Part shown: piece by piece, positions 1-54,977 of the stretch | How the letters are laid out: each line of letters starts with the position of its first letter | Numbering within the stretch: the first letter of the stretch is position 1 | Source: an uncultured Bacteroidales bacterium | Lineage (GTDB): Bacteria > Bacteroidota > Bacteroidia > Bacteroidales > Muribaculaceae | NCBI GenBank assembly: GCA_902776955.1 | Contig: CACYSG010000009.1 | Location: forward strand, 1-54,977 | Length of the DNA: 54,977 nucleotides | Direction: 5' to 3' | The notes under the pieces: generated by a model | What the model was told of the DNA's origin: nothing | What the model saw: the letters and a program-made list of their open reading frames with translations, nothing else | Database searches by the model: none | Translations under genes and position numbers: made by a program

Positions 1-159
1 CCCGGGGAAGAAGTGTCCTACGCCTCTCCGGCGCAGCTCTGGGGCAGGACGGAGGACTACACCGCCTTGCCGTGGGTCAACAACTCCAGCGGCAACCTGA
101 AGAATTATATGTTTAGGAAGACGAAAAAAACGTTTTGTTCTCTCGCTGTGCTCGGGTAA
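1..159 (+). CDS. C-terminal end of an unidentified protein (partial)
   Basis: An open frame runs in from the left edge and stops with TAA at 157-159, giving 52 residues. The end is basic (RKTKK) and contains a motif PWVNNSSGNL. I do not recognise the family. Its position 70 bases before the B12 locus would suit an early cobalamin gene, but nothing in these residues shows that. The following gene has its own promoter, so this gene probably ends a separate unit. Confidence 0.4.
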   Translation, partial: PGEEVSYASPAQLWGRTEDYTALPWVNNSSGNLKNYMFRKTKKTFCSLAVLG

Positions 160-190
160 GATAGACTGCGCCTTGAGATAAAAAATAAAT

Positions 191-221
191 TTTGTTTTCC
201 GCTCAGTTTGCACTATCTTTG
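191..221 (+). promoter_or_regulatory. Bacteroidota-type promoter of the corrin-ring genes
   Basis: TTTG at 191-194 is followed after 19 bases by TATCTTTG at 214-221, an exact match to the -33/-7 consensus of Bacteroidota. The ATG at 230 is only 8 bases beyond the -7 box, so the transcript would have almost no leader. That leaves no room for a cobalamin riboswitch. Confidence 0.75.
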
Positions 222-229
222 CAGTTTGT

Positions 230-1630
230 ATGGGTAAAATTATAGTAGCAGGCATAGGGCCTGGCAGCGAACACGATATCACTCCGGCGGTGCAGGAAGC
301 ATTGCGCGGGGCTGATGTTATCGTTGGATATAAGTATTATTTCCAGTTTGTCGAGCGGTATGTGAGCGACGGCTGCGAGTGCATCGACACGGGCATGAAA
401 CGCGAGCGCGACCGGGCCGAGCAGGCCTTTGAACTGGCCGAGCAGGGCAAGACGGTCGTGGTTATCTCGTCGGGCGATGCGGGCATCTACGGCATGACTC
501 CGCTGGTCTATGAGATGAAGCGTGAACGCGGCTCTGATGTGGAAATTGAATCCCTGCCGGGTATTTCGGCGTTCCAGAAGGCGGCGTCGCTGCTGGGCGC
601 ACCCATCGGCCACGACATGTGCATCATCTCGCTCAGCGACCTGATGACCCCCTGGGAAATCATTGAGCGCCGCATCAAGGCTGCCGCCGTGGCCGACTTT
701 GTCACCGCCATCTATAATCCCAAGTCCCATGGCCGCTACTGGCAACTCTACCGCCTGCAGGAGCTGTTCCTGCAGCAGCGCTCGGCCGACACGCCCGTGG
801 GCTACGTCCGTCAGGCCGGCCGCGAGGAGCAGGAGGTCAAGGTGACGACACTCGGCGCGTTTGACCCCGAGGATGTGGACATGTTCACCGTCATCCTCAT
901 CGGCAATTCGCAGTCCTACGTCAGCAACGGGCATATCATCACCCCGCGCGGCTATTACCGCGAGCAACCTGACGAGGAGGCCAAGCCCGGCCAGCAGATC
1001 ATGATTGAGTCGTTCCGCACTATCGCCAGCGAACTCCACAACAAGGACATTCCTCTTGACCACAAGTGGGCACTGCTTCATGCCATCCACACGACGGCCG
1101 ACTTTGAGATGGAGCGCATACTCTATACCGACAATGGTGCTGTGGAAACCCTTTACAACAAGGTCGCAAACGGCGAGTTGAAGACCATCGTGACCGACGT
1201 GACGATGGTGACCAGCGGCATCCGTAAGGGCGCGCTGGCACGACTGGGGATGGAGGCGAAATGCTACCTGAGCGACCCCCGCGTGGCCGAGATGGCCACA
1301 GCCCAAGGCATCACCCGCACCCAGGCCGGCATCCGCCTGGCCGTTGAGGAACACCCCGATGCCCTGTTCGCCTTTGGTAACGCTCCGACGGCGCTGATGG
1401 AACTGTGCGACCTCATCCGCAAGGGGAAGGCCCGTCCCGCCGGCATCATTGCCGCTCCTGTGGGCTTTGTGCACGTACGCGAGTCCAAGCACATGGTCAA
1501 GCCCTTCAAGGACATTCCCAAAATCATCGTCGAGGGACGCAAAGGCGGCAGCAACCTGGCCGCAACCCTGTGCAACGCCATCCTCACCTTTGACGACGCC
1601 GCACAGTTGAAACCGGGAAGAGACCTTTAA
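230..1630 (+). CDS. Fused precorrin-3B C17-methyltransferase (CobJ/CbiH) and precorrin-8X methylmutase (CobH/CbiC)
   Basis: A cytoplasmic two-domain enzyme of corrin ring synthesis. Residues 1 to about 245 form the SAM-dependent C17-methyltransferase that contracts the ring; the N-terminal GIGPGS and SSGDAGIYGM motifs are typical of the tetrapyrrole methylase fold. From about residue 270 to the end lies CbiC/CobH, which moves the C11 methyl to C12; LHAIHTTAD holds the expected catalytic histidine and VTMVTSGI and GNAPTAL are family motifs. At 466 residues both domains are full length. The start ATG follows a consensus promoter. The two activities are not consecutive steps. It heads a run of four fusion genes on the same strand. 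Confidence 0.93.
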   Translation: MGKIIVAGIGPGSEHDITPAVQEALRGADVIVGYKYYFQFVERYVSDGCECIDTGMKRERDRAEQAFELAEQGKTVVVISSGDAGIYGMTPLVYEMKRERGSDVEIESLPGISAFQKAASLLGAPIGHDMCIISLSDLMTPWEIIERRIKAAAVADFVTAIYNPKSHGRYWQLYRLQELFLQQRSADTPVGYVRQAGREEQEVKVTTLGAFDPEDVDMFTVILIGNSQSYVSNGHIITPRGYYREQPDEEAKPGQQIMIESFRTIASELHNKDIPLDHKWALLHAIHTTADFEMERILYTDNGAVETLYNKVANGELKTIVTDVTMVTSGIRKGALARLGMEAKCYLSDPRVAEMATAQGITRTQAGIRLAVEEHPDALFAFGNAPTALMELCDLIRKGKARPAGIIAAPVGFVHVRESKHMVKPFKDIPKIIVEGRKGGSNLAATLCNAILTFDDAAQLKPGRDL

Positions 1631-1772
1631 TAGTTTAGAGTTTAGAGATAAAAGATAAGAGATAAAAGATAAAAGATAAAAGATAAAAGATAAAAGATAA
1701 AAGATAAAAGTTAATAGTTAATAGTTAAGAGTTAAGAGTTAAGAGTTAAGAGTTAATAGTTAAAAGATAATA
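1631..1772 (+). repeat. Intergenic heptamer repeat array before cbiET
   Basis: Low-complexity spacer. It holds TTTAGAG units, then about seven copies of AGATAAA/AAAGATA, then AGTTAAG and AGTTAAT units. All have a 7-base period and each carries TAA or TAG. No gene fits here. The same repeat families occur before several other B12 genes. Confidence 0.85.
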
Positions 1773-1813
1773 TCAATAAGAGTTGGCTTTTGCCATTTAA
1801 TAATTTAGAAGAG

Positions 1814-3016
1814 ATGAAATTTTACGTTATAGGAATCAGTGACGCGCCCAGGCCTTATTTGCCGCCAGAGGTAATCAGCATTATCTGTAAAGGGCGCATT
1901 TTTTCGGGTGGCAAGCGCCATTACGGTCTTGTTGCACCCTATTTGCCTCAAGGGGCACAGTGGATTGAAATCACCACGCCGCTAGAAGCGGTCTTTAAGC
2001 AATATCACGATGAAGTGATTGTGTTTGCCAGCGGTGACCCGTTGTTCTTCGGGTTTGCCAATACCATCAAGCGGATGATGCCCGATGCCGAGATTGTGCT
2101 ATTCCCATCGTTCAACTCATTGCAGTTGCTGGTGCATCGCCTGGTGATGCCTTACAATGATTTGCGCATCGTCTCGTTGACGGGGCGTCCCTGGCCCGAA
2201 TTTGACCGGGCACTCATCGAGCGGGCCGGCAAGATAGGCGTGCTCACCGACCACGAGCACACACCCGCCGCCATCGCCCGCCGCATGCTGGAATATGGCT
2301 ACAATAGCTATCAGATGAATGTGGGTGAGCACCTGGGCAATCCCAAAGAGGAGCGTATCTCGACCTTTACGCTCGAAGAGGCCGCCGAGCATGAATTTGA
2401 CTATCCCAACTGCCTGATTCTGGTCGGCAATGACTCTAGACCACGATACTACGGCATTCCCGAGAGCGAATTCGCCCTGCTTGACGGCCGGGAGAAGATG
2501 ATCACCAAGGCTCCGATACGCCTGATGACCATGCAAGCCCTGGAGTTGCCGCAAAAGAGCGTCCTGTGGGACATCGGTTTCTGCACGGGCAGCGTGTCCA
2601 TCGAGGCGCGCCTGCAGTTCCCGCATCTGGATGTCGAGGCCTTTGAGGTCAGGCCCGAGTGCGAGGCATTGATACAGGAGAACAGCCACCGCTTTGGCGC
2701 ACCGGGCATCAACGTCCACATCGGGGACTTCCTCGAGGCCGATATCGAAAACTTGCCGCGCCCCGATGCCGTCTTCATCGGCGGCCATAGTGGTCAACTT
2801 AAGGAAATCATGGCACGCGTGCTCACCGTCCTGGCCGATGACGGCTGTATCGTGATGAACAGCGTCACCTCGCCCATGGTGAATACCGACAGCCACCAGT
2901 TGTTTAACGAGGCGTGTGCCGAGTTGGGTCTCCAGCAAGAACCGCCCACACGCATCGTCCTGAACGACAACAACCCGATTGAAATCCTGAAATGCAAAAC
3001 AAAAACTACGAATTAA
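1814..3016 (+). CDS. cobL: Precorrin-6Y C5,15-methyltransferase, decarboxylating (CbiE-CbiT fusion, CobL)
   Basis: Methylates C5 and C15 of the corrin ring and decarboxylates the C12 acetate. Residues 1 to about 200 are the CbiE tetrapyrrole methylase domain (FYVIGIS at the start, FASGDPLFFG). The C-terminal half is CbiT, a class I methyltransferase with WDIGFCTGSVSIEA as SAM-binding motif I; the more usual form is GAGTGS. The ATG at 1814 starts exactly at the family's N-terminus; an upstream TTG at 1790 would add eight residues of unlike sequence. The last codons (KTKTTN) and the following bases repeat a gaatta pattern, so the C-terminus may be derived from spacer repeats. Confidence 0.92.
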   Translation: MKFYVIGISDAPRPYLPPEVISIICKGRIFSGGKRHYGLVAPYLPQGAQWIEITTPLEAVFKQYHDEVIVFASGDPLFFGFANTIKRMMPDAEIVLFPSFNSLQLLVHRLVMPYNDLRIVSLTGRPWPEFDRALIERAGKIGVLTDHEHTPAAIARRMLEYGYNSYQMNVGEHLGNPKEERISTFTLEEAAEHEFDYPNCLILVGNDSRPRYYGIPESEFALLDGREKMITKAPIRLMTMQALELPQKSVLWDIGFCTGSVSIEARLQFPHLDVEAFEVRPECEALIQENSHRFGAPGINVHIGDFLEADIENLPRPDAVFIGGHSGQLKEIMARVLTVLADDGCIVMNSVTSPMVNTDSHQLFNEACAELGLQQEPPTRIVLNDNNPIEILKCKTKTTN

Positions 3017-3082
3017 GCGAATTAAACGAAAATCATTGGTGTAATCAGCAAAATTTGTAGTTCTAACATAGTGACAATTGAC

Positions 3083-4858
3083 ATGCCAAAGATAGCCGTC
3101 ATCAACATCAGCGAGGAAAGTAGGCAACTGGCGCTCGACCTGGAATTCGACTTGCAGGCTCGCCCCATCAAACGGGCCGACGTGAGCAAAAATTGGGACA
3201 AGTTTGACGCTTTTATCTTTATCGGCGCGATGGGCATCTGTGTCCGCACGATTGCGCCCTTGGTCAAGGACAAACACGAGGATCCCGCCGTCGTCTGTGT
3301 GGACAGCTTGGGCGTCCACGCCGTTTCGGTACTTTCGGGCCATGTGGGCGGTGCCAACGATTTGACCCGCCGTGTGGCAGCCATACTGGGTGCCGAACCC
3401 GTGATTACGACCCTGAGCGACAACGCGGGACTGTGGGCGCTGGACACGCTGGAAGAACGCTTCGATTGGCCCATCGCTAGCGAGGACGACATGAATGCCT
3501 GCATCTTTGCTTTTGTCAACCGCAAACCCACGGCCTTGTTTATGGAGGTGCGTGACGAAGGTACCGATTATCTGGAGAAGACCCTTCCCAACCACGTCAC
3601 CATCATCAACGACCTCAGCGAAGCCGACCCCATGAAATACCGTTTGCTCATCATGGTGACGCCCTACAGCCATGACTATCCTTTCGGCTTGCTGACACTG
3701 CATTTCGTGCCTATGGTGGGCACCATAGGTTTCGGTTTGGCTCATCATCCCAAGGATTACGAATTCATCTATGACCAGATGGACGAGGCATTGGCACGTT
3801 GGGGCATCCTGCCCTGTGCCTGCCGTTACTGCACGATTGACGTGAAGGCCGACGAGCCGTTTGTCGAATTGCTGAGAGAAAGAGACTGCGAGAATGTTGA
3901 ATTTTTCACGGCCGAACAGTTGGCTGCTGTCGAGGTGCCTAACCCGAGTGACACGGTGGCCAAGCACGTGGGCACGCCCAGCGTGTGCGAGGCGGCGGCC
4001 ATCCTGGGTTCCAATCACGGCAAACTGATTGTTCCCAAAATCAAAGGCAAGAATTTTACTGTCGCTCTGGCCATCGACCATCAATACCTGCGTGACCAGC
4101 ATGGACACATCGAGATTGTGGGTGCCGGACCCGGTGACCCCGACCTGGTATCGGTTAGAGGTCGCAAGATGCTGGAACGTGCCGACCTGATTCTTTACGC
4201 AGGCTCACTTGTGCCGCGTGAGTTGACCCTGTGCGCCAAGCCCGGCGCCGTCGTTCGCAGTTCGGCAGGGATGAACCTGGAGGAGCAGTGCGCGTTGATG
4301 AAGGAGTTCTACGACAAGGGAAGATTCATCGTGCGGCTCCACACGGGCGACCCGTGCATCTTCGGGGCAATTCAGGAACAGATGGCATTCTTTGACCAGC
4401 ATGGGATGCATTACCACATCACGCCGGGCATCTCGTCATTCCTTGCCGCTGCCGCCGAGTTGCGCAGCCAGTTCACCATCCCCGAGCGCACCCAGACCAT
4501 CATCCTCACCCGCGGCGAGGGCCGCACGCCCATGCCCGAGAAGGAGCAGCTGCACCTGCTGGCCCGCAGCCAGAGCACGATGTGCATCTTCCTGAGCGCC
4601 GCCATCGTCGATGACGTGCAGCGGGAACTGCTCATGGAATACCCCGAGGATACGCCCGTCGCCGCCTGCTATCACCTCACCTGGCCCGACCAGCGCATCT
4701 ACCGCGGCGTACTCAAGGACCTGGCCAAGATTGTCCACGACAACAACCTCACCTTGACCACAATGCTCGTCGTGGGCGAAGCCATCGACAACCGCAAGGG
4801 CCTGTCAGAACTCTACAACAAACATTTCACGCATCTCTACCGACAAGGGGAGAAATAG
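3083..4858 (+). CDS. Fused cobalt-precorrin-5A hydrolase (CbiG) and precorrin-4 C11-methyltransferase (CbiF/CobM)
   Basis: Residues 1 to about 335 are CbiG, which opens the ring-A lactone with loss of acetaldehyde and marks the anaerobic route; GAMGICVRTIAP and LSGHVGGAN are clear CbiG motifs. From about residue 342, GAGPGDPDLVSV begins CbiF, the C11 methyltransferase, with YAGSLVP, RLHTGDP and TPGISSF. The two domains act in consecutive steps (C11 methylation, then lactone opening). ATG 3083 (MPKIAVI) is preferred to a GTG at 3071. Downstream lies a 135-base heptamer spacer. Confidence 0.93.
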   Translation: MPKIAVINISEESRQLALDLEFDLQARPIKRADVSKNWDKFDAFIFIGAMGICVRTIAPLVKDKHEDPAVVCVDSLGVHAVSVLSGHVGGANDLTRRVAAILGAEPVITTLSDNAGLWALDTLEERFDWPIASEDDMNACIFAFVNRKPTALFMEVRDEGTDYLEKTLPNHVTIINDLSEADPMKYRLLIMVTPYSHDYPFGLLTLHFVPMVGTIGFGLAHHPKDYEFIYDQMDEALARWGILPCACRYCTIDVKADEPFVELLRERDCENVEFFTAEQLAAVEVPNPSDTVAKHVGTPSVCEAAAILGSNHGKLIVPKIKGKNFTVALAIDHQYLRDQHGHIEIVGAGPGDPDLVSVRGRKMLERADLILYAGSLVPRELTLCAKPGAVVRSSAGMNLEEQCALMKEFYDKGRFIVRLHTGDPCIFGAIQEQMAFFDQHGMHYHITPGISSFLAAAAELRSQFTIPERTQTIILTRGEGRTPMPEKEQLHLLARSQSTMCIFLSAAIVDDVQRELLMEYPEDTPVAACYHLTWPDQRIYRGVLKDLAKIVHDNNLTLTTMLVVGEAIDNRKGLSELYNKHFTHLYRQGEK

Positions 4859-4993
4859 TTTCTAGTCCCTAGTCCCTAGTTTCTAGTTGCCATCCGGACT
4901 CTAGCTTTCAGAAGCCAAAAACTAAGGACTAGGGACTAGGGACTAGAAACTAGGGACTAGAAACTAGGGACTAGAAACTAGAAACTAAAGACT
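4859..4993 (+). repeat. Heptamer repeat spacer before cobK-cbiD, with an inverted first part
   Basis: The first 30 bases or so read CTAGTCC/CTAGTTT. After a short unique stretch (4889-4915), CTAGGGA/CTAGAAA units read in the opposite sense up to the ATG. The two parts can pair into a long hairpin. The sense-oriented part touches the start codon of cobK-cbiD. Confidence 0.85.
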
Positions 4994-6751
4994 ATGATAC
5001 TCGTTTTTGGTGGAACGACTGAGGGCCGCATTGCGGCTAAGGTGCTCGAGGAATCGGGGGCCGAATTTTTCTATTCCACCCGAAGCGATACGCAAGACAT
5101 CCAACTCGTTCATGGCCGCCACGTCACTGGCGCGATGGAAGTGCCCCAGATGGTCGCTTTTTGCCAAGAGCATGATATCCGTCTCCTGATTGATGCCGCC
5201 CATCCGTTTGCCGTTAATCTGCACCGCAATATTGTTGACCTTGCGGCCCAAACAGGCCTTCCCGTCATCCGCTATGACCGCATCTATCCGCCCCATGACG
5301 AGGGCCTCGTCTGGTGCAAGGATTATGGCGATGCCATTCGGCAATTAGAGCAGCATGGCATCAGCAGATTATTGGCGCTCACCGGGGTCAATACCATTGC
5401 TCGACTGCGTGACTACTGGCAAGAGCATGAGTGCTGGTTCCGCATCCTGAAACGAGAGGAGTCGCTGACAGGGGCACAGAAGGCCGGCTTTCCTGCCGAC
5501 CGCCTCGTTTACTACGAGAAGGATGATACCGCTGCCCTGATTGAAAAGTTACATCCCCAAGCCATTGTCACCAAGGAGAGCGGAGTGAGCGGCGGTTTTG
5601 ATGAAAAAGTTGAGGCGGCCCGGCAAGCGGGTGTCAAGGTCTTTGTCGTCAAGCGGCCCGACTATCCCGTCTCCCCCGGGGGCAGCGTTGAGCACGTCAA
5701 CGGCCCTCACGGCCTGCGCCGCATGGTAGAGCGACTTTTGCCCGAGTTTTATCCCCTGCACAGCGGGTTGACGACAGGCACCTGTGCAACGGCTGCCGCC
5801 ATCGCCGCCACGCGACGGCTGTTGTCGGGAGAGACGCCAGCCTCGGTGCCCGTCATCTTGCCCGATGGCGAGACGATAGATGTTGAGGTGACCTATGGTG
5901 ACGGCTATGCTGCCGTATTCAAGCAAGCTGGCGATGACCCCGATGTGACCAACGGTATTGAGATACGCGCTCATGTTGAGCCTAGCGACCGTTTTGAGAT
6001 TTGCGGGGGCGAAGGCGTTGGCCGATTTACCGTGCCAGGGTTTGATTTTCCGCCGGGCGAACCCGCCATCAACAAGGCGCCGCGTCAGATGCTGCGCGAC
6101 AACATCAAGGAAAATGTGCGCATCACCATTTCGGTTCCCGAGGGCGCAGAAATTGCCCGTCGCACGTTCAACCCGCGCCTGGGCATCGAGGGCGGCATCA
6201 GCATCATCGGGGTTTCGGGCATAGTAAAACCCTTCAGCGAGGAGGCCTTTATCAGCAGCATCCGCAAGTGCATGCAGGTCGCCAAGGCATCGGGCAGCTA
6301 CCGCGTGGTCATCAACAGCGGCGGCAAGAGTGAGCGCTTTGTAAAAGCGCAATACCCCGACCTGCCGCAGCAGGCGTTTGTGGAATACGGGAATTACATC
6401 GGCGAGACCTTGGCCATCGCCCATGAACTCGGCATCAAGAACGTCACGATGGGCGTGATGCTGGGCAAAGCGGTCAAACTCGCGGCCGGCAACCTCGACA
6501 CCCACAGCCGCCTCACCACGATGGACAAAGATTTCGTGATGACGATGCTCCACGAGGCGGGCATTGACATCGACATCAGCGACCTTACCCTCGCCCGCGA
6601 ACTGTGGGAGAGAATACCTCAAGAAAAGCTCCAGGATTTCGCCGCCGTCGTCATCAACCATTGCGCCCGCTACTGCGCGCCCCTACTCCCCAACGGCCAC
6701 CTCACCCTCCTCCTCATCACCGACACCGGCACCATTTTCAAACAAAAATAA
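4994..6751 (+). CDS. Fused precorrin-6A reductase (CobK/CbiJ) and cobalt-precorrin-5B C1-methyltransferase (CbiD)
   Basis: Residues 1 to about 245 are CobK/CbiJ, the NAD(P)H-dependent reductase, with the Rossmann start ILVFGGTTEGR and the family motif DAAHPFA. From about residue 254, SGLTTGTCATAAA opens CbiD, the C1 methyltransferase of the anaerobic pathway, followed by GVSGIVKPFSE and VTMGVMLGKAVKLAAG. The 585 residues fit two complete domains. The last codons (TGTIFKQK) are duplicated about 2 kb downstream as TGTIFKQQ plus stop, see the direct repeats. CbiD acts before CobK, so the fusion order reverses the step order. Confidence 0.93.
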   Translation: MILVFGGTTEGRIAAKVLEESGAEFFYSTRSDTQDIQLVHGRHVTGAMEVPQMVAFCQEHDIRLLIDAAHPFAVNLHRNIVDLAAQTGLPVIRYDRIYPPHDEGLVWCKDYGDAIRQLEQHGISRLLALTGVNTIARLRDYWQEHECWFRILKREESLTGAQKAGFPADRLVYYEKDDTAALIEKLHPQAIVTKESGVSGGFDEKVEAARQAGVKVFVVKRPDYPVSPGGSVEHVNGPHGLRRMVERLLPEFYPLHSGLTTGTCATAAAIAATRRLLSGETPASVPVILPDGETIDVEVTYGDGYAAVFKQAGDDPDVTNGIEIRAHVEPSDRFEICGGEGVGRFTVPGFDFPPGEPAINKAPRQMLRDNIKENVRITISVPEGAEIARRTFNPRLGIEGGISIIGVSGIVKPFSEEAFISSIRKCMQVAKASGSYRVVINSGGKSERFVKAQYPDLPQQAFVEYGNYIGETLAIAHELGIKNVTMGVMLGKAVKLAAGNLDTHSRLTTMDKDFVMTMLHEAGIDIDISDLTLARELWERIPQEKLQDFAAVVINHCARYCAPLLPNGHLTLLLITDTGTIFKQK

Positions 6752-6936
6752 CAACACCAATCAAACAACCGCGCTCCTTAATCAAACAACTTGAACAACG
6801 ATAAACAACCAAGACAACTTTATTTTTTTATTATGTTGTTGAGGTTGTGTTGAGAAAATCCTGATGTGGTATCAGGGGGACGGATCTTCAGTCCGAAAAA
6901 TGTGGACATTTTTCATCCAGAAGAGCCGTCCCCTTT
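6723..6936. repeat. Direct repeat copy 1, left flank of the repeat-protein gene
   Basis: This copy spans the last 29 bases of CbiD coding sequence, a CAAC-rich/GTTG-rich inverted repeat (about 6769-6858) and a GGACGG...CCGTCC hairpin (about 6877-6933). Nearly the same sequence recurs at 8724-8960. Differences are a few substitutions, one tandem duplication of a 21-base unit in copy 2, and a changed hairpin loop. Confidence 0.9.
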
Positions 6937-6992
6937 TCGCGCGCTTGCCTAAAAAGACTTTCTATCCAGTGAGAGCACGGGTGCCATCAGCT

Positions 6993-7120
6993 GGGACGGT
7001 TCTAATGATGCGGTAAGCGAAGCGGCGCTATCAGTTAGAACCGTCCCAATGATGCACCGCCCTCCATAACCAGAAAATCTCACATGTGTAATTACCATCA
7101 CTTCTCTGCTTTAATGGCGG
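6993..7120. repeat. Dispersed hairpin element, copy A
   Basis: A 13-bp perfect stem (GGGACGGTTCTAA pairing with TTAGAACCGTCCC, outer ends 6993 and 7047) is followed by about 73 bases of conserved tail. Almost the same 128-base sequence occurs at 34969-35107. It has no coding capacity and looks like a small non-autonomous or REP-like element. Confidence 0.85.
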
Positions 7121-7143
7121 CTTCGCGTGACAGAAATGACAAC

Positions 7144-7173
7144 GGGTGTCACCACGCTGTTGTGGCGGCACCC
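7144..7173 (-). terminator. Possible hairpin terminator downstream of the repeat-protein gene
   Basis: Arms at 7144-7155 and 7162-7173 (GGGTGTCACCAC and GTGGCGGCACCC) pair with two imperfect positions. It lies 55 bases beyond the stop of the minus-strand gene. There is no clear T run, so the call is weak. Confidence 0.35.
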
Positions 7174-7228
7174 GGTAATATCAGAATATCTTATCCTTGC
7201 GCAGTTTCAGCCCATTAGAATAGGGGCA

Positions 7229-8485
7229 TCACCAGGGACGAATAGTGTCGATTGGGGGGTCTAACAGACCGCCAGGACGGCCACCCTGGATTTCGATGCC
7301 GCTGACATCGGTCAGCTTTGAGATGCTTCCGACGCCGGAATGTTCAGTGATAGTGCCGAAACGGCCTTTACCTTTGCCATCATTGTCTCCATCGCCTTCG
7401 TCATCACCACCGTTAGGCTTCATACTCCACGGGCGAATGGTGTCGATTGGGGGTTCTAACAGACCGCCGGGACGGCCACCCTGGATCTCGATGCCGCTGA
7501 CATCGGTCAGCCTTGAGATGCTTCCGACGCCGGAATGTTCAGTGATAGTGCCGAAACGGCCTTTACCGTTGCCATCATTGTCGCCATCGCCTTCGTCATC
7601 ACCACCATTAGGCTTTATACTCCAGGGACGAATGATATCGATTGGGGGTTCTACCAGACCGCCAGGACGGCCACCCTGAATCTCGATGCCGCTGACATCG
7701 GTCAGCTTTGAGATGCTTCCGACGCCAGAATGTTCAGTGATAGTGCCAAAGCGACCTTTACCGTTGCCATCGTTGTCTCCATCGCCTTCGTCTCCACCGC
7801 CATCAGGCTTTATACTCCAGGGACGAATGATATCGATTGGGGGCTCTAACAGACCGCCGGGACGGCCACCCTGAATCTCGATGCCGCTGACATCGGTCAG
7901 CTTTGAGATGCTTCCGACGCCGGATTGTTCAGTGATAGTACCAAAGCGGCCTTTACCGTTGCCATCGTCGCCATCGCCTTCGTCACCACCGGCATCAGGC
8001 TTTATGCTCCACGGACGAATGATGGGTTCTGTCCAATCGCCAGGACGGCCACCCTGGATCTTGATGCCGCTGACATCGGTCAGCCTTGAGATGCTTCCGA
8101 CGCCGGATTGTTCAATGATAGTACCAAAGCGGCCTTTACCGTTGCCATCATTGTCTCCATCACCTTCATCATCACCACCGTTAGGCTTGACGGGCGCCGA
8201 AAGAGTCGGCACATTCCAGCCGCCAGCGCAAGTAGCAACGCTAAAGCCATAAGTCATATCGTCGATGGTAACATCATCCAGCCCCATCAAGAGGTCATAT
8301 TCCTCGGCATCAAGGCCGAAGCCGTCAATACCATAGTAACCCATCAGCAATTCTGCCTGAGTCACGCAGTCGGTACGCGAGGAGTTCACCTTGCGTCCCT
8401 TGCCGTTGTCAGCACCAGGTGCCGCCATCATGCCAAGGACGGCTAAAGAGCTGACAATCGTCATAAAAAATCTGTTCGTCTTCAT
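7229..8485 (-). CDS. Secreted protein of five 65-residue repeats with acidic Asp/Gly loops
   Basis: The 418-residue product starts with a signal peptide (MKTNRFFMTIVSSLAVLGMM). A unique region of about 70 residues follows (two Cys, many acidic residues), then five repeats. Each repeat is FGTITEHSGVGSISKLTDVS, then GIEIQGGRPGG, EPPID, RPWSIKP, and an acidic DGDNDGNGKGR loop. The DNA period is 195 bases; the repeat nearest the N-terminus is 12 bases shorter. The protein stops right after IRPW, in the middle of a unit. DxDxDG-like runs suggest calcium binding, as inference only. I do not recognise the family. The gene is flanked by long direct repeats and interrupts the B12 locus, which points to recent insertion. 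Confidence 0.8.
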   Translation of the reverse strand: MKTNRFFMTIVSSLAVLGMMAAPGADNGKGRKVNSSRTDCVTQAELLMGYYGIDGFGLDAEEYDLLMGLDDVTIDDMTYGFSVATCAGGWNVPTLSAPVKPNGGDDEGDGDNDGNGKGRFGTIIEQSGVGSISRLTDVSGIKIQGGRPGDWTEPIIRPWSIKPDAGGDEGDGDDGNGKGRFGTITEQSGVGSISKLTDVSGIEIQGGRPGGLLEPPIDIIRPWSIKPDGGGDEGDGDNDGNGKGRFGTITEHSGVGSISKLTDVSGIEIQGGRPGGLVEPPIDIIRPWSIKPNGGDDEGDGDNDGNGKGRFGTITEHSGVGSISRLTDVSGIEIQGGRPGGLLEPPIDTIRPWSMKPNGGDDEGDGDNDGKGKGRFGTITEHSGVGSISKLTDVSGIEIQGGRPGGLLDPPIDTIRPW

Positions 8486-8597
8486 AATTAGTTTAGATTT
8501 TAATAAACAATGATACTTTTGTGATGATTTAACCCTAGCTTAGATGTGAATAATTGCCATAGGGGCAACACGTCAAGATATTCGCTCATCACACTCA

Positions 8598-8605
8598 CAA
8601 AGGTA
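8598..8605 (-). promoter_or_regulatory. Probable -7 element of the repeat-protein gene
   Basis: On the minus strand this reads TACCTTTG, a match to TAnnTTTG, 113 bases before the start codon. A good TTTG at -33 spacing is not present. Confidence 0.45.
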
Positions 8606-8723
8606 ACGGCCCTGAAACAAACAAAAAAGTGAATATCGCTTTTTTTACAGGAAATGAGAGAAAAAAGTTGAAAACTGTATAATCTTTTTACAGTTTTACC
8701 CTGACGGCCATCTATTCATCCCT

Positions 8724-8960
8724 ACACCGGCACCATTTTCAAGCAACAATAACAACACAAATCAAACAACCGCGCTTCTTAATCAAACAACCGCGCTTCT
8801 TAATCAAACAACTTGAACAACGATAAACAACCAAGACAACTTTATTATTTTTTATTATGTTGTTGAGGTTGTGTTGAGAAAATCCTGATGTGGTATCAGG
8901 GGGACGGATCTTCAGTCCGAAAAATGCACGCATTTTTCATCCAGAAGAGCCGTCCCCTTT
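8724..8960. repeat. Direct repeat copy 2, right flank of the repeat-protein gene
   Basis: Second copy of 6723-6936. It starts with a 29-base remnant of the CbiD 3' end that would read TGTIFKQQ and a stop, and contains two tandem copies of a 21-base CAAACAACCGCGC-type unit where copy 1 has one. It keeps the GGACGG/CCGTCC hairpin. Because it holds a CbiD remnant, it must derive from the cobK-cbiD 3' end. The 54 bases between it and btuC include a GTTGTTGAGGTTG stretch. Confidence 0.9.
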
Positions 8961-9014
8961 CCGCACTATTTACTCTTAATTGTTGTTGAGGTTGTTACTG
9001 TTGTTTGAAATAAA

Positions 9015-10046
9015 TTACTCGTAGGAGGTTTTGCGACGGCGGTAGAGGACGTAGATGATGATGGGGGCGCCGATGAGGGCGGTGACGCTGTTGACGGGCA
9101 TGGCACCTTCAAAGCCGGGGGCGCGGGCAAGCAGGTTGCACACGAGGGCCAAGGCCGCTCCACACAGGGCGGTGGCGGGCATCAGTTTCCAGTGGTCGCT
9201 GGTGCGGAACAGGCCGCGAGCCAGATGGGGCACGGCCATTCCGATGAACATGATGGGGCCGCAATAGGCGGTGACGATGGCGACCAGTACGCCCGAGCAG
9301 ACGATAATCCAGGTGCGGGCCCGCTTGACGTTGACGCCCAGGTTGGCGGCATAACGGTCACCCAGCAACATGGCATTTAACCGCTTTACCAGCAGGAAAC
9401 TCAAGGGCAGCAGGATGCACATGAGCACGACAAAAAGTATCATCTGGTCACCCGAGACGCGCGAGAACGAGCCAAGTCCCCACACCACAAAAGCCTTCAC
9501 ATCCTCCTCGGGGCTGAGGAATTTCAAGACGCCGATGATGGCGGTGGCGAGGTAACCGATCATCACGCCGATAATCAGCAGGGTGACGTTGCCCTTGACC
9601 TTTCCCGAAATCCACACAATCAGCATCATCACGGCGATGGCACCGATGATGGCGGCCACCGAGACCGCCGCGTCGCCCAGGTAACCCAGGCTGCTCAGCG
9701 CCACGCCGCCCAACTGCCCCGACAGCAGCACGACAAAGGCCACACCCAAGCTGGCACCGTTGGAGATGCCCAAGATGGACGGGCCCGCCAGCGGGTTATG
9801 GAAAATGGTCTGCATCATCAGGCCGCTCACGGCAAGTCCCGCTCCCGCCACGATGGCGGTGAGCACCTGCGGTAAACGCGAGCTGAGGATGATATTGGTC
9901 CAGATTTCGCTCTCGCTGCCCTGGCCGATAAGGATACGGCAGATGTCGGCCACCGGTATCTCGACCGAGCCGATAAACAGGTTGACAATCATCATCACGA
10001 TAATCGCCACCACAAGGGCCAACATCAAGGGAAGCGCGCGTCTCAT
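9015..10046 (-). CDS. btuC: Iron-siderophore/cobalamin-type ABC transporter permease (FecCD/BtuC family)
   Basis: An integral inner-membrane permease of 343 residues, rich in hydrophobic segments (about nine to ten). Motifs GAGLAVSGLMMQTIFHNPLAGPSILG and GPIMFIGMAVPHLAR are typical of the BtuC/FhuB/FecCD family. With the lipoprotein upstream (10153-11253) it would import cobalamin or a precursor such as cobinamide; the B12 context favours that over siderophores but does not prove it. No ATPase subunit (BtuD) lies next to it. A heptamer repeat spacer directly precedes the start. Confidence 0.88.
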   Translation of the reverse strand: MRRALPLMLALVVAIIVMMIVNLFIGSVEIPVADICRILIGQGSESEIWTNIILSSRLPQVLTAIVAGAGLAVSGLMMQTIFHNPLAGPSILGISNGASLGVAFVVLLSGQLGGVALSSLGYLGDAAVSVAAIIGAIAVMMLIVWISGKVKGNVTLLIIGVMIGYLATAIIGVLKFLSPEEDVKAFVVWGLGSFSRVSGDQMILFVVLMCILLPLSFLLVKRLNAMLLGDRYAANLGVNVKRARTWIIVCSGVLVAIVTAYCGPIMFIGMAVPHLARGLFRTSDHWKLMPATALCGAALALVCNLLARAPGFEGAMPVNSVTALIGAPIIIYVLYRRRKTSYE

Positions 10047-10152
10047 AATTATCTCTTTAGTTTCTAGTCCTTAGTTTCTAGTCCCTAGTCCCTAGTTTCT
10101 AGATATTCTAGATTTTCTAGATGCTCTAGAACTTCTAATTCCTAATTTCTAA
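10047..10152 (-). repeat. Heptamer/TCTAGA repeat spacer before btuC
   Basis: Read on the minus strand, the order is AATTAGG-type units, then TCTAGA units of 9-base period, then ACTAGGG and ACTAGAA units up to the btuC ATG. This is the same order as before cobC (12294) and cobT (13493) on the plus strand. Confidence 0.85.
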
Positions 10153-11253
10153 TTAATTCAGCAGGTGGTAGAAGGTGGGCTGGTAGTCTTTCTCGACCAG
10201 GTCGGGATGGAAGATGGCGACAAAGTCCTTCAGCAGCACGTCGGGCTTGACGGGAGCGATTTCGTAATAGGGCGTCTGCTTCATGTTGCAGTAGATGACC
10301 TTTTTCTCCTTAAAGGCCTTGAACATCTCGTTGCGGGGCTCACTGGCCTTCAGCGCCTCGTAGGAGAAATCTCCCTGATAACTGTTGAGGATGCGCCAGT
10401 AGTCGGCGTTGGCCGAGAGGGCATACATCTTCTCGAACTCCAGGTCCTCGCCCGAGGTCTCGTCGTCGTTGATGACATAGTCGGCACCCGCGTCGCGGAA
10501 GATTTGCGCCAGGTAGTTCTTGCCGCCCACGGCATGCCAGTTGCCATAGTGCATCTCGCCGCTGGTGACGGTGGGGCGTTGCTCGACCTTGGCGGCCTTA
10601 TCTTTCAATTCGTTGTAACGGCTCTCGATGCCGGCAAAAATCTCGGCGGCTTCTTTCTCCTTGCCGATGAACATGCCGATGAACTTGATCCACTCGGCCT
10701 GTCCCAGCGGGTCAAGTTCCTTGTAACCCAGGTGGGGCACGAGCGTGATGCCTATTTCCTTGATGGCGTCATAACCGCCGCGCTTGGACGGCGAGATGAA
10801 GATAACGTCGGGGTTGGCGGCCATGACCACCTCGGGGTCAAATTCGCCCTCCATGCCGATTTTGACGATGCGTCCATCCTTCACGCGCGCCTTGATATCC
10901 TCGTTGAAGAGGTTCTTGGTGCTGGTGATGCCCTTCACCACGTCGTGAGCATCAAGGATGGTGAAATTGGACAGTTGCAGCGAGGTCATGCAGATGGTGC
11001 GCTCGATGGGTACCTTGACCTTGACGTAGCCCTCGGGAACCGCCACATCGGCATCATGAACCAGGGCAAAATGGTCTTTCTTTCCCACATCAACCAGCCG
11101 AATATCGGCCGAATCCCTTACGCTGAATCCCGTGGCATACTTCACGGTCACTTCTTCCATCTGATCGGTGCCCGGTTTTGACTGCTTTTCGCCCTGTGAC
11201 GAACAGGCGCAGAACAGCACCAAAACGGCAATAATTCCAAAAAATTTCTTCAT
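10153..11253 (-). CDS. btuF: ABC transporter substrate-binding lipoprotein (BtuF/FecB-like)
   Basis: The 366-residue product has an SPII signal ending LFCAC, with lipidation at that Cys, so it is a lipoprotein. The central part carries the two-lobe periplasmic-binding signature: VPIERTICMTSLQLSNFTIL, MAANPDVIFISPSKRGGYD and EWIKFIGMFIGKEKEAAEIF. It delivers substrate to the permease encoded 106 bases downstream. Similar Bacteroidota proteins are annotated as iron-complex or cobalamin binding; the neighbours favour corrinoids. Promoter element TACCTTTG (minus strand) lies just upstream. Confidence 0.85.
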   Translation of the reverse strand: MKKFFGIIAVLVLFCACSSQGEKQSKPGTDQMEEVTVKYATGFSVRDSADIRLVDVGKKDHFALVHDADVAVPEGYVKVKVPIERTICMTSLQLSNFTILDAHDVVKGITSTKNLFNEDIKARVKDGRIVKIGMEGEFDPEVVMAANPDVIFISPSKRGGYDAIKEIGITLVPHLGYKELDPLGQAEWIKFIGMFIGKEKEAAEIFAGIESRYNELKDKAAKVEQRPTVTSGEMHYGNWHAVGGKNYLAQIFRDAGADYVINDDETSGEDLEFEKMYALSANADYWRILNSYQGDFSYEALKASEPRNEMFKAFKEKKVIYCNMKQTPYYEIAPVKPDVLLKDFVAIFHPDLVEKDYQPTFYHLLN

Positions 11254-11278
11254 TTCTTCATTTATCTGATTTATGCTA

Positions 11279-11286
11279 CAAAGGTA
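11279..11286 (-). promoter_or_regulatory. Probable -7 element of btuF-btuC
   Basis: Minus strand TACCTTTG, 26 bases before the btuF start; a TTTG (11303-11306) lies 16 bases further upstream, slightly short of the usual spacing. Confidence 0.5.
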
Positions 11287-11365
11287 CTACTTTTTTAGGG
11301 ACCAAACCGCATAAAAATCACCAAAAAACTAAGAACTTGGGGACAAGAAACTAGAAACTTCTTTG

Positions 11366-11373
11366 TACCTTTG
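11366..11373 (+). promoter_or_regulatory. Probable -7 element of cobS
   Basis: TACCTTTG ends four bases before the cobS ATG at 11378, so the message would be nearly leaderless. A few CTAGAAA heptamer bases lie just upstream at 11350-11359. Confidence 0.5.
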
Positions 11374-11377
11374 CACT

Positions 11378-12154
11378 ATGGAAAATTCAACTGTAAAGAC
11401 GCGGTGGTATGACAGCATTTGGGCGGCGTTGATTTTCTTCACGAGGCTGCCTTTTTGGCGACTCTATCAGCCCCCGCAGGCGAGTTACAAGACGGTTGTC
11501 GAGTATTGGCCGCTAGCCGGGTGGCTCACAGGTGGCGCGATGGCCGCGACGCTCTACTTCGGCAGCATGGTGTTGCCTCATGCCGTGGCCGTGATTGCCG
11601 CGATTGCCGTGCGGCTGATGATCACCGGGGCCTTGCATGAGGACGGCCTGGCCGACTTCCTGGACGGCTTTGGCGGCGGTGGCGACCGCGACCGCATCCT
11701 GGCCATCATGAAGGATTCCCACATCGGCACCTACGGCGTGCTGGGGCTAATCATCTACATGCTGCTGTTGGGCACCACGCTCTACAGCCTGCCCGTGGCC
11801 GTGGCGGCGCTTGTCATCCTGGCTGCCGATCCGTTCTCCAAGATGGTCACGAGCCAACTGGTGTCGATGCTTCCCTATGCCCGACGCGAGGAAGAGGCCA
11901 AGAACAAAACCGTTTACCGTAAACCCACCCTAGCCGCTGGCCTGCTCATGTCGCTGCAAGGCCTGTTGCCGATGATATTGATGATTTGGCTGACAGGCAT
12001 CAGCTGGTACCTTATCGTCTGCTTGCCTGTGGTGGTGATGTACTTCCTGTATCTTCTCATCCTGCGCAAGATTCACGGATACACGGGCGACTGCTGCGGC
12101 GCCGTCTGCCTGCTCGTGGAACTGACAGTCTACCTGGTAGCGGTTTCAAGTTAG
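11378..12154 (+). CDS. cobS: Adenosylcobinamide-GDP ribazoletransferase (cobalamin synthase)
   Basis: A membrane enzyme joining adenosylcobinamide-GDP and alpha-ribazole (phosphate), the last assembly step. The 258 residues match the family length. FFTRLPFWR near the N-terminus, MITGALHEDGLADFLDGFGGG with the conserved acidic residues, and KDSHIGTYGVLGL are diagnostic. Four or more hydrophobic segments follow. The ATG at 11378 is preferred to an in-frame TTG at 11363 that lies upstream of the -7 box. It is convergent to nothing and divergent from btuF. Confidence 0.93.
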   Translation: MENSTVKTRWYDSIWAALIFFTRLPFWRLYQPPQASYKTVVEYWPLAGWLTGGAMAATLYFGSMVLPHAVAVIAAIAVRLMITGALHEDGLADFLDGFGGGGDRDRILAIMKDSHIGTYGVLGLIIYMLLLGTTLYSLPVAVAALVILAADPFSKMVTSQLVSMLPYARREEEAKNKTVYRKPTLAAGLLMSLQGLLPMILMIWLTGISWYLIVCLPVVVMYFLYLLILRKIHGYTGDCCGAVCLLVELTVYLVAVSS

Positions 12155-12293
12155 GAATGAGGAATGAGGAATTAGAAATGAGGAATTAGAAATTAGAAAT
12201 TAGGAGTTCTAGAGCATCTAGAATATCTAGATTATCTAGAATATCTAGAGCATCTAGAAACTAGGGACTAGGGACTAGAAACTAAAAACTAAA
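12155..12293 (+). repeat. Composite repeat spacer between cobS and cobC
   Basis: In order: GAATTAG/GGAATGA units, then TCTAGA units of 9-base period (TCTAGAGCA, TCTAGAATA), then ACTAGGG and ACTAGAA units up to the ATG. It is rich in the usually rare tetramer CTAG. No gene fits. Confidence 0.88.
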
Positions 12294-12824
12294 ATGGAAA
12301 TCATTTTGATAAGACATACCAGCGTTGATGTTCCCAGGGGGACGTGCTACGGGCAGACTGATGTGCCCGTGCGGGAGACCTTTGAACAAGAGGCAGAGTT
12401 GACCCGCCGTTCGCTCGAGCAGTTCTTGCCGTTTGACAAGGTGTTCTCCTCGCCCTTGACGCGCGCCCGCAAACTCGCGGCCTATTGCGGCTACCCCGAT
12501 GCCGAGACCGACGCGCGCTTGCTGGAGATGAACATGGGCGAGTGGGAAATGCAGCTGTACGAAGAAATCCAGGACCCGCACCTGCAGGAATGGTACGACG
12601 ATTATATCCACCAACCCACGACAGGCGGCGAGAGTTTCCAGCAACAATACCAGCGGGTGGCGGCATTCCTTGACGAACTCAAGGCACAGCCCTATCGGCG
12701 TGTGGCCATCTTTGCCCACGCGGGAGTGCTCATCAGCGCGGGACTCTACGGCGGGCTGTATGCCTGGAAGAACGCTTGGGAAAATCTGCCCGACTACGGG
12801 GACTATATTGTAATTAGGAATTAG
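12294..12824 (+). CDS. cobC: Alpha-ribazole phosphatase-like histidine phosphatase
   Basis: Removes the phosphate from alpha-ribazole-5'-phosphate or from the cobalamin phosphate. The 176-residue protein has the phosphohistidine motif LIRHTSVD at its start, followed by GTCYGQTDVPV typical of CobC, and FAHAGVL with the second catalytic His. The stop codon and the last residue or two (...VIRN) come from the GGAATTA repeat that follows, so the C-terminus has been reset by the spacer repeat. Confidence 0.88.
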   Translation: MEIILIRHTSVDVPRGTCYGQTDVPVRETFEQEAELTRRSLEQFLPFDKVFSSPLTRARKLAAYCGYPDAETDARLLEMNMGEWEMQLYEEIQDPHLQEWYDDYIHQPTTGGESFQQQYQRVAAFLDELKAQPYRRVAIFAHAGVLISAGLYGGLYAWKNAWENLPDYGDYIVIRN

Positions 12825-12868
12825 GAATTAGGAATTAGGAATTAGGAATTGGCATCCGCATTCTGACA
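12808..12868 (+). repeat. GGAATTA heptamer array between cobC and cobU
   Basis: Five to six perfect tandem GGAATTA units from about 12812 to 12850. The first TAG in frame is the cobC stop. A degenerate tail follows to the cobU start at 12882. Confidence 0.85.
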
Positions 12869-12881
12869 ACTGAAAACTGAC

Positions 12882-13391
12882 ATGAGTAAAATCATACTGA
12901 TAACAGGCGGGCAACGCTCGGGTAAAAGCAGGCATGCCGAGGAACTGGCGCTAAGCCTTGCCGACAACCCCGTCTATGTGGCCACGGCCCACGTGTGGGA
13001 TGAGGAATTCCGTGAGCGGGTGCGACGCCATCAGGAGCGACGCGGCCCGCAGTGGACCAATATCGAGGAGGAGAAACAGCTGAGCAGGCACGACCTGACA
13101 GGGCGTGTGGCGGTCATCGATTGCGTGACGCTGTGGCTCACCAACTTCTTTTTTGAGCTCAAGGACGTGGACAAGACCTTGCAAACCGTCAAGAGGGAGT
13201 TTGACGACTTCACCGCCCATGACGGCACTTTTATCTTTGTGACCAACGAAATAGGCAGCGGCGGCGTGAGCGTGGATGCAGTGCAACGGCAATTCACCGA
13301 CCTGCAAGGCTGGATGAACCAGTACATCGCCAGCCGGGCCGACGAAGTTATCCTCATGGTCTCGGGAATCCCGGTAACAGTAAAGAGTTAA
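12882..13391 (+). CDS. cobU: Adenosylcobinamide kinase / adenosylcobinamide-phosphate guanylyltransferase
   Basis: Phosphorylates adenosylcobinamide and transfers GMP to it. The 169-residue enzyme opens with the P-loop ITGGQRSGKSRHAEE, then YVATAHVWDEEFRERVRRHQERR (family motif around the guanylylated His), IDCVTLWLTN and FVTNEIGSGGV. The C-terminus (PVTVKS plus TAA) runs into AGTTAAG heptamers, which supply the stop codon. Confidence 0.93.
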   Translation: MSKIILITGGQRSGKSRHAEELALSLADNPVYVATAHVWDEEFRERVRRHQERRGPQWTNIEEEKQLSRHDLTGRVAVIDCVTLWLTNFFFELKDVDKTLQTVKREFDDFTAHDGTFIFVTNEIGSGGVSVDAVQRQFTDLQGWMNQYIASRADEVILMVSGIPVTVKS

Positions 13392-13492
13392 GAGTTAAGA
13401 GTTAATAGTTCTAGAAAATCTAGATAATCTAGAATATCTAGAGCATCTAGAAACTAGGGACTAGGGACTAGAAACTAGAAACTAAAGAAAAA
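13386..13492 (+). repeat. Composite repeat spacer between cobU and cobT
   Basis: AGTTAAG units, then TCTAGA units of 9-base period, then ACTAGGG/ACTAGAA units up to a short A-rich run before the cobT ATG. Same module order as the spacer before cobC. Confidence 0.88.
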
Positions 13493-14536
13493 ATGAAGCA
13501 ATTCAATATACAACACACCGACAAGTCGCTGGAACAGAGTATCCAGCAGAAAATCGACCATCTGAATAAACCCAAAGGGTCGCTGGGACGGCTGGAGGAG
13601 CTGGCCTTGCAGATTTGCCTCATCCAGCACACCCTGTCGCCGTCTCTCAACCACCCCTGCCACTTGCTGCTGGGTAGTGACCACGGCATCGAGCGCGAGG
13701 GCGTGAGCGTCTCGCCACGCGAGGTCACCTGGCAACAGATGATTAACTTCACCCGTGGCGGTGGAGGCGTGAACATGTTCTGCCGCCAGCATGGCTTCAA
13801 GTTGCGCATCGTGGATACGGGCGTGGACTATGACTTGACCCAAGTTGAGGGCATCATCGACCGCAAAATCGCCCGTGGCACCCGCAATTTCCTTTACGAG
13901 CCCGCCATGAGCGAGGAGGAATTTGACCGCGCGATACAGACGGGCTGCGAACTCGTGGACGACTGCATTGCCGAGGGCTGCCAAGTGCTGTGCGTCGGCG
14001 AAATGGGCATTGCCAACACCTCGCCGTCAAGCATCTGGATGAGCCTGTTCGGCAACATCCCGCTGGACGAGAGCATCGGCGCCGGAGCGGGCCTTGACAA
14101 CCCCGGCATCCAGCACAAGCGCGAAATTCTCGCCCAAGCCTTGCTGCATTACCGCGAGACGATGGAAAACACGACCGAGAACGCCATCCGCTATTTTGGC
14201 GGTTTTGAGATGGTGACGGCCATCGGGGCAATGTTGCGGGGAGCCGAGAAACATCTTGTCGTGCTGGTTGACGGCTTCATCATGACGGCCTGTGCCATCG
14301 CCGCCATCCAACTCTACCCTGCCGCCCAGGATTACATGATTTTCGCCCACTGCGGCGACGAGAGCGGCCACCGTCGCATGCTCGACATCGTCCACGCCAA
14401 GCCCATCCTCAACCTGGGCCTGCGCCTCGGCGAGGGAACCGGCGCCCTCTGCGCCTACCCCATCATCGCCTCCTCGGTCCACATGATCAACGAGATGAAC
14501 AACTTCGACACCGCCCACATCACCAAATACTTCTAA
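13493..14536 (+). CDS. cobT: Nicotinate-nucleotide--dimethylbenzimidazole phosphoribosyltransferase
   Basis: Makes alpha-ribazole-5'-phosphate, activating the lower ligand of B12. The 347 residues match the family. LNKPKGSLGRLEELA, GSDHGIEREGVSVSP, EMGIANTSPSS and the catalytic LRLGEGTGA near the C-terminus are all present. The stop overlaps the stop of cbiB on the other strand by four bases (14533-14536). No bluB or bza lower-ligand gene is in the window. Confidence 0.94.
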   Translation: MKQFNIQHTDKSLEQSIQQKIDHLNKPKGSLGRLEELALQICLIQHTLSPSLNHPCHLLLGSDHGIEREGVSVSPREVTWQQMINFTRGGGGVNMFCRQHGFKLRIVDTGVDYDLTQVEGIIDRKIARGTRNFLYEPAMSEEEFDRAIQTGCELVDDCIAEGCQVLCVGEMGIANTSPSSIWMSLFGNIPLDESIGAGAGLDNPGIQHKREILAQALLHYRETMENTTENAIRYFGGFEMVTAIGAMLRGAEKHLVVLVDGFIMTACAIAAIQLYPAAQDYMIFAHCGDESGHRRMLDIVHAKPILNLGLRLGEGTGALCAYPIIASSVHMINEMNNFDTAHITKYF

Positions 14537-15459
14537 TATATTGCCACCACAACAAGCACCAGGGCGAGCATGAGGAGTTCTGCGAGGCGGTTGATGCGGA
14601 CGGCGGTGCGCATGTCCCGAGTGGTCAACTCACGGTCGTTCTCGCCGATGAAGGGTTTGTCGAAGAGTTCGCCAAAGTAGATGTGCGGGCCGCCGAAACG
14701 GCAGTTGAGGATGCCGGCCAGGGCTGCCTCGGGGTAGCCGCTGTTGGGACTGGCGTGACGACGTCCGTTTTTCCACACGAATTTCAAGAGTGACAATTTT
14801 CCCGAGGCGATGACCATCAGCAGGGCGGTCAGTCGGGCGGGGATAAAGTTAGCCACATCGTCGATGCGGGCGGCCCAGCAGCCGAAGTCCTTGTAGCGCT
14901 CGGTGCGGTAGCCTATCATCGAGTCGAGGGTATTGACCATCTTATAGGCCAGCATGCCGGGCGTTCCCAGCAATGCGAACCAAAACAGCGGGGCTATCAC
15001 GCCGTCGCTCAGGTTCTCGGCAAGGGTCTCGAGGGCGGCGGTGCGCACCTCCTGGGCCGTCAGTTGGGACGTGTCGCGGCCCACAATGCGAGCGACCTGA
15101 TGGCGTCCCTCGTCCAGCGAACGGTCTAGCGCCAAAAAGACCTCGCGCACCTCGCGGATGAGCGTCGTTCCCGCCAAACAGTAGAAAATGATGATGGTGT
15201 CCAGGATGAGCCACAAAACCATATTGGGAACCAGCCGTTTTAATCCCCAGACGATGAAAAGCACCATCAAAATCAGACAGATGGCCATCACTGCACCCTT
15301 GGCCATGCGATGTGACCCATGGTTGAGGCGGTGCTCACCCCACGCAATCATTTTGCCGAACCACACGATGGGATGCGGCAACCGTGACGGGTCACCGAAG
15401 ATGAAATCCAGCAACCATCCCAGCAGCAACGGCAATATTAATATCAAAATCTCTTTCAT
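14533..15459 (-). CDS. cbiB: Adenosylcobinamide-phosphate synthase (CbiB)
   Basis: A membrane enzyme that attaches the aminopropanol (phosphate) side chain to adenosylcobyric acid. The 308 residues carry the family motif FIFGDPSRLPHPIVWFGKMI near the N-terminus, NLSDGVIAPLFWFALLG, and RRHASPNSGYPEAALAG. Several hydrophobic segments are seen. First of its own minus-strand run only in position: it is the last gene of the run cbiA-pduO-cbiP-cobD-cbiB. A short heptamer spacer precedes it. Confidence 0.93.
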   Translation of the reverse strand: MKEILILILPLLLGWLLDFIFGDPSRLPHPIVWFGKMIAWGEHRLNHGSHRMAKGAVMAICLILMVLFIVWGLKRLVPNMVLWLILDTIIIFYCLAGTTLIREVREVFLALDRSLDEGRHQVARIVGRDTSQLTAQEVRTAALETLAENLSDGVIAPLFWFALLGTPGMLAYKMVNTLDSMIGYRTERYKDFGCWAARIDDVANFIPARLTALLMVIASGKLSLLKFVWKNGRRHASPNSGYPEAALAGILNCRFGGPHIYFGELFDKPFIGENDRELTTRDMRTAVRINRLAELLMLALVLVVVAIY

Positions 15460-15497
15460 CAGTTTTTAGTCCCTTGTCCCTAGTCCCTAGTTTTTAA
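15460..15497 (-). repeat. Short heptamer spacer overlapping the cobD stop
   Basis: On the minus strand it reads ACTAGGG, ACTAGGG, ACAAGGG, ACTAAAA and then the cbiB ATG. The first TAG is the stop codon of cobD, and the last cobD codons look repeat-derived. Confidence 0.8.
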
Positions 15498-16479
15498 ATT
15501 CGTGTAATTCGTAGTTCCTTATTGCGGCGACGAGGGCGTCGTTTTCGGCAGAGGACTGTGTGGCGATGCGGAAGTGGTGTGGCGTGAGGCCCGTAAAATT
15601 GGAGGCATCGCGGATGAGGATGCCGTGCTCTCGCGCCAGGTATTCCTTCAACTGGGCAGCTGTGGCTTGGCGGATGGTACACAGGAAGAAATTGGTCTGA
15701 GTTTTCATCGTTTCGATACCGTCCAACTCATCAAGGGCTTGACGCAGGCGCTCGGTTTCCGCCAGATAGGAGTCCAGGTCGGGGATGGCCTTCAGATTGT
15801 TATCAATGAGCCACTTGCCCGCCTCAAGCGACAGGGCGTTGATGGCCCAAGGGCGGTATTGCTCGCGCAGTCGGCCGATAATCGCCGGAGAAGCGGTGAC
15901 ATAGCCCAACCGCAATCCAGGCACGGCATAGCGTTTGGTCATCGAGTGAAGCAGGATGATGTCGTCACGCTTGGCGGCATCGGCAGGTTGTAGCAAGTGA
16001 GCCATCGTGTAGTCTTCGTAGGATTGATCCACGACCAAGAGGCGATGACCGTCAGCCAACCTGAAGACCTCATCAGCCTCCAGGACACTGCCCGTCGGGT
16101 TATTGGGGTTGCACAGCCAGCACACAGCTCCATCTTCTTGCTCCCGGTAGCCAAACACGCGGCAAGCGTCCTCATATTCACGGAACGTGGGCTGCATCAC
16201 ATGGCAAGTGCCCATTTGCCTAAAGGCCTGGGCAATCAGGTAGATGGCATCGACGGCGCCGCTGGTGACCAGCACCTCATCAGGGCTGATACCGCACTGC
16301 CAGGCGATTCTCTGCTCCAGCGAAGCGGCCGAGGGTTCGGGATAGGACCGCACAACGTCCATGCGGGTACACAGGTAGGCAGAGAGCGCGCTCAGGTCAG
16401 TCCCGTTATAGATGTTGGAACTGAAGTTCATCGTGATATTGTCGTAACGATACAGGTCGTCACCGTGTCCTTCAATCAT
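15487..16479 (-). CDS. cobD: Threonine-phosphate decarboxylase-like aminotransferase (CobD)
   Basis: A PLP enzyme that makes (R)-1-amino-2-propanol phosphate for the nucleotide loop. EGHGDDLYRYDN and NFSSNIY are typical of CobD, CNPNNPTG is the class I/II aminotransferase motif, and HSMTKRYAVPGLRLGY holds the PLP lysine. 330 residues is slightly short of the usual 350-365. It overlaps the end of cbiP by 8 bases, implying translational coupling. The C-terminal ...YELHEFKN looks derived from a gaattac-type spacer repeat. Confidence 0.9.
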   Translation of the reverse strand: MIEGHGDDLYRYDNITMNFSSNIYNGTDLSALSAYLCTRMDVVRSYPEPSAASLEQRIAWQCGISPDEVLVTSGAVDAIYLIAQAFRQMGTCHVMQPTFREYEDACRVFGYREQEDGAVCWLCNPNNPTGSVLEADEVFRLADGHRLLVVDQSYEDYTMAHLLQPADAAKRDDIILLHSMTKRYAVPGLRLGYVTASPAIIGRLREQYRPWAINALSLEAGKWLIDNNLKAIPDLDSYLAETERLRQALDELDGIETMKTQTNFFLCTIRQATAAQLKEYLAREHGILIRDASNFTGLTPHHFRIATQSSAENDALVAAIRNYELHEFKN

Positions 16480-17947
16480 GGTCTGTCAAGATTTTATAGA
16501 TTTGTTCCATATCAACGTACCGGCGCACGTGGGCCGCCAGTTTGTCGTATTGTTCCTCCTTGAATGCGGCATAGTCAAAGGGGGCTTCACTCTCAGCGAT
16601 TTTGTCCTTGAACGGCTCCAGCACAAAGTCCACAAACGCCGTATTGTCGAGGATGCCGTGGACATAGGTGCCCATGCACTTGCCATCGACGATATAGCCG
16701 TCCTCGCGTCCGTCATTGAGGTGCAGCAACGGCGAGGGATGAGCGTCGCCAGCGGGACGGGTCTCACCCTGATGGATTTCGTAGCCCTGGCCGTACTGGC
16801 AGGTGACTTGGCGCGTCTGCTTGTCGCCGTTCATCGTCGTGGTGATGGGCAGCAGTCCCAAGCCCGGCAACCGCTCGATATCGCCCTCGACATGGTCGGG
16901 GTCAAGCACTTCCACACCCATCATCTGGTAGCCGCCACAGATGCCCAACACCGCCGCTCCCTCGCGATGGGCACGGATAATGGCCTGGGCACAGCCGTTG
17001 CGGCGCAATTCATACAGGTCATGCAAGGTCGATTTGGTGCCCGGCAGGATAATGATGTCGGCTTTCTTGATATCCTCGGTATTGTTGGTGTAGAACAAGT
17101 GAACCCGCGGGTCACGTTCCAGCGCGTCAAAGTCGGTATAATTGGACAGGTGCCGCAGCATGACCACGGCCACGTTGACCTTGCCTCGCTCGGCCTGCAT
17201 CGACTTCTGGGCCAGCGCCACGCTGTCTTCCTCCTCGATGTAAATGTCTTTATAATAAGGGATAACGCCCAACACGGGAATGCCGCAAATGTCCTCCAGC
17301 ATCTTGCGCCCCTCGTCAAACAGGCGCATATCGCCACGGAACTTGTTGATGATAATGCCCTTGATGAGACGGCGATCCTCGGGCGACTGCAATGCGATGC
17401 TGCCATAGACCGAAGCAAACACCCCGCCGCGGTCGATATCACCCACCAGGATAACGTCGGCACGGGCATGGCGCGCCATGGGCAGGTTCACCAAGTCGGT
17501 ATCTTTCAAGTTAATCTCCGAGATGCTACCGGCTCCCTCCATCACGATGGGATTGAAACGTGAGGCCAGGCGGTCAAAGGCGGCGCAAACCTCACGGCGA
17601 TAGTCAATGTCGGACGAGCCGCGGCGCCAGTAGTCATAAGCGTTCTTGTTGCCGATGGGCTTGCCGTGCAGGATGACCTGCGAAGTGTGGTCGGACTGGG
17701 GTTTCAACAACAGCGGATTCATGTCGGTGTGGCAGGGAATACCTGCGGCCTCGGCTTGAACCGCCTGAGCACGACCAATCTCAAAGCCCTCGGGCGTGGC
17801 AAAGGAGTTCAGCGCCATGTTTTGGGCCTTGAAGGGGGCTGGAGTATAGCCGTCCTGCTTGAAAATGCGGCAGAAAGCCGCGGCGACGACGCTCTTGCCC
17901 ACGTCGCTGCCCGTGCCGGCAAACATGATGGGATGTAATCGCTTCAT
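16472..17947 (-). CDS. cbiP: Cobyric acid synthase (CbiP/CobQ)
   Basis: Amidates side chains b, d, e and g of adenosylcobyrinic a,c-diamide using glutamine and ATP. The 491 residues have the N-terminal P-loop GTGSDVGKSVVAAAFCRI, DRGGVFAS, GTKSTLHDL and the glutamine amidotransferase nucleophile loop GICGGYQMMG, with the His of GTYVHGILDN. Length is normal. It overlaps the upstream pduO-type gene by four bases (ATGA). Confidence 0.95.
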   Translation of the reverse strand: MKRLHPIMFAGTGSDVGKSVVAAAFCRIFKQDGYTPAPFKAQNMALNSFATPEGFEIGRAQAVQAEAAGIPCHTDMNPLLLKPQSDHTSQVILHGKPIGNKNAYDYWRRGSSDIDYRREVCAAFDRLASRFNPIVMEGAGSISEINLKDTDLVNLPMARHARADVILVGDIDRGGVFASVYGSIALQSPEDRRLIKGIIINKFRGDMRLFDEGRKMLEDICGIPVLGVIPYYKDIYIEEEDSVALAQKSMQAERGKVNVAVVMLRHLSNYTDFDALERDPRVHLFYTNNTEDIKKADIIILPGTKSTLHDLYELRRNGCAQAIIRAHREGAAVLGICGGYQMMGVEVLDPDHVEGDIERLPGLGLLPITTTMNGDKQTRQVTCQYGQGYEIHQGETRPAGDAHPSPLLHLNDGREDGYIVDGKCMGTYVHGILDNTAFVDFVLEPFKDKIAESEAPFDYAAFKEEQYDKLAAHVRRYVDMEQIYKILTDHD

Positions 17948-18450
17948 TCTTTCTCGTTGGCTAAGACAAACAGATAGTCGGACAAGCGGTTCATCATCAC
18001 CAGCACCTCCCCGTCAACGGGATGGTCACGATGCAACGACCACAAGCGGCGTTCCACGGTGCGCGCCTGCGTGCGGGCTAAATGGACAAACGCGGACAAT
18101 TTGGACCCTCCACCAGGCACGACAAAACCACCCTGATAATCGGAACGGTCGATGGCCTGCTCTAACTGTGCGGTAATTTCCGCAGCATGGAGCTCGCGGG
18201 GATTGACGCCGCCCTCGGGCGTGGCGATGTGGCTCATGACCGTCATCAGCTCGCGCTGCACGGCATGAATGAGTTGCCGGGACGCCATGTCTTGCGTCTC
18301 ATTGAGCATTGACCGCACGACGCCCAAGTAGGCGTTCAACTGGTCTATCTGCCCGTTGGTCTCGATGCGCGGGTCGTCTTTTGGAACCCTCACACCGTCC
18401 CTCAGGCTCGTCATGCCCTCGTCCCCGGTTTTGGTATATATCTGTTTCAT
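17944..18450 (-). CDS. ATP:cob(I)alamin adenosyltransferase, PduO type
   Basis: Transfers the adenosyl group of ATP to the reduced cobalt. The 168-residue protein begins IYTKTGDEGMTSL, the PduO/MMAB N-terminal ATP motif, and holds GGFVVPGGGSKLSAFVHLARTQARTVERR and MNRLSDYLFVLA, the cobalamin-side helix motifs. It is not the CobA/BtuR P-loop type. Start codon ATG overlaps nothing upstream; 51 bases with one palindromic repeat separate it from cbiA. Confidence 0.93.
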   Translation of the reverse strand: MKQIYTKTGDEGMTSLRDGVRVPKDDPRIETNGQIDQLNAYLGVVRSMLNETQDMASRQLIHAVQRELMTVMSHIATPEGGVNPRELHAAEITAQLEQAIDRSDYQGGFVVPGGGSKLSAFVHLARTQARTVERRLWSLHRDHPVDGEVLVMMNRLSDYLFVLANEKE

Positions 18451-18465
18451 GATTAGTTTCCTTTA

Positions 18466-18492
18466 ATGTAGAGACGCAAAATCTTGCGTCTC
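18466..18492. repeat. Single copy of the GAGACGCAAA palindromic repeat
   Basis: GAGACGCAAA and TTGCGTCTC arms (18471-18492) form a hairpin in the spacer between cbiA and the adenosyltransferase gene. It is preceded by TGTA, like the copies in the array at 49.3-49.7 kb. Confidence 0.85.
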
Positions 18493-18501
18493 CATCGACC
18501 G

Positions 18502-19770
18502 CTAGATGTTTATTTGATACAAATGCGTGTAACTGGCTAAAACATTTTTATAGCGGATAACAGGCGTGGGCACCGGTTCCCCCTTAGCGTTATAGACCTG
18601 AGCCGCAGATCTCGGCGGCTCACCCAGGAATTGCGTGTAGTGGAACTCGTGCCCGCGGTATTCCTTGCCATCGAGCATGAAACGGCGGTAGCCCAGCGAC
18701 AGTTTGCGGTCTTCCTTACGGGCCGTAATGCTGTAGGGCAGCACGCCGCACATGGGAAACTCACCCTCGTCGGTAATGATTGTCTCGCACAGGTACATCA
18801 TCCCGCCACATTCGGCAATGATGCGACCGCCACGCTCGGCATACCGCTTGATGGCACGCCTCGTCGCCTCGGCTCCGACCAAGGCCTCCAGATGCTTCTC
18901 GGGGTATCCACCTGGCAGATACAGCAAATCGACACCGTCAAGGCACGGCACATCCTTCTCCGGGTCAAAGAAAGTCACGCCGGGCAGCGAGTCGATATTC
19001 TCTTGATAGATAAACGAGAACGACTCATCGTTGCGGGCAATCAAGGTTCGCTGAGTGCTGTTTTCCTCTTTGCAAGATATTGAAGATGAGGAATTATCGG
19101 CTGCTCTCGCTTCATTTGCCAGTTCTAACAGCCGCTGCCATCTCACATGCTTGTCAAGCAGTTCTACCAGGCGTTTGCTTTCGGCACGCTCGCTGAAGTC
19201 CAGCCCCAGGTAGCGCGACCCCTGCTCCAGGGACGCATCTTTGGGCAAGTAGCCCAAACATTCGACCTCCAAGTCCTCACACACCTGCTGCAGCATGGAA
19301 AAATGCCTTGCCGACCCCACGCGGTTGAAAATCACGCCAGCGATGCGGACATCCTTGCTGAAGTTGACAAAGCCCGAGATGAGCGCTGCCGTCGAATAGG
19401 CCGCCGACTTGGCGTCCACCACCAGCACCACAGGCAAGCCCAGCACCCGGGAAACCTCGGCCGACGAGCCCTTATCGCGGTCATAGCCGTCAAACAGGCC
19501 CATCATCCCCTCGACAAGACACACATCAGCATCCTTGCCATAACGGCCGAACAATTCCCGCACATGCTCAGGCGTCGCCATAAACGTGTCCAGGTTGACG
19601 CTCGGTCGCCCGCACACCGCCTCATGGAACTTCGTGTCAATATAATCCGGCCCACACTTGAACGGCTGCACCCTATACCCCTTGAGGGCATAAAGCGCCA
19701 TCAACCCCCGAGCAACCGTCGTCTTGCCCGACCCACTCGCAGGAGCCCCTATCACAAAACCTCTTGCCAT
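18502..19770 (-). CDS. cbiA: Cobyrinic acid a,c-diamide synthase (CbiA/CobB)
   Basis: Amidates the a and c side chains of (cobalt-)cobyrinic acid. 422 residues: N-terminal P-loop IGAPASGSGKTTVARGLM, DCG-like segment YIDTKFHEAVCGRPSVNLD, EGMMGLFDGYD, then the glutamine amidotransferase half with LLYLPGGYPEKH and AECGGMMYLCE. A low-similarity linker (NEARAADNSSSSISCKEEN) joins the halves. A minus-strand TAAATTTG at 19783-19790 is the likely -7 box of the run cbiA to cbiB. Confidence 0.94.
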   Translation of the reverse strand: MARGFVIGAPASGSGKTTVARGLMALYALKGYRVQPFKCGPDYIDTKFHEAVCGRPSVNLDTFMATPEHVRELFGRYGKDADVCLVEGMMGLFDGYDRDKGSSAEVSRVLGLPVVLVVDAKSAAYSTAALISGFVNFSKDVRIAGVIFNRVGSARHFSMLQQVCEDLEVECLGYLPKDASLEQGSRYLGLDFSERAESKRLVELLDKHVRWQRLLELANEARAADNSSSSISCKEENSTQRTLIARNDESFSFIYQENIDSLPGVTFFDPEKDVPCLDGVDLLYLPGGYPEKHLEALVGAEATRRAIKRYAERGGRIIAECGGMMYLCETIITDEGEFPMCGVLPYSITARKEDRKLSLGYRRFMLDGKEYRGHEFHYTQFLGEPPRSAAQVYNAKGEPVPTPVIRYKNVLASYTHLYQINI

Positions 19771-19782
19771 GATTCAAAAGCG

Positions 19783-19790
19783 CAAATTTA
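19783..19790 (-). promoter_or_regulatory. Probable -7 element of cbiA
   Basis: Minus strand TAAATTTG, 13 bases before the start codon. No TTTG at the usual upstream distance. The rest of the 19771-20043 spacer shows no B12-box, no RNA gene and no clear repeat. Confidence 0.45.
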
Positions 19791-20043
19791 CACATATTTT
19801 TTCTAACCTCACCCCTCTTTCCCCTATAGTTTTAGATAATAATGGCAACTTGGAGAGAATCTGGCGGGCTGTAACCTGCAGCAGTGCGGTTGGAGTGTGG
19901 ACTGGGGGCGATAGGGGTTCTTGGGGTCTTATAACAAACGTGAAAAAGTGAAAAAATTGGTTTTATTTTATGGGGATTTGGGCAAGATTGCGTAATTTCG
20001 CAGGTCTTTGCGGTTGAAAAAACCGCTCAAATTACAGAAATTA

Positions 20044-20694
20044 ATGAGACCAATAACCAATATATTGCTTGTGCTGGCACTGATTTGCTATGTGTTCCTG
20101 CCGTTCTATGCCTTGTCGCTTAACGGCACGGTCACGGGCCTGGCGTTCACTGCCGGCACCATCACCCAATCCTTGTCGCTGGGCAACGTGCTGCTGGCAT
20201 TGCTGCCGTTTATCGCCTGCTTTGGCGCCGTCATGATGAATTGCCTGAAGAGCCGCTGGTGGGTCATCGGGACCATCGCCTGCATCGTGGTCTGGCTGTG
20301 GTTCTACATGCACACCAACAGCTATCACGACATCGTTCTCCAGCATGCGCCCGAAGTCACTCCCGACAATGACCTGGGCGAAGGGTTCTCTATCATCGGA
20401 TTGGGCATCGGTTATCAGATTTCGTTTGTCCTGGTTGCCCTGTCGCTGCTATCGGCCCTTGTCTCGCTACTGCCGTTCAAGTTCAACGAGACCATCGAAA
20501 AGGCTGTTGACGACACCTTTGAGGACGGGCGCCGGCACGTGCGCAAGGAGTTCAAACGCCTGGAGAGTGCCCACAAGAGCCACAAAACGAAACAAACTCC
20601 CAAACAGGACACTTCTACCCCACCCCTGCAGGAAGAAAGCACGCCCCCTCCCATCGAGGACAAGGAAGACCCCACACGCTTCATGCCCAAGTAA
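20044..20694 (+). CDS. Unidentified membrane protein with a polar C-terminal tail
   Basis: 216 residues from ATG 20044 (a TTG at 20008 is less likely). I see about four membrane segments: residues 6-26, 46-66, 73-90 and about 118-142. The tail that follows is charged (EDGRRHVRKEFKRLESAHKS) and then Pro/Thr-rich with many lysines. No known domain recognised. It stands alone between cbiA and a minus-strand lipoprotein. Confidence 0.75.
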   Translation: MRPITNILLVLALICYVFLPFYALSLNGTVTGLAFTAGTITQSLSLGNVLLALLPFIACFGAVMMNCLKSRWWVIGTIACIVVWLWFYMHTNSYHDIVLQHAPEVTPDNDLGEGFSIIGLGIGYQISFVLVALSLLSALVSLLPFKFNETIEKAVDDTFEDGRRHVRKEFKRLESAHKSHKTKQTPKQDTSTPPLQEESTPPPIEDKEDPTRFMPK

Positions 20695-20770
20695 TCGGCA
20701 TTACCCGGCATCTTTTCAGTTATTTATTTCTCAGTCAGTGATTCCCGTCCTGGTTGCCGTATCGAAACGG

Positions 20771-21298
20771 TCAATTGTCAGGATGGTGCATGTCGATGCG
20801 ACGGAACGTGATCGGCGTAGTCACGCGCAAGGTGTTGCGGTTGGCCCCGTAGAAGAGGACACGGCCGGCCAGCACGTCATAGCGGGCCAGCACGCCATGG
20901 ACATTCTTGTACACCAGGTCGCCCAGCCAGATGTAGGCCTGCTTGAGGTCAACGCTGTAGAGCAGTTCCCACTTGGCGGTGAATTCACCCTGCCACAGCA
21001 GCTGCCACTCGTCGTGCTCGGGGATGCCGTCTTCCGAAATACTGGTGCGTATCAACTCGTTGTAATATCCCCAAACGGTGCTATCCTCGGTATTGAAGGT
21101 GTAGTACATCTCGATGAAATTATCGTCACCGTCATACTGATATACCCACTCACCGTCCATGTACTTTTTGTACTGATCCTGCAACTCCACACTCTCGAGC
21201 GTGGTCCAGTCGGTCTCGATGACCGTATGGTCGCCTTCACAGGCCACCAGCCCGATCATTACAGCAACAACCAGTAGTAACTTAGAAAACTGTTTCAT
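20771..21298 (-). CDS. Unidentified lipoprotein
   Basis: 175 residues with an SPII signal MKQFSKLLLVVAVMIGLVACEGD; the Cys at position 20 is the lipidation site. The mature part is acidic and aromatic (GEWVYQYDGDDNFIEMYYTFN, YYNELI), resembling the lipocalin-like small lipoproteins common in Bacteroidales, but I cannot assign a family. It follows nothing on its strand; the TonB-type receptor gene lies downstream on the same strand after 130 bases. Confidence 0.75.
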   Translation of the reverse strand: MKQFSKLLLVVAVMIGLVACEGDHTVIETDWTTLESVELQDQYKKYMDGEWVYQYDGDDNFIEMYYTFNTEDSTVWGYYNELIRTSISEDGIPEHDEWQLLWQGEFTAKWELLYSVDLKQAYIWLGDLVYKNVHGVLARYDVLAGRVLFYGANRNTLRVTTPITFRRIDMHHPDN

Positions 21299-21348
21299 GA
21301 TGCATCAATCTTTTTACTCACAACGCAAAGCACTTTGTAATCATGTCG

Positions 21349-21356
21349 CAAATTTA
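21349..21356 (-). promoter_or_regulatory. Probable -7 element of the lipoprotein gene
   Basis: Minus strand TAAATTTG, 51 bases before the ATG at 21298. It lies in the 131-base gap to the receptor gene, which ends at 21430. Confidence 0.4.
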
Positions 21357-21429
21357 TAAAATAACCCGGACATTTCATCGAATATCCGGGCTATTTCTAA
21401 TCTCTATTTTTTTCTAACCTAAAAAATCA

Positions 21430-24024
21430 TCAATTTCCTCCCCTGCCGCCACCGGGCGTGTTGCCAGCGCCAGCAGCGCCAGTGGCGCCGCCGCTATTCT
21501 GCTTGCTGTTGCCGATGAGGTCGTCGTTCTCGATGGTCTTGCTGGTCTTCTTGACCGAGGTCTTGAGCGAGCCGAAGCGGTAGCTTACCGTGAGGACAAA
21601 CTGCCGTGACCATCGTCTGTTCTCGGAGCTGGACCAACCTGTCACGTCGCCCTGGGTGGTATAGGACTTGTAGGTCATGGCATTACTGAAGGGGTTTGCC
21701 GCCATGAGCTGCACCGTCAAGCGGTCCTCCTTGAGGAAGGAGCGCTGCAGGCTCAAGCCGTGGAAGTTGATAGAACCCGAGTGGCCATAAACACTCGAGA
21801 TGCCGCCACACCACATGCCGACGTAGGCCGAAGCCTGCAGTTTCCACGGCAGATACTGAGTGATGTTGGCAAAGACGCTGCCGTTGAGGCGGTCATTCTT
21901 CAAGTCCAGCTCGCTGCTCTTGTAATAGTCGTAACCGATAGAGCCGTTAAGCATGAGGTTGGTCTTCTGGAACGCCATCCACTGGACGAAAGCCGACAAC
22001 GAGGTGGAGTAGGTCTTGAGCGTGTTGGCATAGGTGGACACCTGCACCAGTCCCTCGGTCCATTTCACGGCCGAAATGCCGTTGCGGCTGAACTGGAACC
22101 GCGGGGTGAGGTTGAAGGTCAATTTGGCACCCACACGCATGTAAGTCAGGCTCACCGAATGATAGTGCACACTACCCAAGCCGACGTTACCGAAGGAACG
22201 GCTGGTGGGACTCTCGACCACGGCAGGGTTCAGATAACTGATGTTGGGACGGTTGATGCTGGCGGCATACGATAACTTGAGGCTGTTAGCCCAGTCAAAC
22301 TGGTAACGTACGCTGGCACTGGGCACCCAATCATTGAGATGGGCGTCAAAAGTGGGCTGCTCCCCGTTGGGATAACTGGCGCGCAGGTAGCTGTGCTCGT
22401 AACGCAGGCCGGCACGGGCACTCCACGGGCCGCTGGCAAAGGTGTAGCTCAAATAGGCAGCCCCCACCTGGGTGATGTGCCTGAAACGCAGGTCGGTATC
22501 GGCATCAGTGCCCAGATAATCAAGCACATTGTGGCTACGGTTCATGCGGTAGATGTACTTGACACCGGTCTCGAGGGTGTGCTTCGGAGCCAACGGACGC
22601 GTCCAGTCAAGCTGGAAGGTGTGCTCGTTGAAGTTCTCCTTAGCGTTCTGGTCAATGCCCGTATAGGGCACCGGCATGTTGAACATGTCGATATATTGCG
22701 AGTTGTCAATGCTCTTGCCGCGCGTAGCCGAGAGCATGTAGCTCAGCGTGATGGCTTCGCCCTTGCGGCGGGTGAGACGCTGGTAGTCCAGGCGTCCGTC
22801 CATACTGTAGTAGTCGTTCTTGGAATTGCTGCCCATGCTGTAACTGTAGATGCGATTGCCTGCTGCATCGCGCATGAGCGTGCTGGACATGCCGCCAACG
22901 CCGTAGTCATAGGCATAACCGCTCAGCGAGAGCGAGACAAGGTTCAGCGAGTCGGGTTCCCAACTGGCGCTCATGGTGCCGACGTGGGCAGTCGTCTTGT
23001 CCATGTCCATGAGGCTGTTCGCCTCCAGTTCTGCGCCGCTGTCGGTATAACGTGAGAACGAATTGGTGATGGACCTCGCCTTGGATCTCGCGATATGTCC
23101 GTTGTCGTGCTGGAAGCTATAGTCGATCGAGGTCACCACCTTGTCAATCTGGGTAGTCAAGTTCAACGAACCTCCACCAGCGGCATACTGGTTGACCATT
23201 GCCGAAGCCATACCCGAGACGCCCTTGATGCTCGAGTGGTCGGCCATGACGATGTTGAGGATGACGGTTGTGCCCTCGGCATCATACTTGGCGCCGGGCT
23301 CGGTAATCACCTCGATGCGCTTGACGCTGCTGGCGGGCATGGCCTTGAGCAGATCCTTGGCATTGCGCGACAGCGACGGGTCGGGGTGGCCGTTGCGGAA
23401 AATCTTGAAATTGGTCTGACCGTTCACGCGGATTTCGTCGCTGGCATCGACGCTCACCATCGGCACCTTGCGCAGCATCGTCAGCACGTTGTTGGTCTTG
23501 CTGTCGGCATCGGCCTCGACATTGTAACCGATGCGGTCCACCTCCTGCTTGATGAGCTGGCGCTGGGCAGTAACCTCGATGCCATCCAGCTGGATGTTGT
23601 CAAACACGCTCAGCAGCGAGTCGTTCACCCAATCCTCGTCATCGCTGCCCACCCGGGCTCTCTCACGCACCATAATCATGGGGAACTCATAGCCCATCTG
23701 AGTGAATTTGCCATCCAGCGTGTCGCCGCGCAGCGTGGCTGTATAGGCGGCATACATATCAGGAAAGCCGATTGTCAGCTTCTCGCCTTTGAGCGAGGCC
23801 TGAGCCTGGTAGTCATGGAGTCCCTGTTCAGGGATGTCAAGCGTTGCGTTGATACCTTTTTCCGTCTGCTGCAATGTCAGCGTCATTTTGAGGGAGAACT
23901 GCTGCACCGTGAGGGTACCGTTCCATTTCCCATCATAATTCTGTTCCTGGGCCAGTGCCGTCATGCCGCACGTTAACAACAGCACCACAAGCATCAGGCG
24001 TTTAAAGAATTCTCGTTTCATCAT
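21430..24024 (-). CDS. Outer-membrane beta-barrel receptor (TonB-dependent family) with an unusual N-terminal domain
   Basis: About 864 residues. ATG 24024 (MMKREFFKRLMLVVLLLTCG) gives a signal peptide; an in-frame TTG further upstream does not. After the signal comes a domain of about 100 residues (YDGKWNGTLTVQQFSLKMTL...) of the small beta-barrel type often found in front of secreted hydrolases, where the usual carboxypeptidase-regulatory-like domain would be. A plug domain follows (RIGYNVEADADSKTNNVLTMLRKVPMVSVD, VNGQTNFKIFRNGHPDPS, RIEVITEPGAKYDAEG), then a long barrel. The C-terminus is Gly-rich. No partner SusD gene is adjacent, so substrate is unknown. Confidence 0.82.
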   Translation of the reverse strand: MMKREFFKRLMLVVLLLTCGMTALAQEQNYDGKWNGTLTVQQFSLKMTLTLQQTEKGINATLDIPEQGLHDYQAQASLKGEKLTIGFPDMYAAYTATLRGDTLDGKFTQMGYEFPMIMVRERARVGSDDEDWVNDSLLSVFDNIQLDGIEVTAQRQLIKQEVDRIGYNVEADADSKTNNVLTMLRKVPMVSVDASDEIRVNGQTNFKIFRNGHPDPSLSRNAKDLLKAMPASSVKRIEVITEPGAKYDAEGTTVILNIVMADHSSIKGVSGMASAMVNQYAAGGGSLNLTTQIDKVVTSIDYSFQHDNGHIARSKARSITNSFSRYTDSGAELEANSLMDMDKTTAHVGTMSASWEPDSLNLVSLSLSGYAYDYGVGGMSSTLMRDAAGNRIYSYSMGSNSKNDYYSMDGRLDYQRLTRRKGEAITLSYMLSATRGKSIDNSQYIDMFNMPVPYTGIDQNAKENFNEHTFQLDWTRPLAPKHTLETGVKYIYRMNRSHNVLDYLGTDADTDLRFRHITQVGAAYLSYTFASGPWSARAGLRYEHSYLRASYPNGEQPTFDAHLNDWVPSASVRYQFDWANSLKLSYAASINRPNISYLNPAVVESPTSRSFGNVGLGSVHYHSVSLTYMRVGAKLTFNLTPRFQFSRNGISAVKWTEGLVQVSTYANTLKTYSTSLSAFVQWMAFQKTNLMLNGSIGYDYYKSSELDLKNDRLNGSVFANITQYLPWKLQASAYVGMWCGGISSVYGHSGSINFHGLSLQRSFLKEDRLTVQLMAANPFSNAMTYKSYTTQGDVTGWSSSENRRWSRQFVLTVSYRFGSLKTSVKKTSKTIENDDLIGNSKQNSGGATGAAGAGNTPGGGRGGN

Positions 24025-24096
24025 CTTATTGGGTTTATTGTTTTGTTCTTTTTGACGCGATATTAACACAGATAGTTGCAAGGCTGGATACTTTTT

Positions 24097-24600
24097 TCAA
24101 TTCTCGCGCATAAGTTCTTTGATCTCTCTCACCTCTTCACAATCCCTAGAGGCGCGAAAATAGTACATCACGCATATCATTATACAAATGACGGCACTGA
24201 TAGGATTCGGGTTCTCAAGGCCTCCCATAACAACATAGACGACAGCCAAGCTCAACAATATCAGTATTGTCGTAAAAATAGCCAGTTTCTTCCTTTGCTT
24301 GTCATTCACCCTCAGGAGTTCGTTTACGTCTTGGGCTTTGCTCATTTGGGAATTAAACTGGTTTGACAGCCAGAGTTGGATGAGTAATAACAGCACCACG
24401 CCGGCTGACCCACAAACCTTTAAAACATTAGACTGAACCTTCGCGAAAGAAACGGTCATCAACAGTAGTACTATCAGGACAATACCAAGGATTGTTATCC
24501 ACATGCTTTGCTTGGCGGCACGGCCACACTTCTCGATTGACATCTCGAACAGTTCCTGAATGCGCTGTTCTTTCTCGGTTTTGATTGCTGATGTTTCCAT
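24097..24600 (-). CDS. Unidentified four-segment membrane protein
   Basis: 167 residues. A charged N-terminus (METSAIKTEKEQRIQELFEM) is followed by two hydrophobic segments (about 33-52 and 61-80), a polar loop with KDxQRKKL-like charge, and two more segments (about 106-126 and 131-147). The tail is charged. No domain recognised. A promoter with 21-base spacing lies upstream. Confidence 0.72.
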   Translation of the reverse strand: METSAIKTEKEQRIQELFEMSIEKCGRAAKQSMWITILGIVLIVLLLMTVSFAKVQSNVLKVCGSAGVVLLLLIQLWLSNQFNSQMSKAQDVNELLRVNDKQRKKLAIFTTILILLSLAVVYVVMGGLENPNPISAVICIMICVMYYFRASRDCEEVREIKELMREN

Positions 24601-24662
24601 AACTATGAAGTATTTTTAGAGTTATACTACGTTTTCTAGTGTACTACTTAACTAGTACACTG

Positions 24663-24695
24663 CAAAGGTATAACAACTCGTTTCTATTTTCCAAA
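24663..24695 (-). promoter_or_regulatory. Promoter of the four-segment membrane protein gene
   Basis: On the minus strand TTTG (24692-24695) and TATACCTTTGCA with TACCTTTG at 24663-24670, spacing 21 bases. The remaining AT-rich bases to 24856 show no gene. Confidence 0.6.
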
Positions 24696-24856
24696 TTATT
24701 TAACATTTTTTAATGATTTTGTTTGTTTTTACCTATTTTGCTCATTAGACGCAACGGTACGACAAAAAACTACAACGCCACACTGTTTATTTTTCGATTG
24801 GCACAATTATTGTAGCGATATAAGGTGTTTATGAACATCTATAATTGAAAAAAGAC

Positions 24857-25174
24857 ATGTTACTATCAACAACTCCCCAAATTGAGGGTTATCCCATCCG
24901 CGAGTATAAGGGCATTGTCAACGGCGAGACGATCATCGGCGCTAACTTCTTGAAGGACATCATGGCAGGCCTTCGCGACATCGTCGGCGGACGTTCCAAC
25001 AGTTACGAGAAAGTGCTTCGCCAAGCCAAGGACACTGCCTTGTCCGAGATGGTGCAAGACGCCATGCGCGCCGGAGCCAATGCCATCGTCGGCATCGACT
25101 TTGACTACGAGACCATCGGCAAGGACGGCTCCATGCTCATGGTCGCCGTCAGCGGCACGGCCGTCGTCATCTGA
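24857..25174 (+). CDS. YbjQ/UPF0145 family protein
   Basis: 105 residues starting at ATG 24857 ([19 protein letters not shown]), which matches the family N-terminus; a TTG 12 bases upstream adds nothing alike. [29 protein letters not shown] and [12 protein letters not shown] are diagnostic. Members form pentamers and are sometimes called heavy-metal-binding, but the function is unknown. Confidence 0.9.
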
Positions 25175-25393
25175 GGCCACGTCAGGACAGGACATAGCAT
25201 CGTGCTTCGCACGGGAAATCAAATGGATTGCCCAGATTTCCAGTGCGGGGCGCGATTATTTTTTATAGTGACAATCCAAGCGATTTTTTACACTTCGGTC
25301 ATAAAGTGACTGAAATATGTTGTTTTTAGTCACAACAGCATCTCCAATAAGGAGTTTTTTTGTAAGTTTGCAGGGAAAAAGCAAAACGTGTAT

Positions 25394-25702
25394 ATGAGAC
25401 ATTTGTTGTATATCGTGGCGATAGCAGCGCTGCTGATGGGTGGATGCTCCGAGAAAAAGTCGCCTCTGGATGCCGAGGCGCGCGACAGTGGCATGAGGGC
25501 CGCTGCGGCGCTGGTGGCGGTGGACCATACCGACACGATGGCGATGGAACGCGCGGTGATTGACGCCAAGGCCAAGCAGAGCATGTATGCGCTCCAGCGC
25601 GATTCGGCGGCAGTGAGGGCATTTGACGAGGCGTTCCGCAGTTACCTCAAGGAGAAAGACCGTTCCCTGTATTTCTCGATTTTTCCCGAAGATAAAGAAT
25701 AA
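25394..25702 (+). CDS. Small unidentified lipoprotein
   Basis: 102 residues from ATG 25394. SPII signal MRHLLYIVAIAALLMGGCSEKK with Cys 18 as the lipid anchor. The rest is Ala-rich and helical (REARDSGMRAAAALVAVDH-like) with no recognised domain. It lies 8 bases before a second lipoprotein gene, so the two are likely co-transcribed. Confidence 0.75.
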   Translation: MRHLLYIVAIAALLMGGCSEKKSPLDAEARDSGMRAAAALVAVDHTDTMAMERAVIDAKAKQSMYALQRDSAAVRAFDEAFRSYLKEKDRSLYFSIFPEDKE

Positions 25703-25710
25703 GACCGACA

Positions 25711-26370
25711 ATGAAACGATTACCACTCATATTGATGGGACTGATGCTGCTGTTGACCGCCTGTGGCGGTGCCAGCCGTCACGGTGAAGCGGCCGGACGT
25801 GATTTCCTGGCCGCATGGGGTGATACGGCGACGATGCGCCAAGTGGTGCAGCGCTTCGAGGCCCTCAAGGACGACAGCCTGAACTGGCCATGGGAGGTCA
25901 AGGCGGCAAATCGCGCGTTTGCCGCACCGCTGCTTGGCGACGGACGCGACTCGCTAACCCAGGCCGCCCACGTCATCGTGTTCACCCCCCGTGAGTTGGC
26001 GCAACTCAAGTGCCCACAGATGATTGAACTGTTGCGTCTGCGCCAATTCGACACCGACTCGGCAGCCGACTATGTGTCGCTCATCCACTGGCTGTGTGAT
26101 GTGGTGGGACACAACCGCCACGCCCAGGTGTTTGACAGCACCATGCAGGCCATTGTCGATGGGCTGCCCGTCAAGGAGCAGATGAACGTGTACGTGCAAT
26201 CGTCACGTCCCGCAGCCCTGGGGTCGGCACTCGCTGCCGACGCCAACCAGCCCGATGCTGACATGGCCGATATCAACGCCCGCATCGACATCCTGCGCGA
26301 GTTGTACACGCCGGCCGATTTCAGCACCTTTGAGAGCGCCTACAAGGCCGCCCTCAAAAAGAATGATTAG
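25711..26370 (+). CDS. Unidentified lipoprotein, helical
   Basis: 219 residues with SPII signal MKRLPLILMGLMLLLTACGGAS. The mature part is mostly helical and mentions no known motif; both this and the preceding lipoprotein are Ala-rich with many Asp-Ser/Thr pairs. Spacing of 8 bases upstream and 29 bases to the polyprenyl synthetase gene suggests one operon from 25394 to 27365, possibly to 28225. Confidence 0.75.
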   Translation: MKRLPLILMGLMLLLTACGGASRHGEAAGRDFLAAWGDTATMRQVVQRFEALKDDSLNWPWEVKAANRAFAAPLLGDGRDSLTQAAHVIVFTPRELAQLKCPQMIELLRLRQFDTDSAADYVSLIHWLCDVVGHNRHAQVFDSTMQAIVDGLPVKEQMNVYVQSSRPAALGSALAADANQPDADMADINARIDILRELYTPADFSTFESAYKAALKKND

Positions 26371-26399
26371 GAATTGAAAACATCATAACGTCTAATAAT

Positions 26400-27365
26400 A
26401 TGAAACCTTTCCAAGATTATCTTGACATCGTCAACAAGGCCATAGCCGCCATTCCCTATCCCGAAAGCCCGAATCAGCTCTATGAGCCCATCGCCTATCA
26501 CATGGCCCTGGGCGGCAAACGGGTGCGCCCCGTGCTCACACTCATGGCATGTGACGCCATGGGCGGCGACCTTACAATGGCCCTCGACGCCGCAGTGGGC
26601 ATCGAGATGTTCCACAACTTCACCCTGCTGCACGATGATGTGATGGACAATGCCGACGTGCGCCGCAACAAGCCCACCGTTCATCGCCGCTGGAACGCCA
26701 ACACGGCCATCCTGAGCGGAGACACGATGCTCACCATCGCCACCCAGTACATCGCACGCGCCGGCGACTGGAAGGTGATGGACCTGTTCAACAAGACCGC
26801 CATCGAAATCTACGAGGGACAGCAGTGGGACATGGACTACGAGATGCGCAACGACGTCACCGTCGACGAGTATATCAACATGATACGCCTCAAGACGTCG
26901 GTATTGCTGGGCTGCGCGCTCAAGACCGGCGCTCTCATTGCCGACGCCGACGACAGCAACACCGAGTTGCTCTATCAGGCGGGTGTCAACATGGGTCTGG
27001 CATTCCAGCTCAGGGATGATGTGCTCGACGTGTGGGGCGACCCCGTCACCTTCGGCAAGGAAATCGGTGGCGACATCATGAACAACAAGAAGACTTTCTT
27101 GCTCATCAATGCCATGCGGCTCGCCCAGGGCGATGACGTCAACGAAATGCGGCATTGGATTAACGACCCCTACTCCACCCGAGACGACAAGGTTGCCGGC
27201 ATGACGGCCCTGTACGAGCGGCTGGGCGTACGCCAACTGGCCGAGGACGCCATCACCCGCTATAACAACCTCGCCATCGACGCCTTCAACCAGCTGAAAA
27301 TCAGCGACTGCGACAAGGCCGCTTTTATTGCCCTTGCAAATCGTCTCTCAGGCCGCAACTATTAA
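26400..27365 (+). CDS. Polyprenyl (geranylgeranyl/octaprenyl-type) diphosphate synthase
   Basis: Chain-lengthening trans-prenyltransferase adding isopentenyl diphosphate to allylic substrates, cytoplasmic. 321 residues with GGKRVRP (substrate Arg), the first Asp-rich motif LLHDDVMDNADVRR, the second LRDDVLDVWGD, and FGKEIGGDI. Two small residues before DDVMD do not allow the chain length to be fixed. Product could be the menaquinone side chain (menG lies at 46.5 kb) or a shorter isoprenoid. Confidence 0.9.
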   Translation: MKPFQDYLDIVNKAIAAIPYPESPNQLYEPIAYHMALGGKRVRPVLTLMACDAMGGDLTMALDAAVGIEMFHNFTLLHDDVMDNADVRRNKPTVHRRWNANTAILSGDTMLTIATQYIARAGDWKVMDLFNKTAIEIYEGQQWDMDYEMRNDVTVDEYINMIRLKTSVLLGCALKTGALIADADDSNTELLYQAGVNMGLAFQLRDDVLDVWGDPVTFGKEIGGDIMNNKKTFLLINAMRLAQGDDVNEMRHWINDPYSTRDDKVAGMTALYERLGVRQLAEDAITRYNNLAIDAFNQLKISDCDKAAFIALANRLSGRNY

Positions 27366-27440
27366 TCAAACAACTTAAACAACTTATTGACAACAGTTAC
27401 AACACTTCATTATTGTTGTTTATAGTTGTATAAGTTGTCT
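27366..27440. repeat. CAAC-rich/GTTG-rich inverted repeat
   Basis: Bases CAAACAACTTAAACAAC are followed at the far end by GTTGTTTATAGTTGTATAAGTTG, giving a long imperfect hairpin between the polyprenyl synthetase and tatD genes. A related CAAC/GTTG inverted repeat lies inside both long direct repeats near 6.8 and 8.8 kb. Confidence 0.6.
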
Positions 27441-27451
27441 TTACAAAGAAA

Positions 27452-28225
27452 ATGATTGACAGTCATTCACATATTTACTGTGATGCGTTTGACGAGGACC
27501 GTGACGCGGTTGTGTTGCGGGCCCGTGAGGCGGGGGTAAGGCACATTGTGTTGCCCGGCGAGAGCCCTGAGAGTGTGCCGTTACAAGTGGCTCTGCACAA
27601 GAAATATCCAGATTATATCTCGTTGGCGTTAGGGCTGCACCCCGAGGAGGTTAACGACAATTATCTCACAGCGTTGGCACAACTGCGCCCGATGCTCGAT
27701 GAGTTCCCCATTGTCGCAGTAGGCGAGATAGGCATCGACCTCTATTGGGACAAGACCTGGCGCGAACAGCAGCGGCATGCCCTTGACATTCAACTGCACT
27801 GGTGCCACGAACTGGGAGTGCCGTTTATCATCCATTGCCGCGAGGCCCTCGACGACATCCTCGACGTCATCGACCACTTGGACTGCCCTGTGCCGCAGGG
27901 CGTGTTCCACTGCTTTGCCGAGACGCCCGCCGACGTTGAGCGCGTTCGCCGCAGGGGTGATTTCTACTTCGGTGTGAACGGCGTGGTGACCTTCAAGAAG
28001 AGCACCGTGCCAGAACTGCTGCCCGCAATCGGCCTCGACCGCCTGTTGCTGGAGACCGATGCCCCCTATCTGACACCCGTTCCCCACCGCGGCAAGCGCA
28101 ACGAGAGCGCCTACATCCCCCATATCAACGACTTTATCGCCAATTACTTGGGCGTCACTCCCGAGGAGGTCAGCGCTGCCACCGACCGCAACGCCGCCCG
28201 CCTCTTTAACCTGAAATTGGACTAA
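27452..28225 (+). CDS. tatD: TatD family metal-dependent DNase
   Basis: 257 residues. MIDSHSHIYCDAFDED carries the metal-binding HxH, VGEIGIDLYW the metal Glu, IIHCREA and VFHCFAE the other His residues, and LLETDAPYLTPVPHRGKRN the conserved Asp. All metal ligands are present. TatD proteins act as 3'-5' exonucleases or D-aminoacyl-tRNA-like hydrolases; the exact role is not shown here. Confidence 0.93.
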   Translation: MIDSHSHIYCDAFDEDRDAVVLRAREAGVRHIVLPGESPESVPLQVALHKKYPDYISLALGLHPEEVNDNYLTALAQLRPMLDEFPIVAVGEIGIDLYWDKTWREQQRHALDIQLHWCHELGVPFIIHCREALDDILDVIDHLDCPVPQGVFHCFAETPADVERVRRRGDFYFGVNGVVTFKKSTVPELLPAIGLDRLLLETDAPYLTPVPHRGKRNESAYIPHINDFIANYLGVTPEEVSAATDRNAARLFNLKLD

Positions 28226-28281
28226 TTGGACCAATTGGGCTAATAGGACTAATTGGACAAATTTGACCAATTGGTCCAATC
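28212..28281 (+). repeat. Nine-base period repeat after tatD
   Basis: About seven degenerate units of CTAATTGGA/CCAATTGGG with a 9-base period begin in the last codons of tatD and run to about 28280. The arms ATTGG and CCAAT alternate, so the array can fold on itself. Confidence 0.7.
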
Positions 28282-28290
28282 AAGAAATAA

Positions 28291-28320
28291 AGGGCTCGCA
28301 ACCGTCAAGTTGCGGGCCCT
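28291..28320. terminator. Bidirectional terminator hairpin between tatD and the M13 peptidase gene
   Basis: Arms AGGGCTCGCAAC (28291-28302) and GTTGCGGGCCCT (28309-28320) enclose a 6-base loop with one mismatch. It lies between two convergent genes, with an A-rich flank on the left (a T run for the minus strand). Confidence 0.75.
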
Positions 28321-28343
28321 CGTTGTCTTGTGCTGGTCGTTGA

Positions 28344-30368
28344 TTACCAGATGATAGCGCGGTCGGCGGGGTCGAGCCACATCTTCTCACCGGCCTTGAT
28401 GCCGAAGGCGTCAAAGAAGGTGTCGATGTTCCTCAACGTGGCGTTCACGCGGTAGCGGCCGATGCTGTGGGGGTCGCTCTTGGTCTGCTGGAAGATGGCC
28501 TCCTCGGTCATGTTGTCGGCCCAGATGCGGCCATAGCTCAGGTAGAAGCGCTGAGCGGGAGTGAAGCCGTCAAGCAACTTGCCCTCGCGGAACTGCTGCG
28601 TGGTCTTGAAGGCGTCATAGGCGATGCGCAGACCACCCTGGTCGGCGATGTTCTCGCCCAGGGTCAGGTGACCGTTGGCATGCTGGTCCTTAACGACGAT
28701 GAGTTGGTCGAACTGGGCGGCAAGCTTCTCGGCGGCAGCCTGGAACTTCTCGCTGTCCTCCTCGGTCCACCAGTCGGTCATGTTACCGTACTGGTCGAAC
28801 ATGCGGCCCTGGTCGTCAAAGCCGTGGGTCATCTCGTGGCCAATCACTACGCCGATGGCACCGAAGTTGGTGGCATCGTCGGCCTCCACATCAAAGAAGG
28901 GAGGTTGCAGGATGGCGGCGGGGAAGCAGATCTCGTTGGTCGTCGGGTTGTAGTAGGCGTTAACCGTCTGCGGCGTCATGCCCCACTCGTCCTTGTCGAC
29001 GGGCTTGCCCATCTTGTCGAGGTTGCGGCGGGTCTCATACAGGCTGGCGGCCTTGATGTTGTCATACAGGCTCTTGCTCGGATCCACGGTCAGGCCGCTG
29101 TAGTCGCGCCACTTGTCGGGATAACCGATCTTGACGGTGAAGGCGTTGAGCTTCACGAGGGCGTTGATCTTGGTCTGCTCGCTCATCCAGGTCAGACCTG
29201 CGATGTGAGCGGCCAGCGACTTGCGCAGTTCGCTGATGAGCTTCAGCATCTTCTCCTTGCTGCCATGAGCAAAATACTTGCTCACATAAATCTCGCCGAC
29301 GGCCTCGCCGAGCAGGCTGTTGGGGAAGCCAAGGGCACGTTTCCAGCGCGGCTTGCGCTCCTTCTGTCCACTGAGCATGCGGCCGTAGAAGTCAAACGAG
29401 GTCTCGCCGAAGTCATCGCTCAGGTAGTTGCTGGCACCCCTGATGAGGATACCTGCCATATAGTCGCGCATCTGCTGCTCGGTGAGCTTGGTCATCAGGT
29501 CATTGGCCACGGCCATCACCTTGGGCTCGGTGAGGATAACCCACTCGACGGTGGGCGTACCCATCAGTTTGAAGTACTCCGTCCAGTTGATGGCGGGATA
29601 ATCGGCCTGCAGCTGCTCCACGGTGCGGATGTTGTAGAGCTTGGTGTAGTCGCGGGCTTCGGCACGGTCCATCTTGGCCTGGGCAAACTTGTACTCGATG
29701 TCATAGATGGTCTTGCAGGCGCGGGTGGCCTCCTTCTTGCTGTAACCAGCGAGGACAAACATCTTCACAAGGAAGTCCTTGTAGGCCTGCTGGATCTTCT
29801 TGCTGTCGGCGTCGGTGTTCAGGTAGTAGTCCCTGTCGGGCAGACCGCTGGTACCGGCACTGAGCCACATCACGTTCATGTCACTGTTCTTCAGGTCGGT
29901 CTCGACACCGATGCCGAAGAACGGGTTACCGATCTTCAGGTGCTGGTCGGCCAGGAAACTGGTCAGATCCTTTTTCTTGAAAGACTTGATGTTGGCAAGG
30001 TCTGCGGCCAGGGGCTTTGCGCCCTCGCGGTTCAGGCGGTCGCTATCCATCGCCATCTTGTAGAGGTCGGCCACCTTCTGGTTAACGGTACCCGGCTTGT
30101 GCTGGGTCTTGCCCAACTCCAGGAACATGTCACGCAGGCGGTTCTCGTTCTCCTCGGCAAGCACATTGAACACGCCATAGCTGGAATATTCAGGGTGCTG
30201 GCTCAGCGGGTTGGCCTTCATCCAGCCGCCGCCGGCATACTCATAGAAATCTTCACCCGGCTTAACGCTCAGGTCCATGTCGGCGCGGTTCACGCCATGT
30301 GTCACTTGTGCCTTCACACCAGGCACGGCAGCCATCAAAATGGCCATTGCTAATAACATTTTCTTCAT
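28344..30368 (-). CDS. M13 family zinc endopeptidase (PepO/neprilysin-like), secreted
   Basis: 674 residues with a Sec signal peptide (MKKMLLAMAILMAAVPGVKA) and no lipobox, so it is probably periplasmic. Residues of the N-terminal M13 domain include DFYEYAGGGWMKANP. The catalytic part has VIGHEMTHGFDDQG (HExxH zinc site), ENIADQGG with the third ligand Glu, and the C-terminal RVNATLRN and final Trp. All catalytic residues are present. Cleaves oligopeptides. It is monocistronic, with a terminator downstream and a TACTTTTG box upstream. Confidence 0.94.
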   Translation of the reverse strand: MKKMLLAMAILMAAVPGVKAQVTHGVNRADMDLSVKPGEDFYEYAGGGWMKANPLSQHPEYSSYGVFNVLAEENENRLRDMFLELGKTQHKPGTVNQKVADLYKMAMDSDRLNREGAKPLAADLANIKSFKKKDLTSFLADQHLKIGNPFFGIGVETDLKNSDMNVMWLSAGTSGLPDRDYYLNTDADSKKIQQAYKDFLVKMFVLAGYSKKEATRACKTIYDIEYKFAQAKMDRAEARDYTKLYNIRTVEQLQADYPAINWTEYFKLMGTPTVEWVILTEPKVMAVANDLMTKLTEQQMRDYMAGILIRGASNYLSDDFGETSFDFYGRMLSGQKERKPRWKRALGFPNSLLGEAVGEIYVSKYFAHGSKEKMLKLISELRKSLAAHIAGLTWMSEQTKINALVKLNAFTVKIGYPDKWRDYSGLTVDPSKSLYDNIKAASLYETRRNLDKMGKPVDKDEWGMTPQTVNAYYNPTTNEICFPAAILQPPFFDVEADDATNFGAIGVVIGHEMTHGFDDQGRMFDQYGNMTDWWTEEDSEKFQAAAEKLAAQFDQLIVVKDQHANGHLTLGENIADQGGLRIAYDAFKTTQQFREGKLLDGFTPAQRFYLSYGRIWADNMTEEAIFQQTKSDPHSIGRYRVNATLRNIDTFFDAFGIKAGEKMWLDPADRAIIW

Positions 30369-30422
30369 TATTACTTAATAATATAATAAGGTTAATCGGT
30401 CCATTGATTTGTTTTCAACCCG

Positions 30423-30430
30423 CAAAAGTA
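30423..30430 (-). promoter_or_regulatory. Probable -7 element of the M13 peptidase gene
   Basis: Minus strand TACTTTTG, 55 bases before the start codon at 30368; no clear -33 box. Confidence 0.4.
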
Positions 30431-30480
30431 ACAAAAAAACGACACAAGTGCCTATAGGCACTCAGATAATTTAATGATTT

Positions 30481-32067
30481 CTAGTAAGGAACGGTTTGTT
30501 CGCCCGGGTCGGGCATCCATGCCTCGTTGGGAGAAATGGTGCCGGGCAGCGAGTTGGCGTCAATTATCGGAGCGGGGGCAGGGCCGTCGACGGCACCGCT
30601 GTTCATCTTAGACTCGTAGGTCGATTCGGTCGTCTGGATGTCGCTGTCACCCTGGTTCTCGAAGCGGGCAAACTGCCTGACAAAGTGCAGGTTGATGGTT
30701 TCGGTGGCACCGCTGCGGTGCTTGGCGACAATGAATTCAGCCAGACCCTTGATGTTATTGCCCTCGGCATCCTCGCTCGAGTGGGTGTAATACTCGGGAC
30801 GGTGGATGAAGCACACGATATCGGCATCCTGCTCGATGGCTCCCGACTCACGCAGGTCGCTGAGTTGCGGGCGCTTGCCCATCTTGTCGTCGGCGGCTCG
30901 GGTCTCGACGCTACGGTTGAGCTGCGACAGGGCGATGATGGGGATGTCAAGCTCCTTGGCGAGCTGTTTGAGGTTACGCGAGATGGTGCTCACCTCCTGC
31001 TCGCGGCTGCCGAACTTCATGCCGGTGGCGTTCATCAGCTGCAAGTAGTCGATGATGATGATTCTCACCCCATGCTCACGCACGAGGCGGCGGGCCTTGG
31101 TCCTCAACTCAAAGATGGAGAGCGACGGCGTGTCGTCGATATAGAGGGGCGCGGTGCTCAACGCGCGCGTGCGGGTCATCAGGTTCTCCCACTCGGGCTG
31201 CGTCAACTGGCCGCTCTTGATTTTCTCACCCTCGAGCGAGCAGACGTTCTGAATCAGGCGGTTGACGAGCTGCAGACTCGACATCTCGAGCGAGAACACA
31301 GCAACGGGATAGTTGTAGTCCACCGCCATATTCTTGGCCATCGACAGCACAAAGGCGGTCTTACCCATCGCCGGGCGGGCAGCGATGATGATCAGGTCGC
31401 TGTTCTGCCACCCGCTGGTCAGGCGGTCAAGCTGATGGTAGCCCGATTCCAGACCGCTCAAACCGCTCTCGCGGTTAGCGGCCTCCTCAATTTTCCTGAT
31501 TGCGGCCTGCACGGCGTTCTCGATGGGGATAACATCGCGCTTGAGCGTGTTCTTGGAGATTTCAAACAGTTTGCCCTCGGCCTCCTGCATCAGGTCATAC
31601 ACGTCAACCGACTCGTCGAAGGCCAACGCCTGCACCTGGCTGCTGTAGCTGATGAGCTCTCGGGCAAGGTACTTCTGGGCCACGATGCGGGCATGAAACT
31701 CGGCATTGGCGGCACTGGACACCATGCCCGTGAGTTCCGAGATGCGGATGGCTCCGCCCACCTCTTCGAGCACCTTGTTGGCACGCAGCTGCTCGGTGAC
31801 GGTGAGCATGTCAATGGGCTTGCCGTTGGCGGCCAGCGACTGGATGGCCTCATAAATCTTCTGGTTCGCCGGGTTATAGAACGACTCGGGCTTGAGGATT
31901 TCGCACACTTCGTTATAGGCGTCCTTCTCGAGCATCAGCGCACCCAGCACGGCCTCCTCCATCGAGGTTTCCTGGGGCGGCAGCTTGCCGAACTCATTGA
32001 CTATTTCGGGCTCATGCGTCGGGCGCGTGCGTTTCCGCGCCTGCTTGCCGGTTTCAAATTCTTCCAT
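30481..32067 (-). CDS. dnaB: Replicative DNA helicase
   Basis: Hexameric helicase that unwinds DNA at the replication fork. 528 residues: N-terminal DnaB domain (LPPQETSMEEAVLGALMLEKDAY), Walker A ARPAMGKTAFVL, Walker B IIIDYLQLM, and QLNRSVETR with the arginine finger region. The Bacteroidota-type basic N-terminal extension (ARKRTRPTHEPE) and a low-similarity C-terminal tail are present. No intein is visible. A minus-strand TACCTTTG lies 47 bases upstream. Confidence 0.96.
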   Translation of the reverse strand: MEEFETGKQARKRTRPTHEPEIVNEFGKLPPQETSMEEAVLGALMLEKDAYNEVCEILKPESFYNPANQKIYEAIQSLAANGKPIDMLTVTEQLRANKVLEEVGGAIRISELTGMVSSAANAEFHARIVAQKYLARELISYSSQVQALAFDESVDVYDLMQEAEGKLFEISKNTLKRDVIPIENAVQAAIRKIEEAANRESGLSGLESGYHQLDRLTSGWQNSDLIIIAARPAMGKTAFVLSMAKNMAVDYNYPVAVFSLEMSSLQLVNRLIQNVCSLEGEKIKSGQLTQPEWENLMTRTRALSTAPLYIDDTPSLSIFELRTKARRLVREHGVRIIIIDYLQLMNATGMKFGSREQEVSTISRNLKQLAKELDIPIIALSQLNRSVETRAADDKMGKRPQLSDLRESGAIEQDADIVCFIHRPEYYTHSSEDAEGNNIKGLAEFIVAKHRSGATETINLHFVRQFARFENQGDSDIQTTESTYESKMNSGAVDGPAPAPIIDANSLPGTISPNEAWMPDPGEQTVPY

Positions 32068-32113
32068 TACTCTTATGATGATGATGTTGTAATCGTTTTT
32101 TCGTTAGTGTGCG

Positions 32114-32121
32114 CAAAGGTA
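32114..32121 (-). promoter_or_regulatory. Probable -7 element of dnaB
   Basis: Minus strand TACCTTTG in the 275-base divergent spacer between dnaB and the Nudix regulator gene. Confidence 0.5.
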
Positions 32122-32258
32122 GTGAAAAAGGCGGAACCACACCACACGGATTATCTACATTCTTTTGACACATTGTTGACAAGTGTGCGGGTTTCGGCCT
32201 GACCATGGCATTCACAGGACAGTTTGGCAGGCCGAACGACGAAAAAATGTCATAAAAG

Positions 32259-32271
32259 TGTAAAATTTACA
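32259..32271. promoter_or_regulatory. Palindrome TGTAAAATTTACA upstream of the Nudix regulator
   Basis: A perfect 13-base palindrome, part of a 15-base one (GTGTAAA-A-TTTACAC at 32258-32272). It lies 8 bases upstream of the -33 TTTG of the Nudix gene. It fits TGTA-N5-TACA, as do the two sites at 32314 and 33195. Confidence 0.6.
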
Positions 32272-32278
32272 CAATAAA

Positions 32279-32310
32279 TTTGGCCAATTCAAAAGTTGGC
32301 ATTATTTTTG
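32279..32310 (+). promoter_or_regulatory. Promoter of the Nudix regulator gene
   Basis: TTTG at 32279-32282 and TATTTTTG at 32303-32310, spacing 20 bases. The next bases hold the second palindrome, so a bound regulator would cover the transcription start. Confidence 0.65.
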
Positions 32311-32313
32311 CAG

Positions 32314-32326
32314 TGTAAAAAATACA
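32314..32326. promoter_or_regulatory. Palindrome TGTAAAAAATACA at the start of the Nudix transcript
   Basis: TGTA-N5-TACA immediately after the -7 box. The identical 13-mer recurs at 33195-33207 upstream of the next gene. Confidence 0.6.
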
Positions 32327-32342
32327 TAAAGAACTTTTCGCT

Positions 32343-33074
32343 ATGCTGTACAACCACCAAACCAAGCAATGGGAATCGCCCTACTGGCACCCCGCAGTCA
32401 CCACCGACGCGGTAGTGTTCGGCTTTGATGGCGTGGGGCTGAACGTCCTGCTCATCCAGCGCGGCCAGGAGCCTTATAAGAATATGTGGGCGCTGCCGGG
32501 CGGCTTCATGCGTCCCGAGGACGAGAGCGCCGAGGCCTGCGTCTATCGCGAGTTGCATGAGGAGACCGACGTGGATGACATCTACCTAGAGGAGTTGCAG
32601 ACGTTTTCCAGCCGTGACCGCGACCCCCGCGAGCGCGTGATCACCATCGCCTTTTTTGCCCTCGTCGTCAAGGACAAGTACCAGGTCAAGGGCGGTGACG
32701 ATGCTCAGGAGGCCAAGTGGTTTCCCGTCAAGGACCTGCCCACCCTGGCATTTGACCATCAAGTAATTATCGAGACCGCCCTGGAACGCCTGCGCCAGCG
32801 CATCCACTTCGAGCCCATCGGTTTCCACCTGCTGGGCAAGGAATTCACGATGCCACAACTGCACAGCATCTATATAGCGATCCTTGACCCACCCGAGGAC
32901 GACACCAAGTTGCGGGACCGACGCAATTTCCCCAAGAAGATGTTGAGACTCGGCTACATCAAGGAAACGGGCAAGCGCGTGACAGGCAATCCTCACCGTT
33001 CCCCCAAGTTATACACCTTTGATGAAGAAGCCTACCAGCAAGCCAAGAAAATAGGCATGAGACTGGAGTTCTGA
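32343..33074 (+). CDS. Nudix-type transcriptional regulator (NrtR/AraR-like)
   Basis: 243 residues: a Nudix domain (about 18-150) joined to a winged-helix-like C-terminal part (about 160-243). In the Nudix box, REL-x-EET is present, but there is one residue too many between Gly and the first Glu, and EETDV replaces EETG. Such changes fit the regulator branch, in which the Nudix domain senses ADP-ribose or sugar phosphates instead of hydrolysing. Three TGTA-N5-TACA palindromes lie in its own promoter and upstream of the next gene, suggesting autoregulation and control of the downstream pair. Which ligand is sensed is not shown. Confidence 0.8.
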   Translation: MLYNHQTKQWESPYWHPAVTTDAVVFGFDGVGLNVLLIQRGQEPYKNMWALPGGFMRPEDESAEACVYRELHEETDVDDIYLEELQTFSSRDRDPRERVITIAFFALVVKDKYQVKGGDDAQEAKWFPVKDLPTLAFDHQVIIETALERLRQRIHFEPIGFHLLGKEFTMPQLHSIYIAILDPPEDDTKLRDRRNFPKKMLRLGYIKETGKRVTGNPHRSPKLYTFDEEAYQQAKKIGMRLEF

Positions 33075-33194
33075 TTTCATTTTTGGCCATGTTTCATTCA
33101 ACGGCTTCCCTTTTAACAAGGGGAGTTTACTAGACAAAAATAATCATTGTGTTAAAATTACGCAATACGATTATCCGCACTGAAATTTCCATTG

Positions 33195-33207
33195 TGTAAA
33201 AAATACA
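33195..33207. promoter_or_regulatory. Palindrome TGTAAAAAATACA upstream of the small uncharacterised gene
   Basis: Identical in 13 bases to 32314-32326. A looser dyad, ATTGTG...CGCAAT, lies at about 33146-33166. A TAATTTTG at 33251-33258 is the probable -7 box, 44 bases downstream. Confidence 0.55.
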
Positions 33208-33308
33208 TTTTGCAAGGTTGCAGAAATCGGGGCCGCGTCTCAAGATGATGTAATTTTGCAATGTCAACGAGAAAAAAACCAATATTCACCTTTAAATACA
33301 ATAGTAAT

Positions 33309-33737
33309 ATGAATTATTCCATCAACGATCTGCTCCACGGAGCAAAGGTAATGTCGCACAGTGTATTTGGCCGCCGCAGTGAGTACCGCCTCCAGTTCAA
33401 CCACGAGGAAGACGGGAAGTGGTATGTCGACTTCCCCGGCTGGCCGTTTGACCACCATAACCTGATGATGGTGGCCGGTGCCGACAAACTGTGCGCCTTC
33501 CTGAGCGACGATGACAGGTTTGCCCACGTCAACGTCATTCCCAGCAACAAGCCGCTGGACAAGCCCGGCTACGCTTGCCTAGAGCAGGGAGAGCATTCCT
33601 TGACAGGAGGCTCGTTCTACAACGTCACAGGCCTTGATGGCTTTGAGCGCGAAATCTGGCTGTGCCCCGTGACCTTGTTTGTGCTGGGTCGCTATCCCAA
33701 GTACATCTACATCAAGAAGAGCGAGGCCGCCGCTTGA
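33309..33737 (+). CDS. Small uncharacterised protein, possibly DUF6717-like
   Basis: 142 residues from ATG 33309; an ATG at 33261 sits only two bases after the -7 box and is unlikely. The sequence has MNYSINDLLHGAKVMSHSVFGRRSEYRLQFNHE-type beta-rich features and WPFDHHNLMMVAGAD. No signal peptide or membrane segment. The family name is from memory and uncertain. It lies 57 bases before the vWA gene and likely forms an operon with it. Confidence 0.7.
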   Translation: MNYSINDLLHGAKVMSHSVFGRRSEYRLQFNHEEDGKWYVDFPGWPFDHHNLMMVAGADKLCAFLSDDDRFAHVNVIPSNKPLDKPGYACLEQGEHSLTGGSFYNVTGLDGFEREIWLCPVTLFVLGRYPKYIYIKKSEAAA

Positions 33738-33794
33738 ATTCAACATATAACGCATTAAACAGACGATTATCAACAATTTAACAAAATTACGACT

Positions 33795-34913
33795 ATGAAC
33801 GATCAGATCAAGAACAGCAAGAACATGTATCAACAGGCTATCGACCCCAAGAAGGCACAGATCCACAACCTCATCATTGTGGACGAGAGCGGCTCGATGG
33901 GCGGTCTGGAGAAAGTAACGATTGGCGGTATCAACGAGACCATCGCCACCATCAAGAAGGCGCAGGAAGACTTTGCCGACACCCAGCAGCACTACCTCAC
34001 CCTGCTCACGTTTGACACGGGAGGCTACGGTATGCCCCCCATCCGCCTGCACATGGCCGCCATGCCCATCGCCCAGGTCACGGATTTCAACAACTACCAT
34101 CCCCGTGGCGGCACGCCGCTGTTTGACGCGATGGGCGAGTCGCTGACGCGCCTGCATGACCTCATCAAGGACGACGAGAACGCCACGGCCGTGGTCACCG
34201 TCATCACCGACGGCATGGAAAACGCCTCGCGCAAGTGGACGGGCGAGGCCCTGCGCCGTCTCATCGAGCAACTCAAGGAAGAGGGCTGGACCTTCTCCTA
34301 CATGGGCTCCTGCCACGATGTGCTGGAGGTGACCATGAAGCTCTCGATCGACCATGTCATGGAGTTTGACCATGATGTGGTGGGCGCCTCCAACACCTGG
34401 CACCGCGACAGCTCGTCGAAGCGCGCCTACTACGAGCGGATGAACCGCGACTTCAACGTCAATGATAGCCGTGAAAAGAAAATGGCCATGCGCCGCGCCA
34501 ATGCCAGGGCCTACTATGCCAACCGCATCACCCCCGACACGATTATCCAACTGGCCGAGGGCGAGATCTTTGTCTTCGGCAGCAATGTTGACGGCACGCA
34601 CAACGGCGGTGCCGCGGCTGCCGCAGTACAAAACTTTGGCGCAATCATCGGTCAGGCCGAGGGTCCTCAAGGACGCAGCTACGCCATCCCCACCACGGGC
34701 TCCTATCAGAGCTTGGCTGCTGCCGTGCAGCACTTCGTTGACTATGCCGCTCAGCATCCCGACCAGCGCTTCCTGGTCACCCGCATCGGCTGCGGCCATG
34801 CGGGTTACCATACCCATGACATCGCCCGCCTGTTCACTCCCGCCATCACGCTCGAGAACGTCAGCCTTCCCGAGGAGTTCTGGAAAATCCTCGGTCTGAA
34901 AATGAAATTCTAG
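33795..34913 (+). CDS. vWA domain protein with a C-terminal A1S_2505-like domain
   Basis: 372 residues. The vWA domain (about 22-200) has a complete metal-dependent adhesion site: D30-S32-S34 in VDESGSM, T107 in RGGTPLF, and D139 in ITDGMENAS. It lacks a signal peptide, so it should act in the cytoplasm. After a helical linker rich in Arg, residues 252-365 carry FVFGSN, HNGGAAAAAV, QGRSYAIPT and IGCGHAGY, which I recognise from the phage-associated A1S_2505 family. The Gly-rich loop pattern resembles macrodomains, hence possible ADP-ribose binding (inference). The Nudix-regulator context fits that. Confidence 0.78.
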   Translation: MNDQIKNSKNMYQQAIDPKKAQIHNLIIVDESGSMGGLEKVTIGGINETIATIKKAQEDFADTQQHYLTLLTFDTGGYGMPPIRLHMAAMPIAQVTDFNNYHPRGGTPLFDAMGESLTRLHDLIKDDENATAVVTVITDGMENASRKWTGEALRRLIEQLKEEGWTFSYMGSCHDVLEVTMKLSIDHVMEFDHDVVGASNTWHRDSSSKRAYYERMNRDFNVNDSREKKMAMRRANARAYYANRITPDTIIQLAEGEIFVFGSNVDGTHNGGAAAAAVQNFGAIIGQAEGPQGRSYAIPTTGSYQSLAAAVQHFVDYAAQHPDQRFLVTRIGCGHAGYHTHDIARLFTPAITLENVSLPEEFWKILGLKMKF

Positions 34914-34968
34914 AGGGGCCCTGTCGGCAAATGACACCCTAGCTCGCGGGCAATGCGACGGTATCGAG

Positions 34969-35107
34969 GGGACGGTTCTGATGATGCGGTAAGCGAAGCG
35001 GCGCTATCAGTTAGAACCGTCCCAATGATGCACCGCCCTCGCCGCTGTCACCATAACCAGAAAATCTCACATGTGTAATTACCATCACTTCTCTGCTTTA
35101 ATGGCGG
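34969..35107. repeat. Dispersed hairpin element, copy B
   Basis: Second copy of 6993-7120 with one stem change and an 11-base insertion between the hairpin and the tail. It fills most of the spacer between the vWA gene and trkA. Bases 35108-35207 show no gene. Confidence 0.85.
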
Positions 35108-35207
35108 ACCTTGCTTAGCGGCTTTGCGCCTTAGCGTGGGGTCAAACAGCTGAATAGTTAACCGCCAATGCGTAATAGTTAATAAAGACTAAAGGCACAT
35201 GCAAAGC

Positions 35208-35238
35208 CTTGTACATTACAAAAAACTACATACCTTTG
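35208..35238 (+). promoter_or_regulatory. Promoter of trkA-trkH
   Basis: CTTG at 35208-35211 and TACCTTTG at 35231-35238, spacing 19 bases, 49 bases before the trkA ATG. Confidence 0.55.
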
Positions 35239-35287
35239 CCACCGCCTCAAGTATATACAACCCTATTGAAATCAGTCAGATAAAACT

Positions 35288-36634
35288 ATGAAGGTGATTA
35301 TTGTTGGCGCCAGTGCCATCGGAGCCCATTTGGCCGACCTTTTCTCTAAAGGCAACCAGGATATTCTCATTATCGACGACGATGAGCAGAAACTGGAGCG
35401 CATACAGGCCAACTGTGACCTCATGACCATCCACTCATCGTTATCTGCCCCCATCCAGTCGCTCAAGGACGCGGGAGTGAAAAACAGCGACCTGTTCATT
35501 GCCGTTACCCGTGACGAGTACTTGAACCTCAGCCTGTGTGTGCTCGCCAAGTCTATGGGCGCAAAGCACACGGTCGCCAAAGTCGAGAATGCCGAACTCA
35601 CCGATCCGCAGACCGTCAGCGCCTTTAATGCCGCCGGTGTTTCGACTATCATCAACCCCGACAGCCTCGCTGCCCAAGACATCGTTGGTGGACTGGAATT
35701 GACGTGGGCCCGGCAGCGATGGAATGTGCATGAGGGAGCACTCACGATGCTCGGCATCAAAGTGAGGGAGCAGTGCCAGATTCTGGGAAAACCCTTCAAG
35801 GAGATTTTCAAGCCCGACTCCCCCTATCACATCGTTGCCATCAAACGCGGCACCGACACCATCATCCCCACAGGAAACGACATGCTGCTCACCGGTGACT
35901 ATGTGTACTTCATGACAAAGCGCGAGTTTGTTTCTAGCCTCAGGGGTATCGTCGGCAAGGAGCACTACCCCGAGGTGAGAAACGCCATTATCGTGGGTGG
36001 TGGCAAGACCGCCGTGAGCGTGGTCAACAAGTTGCCCCATAACATCAAGGTCAAGATATTTGAGTCTGACATCCGCCGTTGCGAGGAACTCGTCGAACTG
36101 GTTGACTCAAGCCGCGTCATGATCATTAATGCCGACGGGCGCTCGGTCGCCAACCTGATGGAGGAGAACATCAGGAGGGCAGAGGCCTTTATCGCACTCA
36201 CCGGCAACGCCGAGGCCAACATCCTGGCGTGCCTCATGGCCAAGAACCTGGGTGTACCCAAGACCATCGCCATGATTGAGAACATGGACTATGTCAACAT
36301 TGCCGGCAACGTCGACATCGGCACCATCATCAACAAACAGGCACTGACGGCCAGCCACATCTATCAGCTGATGCTAGGCGGAGACGTGAGCAACATGCGC
36401 AACCTGTTGACCGTCAACGCCGATGTCGCCGAGTTTGTCGCTCGCCCCGGGTCGCGCATCACCAGCAAAAGGGTGAGAGATCTGGGCTTCCCGCGTGAGG
36501 CCGAGTTGGGCGGCATCGTGCGAGGCGACAAGGGATTGCTCGTCAACGGCGACACGCTCATCGAGGCGGGCGACACGGTGGTGGTCTTCTGCCACGGGAC
36601 CGAAATCAGTAAAATCGAGAAATTCTTCCTTTAG
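35288..36634 (+). CDS. trkA: Trk potassium uptake system NAD-binding subunit
   Basis: 448 residues with two tandem RCK units. MKVIIVGASAIGAHLADLFSKG is the first nucleotide-binding Rossmann motif (GxSxxG form) with IIDDDEQ as the acidic end; a second Rossmann half begins NAIIVGGGKTAVSVVNKL. Each is followed by a TrkA-C-like domain. It gates the TrkH channel on the cytoplasmic side. The next gene starts five bases after its stop. Confidence 0.94.
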   Translation: MKVIIVGASAIGAHLADLFSKGNQDILIIDDDEQKLERIQANCDLMTIHSSLSAPIQSLKDAGVKNSDLFIAVTRDEYLNLSLCVLAKSMGAKHTVAKVENAELTDPQTVSAFNAAGVSTIINPDSLAAQDIVGGLELTWARQRWNVHEGALTMLGIKVREQCQILGKPFKEIFKPDSPYHIVAIKRGTDTIIPTGNDMLLTGDYVYFMTKREFVSSLRGIVGKEHYPEVRNAIIVGGGKTAVSVVNKLPHNIKVKIFESDIRRCEELVELVDSSRVMIINADGRSVANLMEENIRRAEAFIALTGNAEANILACLMAKNLGVPKTIAMIENMDYVNIAGNVDIGTIINKQALTASHIYQLMLGGDVSNMRNLLTVNADVAEFVARPGSRITSKRVRDLGFPREAELGGIVRGDKGLLVNGDTLIEAGDTVVVFCHGTEISKIEKFFL

Positions 36635-36639
36635 GCGCC

Positions 36640-38097
36640 ATGTTAAACAAGCGATTGATATTCAAGATTCTGGGCACGCTCTTGTGGATCGAGGGCGCCT
36701 TCATGACCTTGTGTCTCATCATGGCCCTGTGTTATGGCGAGAGTGACATTTTGCCCTTTGCCATCACGATTATCGCAACCTTGATTGTGGGTACCGCATT
36801 GAGGCTGTCGGGACGCCATGCATCGTCGGCGCTGAGCCGTCGCGATGCCTATCTGCTCGTCACTGTGGTCTGGATCGCATTCGCCGTGTTCGGTTCATTG
36901 CCATTTCTCATCGGCGGCTATATAAACAATGTGACCGATGCCTTCTTTGAAACGATGTCGGGCCTGACGACAACGGGAGCGACCTGCATTGACCATGTTG
37001 AGGGTCTGCCCCACGGACTGCTCTTCTGGCGGTCGATGACGCAGTGGATTGGCGGCTTGGGAATCGTTTTCTTCACCATTGCCGTTATCCCGTCGTTTGT
37101 GGGCGGGTCGGTCAAGGTATTTGCCGCCGAGGCTACCGGCCCCATCAAGAGCAAGATGCACCCCCGCCTGACGACTACCGCCAAGGCCCTGTGGGGTGTC
37201 TATCTGCTGCTCACCGCCGCCTGCGCCGTCTTGTTCTTCGTCTTCGGCATGAGTCCGTTTGATGCCATCAATTATTCGATGACCATCACGGCGACGGGAG
37301 GTTTTGCCACCCACGATGCGAGCACGGGCTATTTCCACAACGCGGCCATCGACTACACGGCCATTGCGTTCATGTTCATGTCGGGCGTGAGCTTTGCACT
37401 GCTCTACTCCGCGCTGTTCAAGGGCAAAGCCCGTCAGTTGTTCAGGAATGCCGAGTTCCGTTTCTATGCCATCCTGACCCTTGCCGCCACGGCCTTTATC
37501 GTGTATTTCCTGTTAAGGTATAACCATTACTCGTTGGGGTATGCCATCCGGGTGGCCCTATTCCAGACGGTATCGTTCATCACGACGACGGGCATGTTCA
37601 ACGAGGATGCGGCACAGTGGCATCACATCACTTGGGTCATCTTGAGCCTGTGCATGTTCTTCGGATCCTGTGCGGGAAGCACGGCGGGCGGTTTCAAGTG
37701 TGCCCGCGGCGTCATCGCCTTGAAGGTCCTGCGCAACGAGATTCGCCACATGTTACACCCCAACGCCATGCTGCCCGTCAAGGTGAACGACTCGACAGTG
37801 CACACTACTGCCCAAATCACCCTGATGGCCTTTTTCCTCGCCTATATCACTCTGTGCTTTACGGCCTATTTCATCATGATTCTCGCCGGTGTGGACAGCA
37901 CCAACTCCCTCACCATCGCCCTGAGTTGCGGCAGCAACGTCGGCCCTACCCTGGGCCTCGAAATCGGCCCTACCATGTCATGGAGCATCCTGCCCGCAGG
38001 GGTCAAATGGCTCCTCTCGGGCCTCATGCTCATGGGACGTCTCGAGATTTTCACCATCCTGGTCATCTTCTCGCCCTCGTTCTGGAAAATGCAATAA
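36640..38097 (+). CDS. trkH: Trk potassium uptake system membrane subunit
   Basis: 485 residues, multi-spanning inner-membrane protein. Selectivity-filter-like segments TTGATCID, TATGGFATHD, TTTGMFNED and SCGSNVGPTLG correspond to the four pore loops. WRSMTQWIGGLGIV is a TrkH hallmark. It forms the K+ pore with TrkA. Confidence 0.95.
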   Translation: MLNKRLIFKILGTLLWIEGAFMTLCLIMALCYGESDILPFAITIIATLIVGTALRLSGRHASSALSRRDAYLLVTVVWIAFAVFGSLPFLIGGYINNVTDAFFETMSGLTTTGATCIDHVEGLPHGLLFWRSMTQWIGGLGIVFFTIAVIPSFVGGSVKVFAAEATGPIKSKMHPRLTTTAKALWGVYLLLTAACAVLFFVFGMSPFDAINYSMTITATGGFATHDASTGYFHNAAIDYTAIAFMFMSGVSFALLYSALFKGKARQLFRNAEFRFYAILTLAATAFIVYFLLRYNHYSLGYAIRVALFQTVSFITTTGMFNEDAAQWHHITWVILSLCMFFGSCAGSTAGGFKCARGVIALKVLRNEIRHMLHPNAMLPVKVNDSTVHTTAQITLMAFFLAYITLCFTAYFIMILAGVDSTNSLTIALSCGSNVGPTLGLEIGPTMSWSILPAGVKWLLSGLMLMGRLEIFTILVIFSPSFWKMQ

Positions 38098-38183
38098 CTT
38101 AGCCTCGCGGGCAGTCCCTGTTGAGTGGCCCACATCAAGAAAGGGCAGTTTTTTGGCAATAACCGTTTTTTAGGAGTTATCTC

Positions 38184-38214
38184 TTTGTTCTGTAGAAGAT
38201 TTCTCTTATCTTTG
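38184..38214 (+). promoter_or_regulatory. Promoter of the GH31 gene
   Basis: TTTG at 38184-38187 and TATCTTTG at 38207-38214, spacing 19 bases, an exact consensus match. ATG at 38255. Confidence 0.75.
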
Positions 38215-38254
38215 CCGTCGATGTTTTGACAACAACCAACACAAGTATAGAAAG

Positions 38255-40621
38255 ATGAGACTTTACAGATTGATGATTTCTTTGGCGGTGGCCATGCTGG
38301 CCCTTGCCGCCGCGGCCCAACAGGCCACTTTAACGGTCAACGACCAGGAACGCCACCAGACCATCACCGTCACTGCTGTGGGCGATGACATCGTTCGTGT
38401 GGATGTGGTGCCCGAGGGATGGAGCGGACAACGCTTGCCCTCGTTTGCCCTCGACAAGAGCAGCAGGAACTCGGCCAAGGTCGAGCAGTGGGGCGAGGAC
38501 ATCTCGGTCTTGCGCACCGGCAGTGGCATGAAGGTGGTGAATACCAACGGTACCATCTCGGTGGGCTGTGGAAATAATTTCTACGTGACCGACTTGTGCG
38601 ACCGCACGTCCGGCACCTTGCGGCTGCTGCTCTCGGGCGGCGAGTCGTTCTACGGCGCCGGTGAACGCGGCTACTCGTTCAATCTGGCAGGCGACACCCT
38701 CATCAACTATAATGCCCAGAACTACGGTTACCAGATGGGCGAGGCCCGCACCAAGCAGATGGGCATCACCATGCCGATGGTGATTTCGTCCAAGGGTTAC
38801 GGCATCCTCTTTGACGACTTCTGCAAATCCACGCTCTATGTGGGCGACCACATGGAATACACCACCACCTCACCCCAACCGGTGTCCTACTACGTGATCA
38901 ACGGCAACGGCAGGGTCGAGAATGTGGTCAGGAACTTCACTTGGCTCGTGGGACGGCAGGATCTGCCGCCACTGTGGACCCTGGGCTATATCACGTCAAA
39001 ATACGGCTACCGTGACCAGCGCGAGAGCGAGGGCGTGGTCGATACCCTCAAGCGCGAGGGCTATCCGCTCGACGGCATCGTCTTCGACCTGTACTGGTAT
39101 GGCAAGGAGGAAGACATGGGACGCCTGGAGTGGGACAAGCAACAGTGGCCCGACCATCGCGGCATGTTGCGCAATTTCAAGGAGAAAGGCGTCAACGTGG
39201 TGACCATCTCGCAGCCCTATGTGCTCACCAACGGCCGCGCCATCGACAACTACAAGTTGTTGGATCCGCAAGGCATCTTCTGCAAGACCGACGGCACCGA
39301 CACGACCCACACGGTCACCATCTGGGTGGGACAGGGCGGCATGTTTGACGTGTCCAACCCCGCCACGCGCCTGTGGCTGCGCAACCGTTACAAATCTCTC
39401 ACCGACGAGGGCGTGACGGGCTGGTGGGGCGACCTGGGCGAGCCTGAGAAACACCCGCTGGAGATGCGCCATTACAACGGCTTGATGGCCGAACAATACC
39501 ACAACTACTACGGCAACGAGTGGAGCAGCATCATCTACAACATGTTCCGCGAGGAGTATCCCGACCGCCGGCCCATGGTCATGATGCGCGCCGGCACGGT
39601 CGGCTTGCAGCGCTACTCGGTGTTCCCCTGGTCCACCGATGTGTCCCGCTCGTGGGGCGGTTTCCAGCCCCAGGTGACCATCATGCTCAACACGGGCTTG
39701 AGCGGTCTGGGCTACATGTCGCATGACGTGGGCGGCTTTGCCGTCGATCCTGCCAACAAGCGCGACGGCGAACTCTACATCCGCTGGCTGCAACTGGGTC
39801 TGTTTTCACCCATGCTGCGCACCCACTCGACCTATCAGGCCGAGCCCTACAATTACACCGAATTTGGCGACCTCACGCTGCGCATCATCAAGCAGCGCTA
39901 CGCCTGGTTGCCCTATAACTACACGCTGGCCTACGAGAACGCCCGCTATGGCCTGCCGCTGGTGCGTCCGTTGGGCTTCTACGAGAACGACCACAACATT
40001 GCCCGATATGACGGCATCACCGACCAGTACCTGTGGGGCCGCGACGTGATGGTCGCTCCCGTGATGCAACAGGGAGCCGTTAGCCGCGACATCACCTTCC
40101 CCGAGGGCACTTGGGTGGACATCAACCATCCCGAACGACGCTACGAGGGTCACACGACGGTCAACTATGCCGCACCCATCGAGGTGCTGCCGCTGTTCGC
40201 CCGCGCCGGAGCGTTCATCCCGCAGGCCAACTACCCGATGGACAACGTGGGTGACTACAATCCCGACAAACTCGACATTATCTATTACCCGGGCGACCAG
40301 CCCTCGACGTTCGTCCTGTTTGACGACGACACGCACTCCACCGGCACGCTGGCAACCGACAAGCACCGCGAAATCAATTTCATCGCCACGCCGCAAGCCA
40401 AGTCGTGCTTCATCACCATCCAGGGCAAGGGTTCTTACCCCGGTGCCTCGAACAAGAAAGAGTACCGCCTCATCGTTCCCGTAGCGGCCAAGCCCTCTCA
40501 GGTGAAAATCAACGGTCAGAAGGCTAAGGACGTGACCTACGACAAACGCAGCGCCACGCTCACCATTCCCCTCACCATCGACAACCTCAACGCCAGCACC
40601 ATCATCGAACTGGTAAAATAG
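38255..40621 (+). CDS. Glycoside hydrolase family 31 alpha-glycosidase, secreted
   Basis: 788 residues with a Sec signal (MRLYRLMISLAVAMLALAAAAQQ). An N-terminal galactose-mutarotase-like part (about 25-210) is followed by the (beta/alpha)8 barrel. Key residues: WTLGYITSKYGYRDQ at the barrel start, GIVFDLYW, GWWGDLGEPE with the nucleophile Asp, and SHDVGGF for the acid/base. It likely releases alpha-linked glucose or xylose; specificity cannot be read from the sequence. A hairpin terminator follows. No sus genes are adjacent. Confidence 0.93.
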   Translation: MRLYRLMISLAVAMLALAAAAQQATLTVNDQERHQTITVTAVGDDIVRVDVVPEGWSGQRLPSFALDKSSRNSAKVEQWGEDISVLRTGSGMKVVNTNGTISVGCGNNFYVTDLCDRTSGTLRLLLSGGESFYGAGERGYSFNLAGDTLINYNAQNYGYQMGEARTKQMGITMPMVISSKGYGILFDDFCKSTLYVGDHMEYTTTSPQPVSYYVINGNGRVENVVRNFTWLVGRQDLPPLWTLGYITSKYGYRDQRESEGVVDTLKREGYPLDGIVFDLYWYGKEEDMGRLEWDKQQWPDHRGMLRNFKEKGVNVVTISQPYVLTNGRAIDNYKLLDPQGIFCKTDGTDTTHTVTIWVGQGGMFDVSNPATRLWLRNRYKSLTDEGVTGWWGDLGEPEKHPLEMRHYNGLMAEQYHNYYGNEWSSIIYNMFREEYPDRRPMVMMRAGTVGLQRYSVFPWSTDVSRSWGGFQPQVTIMLNTGLSGLGYMSHDVGGFAVDPANKRDGELYIRWLQLGLFSPMLRTHSTYQAEPYNYTEFGDLTLRIIKQRYAWLPYNYTLAYENARYGLPLVRPLGFYENDHNIARYDGITDQYLWGRDVMVAPVMQQGAVSRDITFPEGTWVDINHPERRYEGHTTVNYAAPIEVLPLFARAGAFIPQANYPMDNVGDYNPDKLDIIYYPGDQPSTFVLFDDDTHSTGTLATDKHREINFIATPQAKSCFITIQGKGSYPGASNKKEYRLIVPVAAKPSQVKINGQKAKDVTYDKRSATLTIPLTIDNLNASTIIELVK

Positions 40622-40647
40622 AAAGAAGCTGAGGCTGTCTTCTTAAC

Positions 40648-40684
40648 CACGAAAATGGCATTATTTTCGTGTCTCGGTTTTTTT
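40648..40684 (+). terminator. Rho-independent terminator after the GH31 gene
   Basis: Perfect 9-bp stem CACGAAAAT / ATTTTCGTG with a 6-base loop (40648-40671), followed by a T run. It ends three bases before the -7 box of cmk. Confidence 0.7.
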
Positions 40685-40687
40685 ATA

Positions 40688-40695
40688 TATCTTTG
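40688..40695 (+). promoter_or_regulatory. Probable -7 element of cmk
   Basis: TATCTTTG, with TTTC at the -33 distance (40665-40668). The -33 region lies within the terminator stem, so termination and initiation are packed together. Confidence 0.55.
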
Positions 40696-40731
40696 TCCCC
40701 TGGAAATCAACATTAATCGGAAATTACAATA

Positions 40732-41430
40732 ATGGCAGAGAAAAGGATAACTATTGCTATCGATGGACACTCATCGACGGGCAAGAGCACAATGGCCAAG
40801 GCGCTGGCAAAGCGCATCGGCTACGCATACGTGGACACGGGTGCGATGTACCGCGCTGTAACGCTGTTCGCCCTGCGCAACGGGCTCATCAAGCGTGGTA
40901 AGGTCGACGAGAAGGCGCTCAAGGAGCACCTCAAGCACGGCGACATCGTCATCACCTTCCGCCCGACCAAGGAGGGCAAGAGCGTGACGGTGCTCAACGG
41001 CAAGAACGTGGAGCGCTACATCCGCTCGATGAGGGTAAGTAACGTGGTGAGCATCATCGCCGCCATCGGCTTCGTGCGCCGTGCGATGGTCAAGCAACAG
41101 CAGGCCATGGGTAAGGACAAAGGCGTGGTCATGGACGGACGTGACATCGGTACGGTGGTCTTCCCCGATGCCGAGATGAAAGTGTTTGCCACCGCGAGCG
41201 CCGAGGTGCGCGCCCAGCGACGCTTTGACGAGCTGCGGGCCAAGGGAGACACGACCACGACGTTTGAAGAGGTACTCGCCAACGTCACCGAGCGCGACCT
41301 CATCGACAGCACCCGCAAGGAGAGTCCCCTGCGTCAAGCCGAGGACGCCGTAGTGCTCGACAACTCCCACATGACCCTCGAGGAGCAGGACGAGTGGCTC
41401 TATCAGCTTTACCAAGAGAGAGTGAAGTAA
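40732..41430 (+). CDS. cmk: Cytidylate kinase
   Basis: Phosphorylates CMP and dCMP. 232 residues with P-loop [49 protein letters not shown] and [13 protein letters not shown] normal full-length enzyme. ATG 40732. Followed by a heptamer spacer and ispH, the usual Bacteroidota cmk-ispH pair. Confidence 0.95.
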
Positions 41431-41553
41431 AAGAGTTAAGAGATAAGAGATAATAGTTAATAGTTATAGGGGATCTAGAATATCTAGAAAATCTAGAAAC
41501 TAGGGACTAGGGACTAGAAACTAGAAACTAGGGACTAGAAACTAACAACTACC
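41431..41553 (+). repeat. Composite heptamer spacer between cmk and ispH
   Basis: AGTTAAG/AGATAAG units, then TCTAGA units of 9-base period, then ACTAGGG and ACTAGAA units up to the ispH start. This is the same module order as in the B12 locus, 28 kb away, so the element is not specific to B12 genes. Confidence 0.88.
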
Positions 41554-42444
41554 ATGGCGATTATTGAGATAGATGAGGGGTCGGGATTCTGCTTCGGAGT
41601 GACGACTGCCATCCGCAAGGCCGAGGAGGAGCTCAACAAGACCGGGCACCTCTACTGCCTGGGTGACATCGTGCACAATACCGCCGAGGTGGACCGACTG
41701 GCCAGCCGCGGACTGGAGACCATCACCCACGAGCAACTGGAGCAGTTGCACGACGTGAAGGTGCTCCTGCGTGCCCATGGCGAACCACCGGGCACCTATG
41801 AAACGGCACGCCGCAACAACATCGACATCATCGACGCCACATGTCCCGTAGTGCTGAAACTGCAGCAGCGCATCCACGCTTCCTACCACAACGACACCCA
41901 GACCGACGGCAAACCGGCACCGCAAATCGTCATCTACGGCAAGCGGGGACATGCCGAGGTGCTCGGCCTCGTGGGACAGACCGAGGGGAATGCCACCGTC
42001 ATCGAGAACATCGACGAAATCGACAAAATCGACTACTCGAGGGACATCTGCCTCTATTCCCAGACGACCAAGAGCGTGCAGGAGTTCAGCCGCATCGTCG
42101 AGGAAATCAAGCAACGCGTGAAGCCGGGTGTGACCTTCCGCAGCTTTGACACCATCTGCCGCTCGGTAGCCAACCGCATCCCGCAGATTCGCGAGTTCGC
42201 CGCTCGACACGAGCTCATCCTGTTCGTGAGCGGCACCAAGAGCAGCAACGGGCGCATCCTGTTCGCCGAGTGTTGCGACGCCAATGCCGACTCCCACCTC
42301 ATCAGCAGCGAGGCCGACATCGACCCCTCGTGGCTCGTCGGCAAGGAGCGCATCGGCATCTGCGGCGCCACCTCTACTCCCCGATGGCTCATGCAGCGCG
42401 TGAGCGACGCCGTGCAAGACCTTATCCACCAAACAACCAATTGA
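41554..42444 (+). CDS. ispH: 4-hydroxy-3-methylbut-2-enyl diphosphate reductase
   Basis: Last enzyme of the MEP isoprenoid pathway, a [4Fe-4S] protein. 296 residues with the three cluster cysteines in GSGFCFGVTTAI, DATCPVV and GICGATSTP, and RAHGEPP and GKRGHAEVLG with substrate-binding His. It supplies precursors to the polyprenyl synthetase at 26.4 kb. Confidence 0.96.
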   Translation: MAIIEIDEGSGFCFGVTTAIRKAEEELNKTGHLYCLGDIVHNTAEVDRLASRGLETITHEQLEQLHDVKVLLRAHGEPPGTYETARRNNIDIIDATCPVVLKLQQRIHASYHNDTQTDGKPAPQIVIYGKRGHAEVLGLVGQTEGNATVIENIDEIDKIDYSRDICLYSQTTKSVQEFSRIVEEIKQRVKPGVTFRSFDTICRSVANRIPQIREFAARHELILFVSGTKSSNGRILFAECCDANADSHLISSEADIDPSWLVGKERIGICGATSTPRWLMQRVSDAVQDLIHQTTN

Positions 42445-42467
42445 CAGCTAAAGGCTAACATCAATAT

Positions 42468-43706
42468 ATGACCAAAAGAAACCTCATCATCACCATCATC
42501 CTGCTATCGTTCATCGACCTGGTAGCGGCTGGATGGTACGTGTCGCAGCGCATCGAGGCCAGCGGCAAGAGTCAGGACCTGTTCAACCAACGCGACTCGA
42601 CTGATTATGTCGCCGAGGCCGACACCGTGACCCTAGCATCTGAGGCCGACTTGTTTGACGAATTGCAGCACAACACCTATTATTATATCGCCAACTCGCC
42701 CAGCATTACAGGCGACAACAGCTCACGTTACACCAGCATCAAGCACGTGAAGGTGCGCTGGCCGCGCAAGGTGAACGGCGACAGTGATTTCAGCAACCTG
42801 AACAAGGAGCTGATCAGCAAGGCCTTTGGCAACACTCAGACCAAGATGCAGGATGCCCGCTTTGTCTATCTGAACAAGCCGTCATTCAACAAGCCCCTGG
42901 GCGAAGGCGACTACCACAAGTTGTCCAGCGCTCCCACTATCGTTCCCGTGTACGGCAACGTGAGCCAGGTGCTCGTCTTCCCCTACATGACATCACAACG
43001 CCTGCTGGTGATGGAAATCGACAAGGTGGAGTATAACGGCAACACCAACAGCGAGAGCCGCAGCTTTATCCACTACGACAGGATGAAACAGCGCGTGCTG
43101 TCACGCCTGGATATCCTCGTTACCGATGTGGAGAAGGAGAACAAACTGCTCAAGACCATCAACTCCAAGATTGACGATCTGAACAAGGGCCGCAGCGACG
43201 ACAAGAAACTGCAGCACGCCCTCAACGTGCCTGCCGAAATCTGCTGCACCAAGAAGGGAGTCCTGTTCCAGTACAAGCACGGCACCATCTTCAGCACGCC
43301 CGTCGAGGTGTTGATTGAGTATAACAAGCTGGAACCGTTCTTTACCGAGGAGTTCAAGCAGCTGCTCAAAGCCAATGACGACTACAAGGTCTATGACAAC
43401 CACATCAAGCCCGAGCCCATCAACCCGGTAACGGCCACCAAAACGGCATTTGTCAGCAAGCCGGCGGCAGCAACCACGACTAGCGCAAAGAAATCGAGCA
43501 ACTCCTACTACAAACGCCAGCACAAGCATCAATACAATCACCAATACAAGCGCCAATACAAGCGCCAGTACAATCGTCAGTACAAGCAACAGAATCAGTA
43601 CGTCAAGCCAAGATATAAAAGCCAGAAGAGGTATAGCGGGGCAAAGCGCAAATCTGGACGTTACGGTTACGCTGGGAAGCGGAGTTGGAGCCGTCGCCGA
43701 CGCTGA
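42468..43706 (+). CDS. Unidentified membrane-anchored protein with a Tyr/Gln/Lys/Arg-rich tail
   Basis: 412 residues: an N-terminal membrane anchor (NLIITIILLSFIDLVAAGWYV), then a periplasmic region that weakly resembles the RsiV/DUF3298 fold (FFTEEFKQLL near residue 300), then from about residue 345 a very basic repetitive tail of HQYKRQYKRQYNRQYK type ending KRSWSRRRR. The last 104 bases overlap the 3' end of the MBL gene on the other strand. It starts 23 bases after ispH, so it is probably co-transcribed. Confidence 0.72.
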   Translation: MTKRNLIITIILLSFIDLVAAGWYVSQRIEASGKSQDLFNQRDSTDYVAEADTVTLASEADLFDELQHNTYYYIANSPSITGDNSSRYTSIKHVKVRWPRKVNGDSDFSNLNKELISKAFGNTQTKMQDARFVYLNKPSFNKPLGEGDYHKLSSAPTIVPVYGNVSQVLVFPYMTSQRLLVMEIDKVEYNGNTNSESRSFIHYDRMKQRVLSRLDILVTDVEKENKLLKTINSKIDDLNKGRSDDKKLQHALNVPAEICCTKKGVLFQYKHGTIFSTPVEVLIEYNKLEPFFTEEFKQLLKANDDYKVYDNHIKPEPINPVTATKTAFVSKPAAATTTSAKKSSNSYYKRQHKHQYNHQYKRQYKRQYNRQYKQQNQYVKPRYKSQKRYSGAKRKSGRYGYAGKRSWSRRRR

Positions 43707-44631
43707 GGCCCTTCTCCTCGAGCGCTTGCCGCATCGTGGTTAGCGCGATTTCCTCGGTATTGTTGTCCTTGCTCAAGTGGCACAGGAACACATATTGCAG
43801 GTCCTCATGGTAAGTGTCGGCAACAAACCGTGCCGACACGGCGTTGTCCAGATGGCCTTTCTCGCCCATGACACGGTCCTTGAGCATCTGCGGATAATGT
43901 CCCTTGACCAGCATCTCACGGTCATAGTTACACTCAATCATCAGGTAGTTGGCGCGGCTCATGTAGTGGGCAGCGCGCTCGGTGATGATGCCCATGTCGG
44001 TAGCGACTACAAAGCGCTCACCCTCATACTCGATGCTGAAGCCTATACACTTGACATCATGACTCACCACAAAAGGTGTAATTTCCATATCTAAAATACG
44101 AAATGGATGTTCTGGATCTACTATATGAAGATAATTCTCAATGAAGCAGGAAACGCCTTTTCTGGTTTTTAGTTCATTAAAAATAGCTCTTGAAGTATAA
44201 AACAACCGATCAGTACATTTTACGGCGGCATACAGGCAACGCATGTGGTCCTGATGGGCATGGGTGAGCAGCACGCCCTTGACCATGTCGCGTGACACGC
44301 CGTTGCGCTCGAGTTCATCGAGGGCCTGATCCAGCGTGGGCACGTCCTGACGCTCGGGGTTTTTCTTCTTGCGGTGGTACTTGACCGGCTCGCGGATTCC
44401 GGCATCGATGAGGATGCCGCCGCGCGGCGTGCCCAGGTAGGCACAGTTGCCGCTGCTGCCGCTACCGAAGCTGATGAAACGCAGTCCCTTCCCTATTCCC
44501 GTCGATTGGGGAACTGGTGGATTATCAATTACCGGTTCAATCGGCTGCGGTGTGTCGTCACCATCCACGTCAAATGCTATCTTGAGCGGGCGTCCGTCGT
44601 TGGTGTATCCTTTATATTTGTGTCCAGGCAT
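43603..44631 (-). CDS. MBL-fold metallohydrolase
   Basis: 342 residues from ATG 44631; an upstream TTG would add three residues. FGSGSSGNCAYLGT, ILIDAGI and LLTHAHQDHM (HxHxDH) place it with the YycJ/WalJ-like hydrolases that process nucleic acids; FVATDMG and FLCHLSKDNNT hold further metal ligands. The N-terminal 60 residues are low-similarity. The C-terminal VQICALPRYTSSGFYI looks conserved and genuine, so the 104-base overlap with the plus-strand gene seems real. It starts 12 bases after the preceding RsmI-like gene. Confidence 0.88.
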   Translation of the reverse strand: MPGHKYKGYTNDGRPLKIAFDVDGDDTPQPIEPVIDNPPVPQSTGIGKGLRFISFGSGSSGNCAYLGTPRGGILIDAGIREPVKYHRKKKNPERQDVPTLDQALDELERNGVSRDMVKGVLLTHAHQDHMRCLYAAVKCTDRLFYTSRAIFNELKTRKGVSCFIENYLHIVDPEHPFRILDMEITPFVVSHDVKCIGFSIEYEGERFVVATDMGIITERAAHYMSRANYLMIECNYDREMLVKGHYPQMLKDRVMGEKGHLDNAVSARFVADTYHEDLQYVFLCHLSKDNNTEEIALTTMRQALEEKGLSVGDGSNSASQRNRNVQICALPRYTSSGFYILA

Positions 44632-44643
44632 CGTGTTCAAGTG

Positions 44644-45360
44644 TTATTGGTACAAAAGGAAAATAGTGGGGACCTTGTGGTAATCATATCGCGACTGCCT
44701 CCACTCCCCTATCGTGCGCGTGATGATGCTTTGCCCCTCGCCAGTGATGTCGCTGGCCACACACAGGCGCATGCGCGGCGGCAGATGCGTGGCAAGGTCG
44801 GCGATGAGCTGATTGTTGCGGTAGGGGGCTTCGATGAAAATCTGGGTCTGATGCTCGCGGTCAATGCGGCGGACCATCTCCTTGAGGCGGGACTGGCGGG
44901 CCGACGCATCGACAGGCAAGTAGCCCTCGAAGGCGAAACGCTGGCCGTTGAAGCCCGAGGCCATCAAGCTCATCAGGATGCTCGACGGGCCGACAAGGGG
45001 TATCACCTTGTAACCGCGGCGCTGAGCGAGAGCCACCAGGTCGGCTCCGGGATCGGCGACAGCCGGGCAGCCCGCATCACTGACGACGCCGACGGCCTCA
45101 CCGCGCCCGATGGGGTCGAGCAGCGCCTCGATGGCGGCAGTGTCTTTCAAGTCGGTGTGCTCGTTCAGCTCGTTGAACGTGAGGCTGTCGATATCAATAT
45201 CGCGGTCGCATTTCTTGAGGAAACGGCGTGCCGAGCGCACACTCTCGACGACAAAATACCGAATGCCGCGCACAACCTCGATGTTGTGTGCGGGCAACAC
45301 CCTATCTAGCGACACATCGCTCAACTGAGTGGGTATCAAGTACAAACCAGCCTCAAGCAT
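44644..45360 (-). CDS. RsmI-family SAM-dependent methyltransferase (short Bacteroidota form)
   Basis: 238 residues of the tetrapyrrole/RsmI methylase fold: GLYLIPTQLSD at the start, GVVSDAGCPAVADPGADLV with the SAM loop, PLVGPSSILMSLMASGFNG, and FEGYLP. It is shorter than the usual 270-290-residue 16S rRNA 2'-O-methyltransferase RsmI and has an altered N-terminus, so the target may differ. It is co-transcribed with the MBL gene. Confidence 0.85.
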   Translation of the reverse strand: MLEAGLYLIPTQLSDVSLDRVLPAHNIEVVRGIRYFVVESVRSARRFLKKCDRDIDIDSLTFNELNEHTDLKDTAAIEALLDPIGRGEAVGVVSDAGCPAVADPGADLVALAQRRGYKVIPLVGPSSILMSLMASGFNGQRFAFEGYLPVDASARQSRLKEMVRRIDREHQTQIFIEAPYRNNQLIADLATHLPPRMRLCVASDITGEGQSIITRTIGEWRQSRYDYHKVPTIFLLYQ

Positions 45361-45394
45361 ACCTTGATAATTACCATTGATTACAACTAAGATG

Positions 45395-45402
45395 CAAAAT
45401 TA
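45395..45402 (-). promoter_or_regulatory. Probable -7 element of the RsmI-like/MBL operon
   Basis: Minus strand TAATTTTG, 35 bases before the start codon at 45360. Confidence 0.45.
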
Positions 45403-45488
45403 ATCATTTTTCCTGTTTCTTGACGTATTTTTTCGGCCAAAAGAGAATAAAAAAGCCGCCGCCATATAGCCGAAATAGAATTATTGTG

Positions 45489-45496
45489 TAATTTTG
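45489..45496 (+). promoter_or_regulatory. Probable -7 element of phoH-menG
   Basis: TAATTTTG, 28 bases before the phoH ATG; no clear TTTG at -33. Confidence 0.5.
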
Positions 45497-45524
45497 TGGC
45501 AACATTACATCGCACTATTATTGA

Positions 45525-46532
45525 ATGATTGAACGACACATTATCATTGACAACGTGGATCCCGTGACTTTCTACGGGGTGAACAACAGTAACATACAAC
45601 TCATCCGCAACCTGTACCCGAAACTGCGCATGGCAGCGCGTGGCAGCGTCATCACCGTGATCGGCGACGACGCCGAGACTGCCGAGTTTGAGCAGAAAAT
45701 CCACTCGCTGGCCGACTACTGCGCGCAATACAACACACTGCCCGAGGACGTCATCATCGACACCATCAAGGGCATGCCGCCCAAGCAGCTCAAGATGGAC
45801 GACGTCATCCTCTACGGCGTGAACGGCAAGCCCATCAGCGGCCGCACCCCCAACCAGCAGTTGCTGGTCAAGACATTCATGCACAACGACCTGACCTTTG
45901 CGCTCGGTCCTGCCGGTACCGGCAAGACCTATCTGGCGGTGGCACTCGCCGTGAGGGCATTGAAGAACCGCGAGATACGCAAGATCATCCTCTCGCGTCC
46001 CGCTGTTGAGGCCGGCGAGAAGCTGGGATTTCTGCCCGGCGACATGAAGGACAAGATCGACCCCTACCTGCAACCCCTCTACGACGCACTCGAGGACATG
46101 ATCCCGCAGGCCAAGCTCAAGGAGTACATGGAGACCAACGTCATCCAGATTGCCCCGCTGGCATTCATGCGTGGACGCACCCTCAACGACGCCATCATCG
46201 TGCTCGACGAGGCCCAGAACACCACTACCCACCAGATCAAGATGTTCCTCACCCGCCTGGGTATGGGCTCCAAGATGATCGTCACCGGCGACACGACACA
46301 GATCGACCTGCCGCGCAGCGTCACCTCGGGCCTGATACACGCCCTGCGCGTGCTCGACGGCGTGAAAGGCATCGGCAAGGTGGAATTTGAGAAAAAAGAC
46401 ATCGTGCGACACCAGCTCGTGCAGCGCATCGTCGAGGCCTATGAGCGCTTCCAGGAGGAAAACAAACTCTTCAATCCCGAGCGACGCGAGGGACGCGACG
46501 ACTACAAGCAACCCGATAGCGAACAGGCATGA
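45525..46532 (+). CDS. phoH: PhoH family ATPase
   Basis: 335 residues, cytoplasmic. Walker A GPAGTGKTYLAVALAVRAL, Walker B IIVLDEAQNTT, TGDTTQIDLP and the C-terminal VRHQLVQRIVEAYE are all standard for PhoH/YbeZ-type ATPases, thought to act in RNA metabolism. The N-terminal region has a KH-like segment (RNLYPKLRMAARGSVITVIGD). The stop overlaps the start of the next gene (ATGA). Confidence 0.94.
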   Translation: MIERHIIIDNVDPVTFYGVNNSNIQLIRNLYPKLRMAARGSVITVIGDDAETAEFEQKIHSLADYCAQYNTLPEDVIIDTIKGMPPKQLKMDDVILYGVNGKPISGRTPNQQLLVKTFMHNDLTFALGPAGTGKTYLAVALAVRALKNREIRKIILSRPAVEAGEKLGFLPGDMKDKIDPYLQPLYDALEDMIPQAKLKEYMETNVIQIAPLAFMRGRTLNDAIIVLDEAQNTTTHQIKMFLTRLGMGSKMIVTGDTTQIDLPRSVTSGLIHALRVLDGVKGIGKVEFEKKDIVRHQLVQRIVEAYERFQEENKLFNPERREGRDDYKQPDSEQA

Positions 46533-47290
46533 ACGGCAACAGCGTGGAAAACGGCAGCAAGGTCGAGCAGGTGACCCCCTACGGCACCAGCGGCACCGCC
46601 AAGACCGAGCAGGTCAGGCAGATGTTCGACGCGATAGCACCGGCCTATGACTTCATGAACCGCGCGATGACCCTGGGCATCGACATCTGGTGGCGACGGC
46701 TCGCCGTCAAGCGGTTGAAGCGCATCCGGCCCGCTCACATCCTTGATGTGGCCACGGGCACGGGTGATTTTGCCATCCAGCTGCAACAGTCGCTCCATCC
46801 CGAGCACATCACCGGCATCGACCTGTCACAGGGAATGCTCGACGAGGCCTGCCGCAAGGTGGAACAACGGGGGCTGGAACAGGTCATCACCTTTGAGCAG
46901 GGCGACTGCATGGCACTGCCCATGGCCGACGGCGCATTTGATGCCGTGACCGTGGCCTTCGGCGTGCGCAACTTCGAGCACCTGCAGCAAGGCTACCGCG
47001 AGATGGCCCGCGTGCTCCGGCCCGGCGGCATGCTCTGCGTGCTGGAGCTGTCCACGCCCACCAACCCGCTGATACGCTGGTTCTATGACCTCTACACGCT
47101 GCACATCATCCCCTGGATCGGTTCCATCAAGAGCGGCGACAAGAGCGCCTACCGTTATCTGCCCACCAGCATCGCCGCCGTCCCCCAGGGCGACGACATG
47201 CTCCAGCTCATGCGCAATGCCGGCCTGTCCAAGACAGCCTTCAAGCGGCTCACCCTAGGCACCTGCACCATCTACACCGCAGTGAAATAA
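46529..47290 (+). CDS. menG: Demethylmenaquinone methyltransferase (MenG/UbiE)
   Basis: Methylates demethylmenaquinone to menaquinone with SAM. 253 residues with ILDVATGTGDFAIQL (motif I), GIDLSQGMLDEAC, VTVAFGVRNFEHLQQG and LELSTPTNP, plus FYDLYTLHIIPWIG. Bacteroidales are menaquinone users, so MenG is preferred over UbiE. The polyprenyl synthetase at 26.4 kb could supply the side chain. Confidence 0.94.
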   Translation: MNGNSVENGSKVEQVTPYGTSGTAKTEQVRQMFDAIAPAYDFMNRAMTLGIDIWWRRLAVKRLKRIRPAHILDVATGTGDFAIQLQQSLHPEHITGIDLSQGMLDEACRKVEQRGLEQVITFEQGDCMALPMADGAFDAVTVAFGVRNFEHLQQGYREMARVLRPGGMLCVLELSTPTNPLIRWFYDLYTLHIIPWIGSIKSGDKSAYRYLPTSIAAVPQGDDMLQLMRNAGLSKTAFKRLTLGTCTIYTAVK

Positions 47291-47455
47291 ACCCGATTTC
47301 CCGATAAAACCTGCGACATGCCCTTGCTGCCAAGCAAACACACTTACAATTTGACAGCAGGATTGGCTATTACTTCTTTTCACTCAGTCAATTAGTGAGT
47401 GTTACCCATAAGCCATAAACTTTTCTCAATTAAGTCAAAAAAAGAGTTGTATTAT

Positions 47456-47486
47456 TTTGCATATTTAAAAAATATTCCTAATTTTG
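47456..47486 (+). promoter_or_regulatory. Promoter of the dockerin-tailed protein gene
   Basis: TTTG at 47456-47459 and TAATTTTG at 47479-47486, spacing exactly 19 bases. The ATG is 150 bases further, so the transcript has an unusually long AT-rich leader (47490-47636). Bases 47291-47455 show no gene. Confidence 0.7.
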
Positions 47487-47636
47487 CGGCTGAATAGAAC
47501 TATGAACTTGTAATGGGATAATGATTTGATCTATGACTTCAAGTTGTATACCATCAAGGACATCGTAAACTATAAACTAAGACAAGAAAAATTTTAACTT
47601 TCGTTTTTATCAACCTATTAATTCTTTTACTATTTT

Positions 47637-49226
47637 ATGAAGAAAAGTTTTAAACTTCTGTCTGCAGCGCTGATCGCGCTGGCAAGTTTTGTGCCCTCAC
47701 AGGCCGAAACCCTTCTGATCAATGATGGTACCGATACCAATCAGTATTCACCCATCGATGGTTATGATTTTGACATTACTGACCTGAGGGTTCAGACCAT
47801 CTATCCCGAGGCTCAGGTAGCCCAGATGGCTGGCACTTTCATCACGTCGATGAAGTTCTACATTGCTGACGAAGGCGGCAACGTGTTTAACGGTACTCAG
47901 CTTGGTGTATACCTTGGCACTACTACTCAGACTGGTTACGGTAGCTATGGCGCTAGCCCTATCGAGGGTCTGACCCATGTTGGTGACGTTACCCTGAATG
48001 TCGGTGATACCGAGGTTCTGGTAGTATTTGACACTCCCTTTGCTTATGATGGTGGCAACCTCGTTGTTGAGACCACGAAGCCCGGTGAAGGTCCTGGCTC
48101 ACACTCCATGTATTTCTATGGCGTTGCCAACAACAACAATTACAATGTTATTGTCAAGAGGTCTTGGTCAAACTACACCGATGCCTTCTATCCCAAGACC
48201 ACCTTTGAGTATGAAGTACTCGAGGACCTGGCTATTCTGAACACTCGCGATCTGGCCTTCGGTAACCTCTATCCCGAGCAGACCGCTGAGCTGACCTTCA
48301 CGCTCAAGAATGGTGGCCAGAACGCCTTTACTCCCGTCTTTGGTACCTTGGAGGCTCCCTTCAGCATCACTCCCGCTGCTGCCGAGATCGCTCCCGGTGA
48401 GACCGTAGAGTACACCGTTACCTTTGCTCCCGCCGACCTGGGTGAGTTCACTCAGAATCTGACCATCGACTGCGGCGCTGCCGGCCAGTTCGAGGTTGCT
48501 ATCAGTGGCGCTTGCGTTGAGGTTCCTGCCGAGATCGTTGTTTGCGACGGTGGCAATACCAACAGCTGCCTGCCCGTTTATGGCTACTACTATGATGAGG
48601 CTTCTCATGCTCAGATGATCTATCCCGCTGCCGAGTTGAGCGCACTCGATGGCAAGAAGATCGACCGTGTTACCTTCCATCCCACTGCTCCTCTCCAGCT
48701 CACTGGTGGCAAGTTGCAGCTGTCGTTCAAGGCTGTTGAGGTTGATGGTTTCGATAGCTATGACCTGTTGACCGACTTCAACGTTGTTGCTACTGTTGTT
48801 CCCGCCGTTGGCGATACCGAGCTCACCTTCGTCCTTGAAGAGCCCTACGAGTATGAGGGTGGCAACCTTGCCATCGAGTGCAAGGCCATTGAGACTGGCA
48901 ACTATGTACAGACTGCCTTCGAAGGCAAGAACATGGGTGCCAATGTAAGTCTCTATTACTATGGCCGCTACAACTCCAGCGCTAAATCAGAGTTCCTGCC
49001 CAAGATCACCTTCGGTTATGTGAAGGAGGATGCTCCCGTTGTAAATCCTGGTGACGCTAATGGCGACAGCATCGTAAACGTTACCGACGTTACCATGCTC
49101 ATCAACGCTGTTCTGAACGACAACTTCAGCGCTATCAACGAGGCTAACGCCGACATGGATGGCAATGGCGTTCTGAACGTTACCGACGTTACCATGCTTA
49201 TCAACATGGTTCTGAACATGAACTAA
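47637..49226 (+). CDS. Secreted protein with an Abnormal-spindle/HYDIN-like beta domain and dockerin-like C-terminus
   Basis: 529 residues with signal peptide MKKSFKLLSAALIALASFVPSQAET. Two related beta-rich segments, each starting with ...NDGTDTNQYSPIDGYDFD- or CDGGNTNSCLPVYGYYYD-like motifs (about 26-185 and 300-460), flank a choice-of-anchor-D-type domain (LAFGNLYPEQTAELTFTLKN to SGACVEVP, about 205-295). The C-terminus has two 24-residue EF-hand-like repeats: GDANGDSIVNVTDVTMLINAVL and DMDGNGVLNVTDVTMLINMVL, a dockerin type I pattern. In gut Bacteroidales such tails occur on many secreted proteins; a cohesin partner is not in this window. Confidence 0.82.
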   Translation: MKKSFKLLSAALIALASFVPSQAETLLINDGTDTNQYSPIDGYDFDITDLRVQTIYPEAQVAQMAGTFITSMKFYIADEGGNVFNGTQLGVYLGTTTQTGYGSYGASPIEGLTHVGDVTLNVGDTEVLVVFDTPFAYDGGNLVVETTKPGEGPGSHSMYFYGVANNNNYNVIVKRSWSNYTDAFYPKTTFEYEVLEDLAILNTRDLAFGNLYPEQTAELTFTLKNGGQNAFTPVFGTLEAPFSITPAAAEIAPGETVEYTVTFAPADLGEFTQNLTIDCGAAGQFEVAISGACVEVPAEIVVCDGGNTNSCLPVYGYYYDEASHAQMIYPAAELSALDGKKIDRVTFHPTAPLQLTGGKLQLSFKAVEVDGFDSYDLLTDFNVVATVVPAVGDTELTFVLEEPYEYEGGNLAIECKAIETGNYVQTAFEGKNMGANVSLYYYGRYNSSAKSEFLPKITFGYVKEDAPVVNPGDANGDSIVNVTDVTMLINAVLNDNFSAINEANADMDGNGVLNVTDVTMLINMVLNMN

Positions 49227-49262
49227 TCATCCCTACACTCGCTTTAACGCGAGGCTGAAACA

Positions 49263-49302
49263 CGAGCCCCAAGAGTCGACTATGACTCCTGGGGCTCACT
49301 TT
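49263..49302 (+). terminator. Rho-independent terminator after the dockerin-tailed gene
   Basis: Arms GAGCCCCAAGAGTC and GACTCCTGGGGCTC (49264-49297, one mismatch) with a 5-6-base loop, then TTTATT. Confidence 0.8.
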
Positions 49303-49342
49303 ATTCTTCCCATCGCCAAGCAATACCGAAAAACGCTCTCCC

Positions 49343-49682
49343 TGTAGAGACGCAAAATCTTGCGTCTCCCGTCGCCAAACATTACCGATACACACCCCTC
49401 TGTAGAGACGCAAAATCTTGCGTCTCCCATCGCCAGGCATTACCGATACATAACCCCCTGTAGAGACGCAAAATCTTGCGTCTCTCAACGCCAAGCATTA
49501 CCGATACACAACCCCCTGTAGAGACGCAAAACCTTGCGTCTCCCGTCAGGCAAAACACGACCCTGAGACGCAAAATTTTGCGTCTCTACAGGATAATGCC
49601 CAGATTAAACGGCAACAATTTAACCGCGTCTCCCGTCAGGCAAAACACAGCCCTTGAGACGCAAAATTTTGCGTCTCTACAG
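49343..49682. repeat. Array of six GAGACGCAAA palindromic repeats
   Basis: Six hairpins with arms GAGACGCAAA and TTTGCGTCTC lie at 49347-49368, 49405-49426, 49463-49484, 49521-49542, 49565-49586 and 49656-49677. The first four are in a 58-base direct tandem, each preceded by CCTGTA; the last two are in the opposite sense, followed by TACAGGA. A half-copy (GCGTCTCCCGTCAGGC) lies at about 49626. The spacers share TTACCGATACA. No coding sequence. One more copy is at 18466-18492. Confidence 0.9.
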
Positions 49683-49718
49683 GATGATGGACAAATTGAA
49701 CGATACTAGCGTTTGGGA

Positions 49719-50966
49719 TTACGGCTCGTACTGGTAGCCGAGGTCGTTGATGCAGTCAATAATGAGTTGGTCGGGGACTGAACCCTCAACAAGGGCGGTG
49801 CCCTTGGCCAAGTCAACGGTCACTTTCTCTACTCCGGGAAGCGCGGCGAGGCCTTTCTCAACGTTGGCCTTGCAGTGAACGCACATCATTCCTTTTACTT
49901 TGTACTCTTTCATAGCAGTAGTTTTATTACGTTTAATTTGATAAGATTTCCAGTATTTTGACCCCAGGGCAACGGCAATCATGCACAACAGGGCGATGCT
50001 GCACACGGTGTTGAGCCACGAGGCGCCCATCATGTGGTCGTGATGCATCACGTGGCAGGGTAACGCATTGACAAACACCTCGCGCAGGCCAGGCCAGTAA
50101 TCGACAAGCACGCCGAAACCCACGGCTCCGCCTATAATCGACAACAGATAGACCACGGTAGCCTTGCGGCCGAAGGCATTGTTCACGACAAACATCGACG
50201 CCAGGTTGGCGGCCGGGCCGGCCATGAGCAGTACCAGTGCGCAGCCGGGTGACATGCCTTTAAGCATCAGAGCCGCCGCAATGGGAATGGAACCCGTGGC
50301 ACAGACATACATGGGCACAGCCACCAGCACGATGATGAACATGTTCAACAGCGGCCAGCGCGCATAGGTCGAGAAAAAGTCGTCGGGCAACAGCACGGTG
50401 ATGAGCGTAGCCACTACCAGTCCCAGCAGCAGCCAGCGCCCGATGCTCTGCATCATGTCATAGAAGCCATATTTCAAGGTCTCCTTGATCTTGTTCCACA
50501 GGCCGCGGGGCAGTTCGCTGAACTCATAGTTTCCCGTGTCCTTCACATCGTCGAGGGCTCCCTTGCGTTCCCAGTGTCCAACGGCCATTCCGCCGAACAG
50601 AGAAGTCACCAATGCCGCTACAGGTCGCAGGATGGCAAAAGGCAGACCCATCATCGAATAGGTCGCCATGATGCTATCGACACCCGTCTGGGGCGTAGCG
50701 ATGAGGAACGACGTGGAAGCCGCGCGCGAGGCCCCGCTGCGACGCAGAGCTACCGCCGTGGGCAACACGCCGCACGAGCACAAGGGCAAGGGTATACCGA
50801 AAGCCGCAGCAGTTGCCACCGGCCGCAATCCCGTGCCCGCAAGATAGCGGCTATAAATCGTCGATGGCACAAACGCATGCAGCACTCCCGCAATCAGGAA
50901 ACCCAACAGCAGATAAGGCGACATGCCGTTCAGCATCGATATAAAAGCATTTACATACTCCATCAT
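49719..50966 (-). CDS. DUF318/ArsP-like permease fused to a C-terminal heavy-metal-associated (HMA) domain
   Basis: About 415 residues from ATG 50966 (MMEYVNAF). Residues 1-340 are an integral-membrane permease with two homologous halves: AFGIPLPLCSCGVLPTAVALRRSGAS and VAVPMYVCATGSIPIAAALMLKG, typical of the putative permease family that includes organoarsenical exporter ArsP. A His/Met-rich loop (CHVMHHDHMMG) follows, then one membrane segment. Residues about 350-415 are an HMA domain with MMCVHC as the metal-binding CxxC motif. Substrate may be a soft metal; exact ion unknown. Confidence 0.85.
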   Translation of the reverse strand: MMEYVNAFISMLNGMSPYLLLGFLIAGVLHAFVPSTIYSRYLAGTGLRPVATAAAFGIPLPLCSCGVLPTAVALRRSGASRAASTSFLIATPQTGVDSIMATYSMMGLPFAILRPVAALVTSLFGGMAVGHWERKGALDDVKDTGNYEFSELPRGLWNKIKETLKYGFYDMMQSIGRWLLLGLVVATLITVLLPDDFFSTYARWPLLNMFIIVLVAVPMYVCATGSIPIAAALMLKGMSPGCALVLLMAGPAANLASMFVVNNAFGRKATVVYLLSIIGGAVGFGVLVDYWPGLREVFVNALPCHVMHHDHMMGASWLNTVCSIALLCMIAVALGSKYWKSYQIKRNKTTAMKEYKVKGMMCVHCKANVEKGLAALPGVEKVTVDLAKGTALVEGSVPDQLIIDCINDLGYQYEP

Positions 50967-51065
50967 CAAACTTGAAAATGTACCTATCTAAATTTATTTT
51001 TTTAATACATCACCAGCCTTTTGAAGAGCATCTGCAGCAGCTTATTTTGTGACATCTGCGGCAGC

Positions 51066-52496
51066 TTATTTTTCTGGAACTGGTGGATAAATAGAATCTG
51101 GGACATGAACAGAATCTGGGATAGAATAAAGCTCTTCTGCAGCCACGGCGGTAGAATCTGCTGGTGCTTCTTCCACAACTTCAGTTGTATCTATGGTTTC
51201 AATTGAGTAGTAGCCGTTGGCTCCTGCTCTGATCAATATAAATAATGGAATGCAAACTGTTAGCAACAATACACATTCTAATGCCAATGAGGTCAGAAAC
51301 TGTTTGTCGTGCAAATTGTCTCGAACTGGCTCTGTCTGTTCAAAGAATGTTTTGCCATGATACCTAGAAGTCAATAATAATGATGTCGCTAAGATAAAAG
51401 GCAGAACAAAAATACAGAAGAGTGTAATGGTAAATCTTGGATCGGTAATATCTTGTGAAATTAACCAAATAACAATCCCAATTAATCCAAATAAAAGAAT
51501 GTAGATTGGTAAGCGTTTCCATTTTAAGGCTTGATACAGTGAATAGCAATAGACCAATAAAACCAAACTGATGGGCAATAAAAAATTTCTGGAATAATAT
51601 TTGTCCACTTCATCAAAGAAAGTAATAAGTAGCAAACCAGTTAATATGTACCCTAAGATGATAATGATTCTTACGATGGCCGAAATCCATGGAGATCTCT
51701 CTTTGCCATTAGGGTTCGTAAACCATCTGGCTAGTCTTTTAAAAGGATTGTTAGTGGGCTTTATGTCGTTTTTGCCTTCATCAGATATGCTCGTTTGGGC
51801 TTTCAATTCAGGCAAGGTTAATACGTTCTGATGGTATGCAATGCCTAATAACGCCGCTTCTTTGGCCTTTAACTCGTCGTATAGGGTTGAAGATACCTGC
51901 CACTGGCTGCGCAGGCTGTCCAATTCTTTGGAAACATCTGTTAGGCGTTTCCTGATATGCGATAACTCTCGCTCTTTTTCTTCTGCTTTCTTCAGTCGCT
52001 CAGCTTCAAGCTTGCGTTTTTCCTCTTCACGTTTCTTTTGCTCTTCAACATTGTTCAGATAACTTTTGATGCTATCTGTCATTCGGTTGATAGCTTTCTC
52101 AGGATTCTTCATGAAGTCGATGTGATCGAGCTTGGCAATATACAGAATCACAGATTCGTTGAACACCGAATCATCGACCAGCAATGGAATGATTCTTTTC
52201 TTATAGGCATGGGCCGTAGCGATCTCGTTGCTGGTCCAATCAGAGGCATTGGAGTGATGCGACGAAATGAAAAGGAATATCTCGGAATTCTTTATGGCTC
52301 GAGCAATGAGTGGCGCAAATTCATCACCAGAGTAAACACCATTCTCGTCAAACCAATATTTCACATTTATTTTCTCCAGCGCATCTTTTACCTTAGAAAC
52401 GACATTACCAGGAATGACGTTGTTATTCTCGTCGACGTAGTCTTTGCGAGAATAGCTGATAAATACGTCGTATTTTTCGTTATATGATTCGTCCAT
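51066..52496 (-). CDS. TIR domain protein with coiled coil and C-terminal membrane segments
   Basis: 476 residues from ATG 52496; a longer upstream reading begins before the -7 box. Residues 8-145 are a TIR domain: box 1 KYDVFISYSRKDY, and Glu91 in DWTSNEIATAH, the position of the catalytic NADase glutamate. A charged coiled coil (about 152-200, EEQKKREEEKRKLEAERLKK) follows, then about five or six membrane segments between 270 and 430, and an acidic Pro-rich C-terminus. The gene is much AT-richer than its neighbours, a sign of transfer. Bacterial TIR proteins commonly work in antiphage defence; here the domain would face the cytoplasm from the membrane. Confidence 0.8.
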   Translation of the reverse strand: MDESYNEKYDVFISYSRKDYVDENNNVIPGNVVSKVKDALEKINVKYWFDENGVYSGDEFAPLIARAIKNSEIFLFISSHHSNASDWTSNEIATAHAYKKRIIPLLVDDSVFNESVILYIAKLDHIDFMKNPEKAINRMTDSIKSYLNNVEEQKKREEEKRKLEAERLKKAEEKERELSHIRKRLTDVSKELDSLRSQWQVSSTLYDELKAKEAALLGIAYHQNVLTLPELKAQTSISDEGKNDIKPTNNPFKRLARWFTNPNGKERSPWISAIVRIIIILGYILTGLLLITFFDEVDKYYSRNFLLPISLVLLVYCYSLYQALKWKRLPIYILLFGLIGIVIWLISQDITDPRFTITLFCIFVLPFILATSLLLTSRYHGKTFFEQTEPVRDNLHDKQFLTSLALECVLLLTVCIPLFILIRAGANGYYSIETIDTTEVVEEAPADSTAVAAEELYSIPDSVHVPDSIYPPVPEK

Positions 52497-52517
52497 AATG
52501 ATTGGAAGTATTTTTTG

Positions 52518-52525
52518 CAAAAATA
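52518..52525 (-). promoter_or_regulatory. Probable -7 element of the TIR gene
   Basis: Minus strand TATTTTTG, 22 bases before the ATG at 52496. It supports the shorter start. Confidence 0.5.
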
Positions 52526-52646
52526 CAAATAATTGGGTACATATCGGAAAAAACTCTTCAATAAAATGCAAACCACCGACGACATGAGAGGGAAAAATGC
52601 GGTTTTTTGCAGATTCAGGGCGAAATCGTTGTGGCTATGAAAAAAA

Positions 52647-54254
52647 ATGTCTAATTTTACCCCACAAGAAATAAAACGACGACCAATCATGGACATCAGA
52701 CTACCAAAGAGGATTGACGGGCATCAGCCTGAAGTGCTGATCGAGTCCAAGCAGATTACCATCATCGGTGCCAACGGTGCCGGCAAGAGTCGATTCTGCT
52801 CGGCACTGGTCGATGAGTTGGGTGATAAGGCCTACCGCATCTCGGCCTTGAAGGCATTGTTCACGCCTTCTTCCTCCCCCACTCCGCTCAAGGGCTCCAT
52901 CGAGGACCTGTTCAACCGCATGAACGCCGCCAACCCACATGTGAAAAACCTGGCCGAGACCGAATTTGACAAGTTGTTCTATCTCATGCTCAACGAGGAG
53001 GTCCGCGAACTGATGAATTTCAAGGCCCATCAGTTGATGGGTGAAAATATAGAGTTTCCCAAGACCAAACTCGACGTCACCGTCAAGAAGTGGCAGGCCG
53101 TGTTCCCCAAGAACAAGATGCTGCGCGAGAACGGCAAACTGATGTTCACCAGCGAGGGTTACGAGGACAAGTACCCGCTCATGCGCCTGAGCGACGGTGA
53201 GAAGTCGGTGCTCTACTACATCGGCGCGGTGCAATATGCCATGCCCGACGCCGCCATCCTGGTCGATGACCCCGAGACGTTCATCCACAGCAGCATCATG
53301 CGCACGCTGTGGAACGTGCTTGAAGAGATGCGCCCCGACTGCACCTTCATCTACAACACCCATGACGTGGCGTTCGCCAGCTCGCGCATCGACAACCAGT
53401 GCGTGTGGGTCAAGGAGTTTGACCCCGAATCCCAGGCCTGGGACTATGAGGTGATGACCTCGAGCCGCGAACTGGACGCCGCCCTGTTCGACCTGCTGGG
53501 CAGCCGCAAGCCTGTCCTGTTTATCGAGGGCGACGAGAAGCACAGCATCGACGCCAAGCTCTACCCCCTCATTTTCCCGGAATACACAATCAAGCCCCTG
53601 GGCAGCTGCAACAAGGTCATCGAGACGGTACGCACCTTCGGCGACCTGCAGGGTTTCCACCAGCTCGACAGCCGCGGCATCGTCGACCGTGACCGCCGCA
53701 GCGACGAGGAGGTGGAATACCTGCGCAAGAAGAACATCCTCGTGCCCGACGTCGCCGAGATAGAAAACCTGTTCATGCTCGAGGGCGTCATCCGCGCCGT
53801 GGCGCGCCACAAGCGCCGCAACGAGAATATCGTCTTCCCCAAGGTTAAAAAACGCGTCGTTGACCTGTTCACCCACGAACTCAAGCAGCAGGCCCTGCAG
53901 CACGTGCGCCACCGCGTGAAACACGACGTGGAACTGCGCATCGACATGAAATTCCGCACCATCAGCGCCCTCGAGGAGCACATGATCGAGCTGGTGAGCG
54001 AAATCAACCCCAGGGGACTGTACGACCAGTTGTGCCGCGAGTTCCACGCCTATGAGGACAACGGCGACTACGCCAGCATCCTGCGCGTCTATAACCAGAA
54101 GCAGATGCTCAGCGAGAGCAACGTCGCCACCCTGTGCGGCTTCAAGAGCAAGGACGAGTACATCCGTGGCGTGCTCAACATCCTCAAGGGCAACAGCACC
54201 AACGCCGAGGCCATCCGCCAGGCCATCAAGGCCTGCTTCGGCCTCACCGAGTAG
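52647..54254 (+). CDS. Fused AAA15 ATPase-DUF4435 (TOPRIM-like) protein, PARIS-like
   Basis: 535 residues. The ABC-type ATPase has Walker A GANGAGKS (41-48), signature LSDGEK (181-186), Walker B AILVDDPE (203-210) and His239 in the H-loop. From about residue 285 comes a DUF4435/TOPRIM-like half: VLFIEGDEK with Glu294, IVDRDRRSDEE with Asp347/349, and EIENLF. In the PARIS antiphage system the same two modules are the AriA and AriB proteins, and single-gene fusions are known. OLD-type nucleases are the main alternative. ATG 52647 is used; ATG 52689 (MDIRLPKR) is also possible. It is divergent from the TIR gene, 150 bases apart. Confidence 0.8.
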   Translation: MSNFTPQEIKRRPIMDIRLPKRIDGHQPEVLIESKQITIIGANGAGKSRFCSALVDELGDKAYRISALKALFTPSSSPTPLKGSIEDLFNRMNAANPHVKNLAETEFDKLFYLMLNEEVRELMNFKAHQLMGENIEFPKTKLDVTVKKWQAVFPKNKMLRENGKLMFTSEGYEDKYPLMRLSDGEKSVLYYIGAVQYAMPDAAILVDDPETFIHSSIMRTLWNVLEEMRPDCTFIYNTHDVAFASSRIDNQCVWVKEFDPESQAWDYEVMTSSRELDAALFDLLGSRKPVLFIEGDEKHSIDAKLYPLIFPEYTIKPLGSCNKVIETVRTFGDLQGFHQLDSRGIVDRDRRSDEEVEYLRKKNILVPDVAEIENLFMLEGVIRAVARHKRRNENIVFPKVKKRVVDLFTHELKQQALQHVRHRVKHDVELRIDMKFRTISALEEHMIELVSEINPRGLYDQLCREFHAYEDNGDYASILRVYNQKQMLSESNVATLCGFKSKDEYIRGVLNILKGNSTNAEAIRQAIKACFGLTE

Positions 54255-54360
54255 CGCTCCCGCCAGTAGCTGGGCCTTTTCCTTGCCCCCGCCAGTAGCC
54301 AGGCATTTTCATTGAGGGTGTGTCATAATTCAGTTATGGCTCACCCTCTTTGCAGATCAA

Positions 54361-54398
54361 CCGCCTGAGAATGCGATATTTTTCAGGCGGCTGTTTTT
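54361..54398 (+). terminator. Terminator-like hairpin at the IS end
   Basis: CCGCCTGA (54361-54368) and TCAGGCGG (54383-54390) pair perfectly and are followed by CTGTTTTTT. It would stop plus-strand transcripts coming from the AAA-DUF4435 gene, and overlaps the transposase stop codon. Confidence 0.6.
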
Positions 54399-54977
54399 TC
54401 TGTGTTTTGCCAGGACATTCGATTCTCATGGGGTAAAAAATGAACTGTGACGGCAAAATGACAAAAATGTGGCCCGTTTCCGCCATCTCGGGCGGATTTT
54501 ACCATTTTTGCGGCCATTTTCTTGATGTTGAACGCGATAGCGAAGAAGGCAAAGTCCATCGTGACCTTGTCTTTGCCGAAGTGGCGGAAGCGCTTGTAGT
54601 GCATGTTGTTCTTCATCTGCCCGAACACGGCCTCCGGCGGCTGACCTCGATCTCTCGGTTGCCTCTCTTCCTCCTGTGACATTTGGCCTTCAACGGACAG
54701 CCTTGGCAGTGCTGTGCCCGGTAGACGGCCTGCTCGATGATGTAGCCGCTCTCAGTCCTGTCGTACCGTGTGCCCACGCGCCTCATGTGCTGTCCCATCG
54801 GGCAGACGAAGTAATCGCCCTCGGCATTGTGGTGCAGGTTCTCCACACGGCGTGGGTCCTGCTTGAAGGAGCGCTTCCGCTCCATGTGGAAGTAGTTGTA
54901 CTTGACGTAGGCCTGGATGCCGTTCTCTTCCATGAAGCGATAGTTCTCCTCGCTGCCGTATCCCGAGTCGGCCACCA
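54383..54977 (-). pseudogene. IS1182-type transposase, 3' part, broken by a frameshifting deletion
   Basis: The upstream segment (54613-54977) reads VADSGYGSEENYRFMEENG (catalytic Asp region), AYVKYNYFHMERKRSFK, CPMGQHMRRV, and the Cys-rich CQGCPLKAKCH to NREIEVS. The frame then changes: the second segment (to 54383) continues GQPPEAVFGQMKNNMHYKRF with the catalytic Glu, and FAIAFNIKKM. In relatives some 20-25 residues lie between these two blocks; here they are missing and the frames differ by one. An inactive copy is likely unless the deletion is an assembly error. Confidence 0.82.

Follow-up and report, generated by a model that had tools for sequence, protein, structure and literature searches.

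Modular heptamer and nonamer arrays as candidate interchangeable spacer cassettes in a clade of ruminant-gut Bacteroidales

Results and Discussion

In one clade of ruminant-gut Bacteroidales, the spacers between co-directional genes appear to hold interchangeable cassettes, a main class of which consists of tandem arrays of heptamers and of the nonamer TCTAGANNN. The favored reading, held at a probability of about 0.5, is that these junction cassettes are copied around and retained as translational punctuation, a function and a mechanism that we infer from sequence patterns. Operon-internal spacers appear to turn over faster than the adjacent genes, and the repeats look suited to punctuating translation in the Bacteroidota, a phylum without Shine-Dalgarno sequences.

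Arrays in the window and across the genome

The window is the whole stretch of 54,977 nt that was analysed. The original prediction named the array units in eight of its spacers, and inspection of the sequence found all of them as described; however, of the named units the spacers at 1631-1772 and 12808-12868 carry post-stop ones only, and that at 15460-15497 carries ACTARRR only. With genes called by a custom codon-usage caller and the most upstream ATG taken as start, the features are:

1646-1770, plus strand: post-stop array of about 18 units, AGATAAA followed by AGTTAAG/T, downstream of the TP_methylase-CbiC fusion gene (230-1630)
4859-4890, minus strand: reversed ACTARRR, reading TCCCTAG/TTTCTAG, directly 3' of the stop codon of 3083-4858
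4921-4993, plus strand: pre-start ACTAGGG/ACTAGAA, reaching the ATG at 4994; part of it is the inverted complement of 4859-4890
10131-10152, minus strand: post-stop RRAATTA, after the binding-protein gene (10153-11253, minus)
10097-10130, minus strand: TCTAGANNN nonamer array
10047-10096, minus strand: pre-start ACTARRR, before the FecCD permease gene (9015-10046, minus)
12151-12205, plus strand: post-stop GGAATGA/GGAATTA/RRAATTA, after cobS
12208-12259, plus strand: TCTAGANNN array, 5.8 copies
12260-12293, plus strand: pre-start ACTARRR, before cobC
12812-12850, plus strand: post-stop GGAATTA, overlapping the cobC stop
13386-13408, plus strand: post-stop AGTTAAG, the first unit of which supplies the Ser-stop of cobU
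13410-13453, plus strand: TCTAGANNN array
13453-13492, plus strand: pre-start ACTARRR, before cobT
15460-15491, minus strand: ACTARRR array, between 15487-16479 (minus) and cbiB (14533-15459, minus)
41434-41466, plus strand: post-stop AGTTAAG/AGATAAG, after the cytidylate kinase gene
41473-41497, plus strand: TCTAGANNN array
41498-41551, plus strand: pre-start ACTARRR, before the LytB (ispH) gene at 41554

The spacer at 4859-4993 is made of reversed ACTARRR, a GCCATCCGG joint and forward ACTARRR, and the reversed orientation at the 3083-4858 junction is kept in several relatives. The end of the 12208-12259 array and the next ACTARRR block form 61 nt in common with L037, on another contig. No Rfam family matched at gathering score within the window, and a cobalamin riboswitch or another known structured RNA was accordingly set aside as a candidate.

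Exact counts in the own genome far exceed chance as judged by backwards-pattern controls: ACTAGGGACTAGGG 43 against 0, ACTAGRRACTAGRR 145 against 0, TCTAGANNNTCTAGA 135 against 1, AGWTAADx3 196 against 0 and RAATTAGx3 35 against 0. Because the arrays are genome-wide, the proposed tie to B12 genes is unsupported and a B12-specific leader is rejected. In the window spacers and 29 loci of relatives, a scan of lags 4-21 found repeats only at 7/14/21 and 9/18, with a trace at 15; shuffled spacers have none of these lags, and coding bases at lag 7 amount to 0.000%. Three or more spacers share each of 35 heptamer types, of which 34 contain a stop codon (random heptamers, 0.50) and 29 have stops on both strands (random, 0.23), although the types are mutually related and these tallies are therefore not independent. 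The predicted stop in every heptamer thus holds for all types but one, and the predicted closure of the other strand holds for most, but not for AGATAAA, whose opposite strand is without a stop codon. Against the favored reading, a survivorship filter alone could yield stop-rich, mostly oriented arrays.

Unit order, orientation and anchoring

All 46 pairs in the own genome follow one order (46:0), with AGWTAAD or RRAATTA first, then TCTAGANNN, then ACTARRR, in line with the near-constant order towards the downstream gene that was predicted. The predicted orientation with the genes, here with both flanking ones, is likewise seen as a genome-wide bias, with forward:inverted counts at own-genome loci of 40:8 for ACTARRR, 19:4 for AGWTAAD and 14:2 for RRAATTA. 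At loci chosen by cobT, not by arrays, the counts are 32:7, 22:1 and 12:1, respectively; loci and species are related, so none of these counts are independent. ACTARRR is tied mainly to the start codon (median 5.5 nt to ATG in the cobT-chosen set), and AGWTAAD and RRAATTA are tied to the upstream stop codon (medians -9.5 and 3.5 nt), convergent spacers included. There are two modules with separate anchors, post-stop and pre-start, instead of one leader. Of the insulator or leader originally envisaged, the order, orientation, stops and frame closure are supported, but not the single unit.

As called here, seven of 92 array regions are fully inverted between co-directional genes (L012 at 2401, L018, L046 at 2515 and at 8175, L049, L050 and L059), and four further regions hold both orientations (window 4862, L003, L045 and L046 at 4126). 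The motif TAnnTTTG is present in 43/45 divergent spacers of relatives and 30/31 of the own genome, versus 0/55 and 6/69 array spacers, respectively. The arrays, to judge by this motif, appear to sit within operons, not at promoters. A promoter element was also considered as a candidate, and was rejected because most array spacers lack TAnnTTTG.

The alternative that survives best, possible if doubtful, is that the arrays are neutral or selfish repeat DNA, with heptamers spreading and shrinking by chance. Only intergenic, stop-bearing and start-sparing copies would survive, so that order and orientation would be leftovers of the filter. Three features are not expected from such a tolerance filter: the 46:0 order, the division of unit types into stop-bound and start-bound ones, and the A peaks at -3, -6 and -12 irrespective of phase (see below). 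However, the wholly inverted arrays and the junctions without cassettes fit it, and BOX, RUP and SPRITE repeats have been interpreted as parasitic (PMC3049150).

Post-stop closure and pre-start leaders

Of 77 spacers with post-stop arrays, 57 have all three frames closed within 30 nt past the stop, as compared with 19% in shuffles, which agrees with the frame closure first proposed; among other spacers 45/305 do so (7% in shuffles). The upstream stop lies in the first, second or third AGWTAAD unit in 11, 11 and 2 cases, and placement is therefore not frame-exact. Under translational punctuation, the post-stop module would give or follow the upstream stop codon and shut all frames, so that a read-through or slipped ribosome would be released.

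In pre-start arrays G declines towards the ATG (Spearman 0.49, 27 own-genome arrays), a trend repeated in 20 arrays of relatives. A is found at -3 in 45/55, at -6 in 42/55 and at -12 in 42/55 of the array junctions, versus 147/300, 154/300 and 137/300 other junctions, despite an array phase relative to ATG that is spread across all seven registers; positions -1, -4, -7 and -10 are A-rich as well. In Flavobacterium johnsoniae, A at -3, -6, -12 and -13 are positive determinants of initiation (PMC6847099). ACTARRR leaders are no less structured than others (median -2.5, n = 28, versus -2.7 kcal/mol, n = 160), in a comparison of only those pairs ending in ATG, from which minus-strand pairs dropped out. 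Avoidance of ATG inside the arrays was discarded as a feature because CAT is about equally low.

The pre-start module would end in a stretch rich in A, with this base favored at -3, -6 and -12, the kind of leader preferred by Bacteroidota ribosomes that work without Shine-Dalgarno sequences. With both modules, a cassette would make overlapping, translationally coupled genes independently initiated. If confirmed, this would provide naturally occurring variants of one operon, some insulated and some not, for following gain and loss of coupling, as well as candidate intercistronic parts for Bacteroidota engineering. The old puzzle of the function of bacterial heptamer repeats thereby gains a testable form.

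Spacer turnover among relatives

Within the clade, junction contents range from an overlap up to a cassette of heptamer/nonamer arrays or hairpin-like sequence, and in the four outgroup loci (L092-L095) the genes overlap or lie 1 nt apart at places that carry spacers in relatives. The tight junction would be the ancestral state, with cassettes copied into junctions via gene conversion or some other, mobile route; those that serve as translational punctuation would be retained by selection. Between sister species it is often the entire spacer that differs, with unrelated cassettes at one junction, and for this reason a fixed leader per gene is unsupported. With cassette classes assigned by regular expressions written for this analysis, a 34-row tree requires each junction to have changed state 9-15 times or more, counting as a state (other46) the L072 cell at 3083-4858/4994, where 628 nt follow an upstream frame that is interrupted.

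In the pair L061/L062 the cassette class differs at 4/6 junctions, and in L066/L069 at four of six by detailed labels and at three by the coarse labels used for the tree. The btuF-btuC spacers of L061/L062 are unrelated, with flanks differing at 0-4 sites per 45 nt. At three junctions of this pair, however, 13-35 of the final 45 nt in the upstream gene differ, and two bins downstream of cobC-cobU show 12 and 11 differences. Flanks are thus not clean at every swapped junction, and at some they may have been imported. L073/L076 and L080/L083 retain several spacers, and two loci outside B12 have a like turnover. Many species of the clade keep overlaps or 1-2 nt junctions; thus no cassette is essential.

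Exact strings of 51-61 nt are repeated on different contigs of the own genome, and the same array types are found in separately assembled genomes of related species. No excess sharing of unit strings was found for AGWTAAD, nor at k=3 in relatives. The distribution is patchy, as neutral or selfish DNA would have it, with ACTARRRx3 in 24/37 same-genus genomes (the own one included) and absent from the other 13. A bolder extension of the cassette reading, and an unlikely one, is that modular cassettes are written or copied into operon junctions by a system dedicated to this task and shared horizontally, re-setting translational coupling gene by gene. It draws on the TCTAGANNN arrays of another family and, in the own clade, on free triplets beside a fixed core with no clear sign of neighbour duplication (see below).

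Comparison with known repeats

Arrays of this kind, with heptamers placed close to start or stop codons, are already known elsewhere, and the present ones are a variant. The STRR of filamentous cyanobacteria comprise several heptamer types scattered in one genome, as here. MacGregor 2015 describes start-codon-oriented heptamer repeats, five Bacteroidetes included: TAACTGA direct repeats in Beggiatoaceae, Cyanobacteria and these five, with a role in translation proposed (PMC4679880). ACTARRR is also a start-pointing tandem heptamer (32:7, median 5.5 nt to ATG). Both kinds are intergenic, mostly start-oriented (for TAACTGA, in the main genome), carry forward-frame stops and are patchy among relatives. 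However, TAACTGA repeats have one main unit in mostly short sets, with no fixed unit series in the available text (PMC4679880), whereas here post-stop and pre-start units are separate, a nonamer lies between them, and cassettes differ between sisters at one junction. Neither TAACTGA nor any rotation of it is among the 35 heptamer types shared by three or more spacers.

The GGGAATC/GGGGAYT heptamers of Xanthomonas and Nostoc adjoin stop codons between aligned ORFs, at up to 50 bp and on the coding strand, and are mostly transcribed where RNA-seq was examined (Rehm 2015, PMC4692102, which also mentions Calothrix heptanucleotides). They resemble the present arrays in lying between aligned ORFs and rarely between divergent ones, but are G-rich and quadruplex-forming, and two related species have most of them beside the same genes, in surroundings that are stable (PMC4692102). 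Here GGG on the sense strand is found only in ACTAGGG and AGGGTTT among the 35 types, with four GGG units in succession in the L024 array. BOX modules (boxA/boxC) have a fixed order and variable copy number, and are not known to be stop-rich heptamers. The likeness of the present arrays to BOX, distinct modules in fixed order (46/46 pairs), is one of description; pneumococcal BOX elements are modular, dispersed intergenic repeats (PMC3049150).

Intergenic region switching, or horizontal regulatory transfer, places unrelated spacers between conserved flanking genes (PMC5890482), as is seen at the present junctions. However, those are alleles within species (PMC5890482), whereas these are operon-internal junctions compared between species (one genome each) with a shared repeat set. 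The unit order, nonamer and spacer exchange were not found in the available portions of MacGregor 2015 and Rehm 2015 (PMC4679880, PMC4692102), and no description of the unit order or of TCTAGA arrays in Bacteroidota was among the matches listed from the open-licence literature, which include a Porphyromonas gingivalis repeat paper (PMC5771137).

The nonamer and hairpin formation

The nonamer leans to TCTAGANNA when read with the gene, A ending 132/157 triplets; by a loose regular expression, 24 are forward and 18 inverted, which is not significant. A distinctly unlikely alternative to translational punctuation is that the TCTAGANNN array offers multiple sites to a protein that binds DNA or RNA, with the heptamer arrays as its flanks. 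The core is nearly fixed (0.12-0.51 bits) and the triplet free (1.40-1.76 bits), though units were admitted with at most two core mismatches, which favors low core entropy. Adjacent triplets are identical in 18/149 cases versus 9.8% in within-array shuffles, with no clear sign of neighbour-to-neighbour duplication in the own clade. TCTAGANNN arrays are also found in gene spacers of another family (83 pattern places in G271, 28 in G417). They are absent from two further genomes of the genus of G271 and G417 and from the five other sampled genera of the own family; in the order sample (393 genomes) the own genome has 96, G099 has one, and no others occur. Against a binding element, the arrays differ between sister species.

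Less probable still are intercistronic hairpins that block exonucleases or tune mRNA segments, the arrays being one stem-making way among several. TCTAGANNNTCTAGA is a direct and an inverted repeat at once, a long inverted repeat lies within 4859-4993, and several other cassettes resemble inverted repeats by eye. Mean folding z is -3.7 (23 own) and -2.7 (29 relatives) for nonamer spacers versus -0.9 (26 own) and -0.5 (42 relatives) for divergent spacers, with minus-strand slices shifted by 9 nt and so slightly out of register. However, heptamer-only spacers fold weakly (mean z -1.4, median -0.76, 21 spacers of relatives), and since most triplets end in A, facing triplets cannot fully pair and stems are not perfected. 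As a principle common to all cassettes, the hairpin is borne out by the z-scores only in part.

Slippage during replication, put forward for long simple sequence repeats, could also multiply heptamers locally, but is barely credible here and already weakened: among long repeats, heptamers are cited as the most frequent in many bacteria (PMC4679880, PMC4692102) and AGWTAAD neighbours are somewhat more alike than shuffled ones (41/109, 37.6%, versus 28.8% shuffled, near the upper end of the shuffle range), but the same handful of unit types recurs at many loci, neighbour likeness in nonamer, RRAATTA and ACTARRR arrays is within the shuffle range, and identical blocks lie on different contigs.

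Viruses were considered as carriers and set aside, although viral stretches also carry the patterns (TCTAGANNNx3 in 27, ACTAGRRx3 in 19 and AGWTAADx3 in 96); by eye, at one match per stretch for the first two and 11/96 for the last, most TCTAGA matches are unlike junction arrays and several resemble coding repeats. A RAYT transposase as the driver finds little backing, since array copy number does not appear to track it: PF01797 (Y1_Tnp, RAYT) is present in 22/23 genus genomes searched; G016 has nine matches and no ACTARRRx3, and G017 has one match and 103 ACTARRRx3.

Genomic extent and anatomy of the arrays

The original prediction was that window spacers before B12 genes are filled with oriented, stop-bearing heptamers and a TCTAGA nonamer in nearly constant order, and the named units are indeed present in the spacers concerned. 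Across the genome, a 3.23-Mb draft of 123 contigs in which the window is contig C9, oriented counts of the unit patterns were 35-196 vs 0 or 1 for a backwards control; thus, the arrays are genome-wide. Ten genes adjoining window arrays were matched to Pfam: a TP_methylase-CbiC fusion, TP_methylase, a CbiG-TP_methylase fusion, FecCD permease, a periplasmic binding protein, CobS, a histidine phosphatase (taken as CobC), CobD/CbiB, LytB/IspH and cytidylate kinase. An Rfam search of the window returned no family at gathering score.

Further repeats in the window
7229-8485 (minus strand): ORF with about five tandem repeats of 195 bp, 90% alike (65-residue protein repeats)
6760-6960 and 8750-8960: stretches similar by eye (AACAACCGCGCT..., GGGGACGGATCTTCAGTCCG), flanking the repeat protein gene on both sides
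28215-28274: 9-bp array of AATTGGACT, 6.7 copies, outside the set of junction units
49308-49677: 58-bp tandem repeats containing the palindrome GACGCAAAATCTTGCGTC; such palindromes occur in some relatives' junction spacers

Anatomy was read in the window and 60 own-genome stretches (59 around listed matches, one arbitrary), which hold at least 92 array regions among the matches listed.

Array types
AGWTAAD and RRAATTA heptamers: start mostly at the stop codon of their upstream gene, convergent pairs included
TCTAGANNN nonamer: lies between post-stop and pre-start arrays
ACTARRR heptamers: end mostly immediately before a start codon

The predicted order holds, with no reversed pair in any own-genome spacer (RRAATTA before nonamer, 9; RRAATTA before ACTARRR, 9; nonamer before ACTARRR, 16; AGWTAAD before nonamer, 6; AGWTAAD before ACTARRR, 6). 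RRAATTA precedes AGWTAAD in one further pair. Forward and inverted arrays in own-genome co-directional spacers number 40:8 for ACTARRR, 19:4 for AGWTAAD, 14:2 for RRAATTA, and 24:18 for the nonamer, for which the search expression can fit either strand. The heptamer ratios are 32:7, 22:1 and 12:1, respectively, in a set chosen by cobT and not by arrays, namely the window and 29 loci of relatives; several of the seven inverted ACTARRR arrays are one post-stop array common to the junction between 3083-4858 and 4994. Convergent spacers carry no ACTARRR array in the cobT-chosen set and two in the own-genome set.

Earlier papers already describe heptamers directed at start codons (PMC4679880) and, in the spacers of aligned ORFs, heptamers located at stop codons (PMC4692102). 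Their combination with spacer switching seems to be new within the searchable literature, as do the nonamer and the two-anchor rule.

A GGCATCCGC/GCGGATGCC joint recurs at post-stop array ends and at some pre-start array beginnings (own-genome stretches L034, L055 and others). In stretch L011, a longer block with a ACTAGAAACTAGGG array inside is present in four copies (1995-2198 and 7642-7875).

Frame closure and start codon context

Past the stop, 30 nt suffice to close all three frames in 57/77 spacers that have a post-stop array (shuffles, 19%) and in 45/305 that lack one (shuffles, 7%). Among 60 AGWTAAD/RRAATTA arrays near a stop, 31 begin past it and 29 overlap it, the stop codon falling in unit 1 (16), unit 2 (11) or unit 3 (2).

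Co-directional spacers of the window, the own-genome stretches and the relatives' cobT loci L061-L089 contain a wider repertoire of 95 repeated heptamer types, in which stops are frequent: 82 types have one in sense, 71 in antisense and 65 in both. Random heptamers matched in base composition have them in fractions of 0.50, 0.43 and 0.23, respectively. TAA, TAG or TGA occurs in sense in 34 of the 35 types found in at least three spacers, these types being related and not 35 independent trials. By a strict rule, lag-7 arrays in the window and the relatives' cobT loci cover 4.44% of bases in co-directional spacers, 0.36% in divergent spacers, none in convergent spacers and 0.000% of coding sequence.

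The RRR part of ACTARRR units becomes richer in G the farther the unit lies from the ATG (Spearman 0.49 in both own and relatives' arrays).

G share of RRR in units 1-4 counted from the ATG
27 own arrays: 0.20, 0.42, 0.65, 0.70
20 relatives' arrays: 0.23, 0.33, 0.60, 0.65

At ACTARRR junctions A is found at -3 in 45/55, at -6 in 42/55 and at -12 in 42/55, and in spacers without such arrays in 147/300, 154/300 and 137/300, respectively. Every phase of the last unit relative to the ATG is represented despite this preference. According to Baez 2019 (PMC6847099), A at -3, -6, -12 and -13 accompanies or raises initiation in a Bacteroidetes species without Shine-Dalgarno sequences. The match to these determinants is good, but not exclusive, as A is only weakly enriched at -13 (37/55 vs 154/300, p 0.04) and is also enriched at -1, -4, -7 and -10.

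We infer that the cassettes would insulate translation at the upstream stop and then re-start it at the downstream ATG. A neutral alternative for the arrays is given about one chance in four.

Spacer turnover among relatives

The best 80 of 365 loci in a CobT protein scan of genome contigs include L061-L089, 90-95% identical MAG loci labelled Bacteroidales, Muribaculaceae, Prevotellaceae or Porphyromonadaceae, several of which have ruminant hosts in their titles, and an outgroup, L092-L095, at 81-83%. Where readable, the outgroup has overlaps of 4 nt or 16 nt, or 1-nt gaps, at six junctions that in the clade range from overlap to 240 nt; the tight junction is probably the ancestral state. The neighbouring junction between 16472 and 15487 keeps an 8-nt overlap in 28/28 relatives read. 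Two non-B12 loci have similar spacer diversity in the clade, including 2-nt spacers. Spacer switching has already been described (PMC5890482).

Spacers were classified by regular expressions as heptamer/nonamer arrays, AATAAATACAA, GAGACGC, GGCCTCGCC/CCGTGGCA and GTAATTCG families, two others, or none. The minimum numbers of class changes at the six junctions, one misread cell (L072, first junction) included, are 11, 10, 11, 15, 9 and 14 on a tree of 34 rows and four joined genes from a short search, with 13/31 inner branches starred. The sister pairs L061/L062 (about 0.045 changes per site) and L066/L069 (about 0.055) each differ in detailed class at 4/6 junctions; by coarse class, L066/L069 differ at three of six. 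At btuF-btuC (L061/L062) and cobU-cobT (L066/L069), genes are similar up to near the junction, last codons excepted. Some flank import is possible at other swapped junctions, since the upstream gene's final 45 nt differ at 13-35 sites and, at cobC-cobU of L061/L062, downstream bins have diverged too. L073/L076 and L080/L083 retain several spacers with small changes. Upstream proteins terminate at almost the same residue, but with different last codons, which the different spacers supply (CobU C-termini include VKS, IKEL and VK).

At cobU-cobT, L063, L069, L075, L077 and L080 have a common spacer that is not an array, contains TTGTATCGCC and has ends resembling arms; its species are not mutually nearest kin on the tree.

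Copying and unit growth

Adjacent triplets in nonamer arrays are identical in 18/149 cases, vs 9.8% in within-array shuffles (largest 14.1%); thus, they carry no clear sign of units having recently been added one by one. AGWTAAD arrays carry a slight one. An identical 51-nt nonamer-ACTARRR block is found at window 12154, window 13391 and stretch L037, and 61 nt are identical between window 12154 (contig C9) and L037 (contig C22). Three-unit strings common to own-genome arrays number 6 for the nonamer, vs 0.5 in pooled (largest 4) and 1.9 in within-array shuffles (largest 8), and 306 for ACTARRR, vs 150 (largest 208) and 160 (largest 207). Copying between loci therefore seems to contribute to the arrays, judging from these exact blocks on different contigs and excess unit strings, and cassettes may have spread by being copied into junctions. 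No excess sharing over shuffles was found for AGWTAAD arrays in the own genome, and sharing among relatives' arrays is within the range of shuffles. Occurrence of Y1_Tnp (PF01797) does not appear to track the arrays among the genus genomes searched.

Distribution across genomes

ACTARRRx3 is found in 24/37 genomes of the genus and in 1/24 genomes from other families. TCTAGANNNx3 is found in 4/393 genomes of the order sample, where the own genome is the sole member of its genus (own, 96; G271, 83; G417, 28; G099, 1). G271 and G417 belong to one genus of another family, two further genomes of which lack TCTAGANNNx3. In 15 stretches (221 kb; five around listed matches, ten arbitrary) of these two genomes, nonamer arrays occupy four co-directional spacers and one convergent spacer, all within the five picked stretches, and touch or overlap a stop codon in two cases. 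Other heptamers, such as ACAATTA, occur in three co-directional spacers. In stretches L232 and L243 of G271, this other family has its own ACAATTA-type arrays past stop codons, alongside TCTAGANNN arrays.
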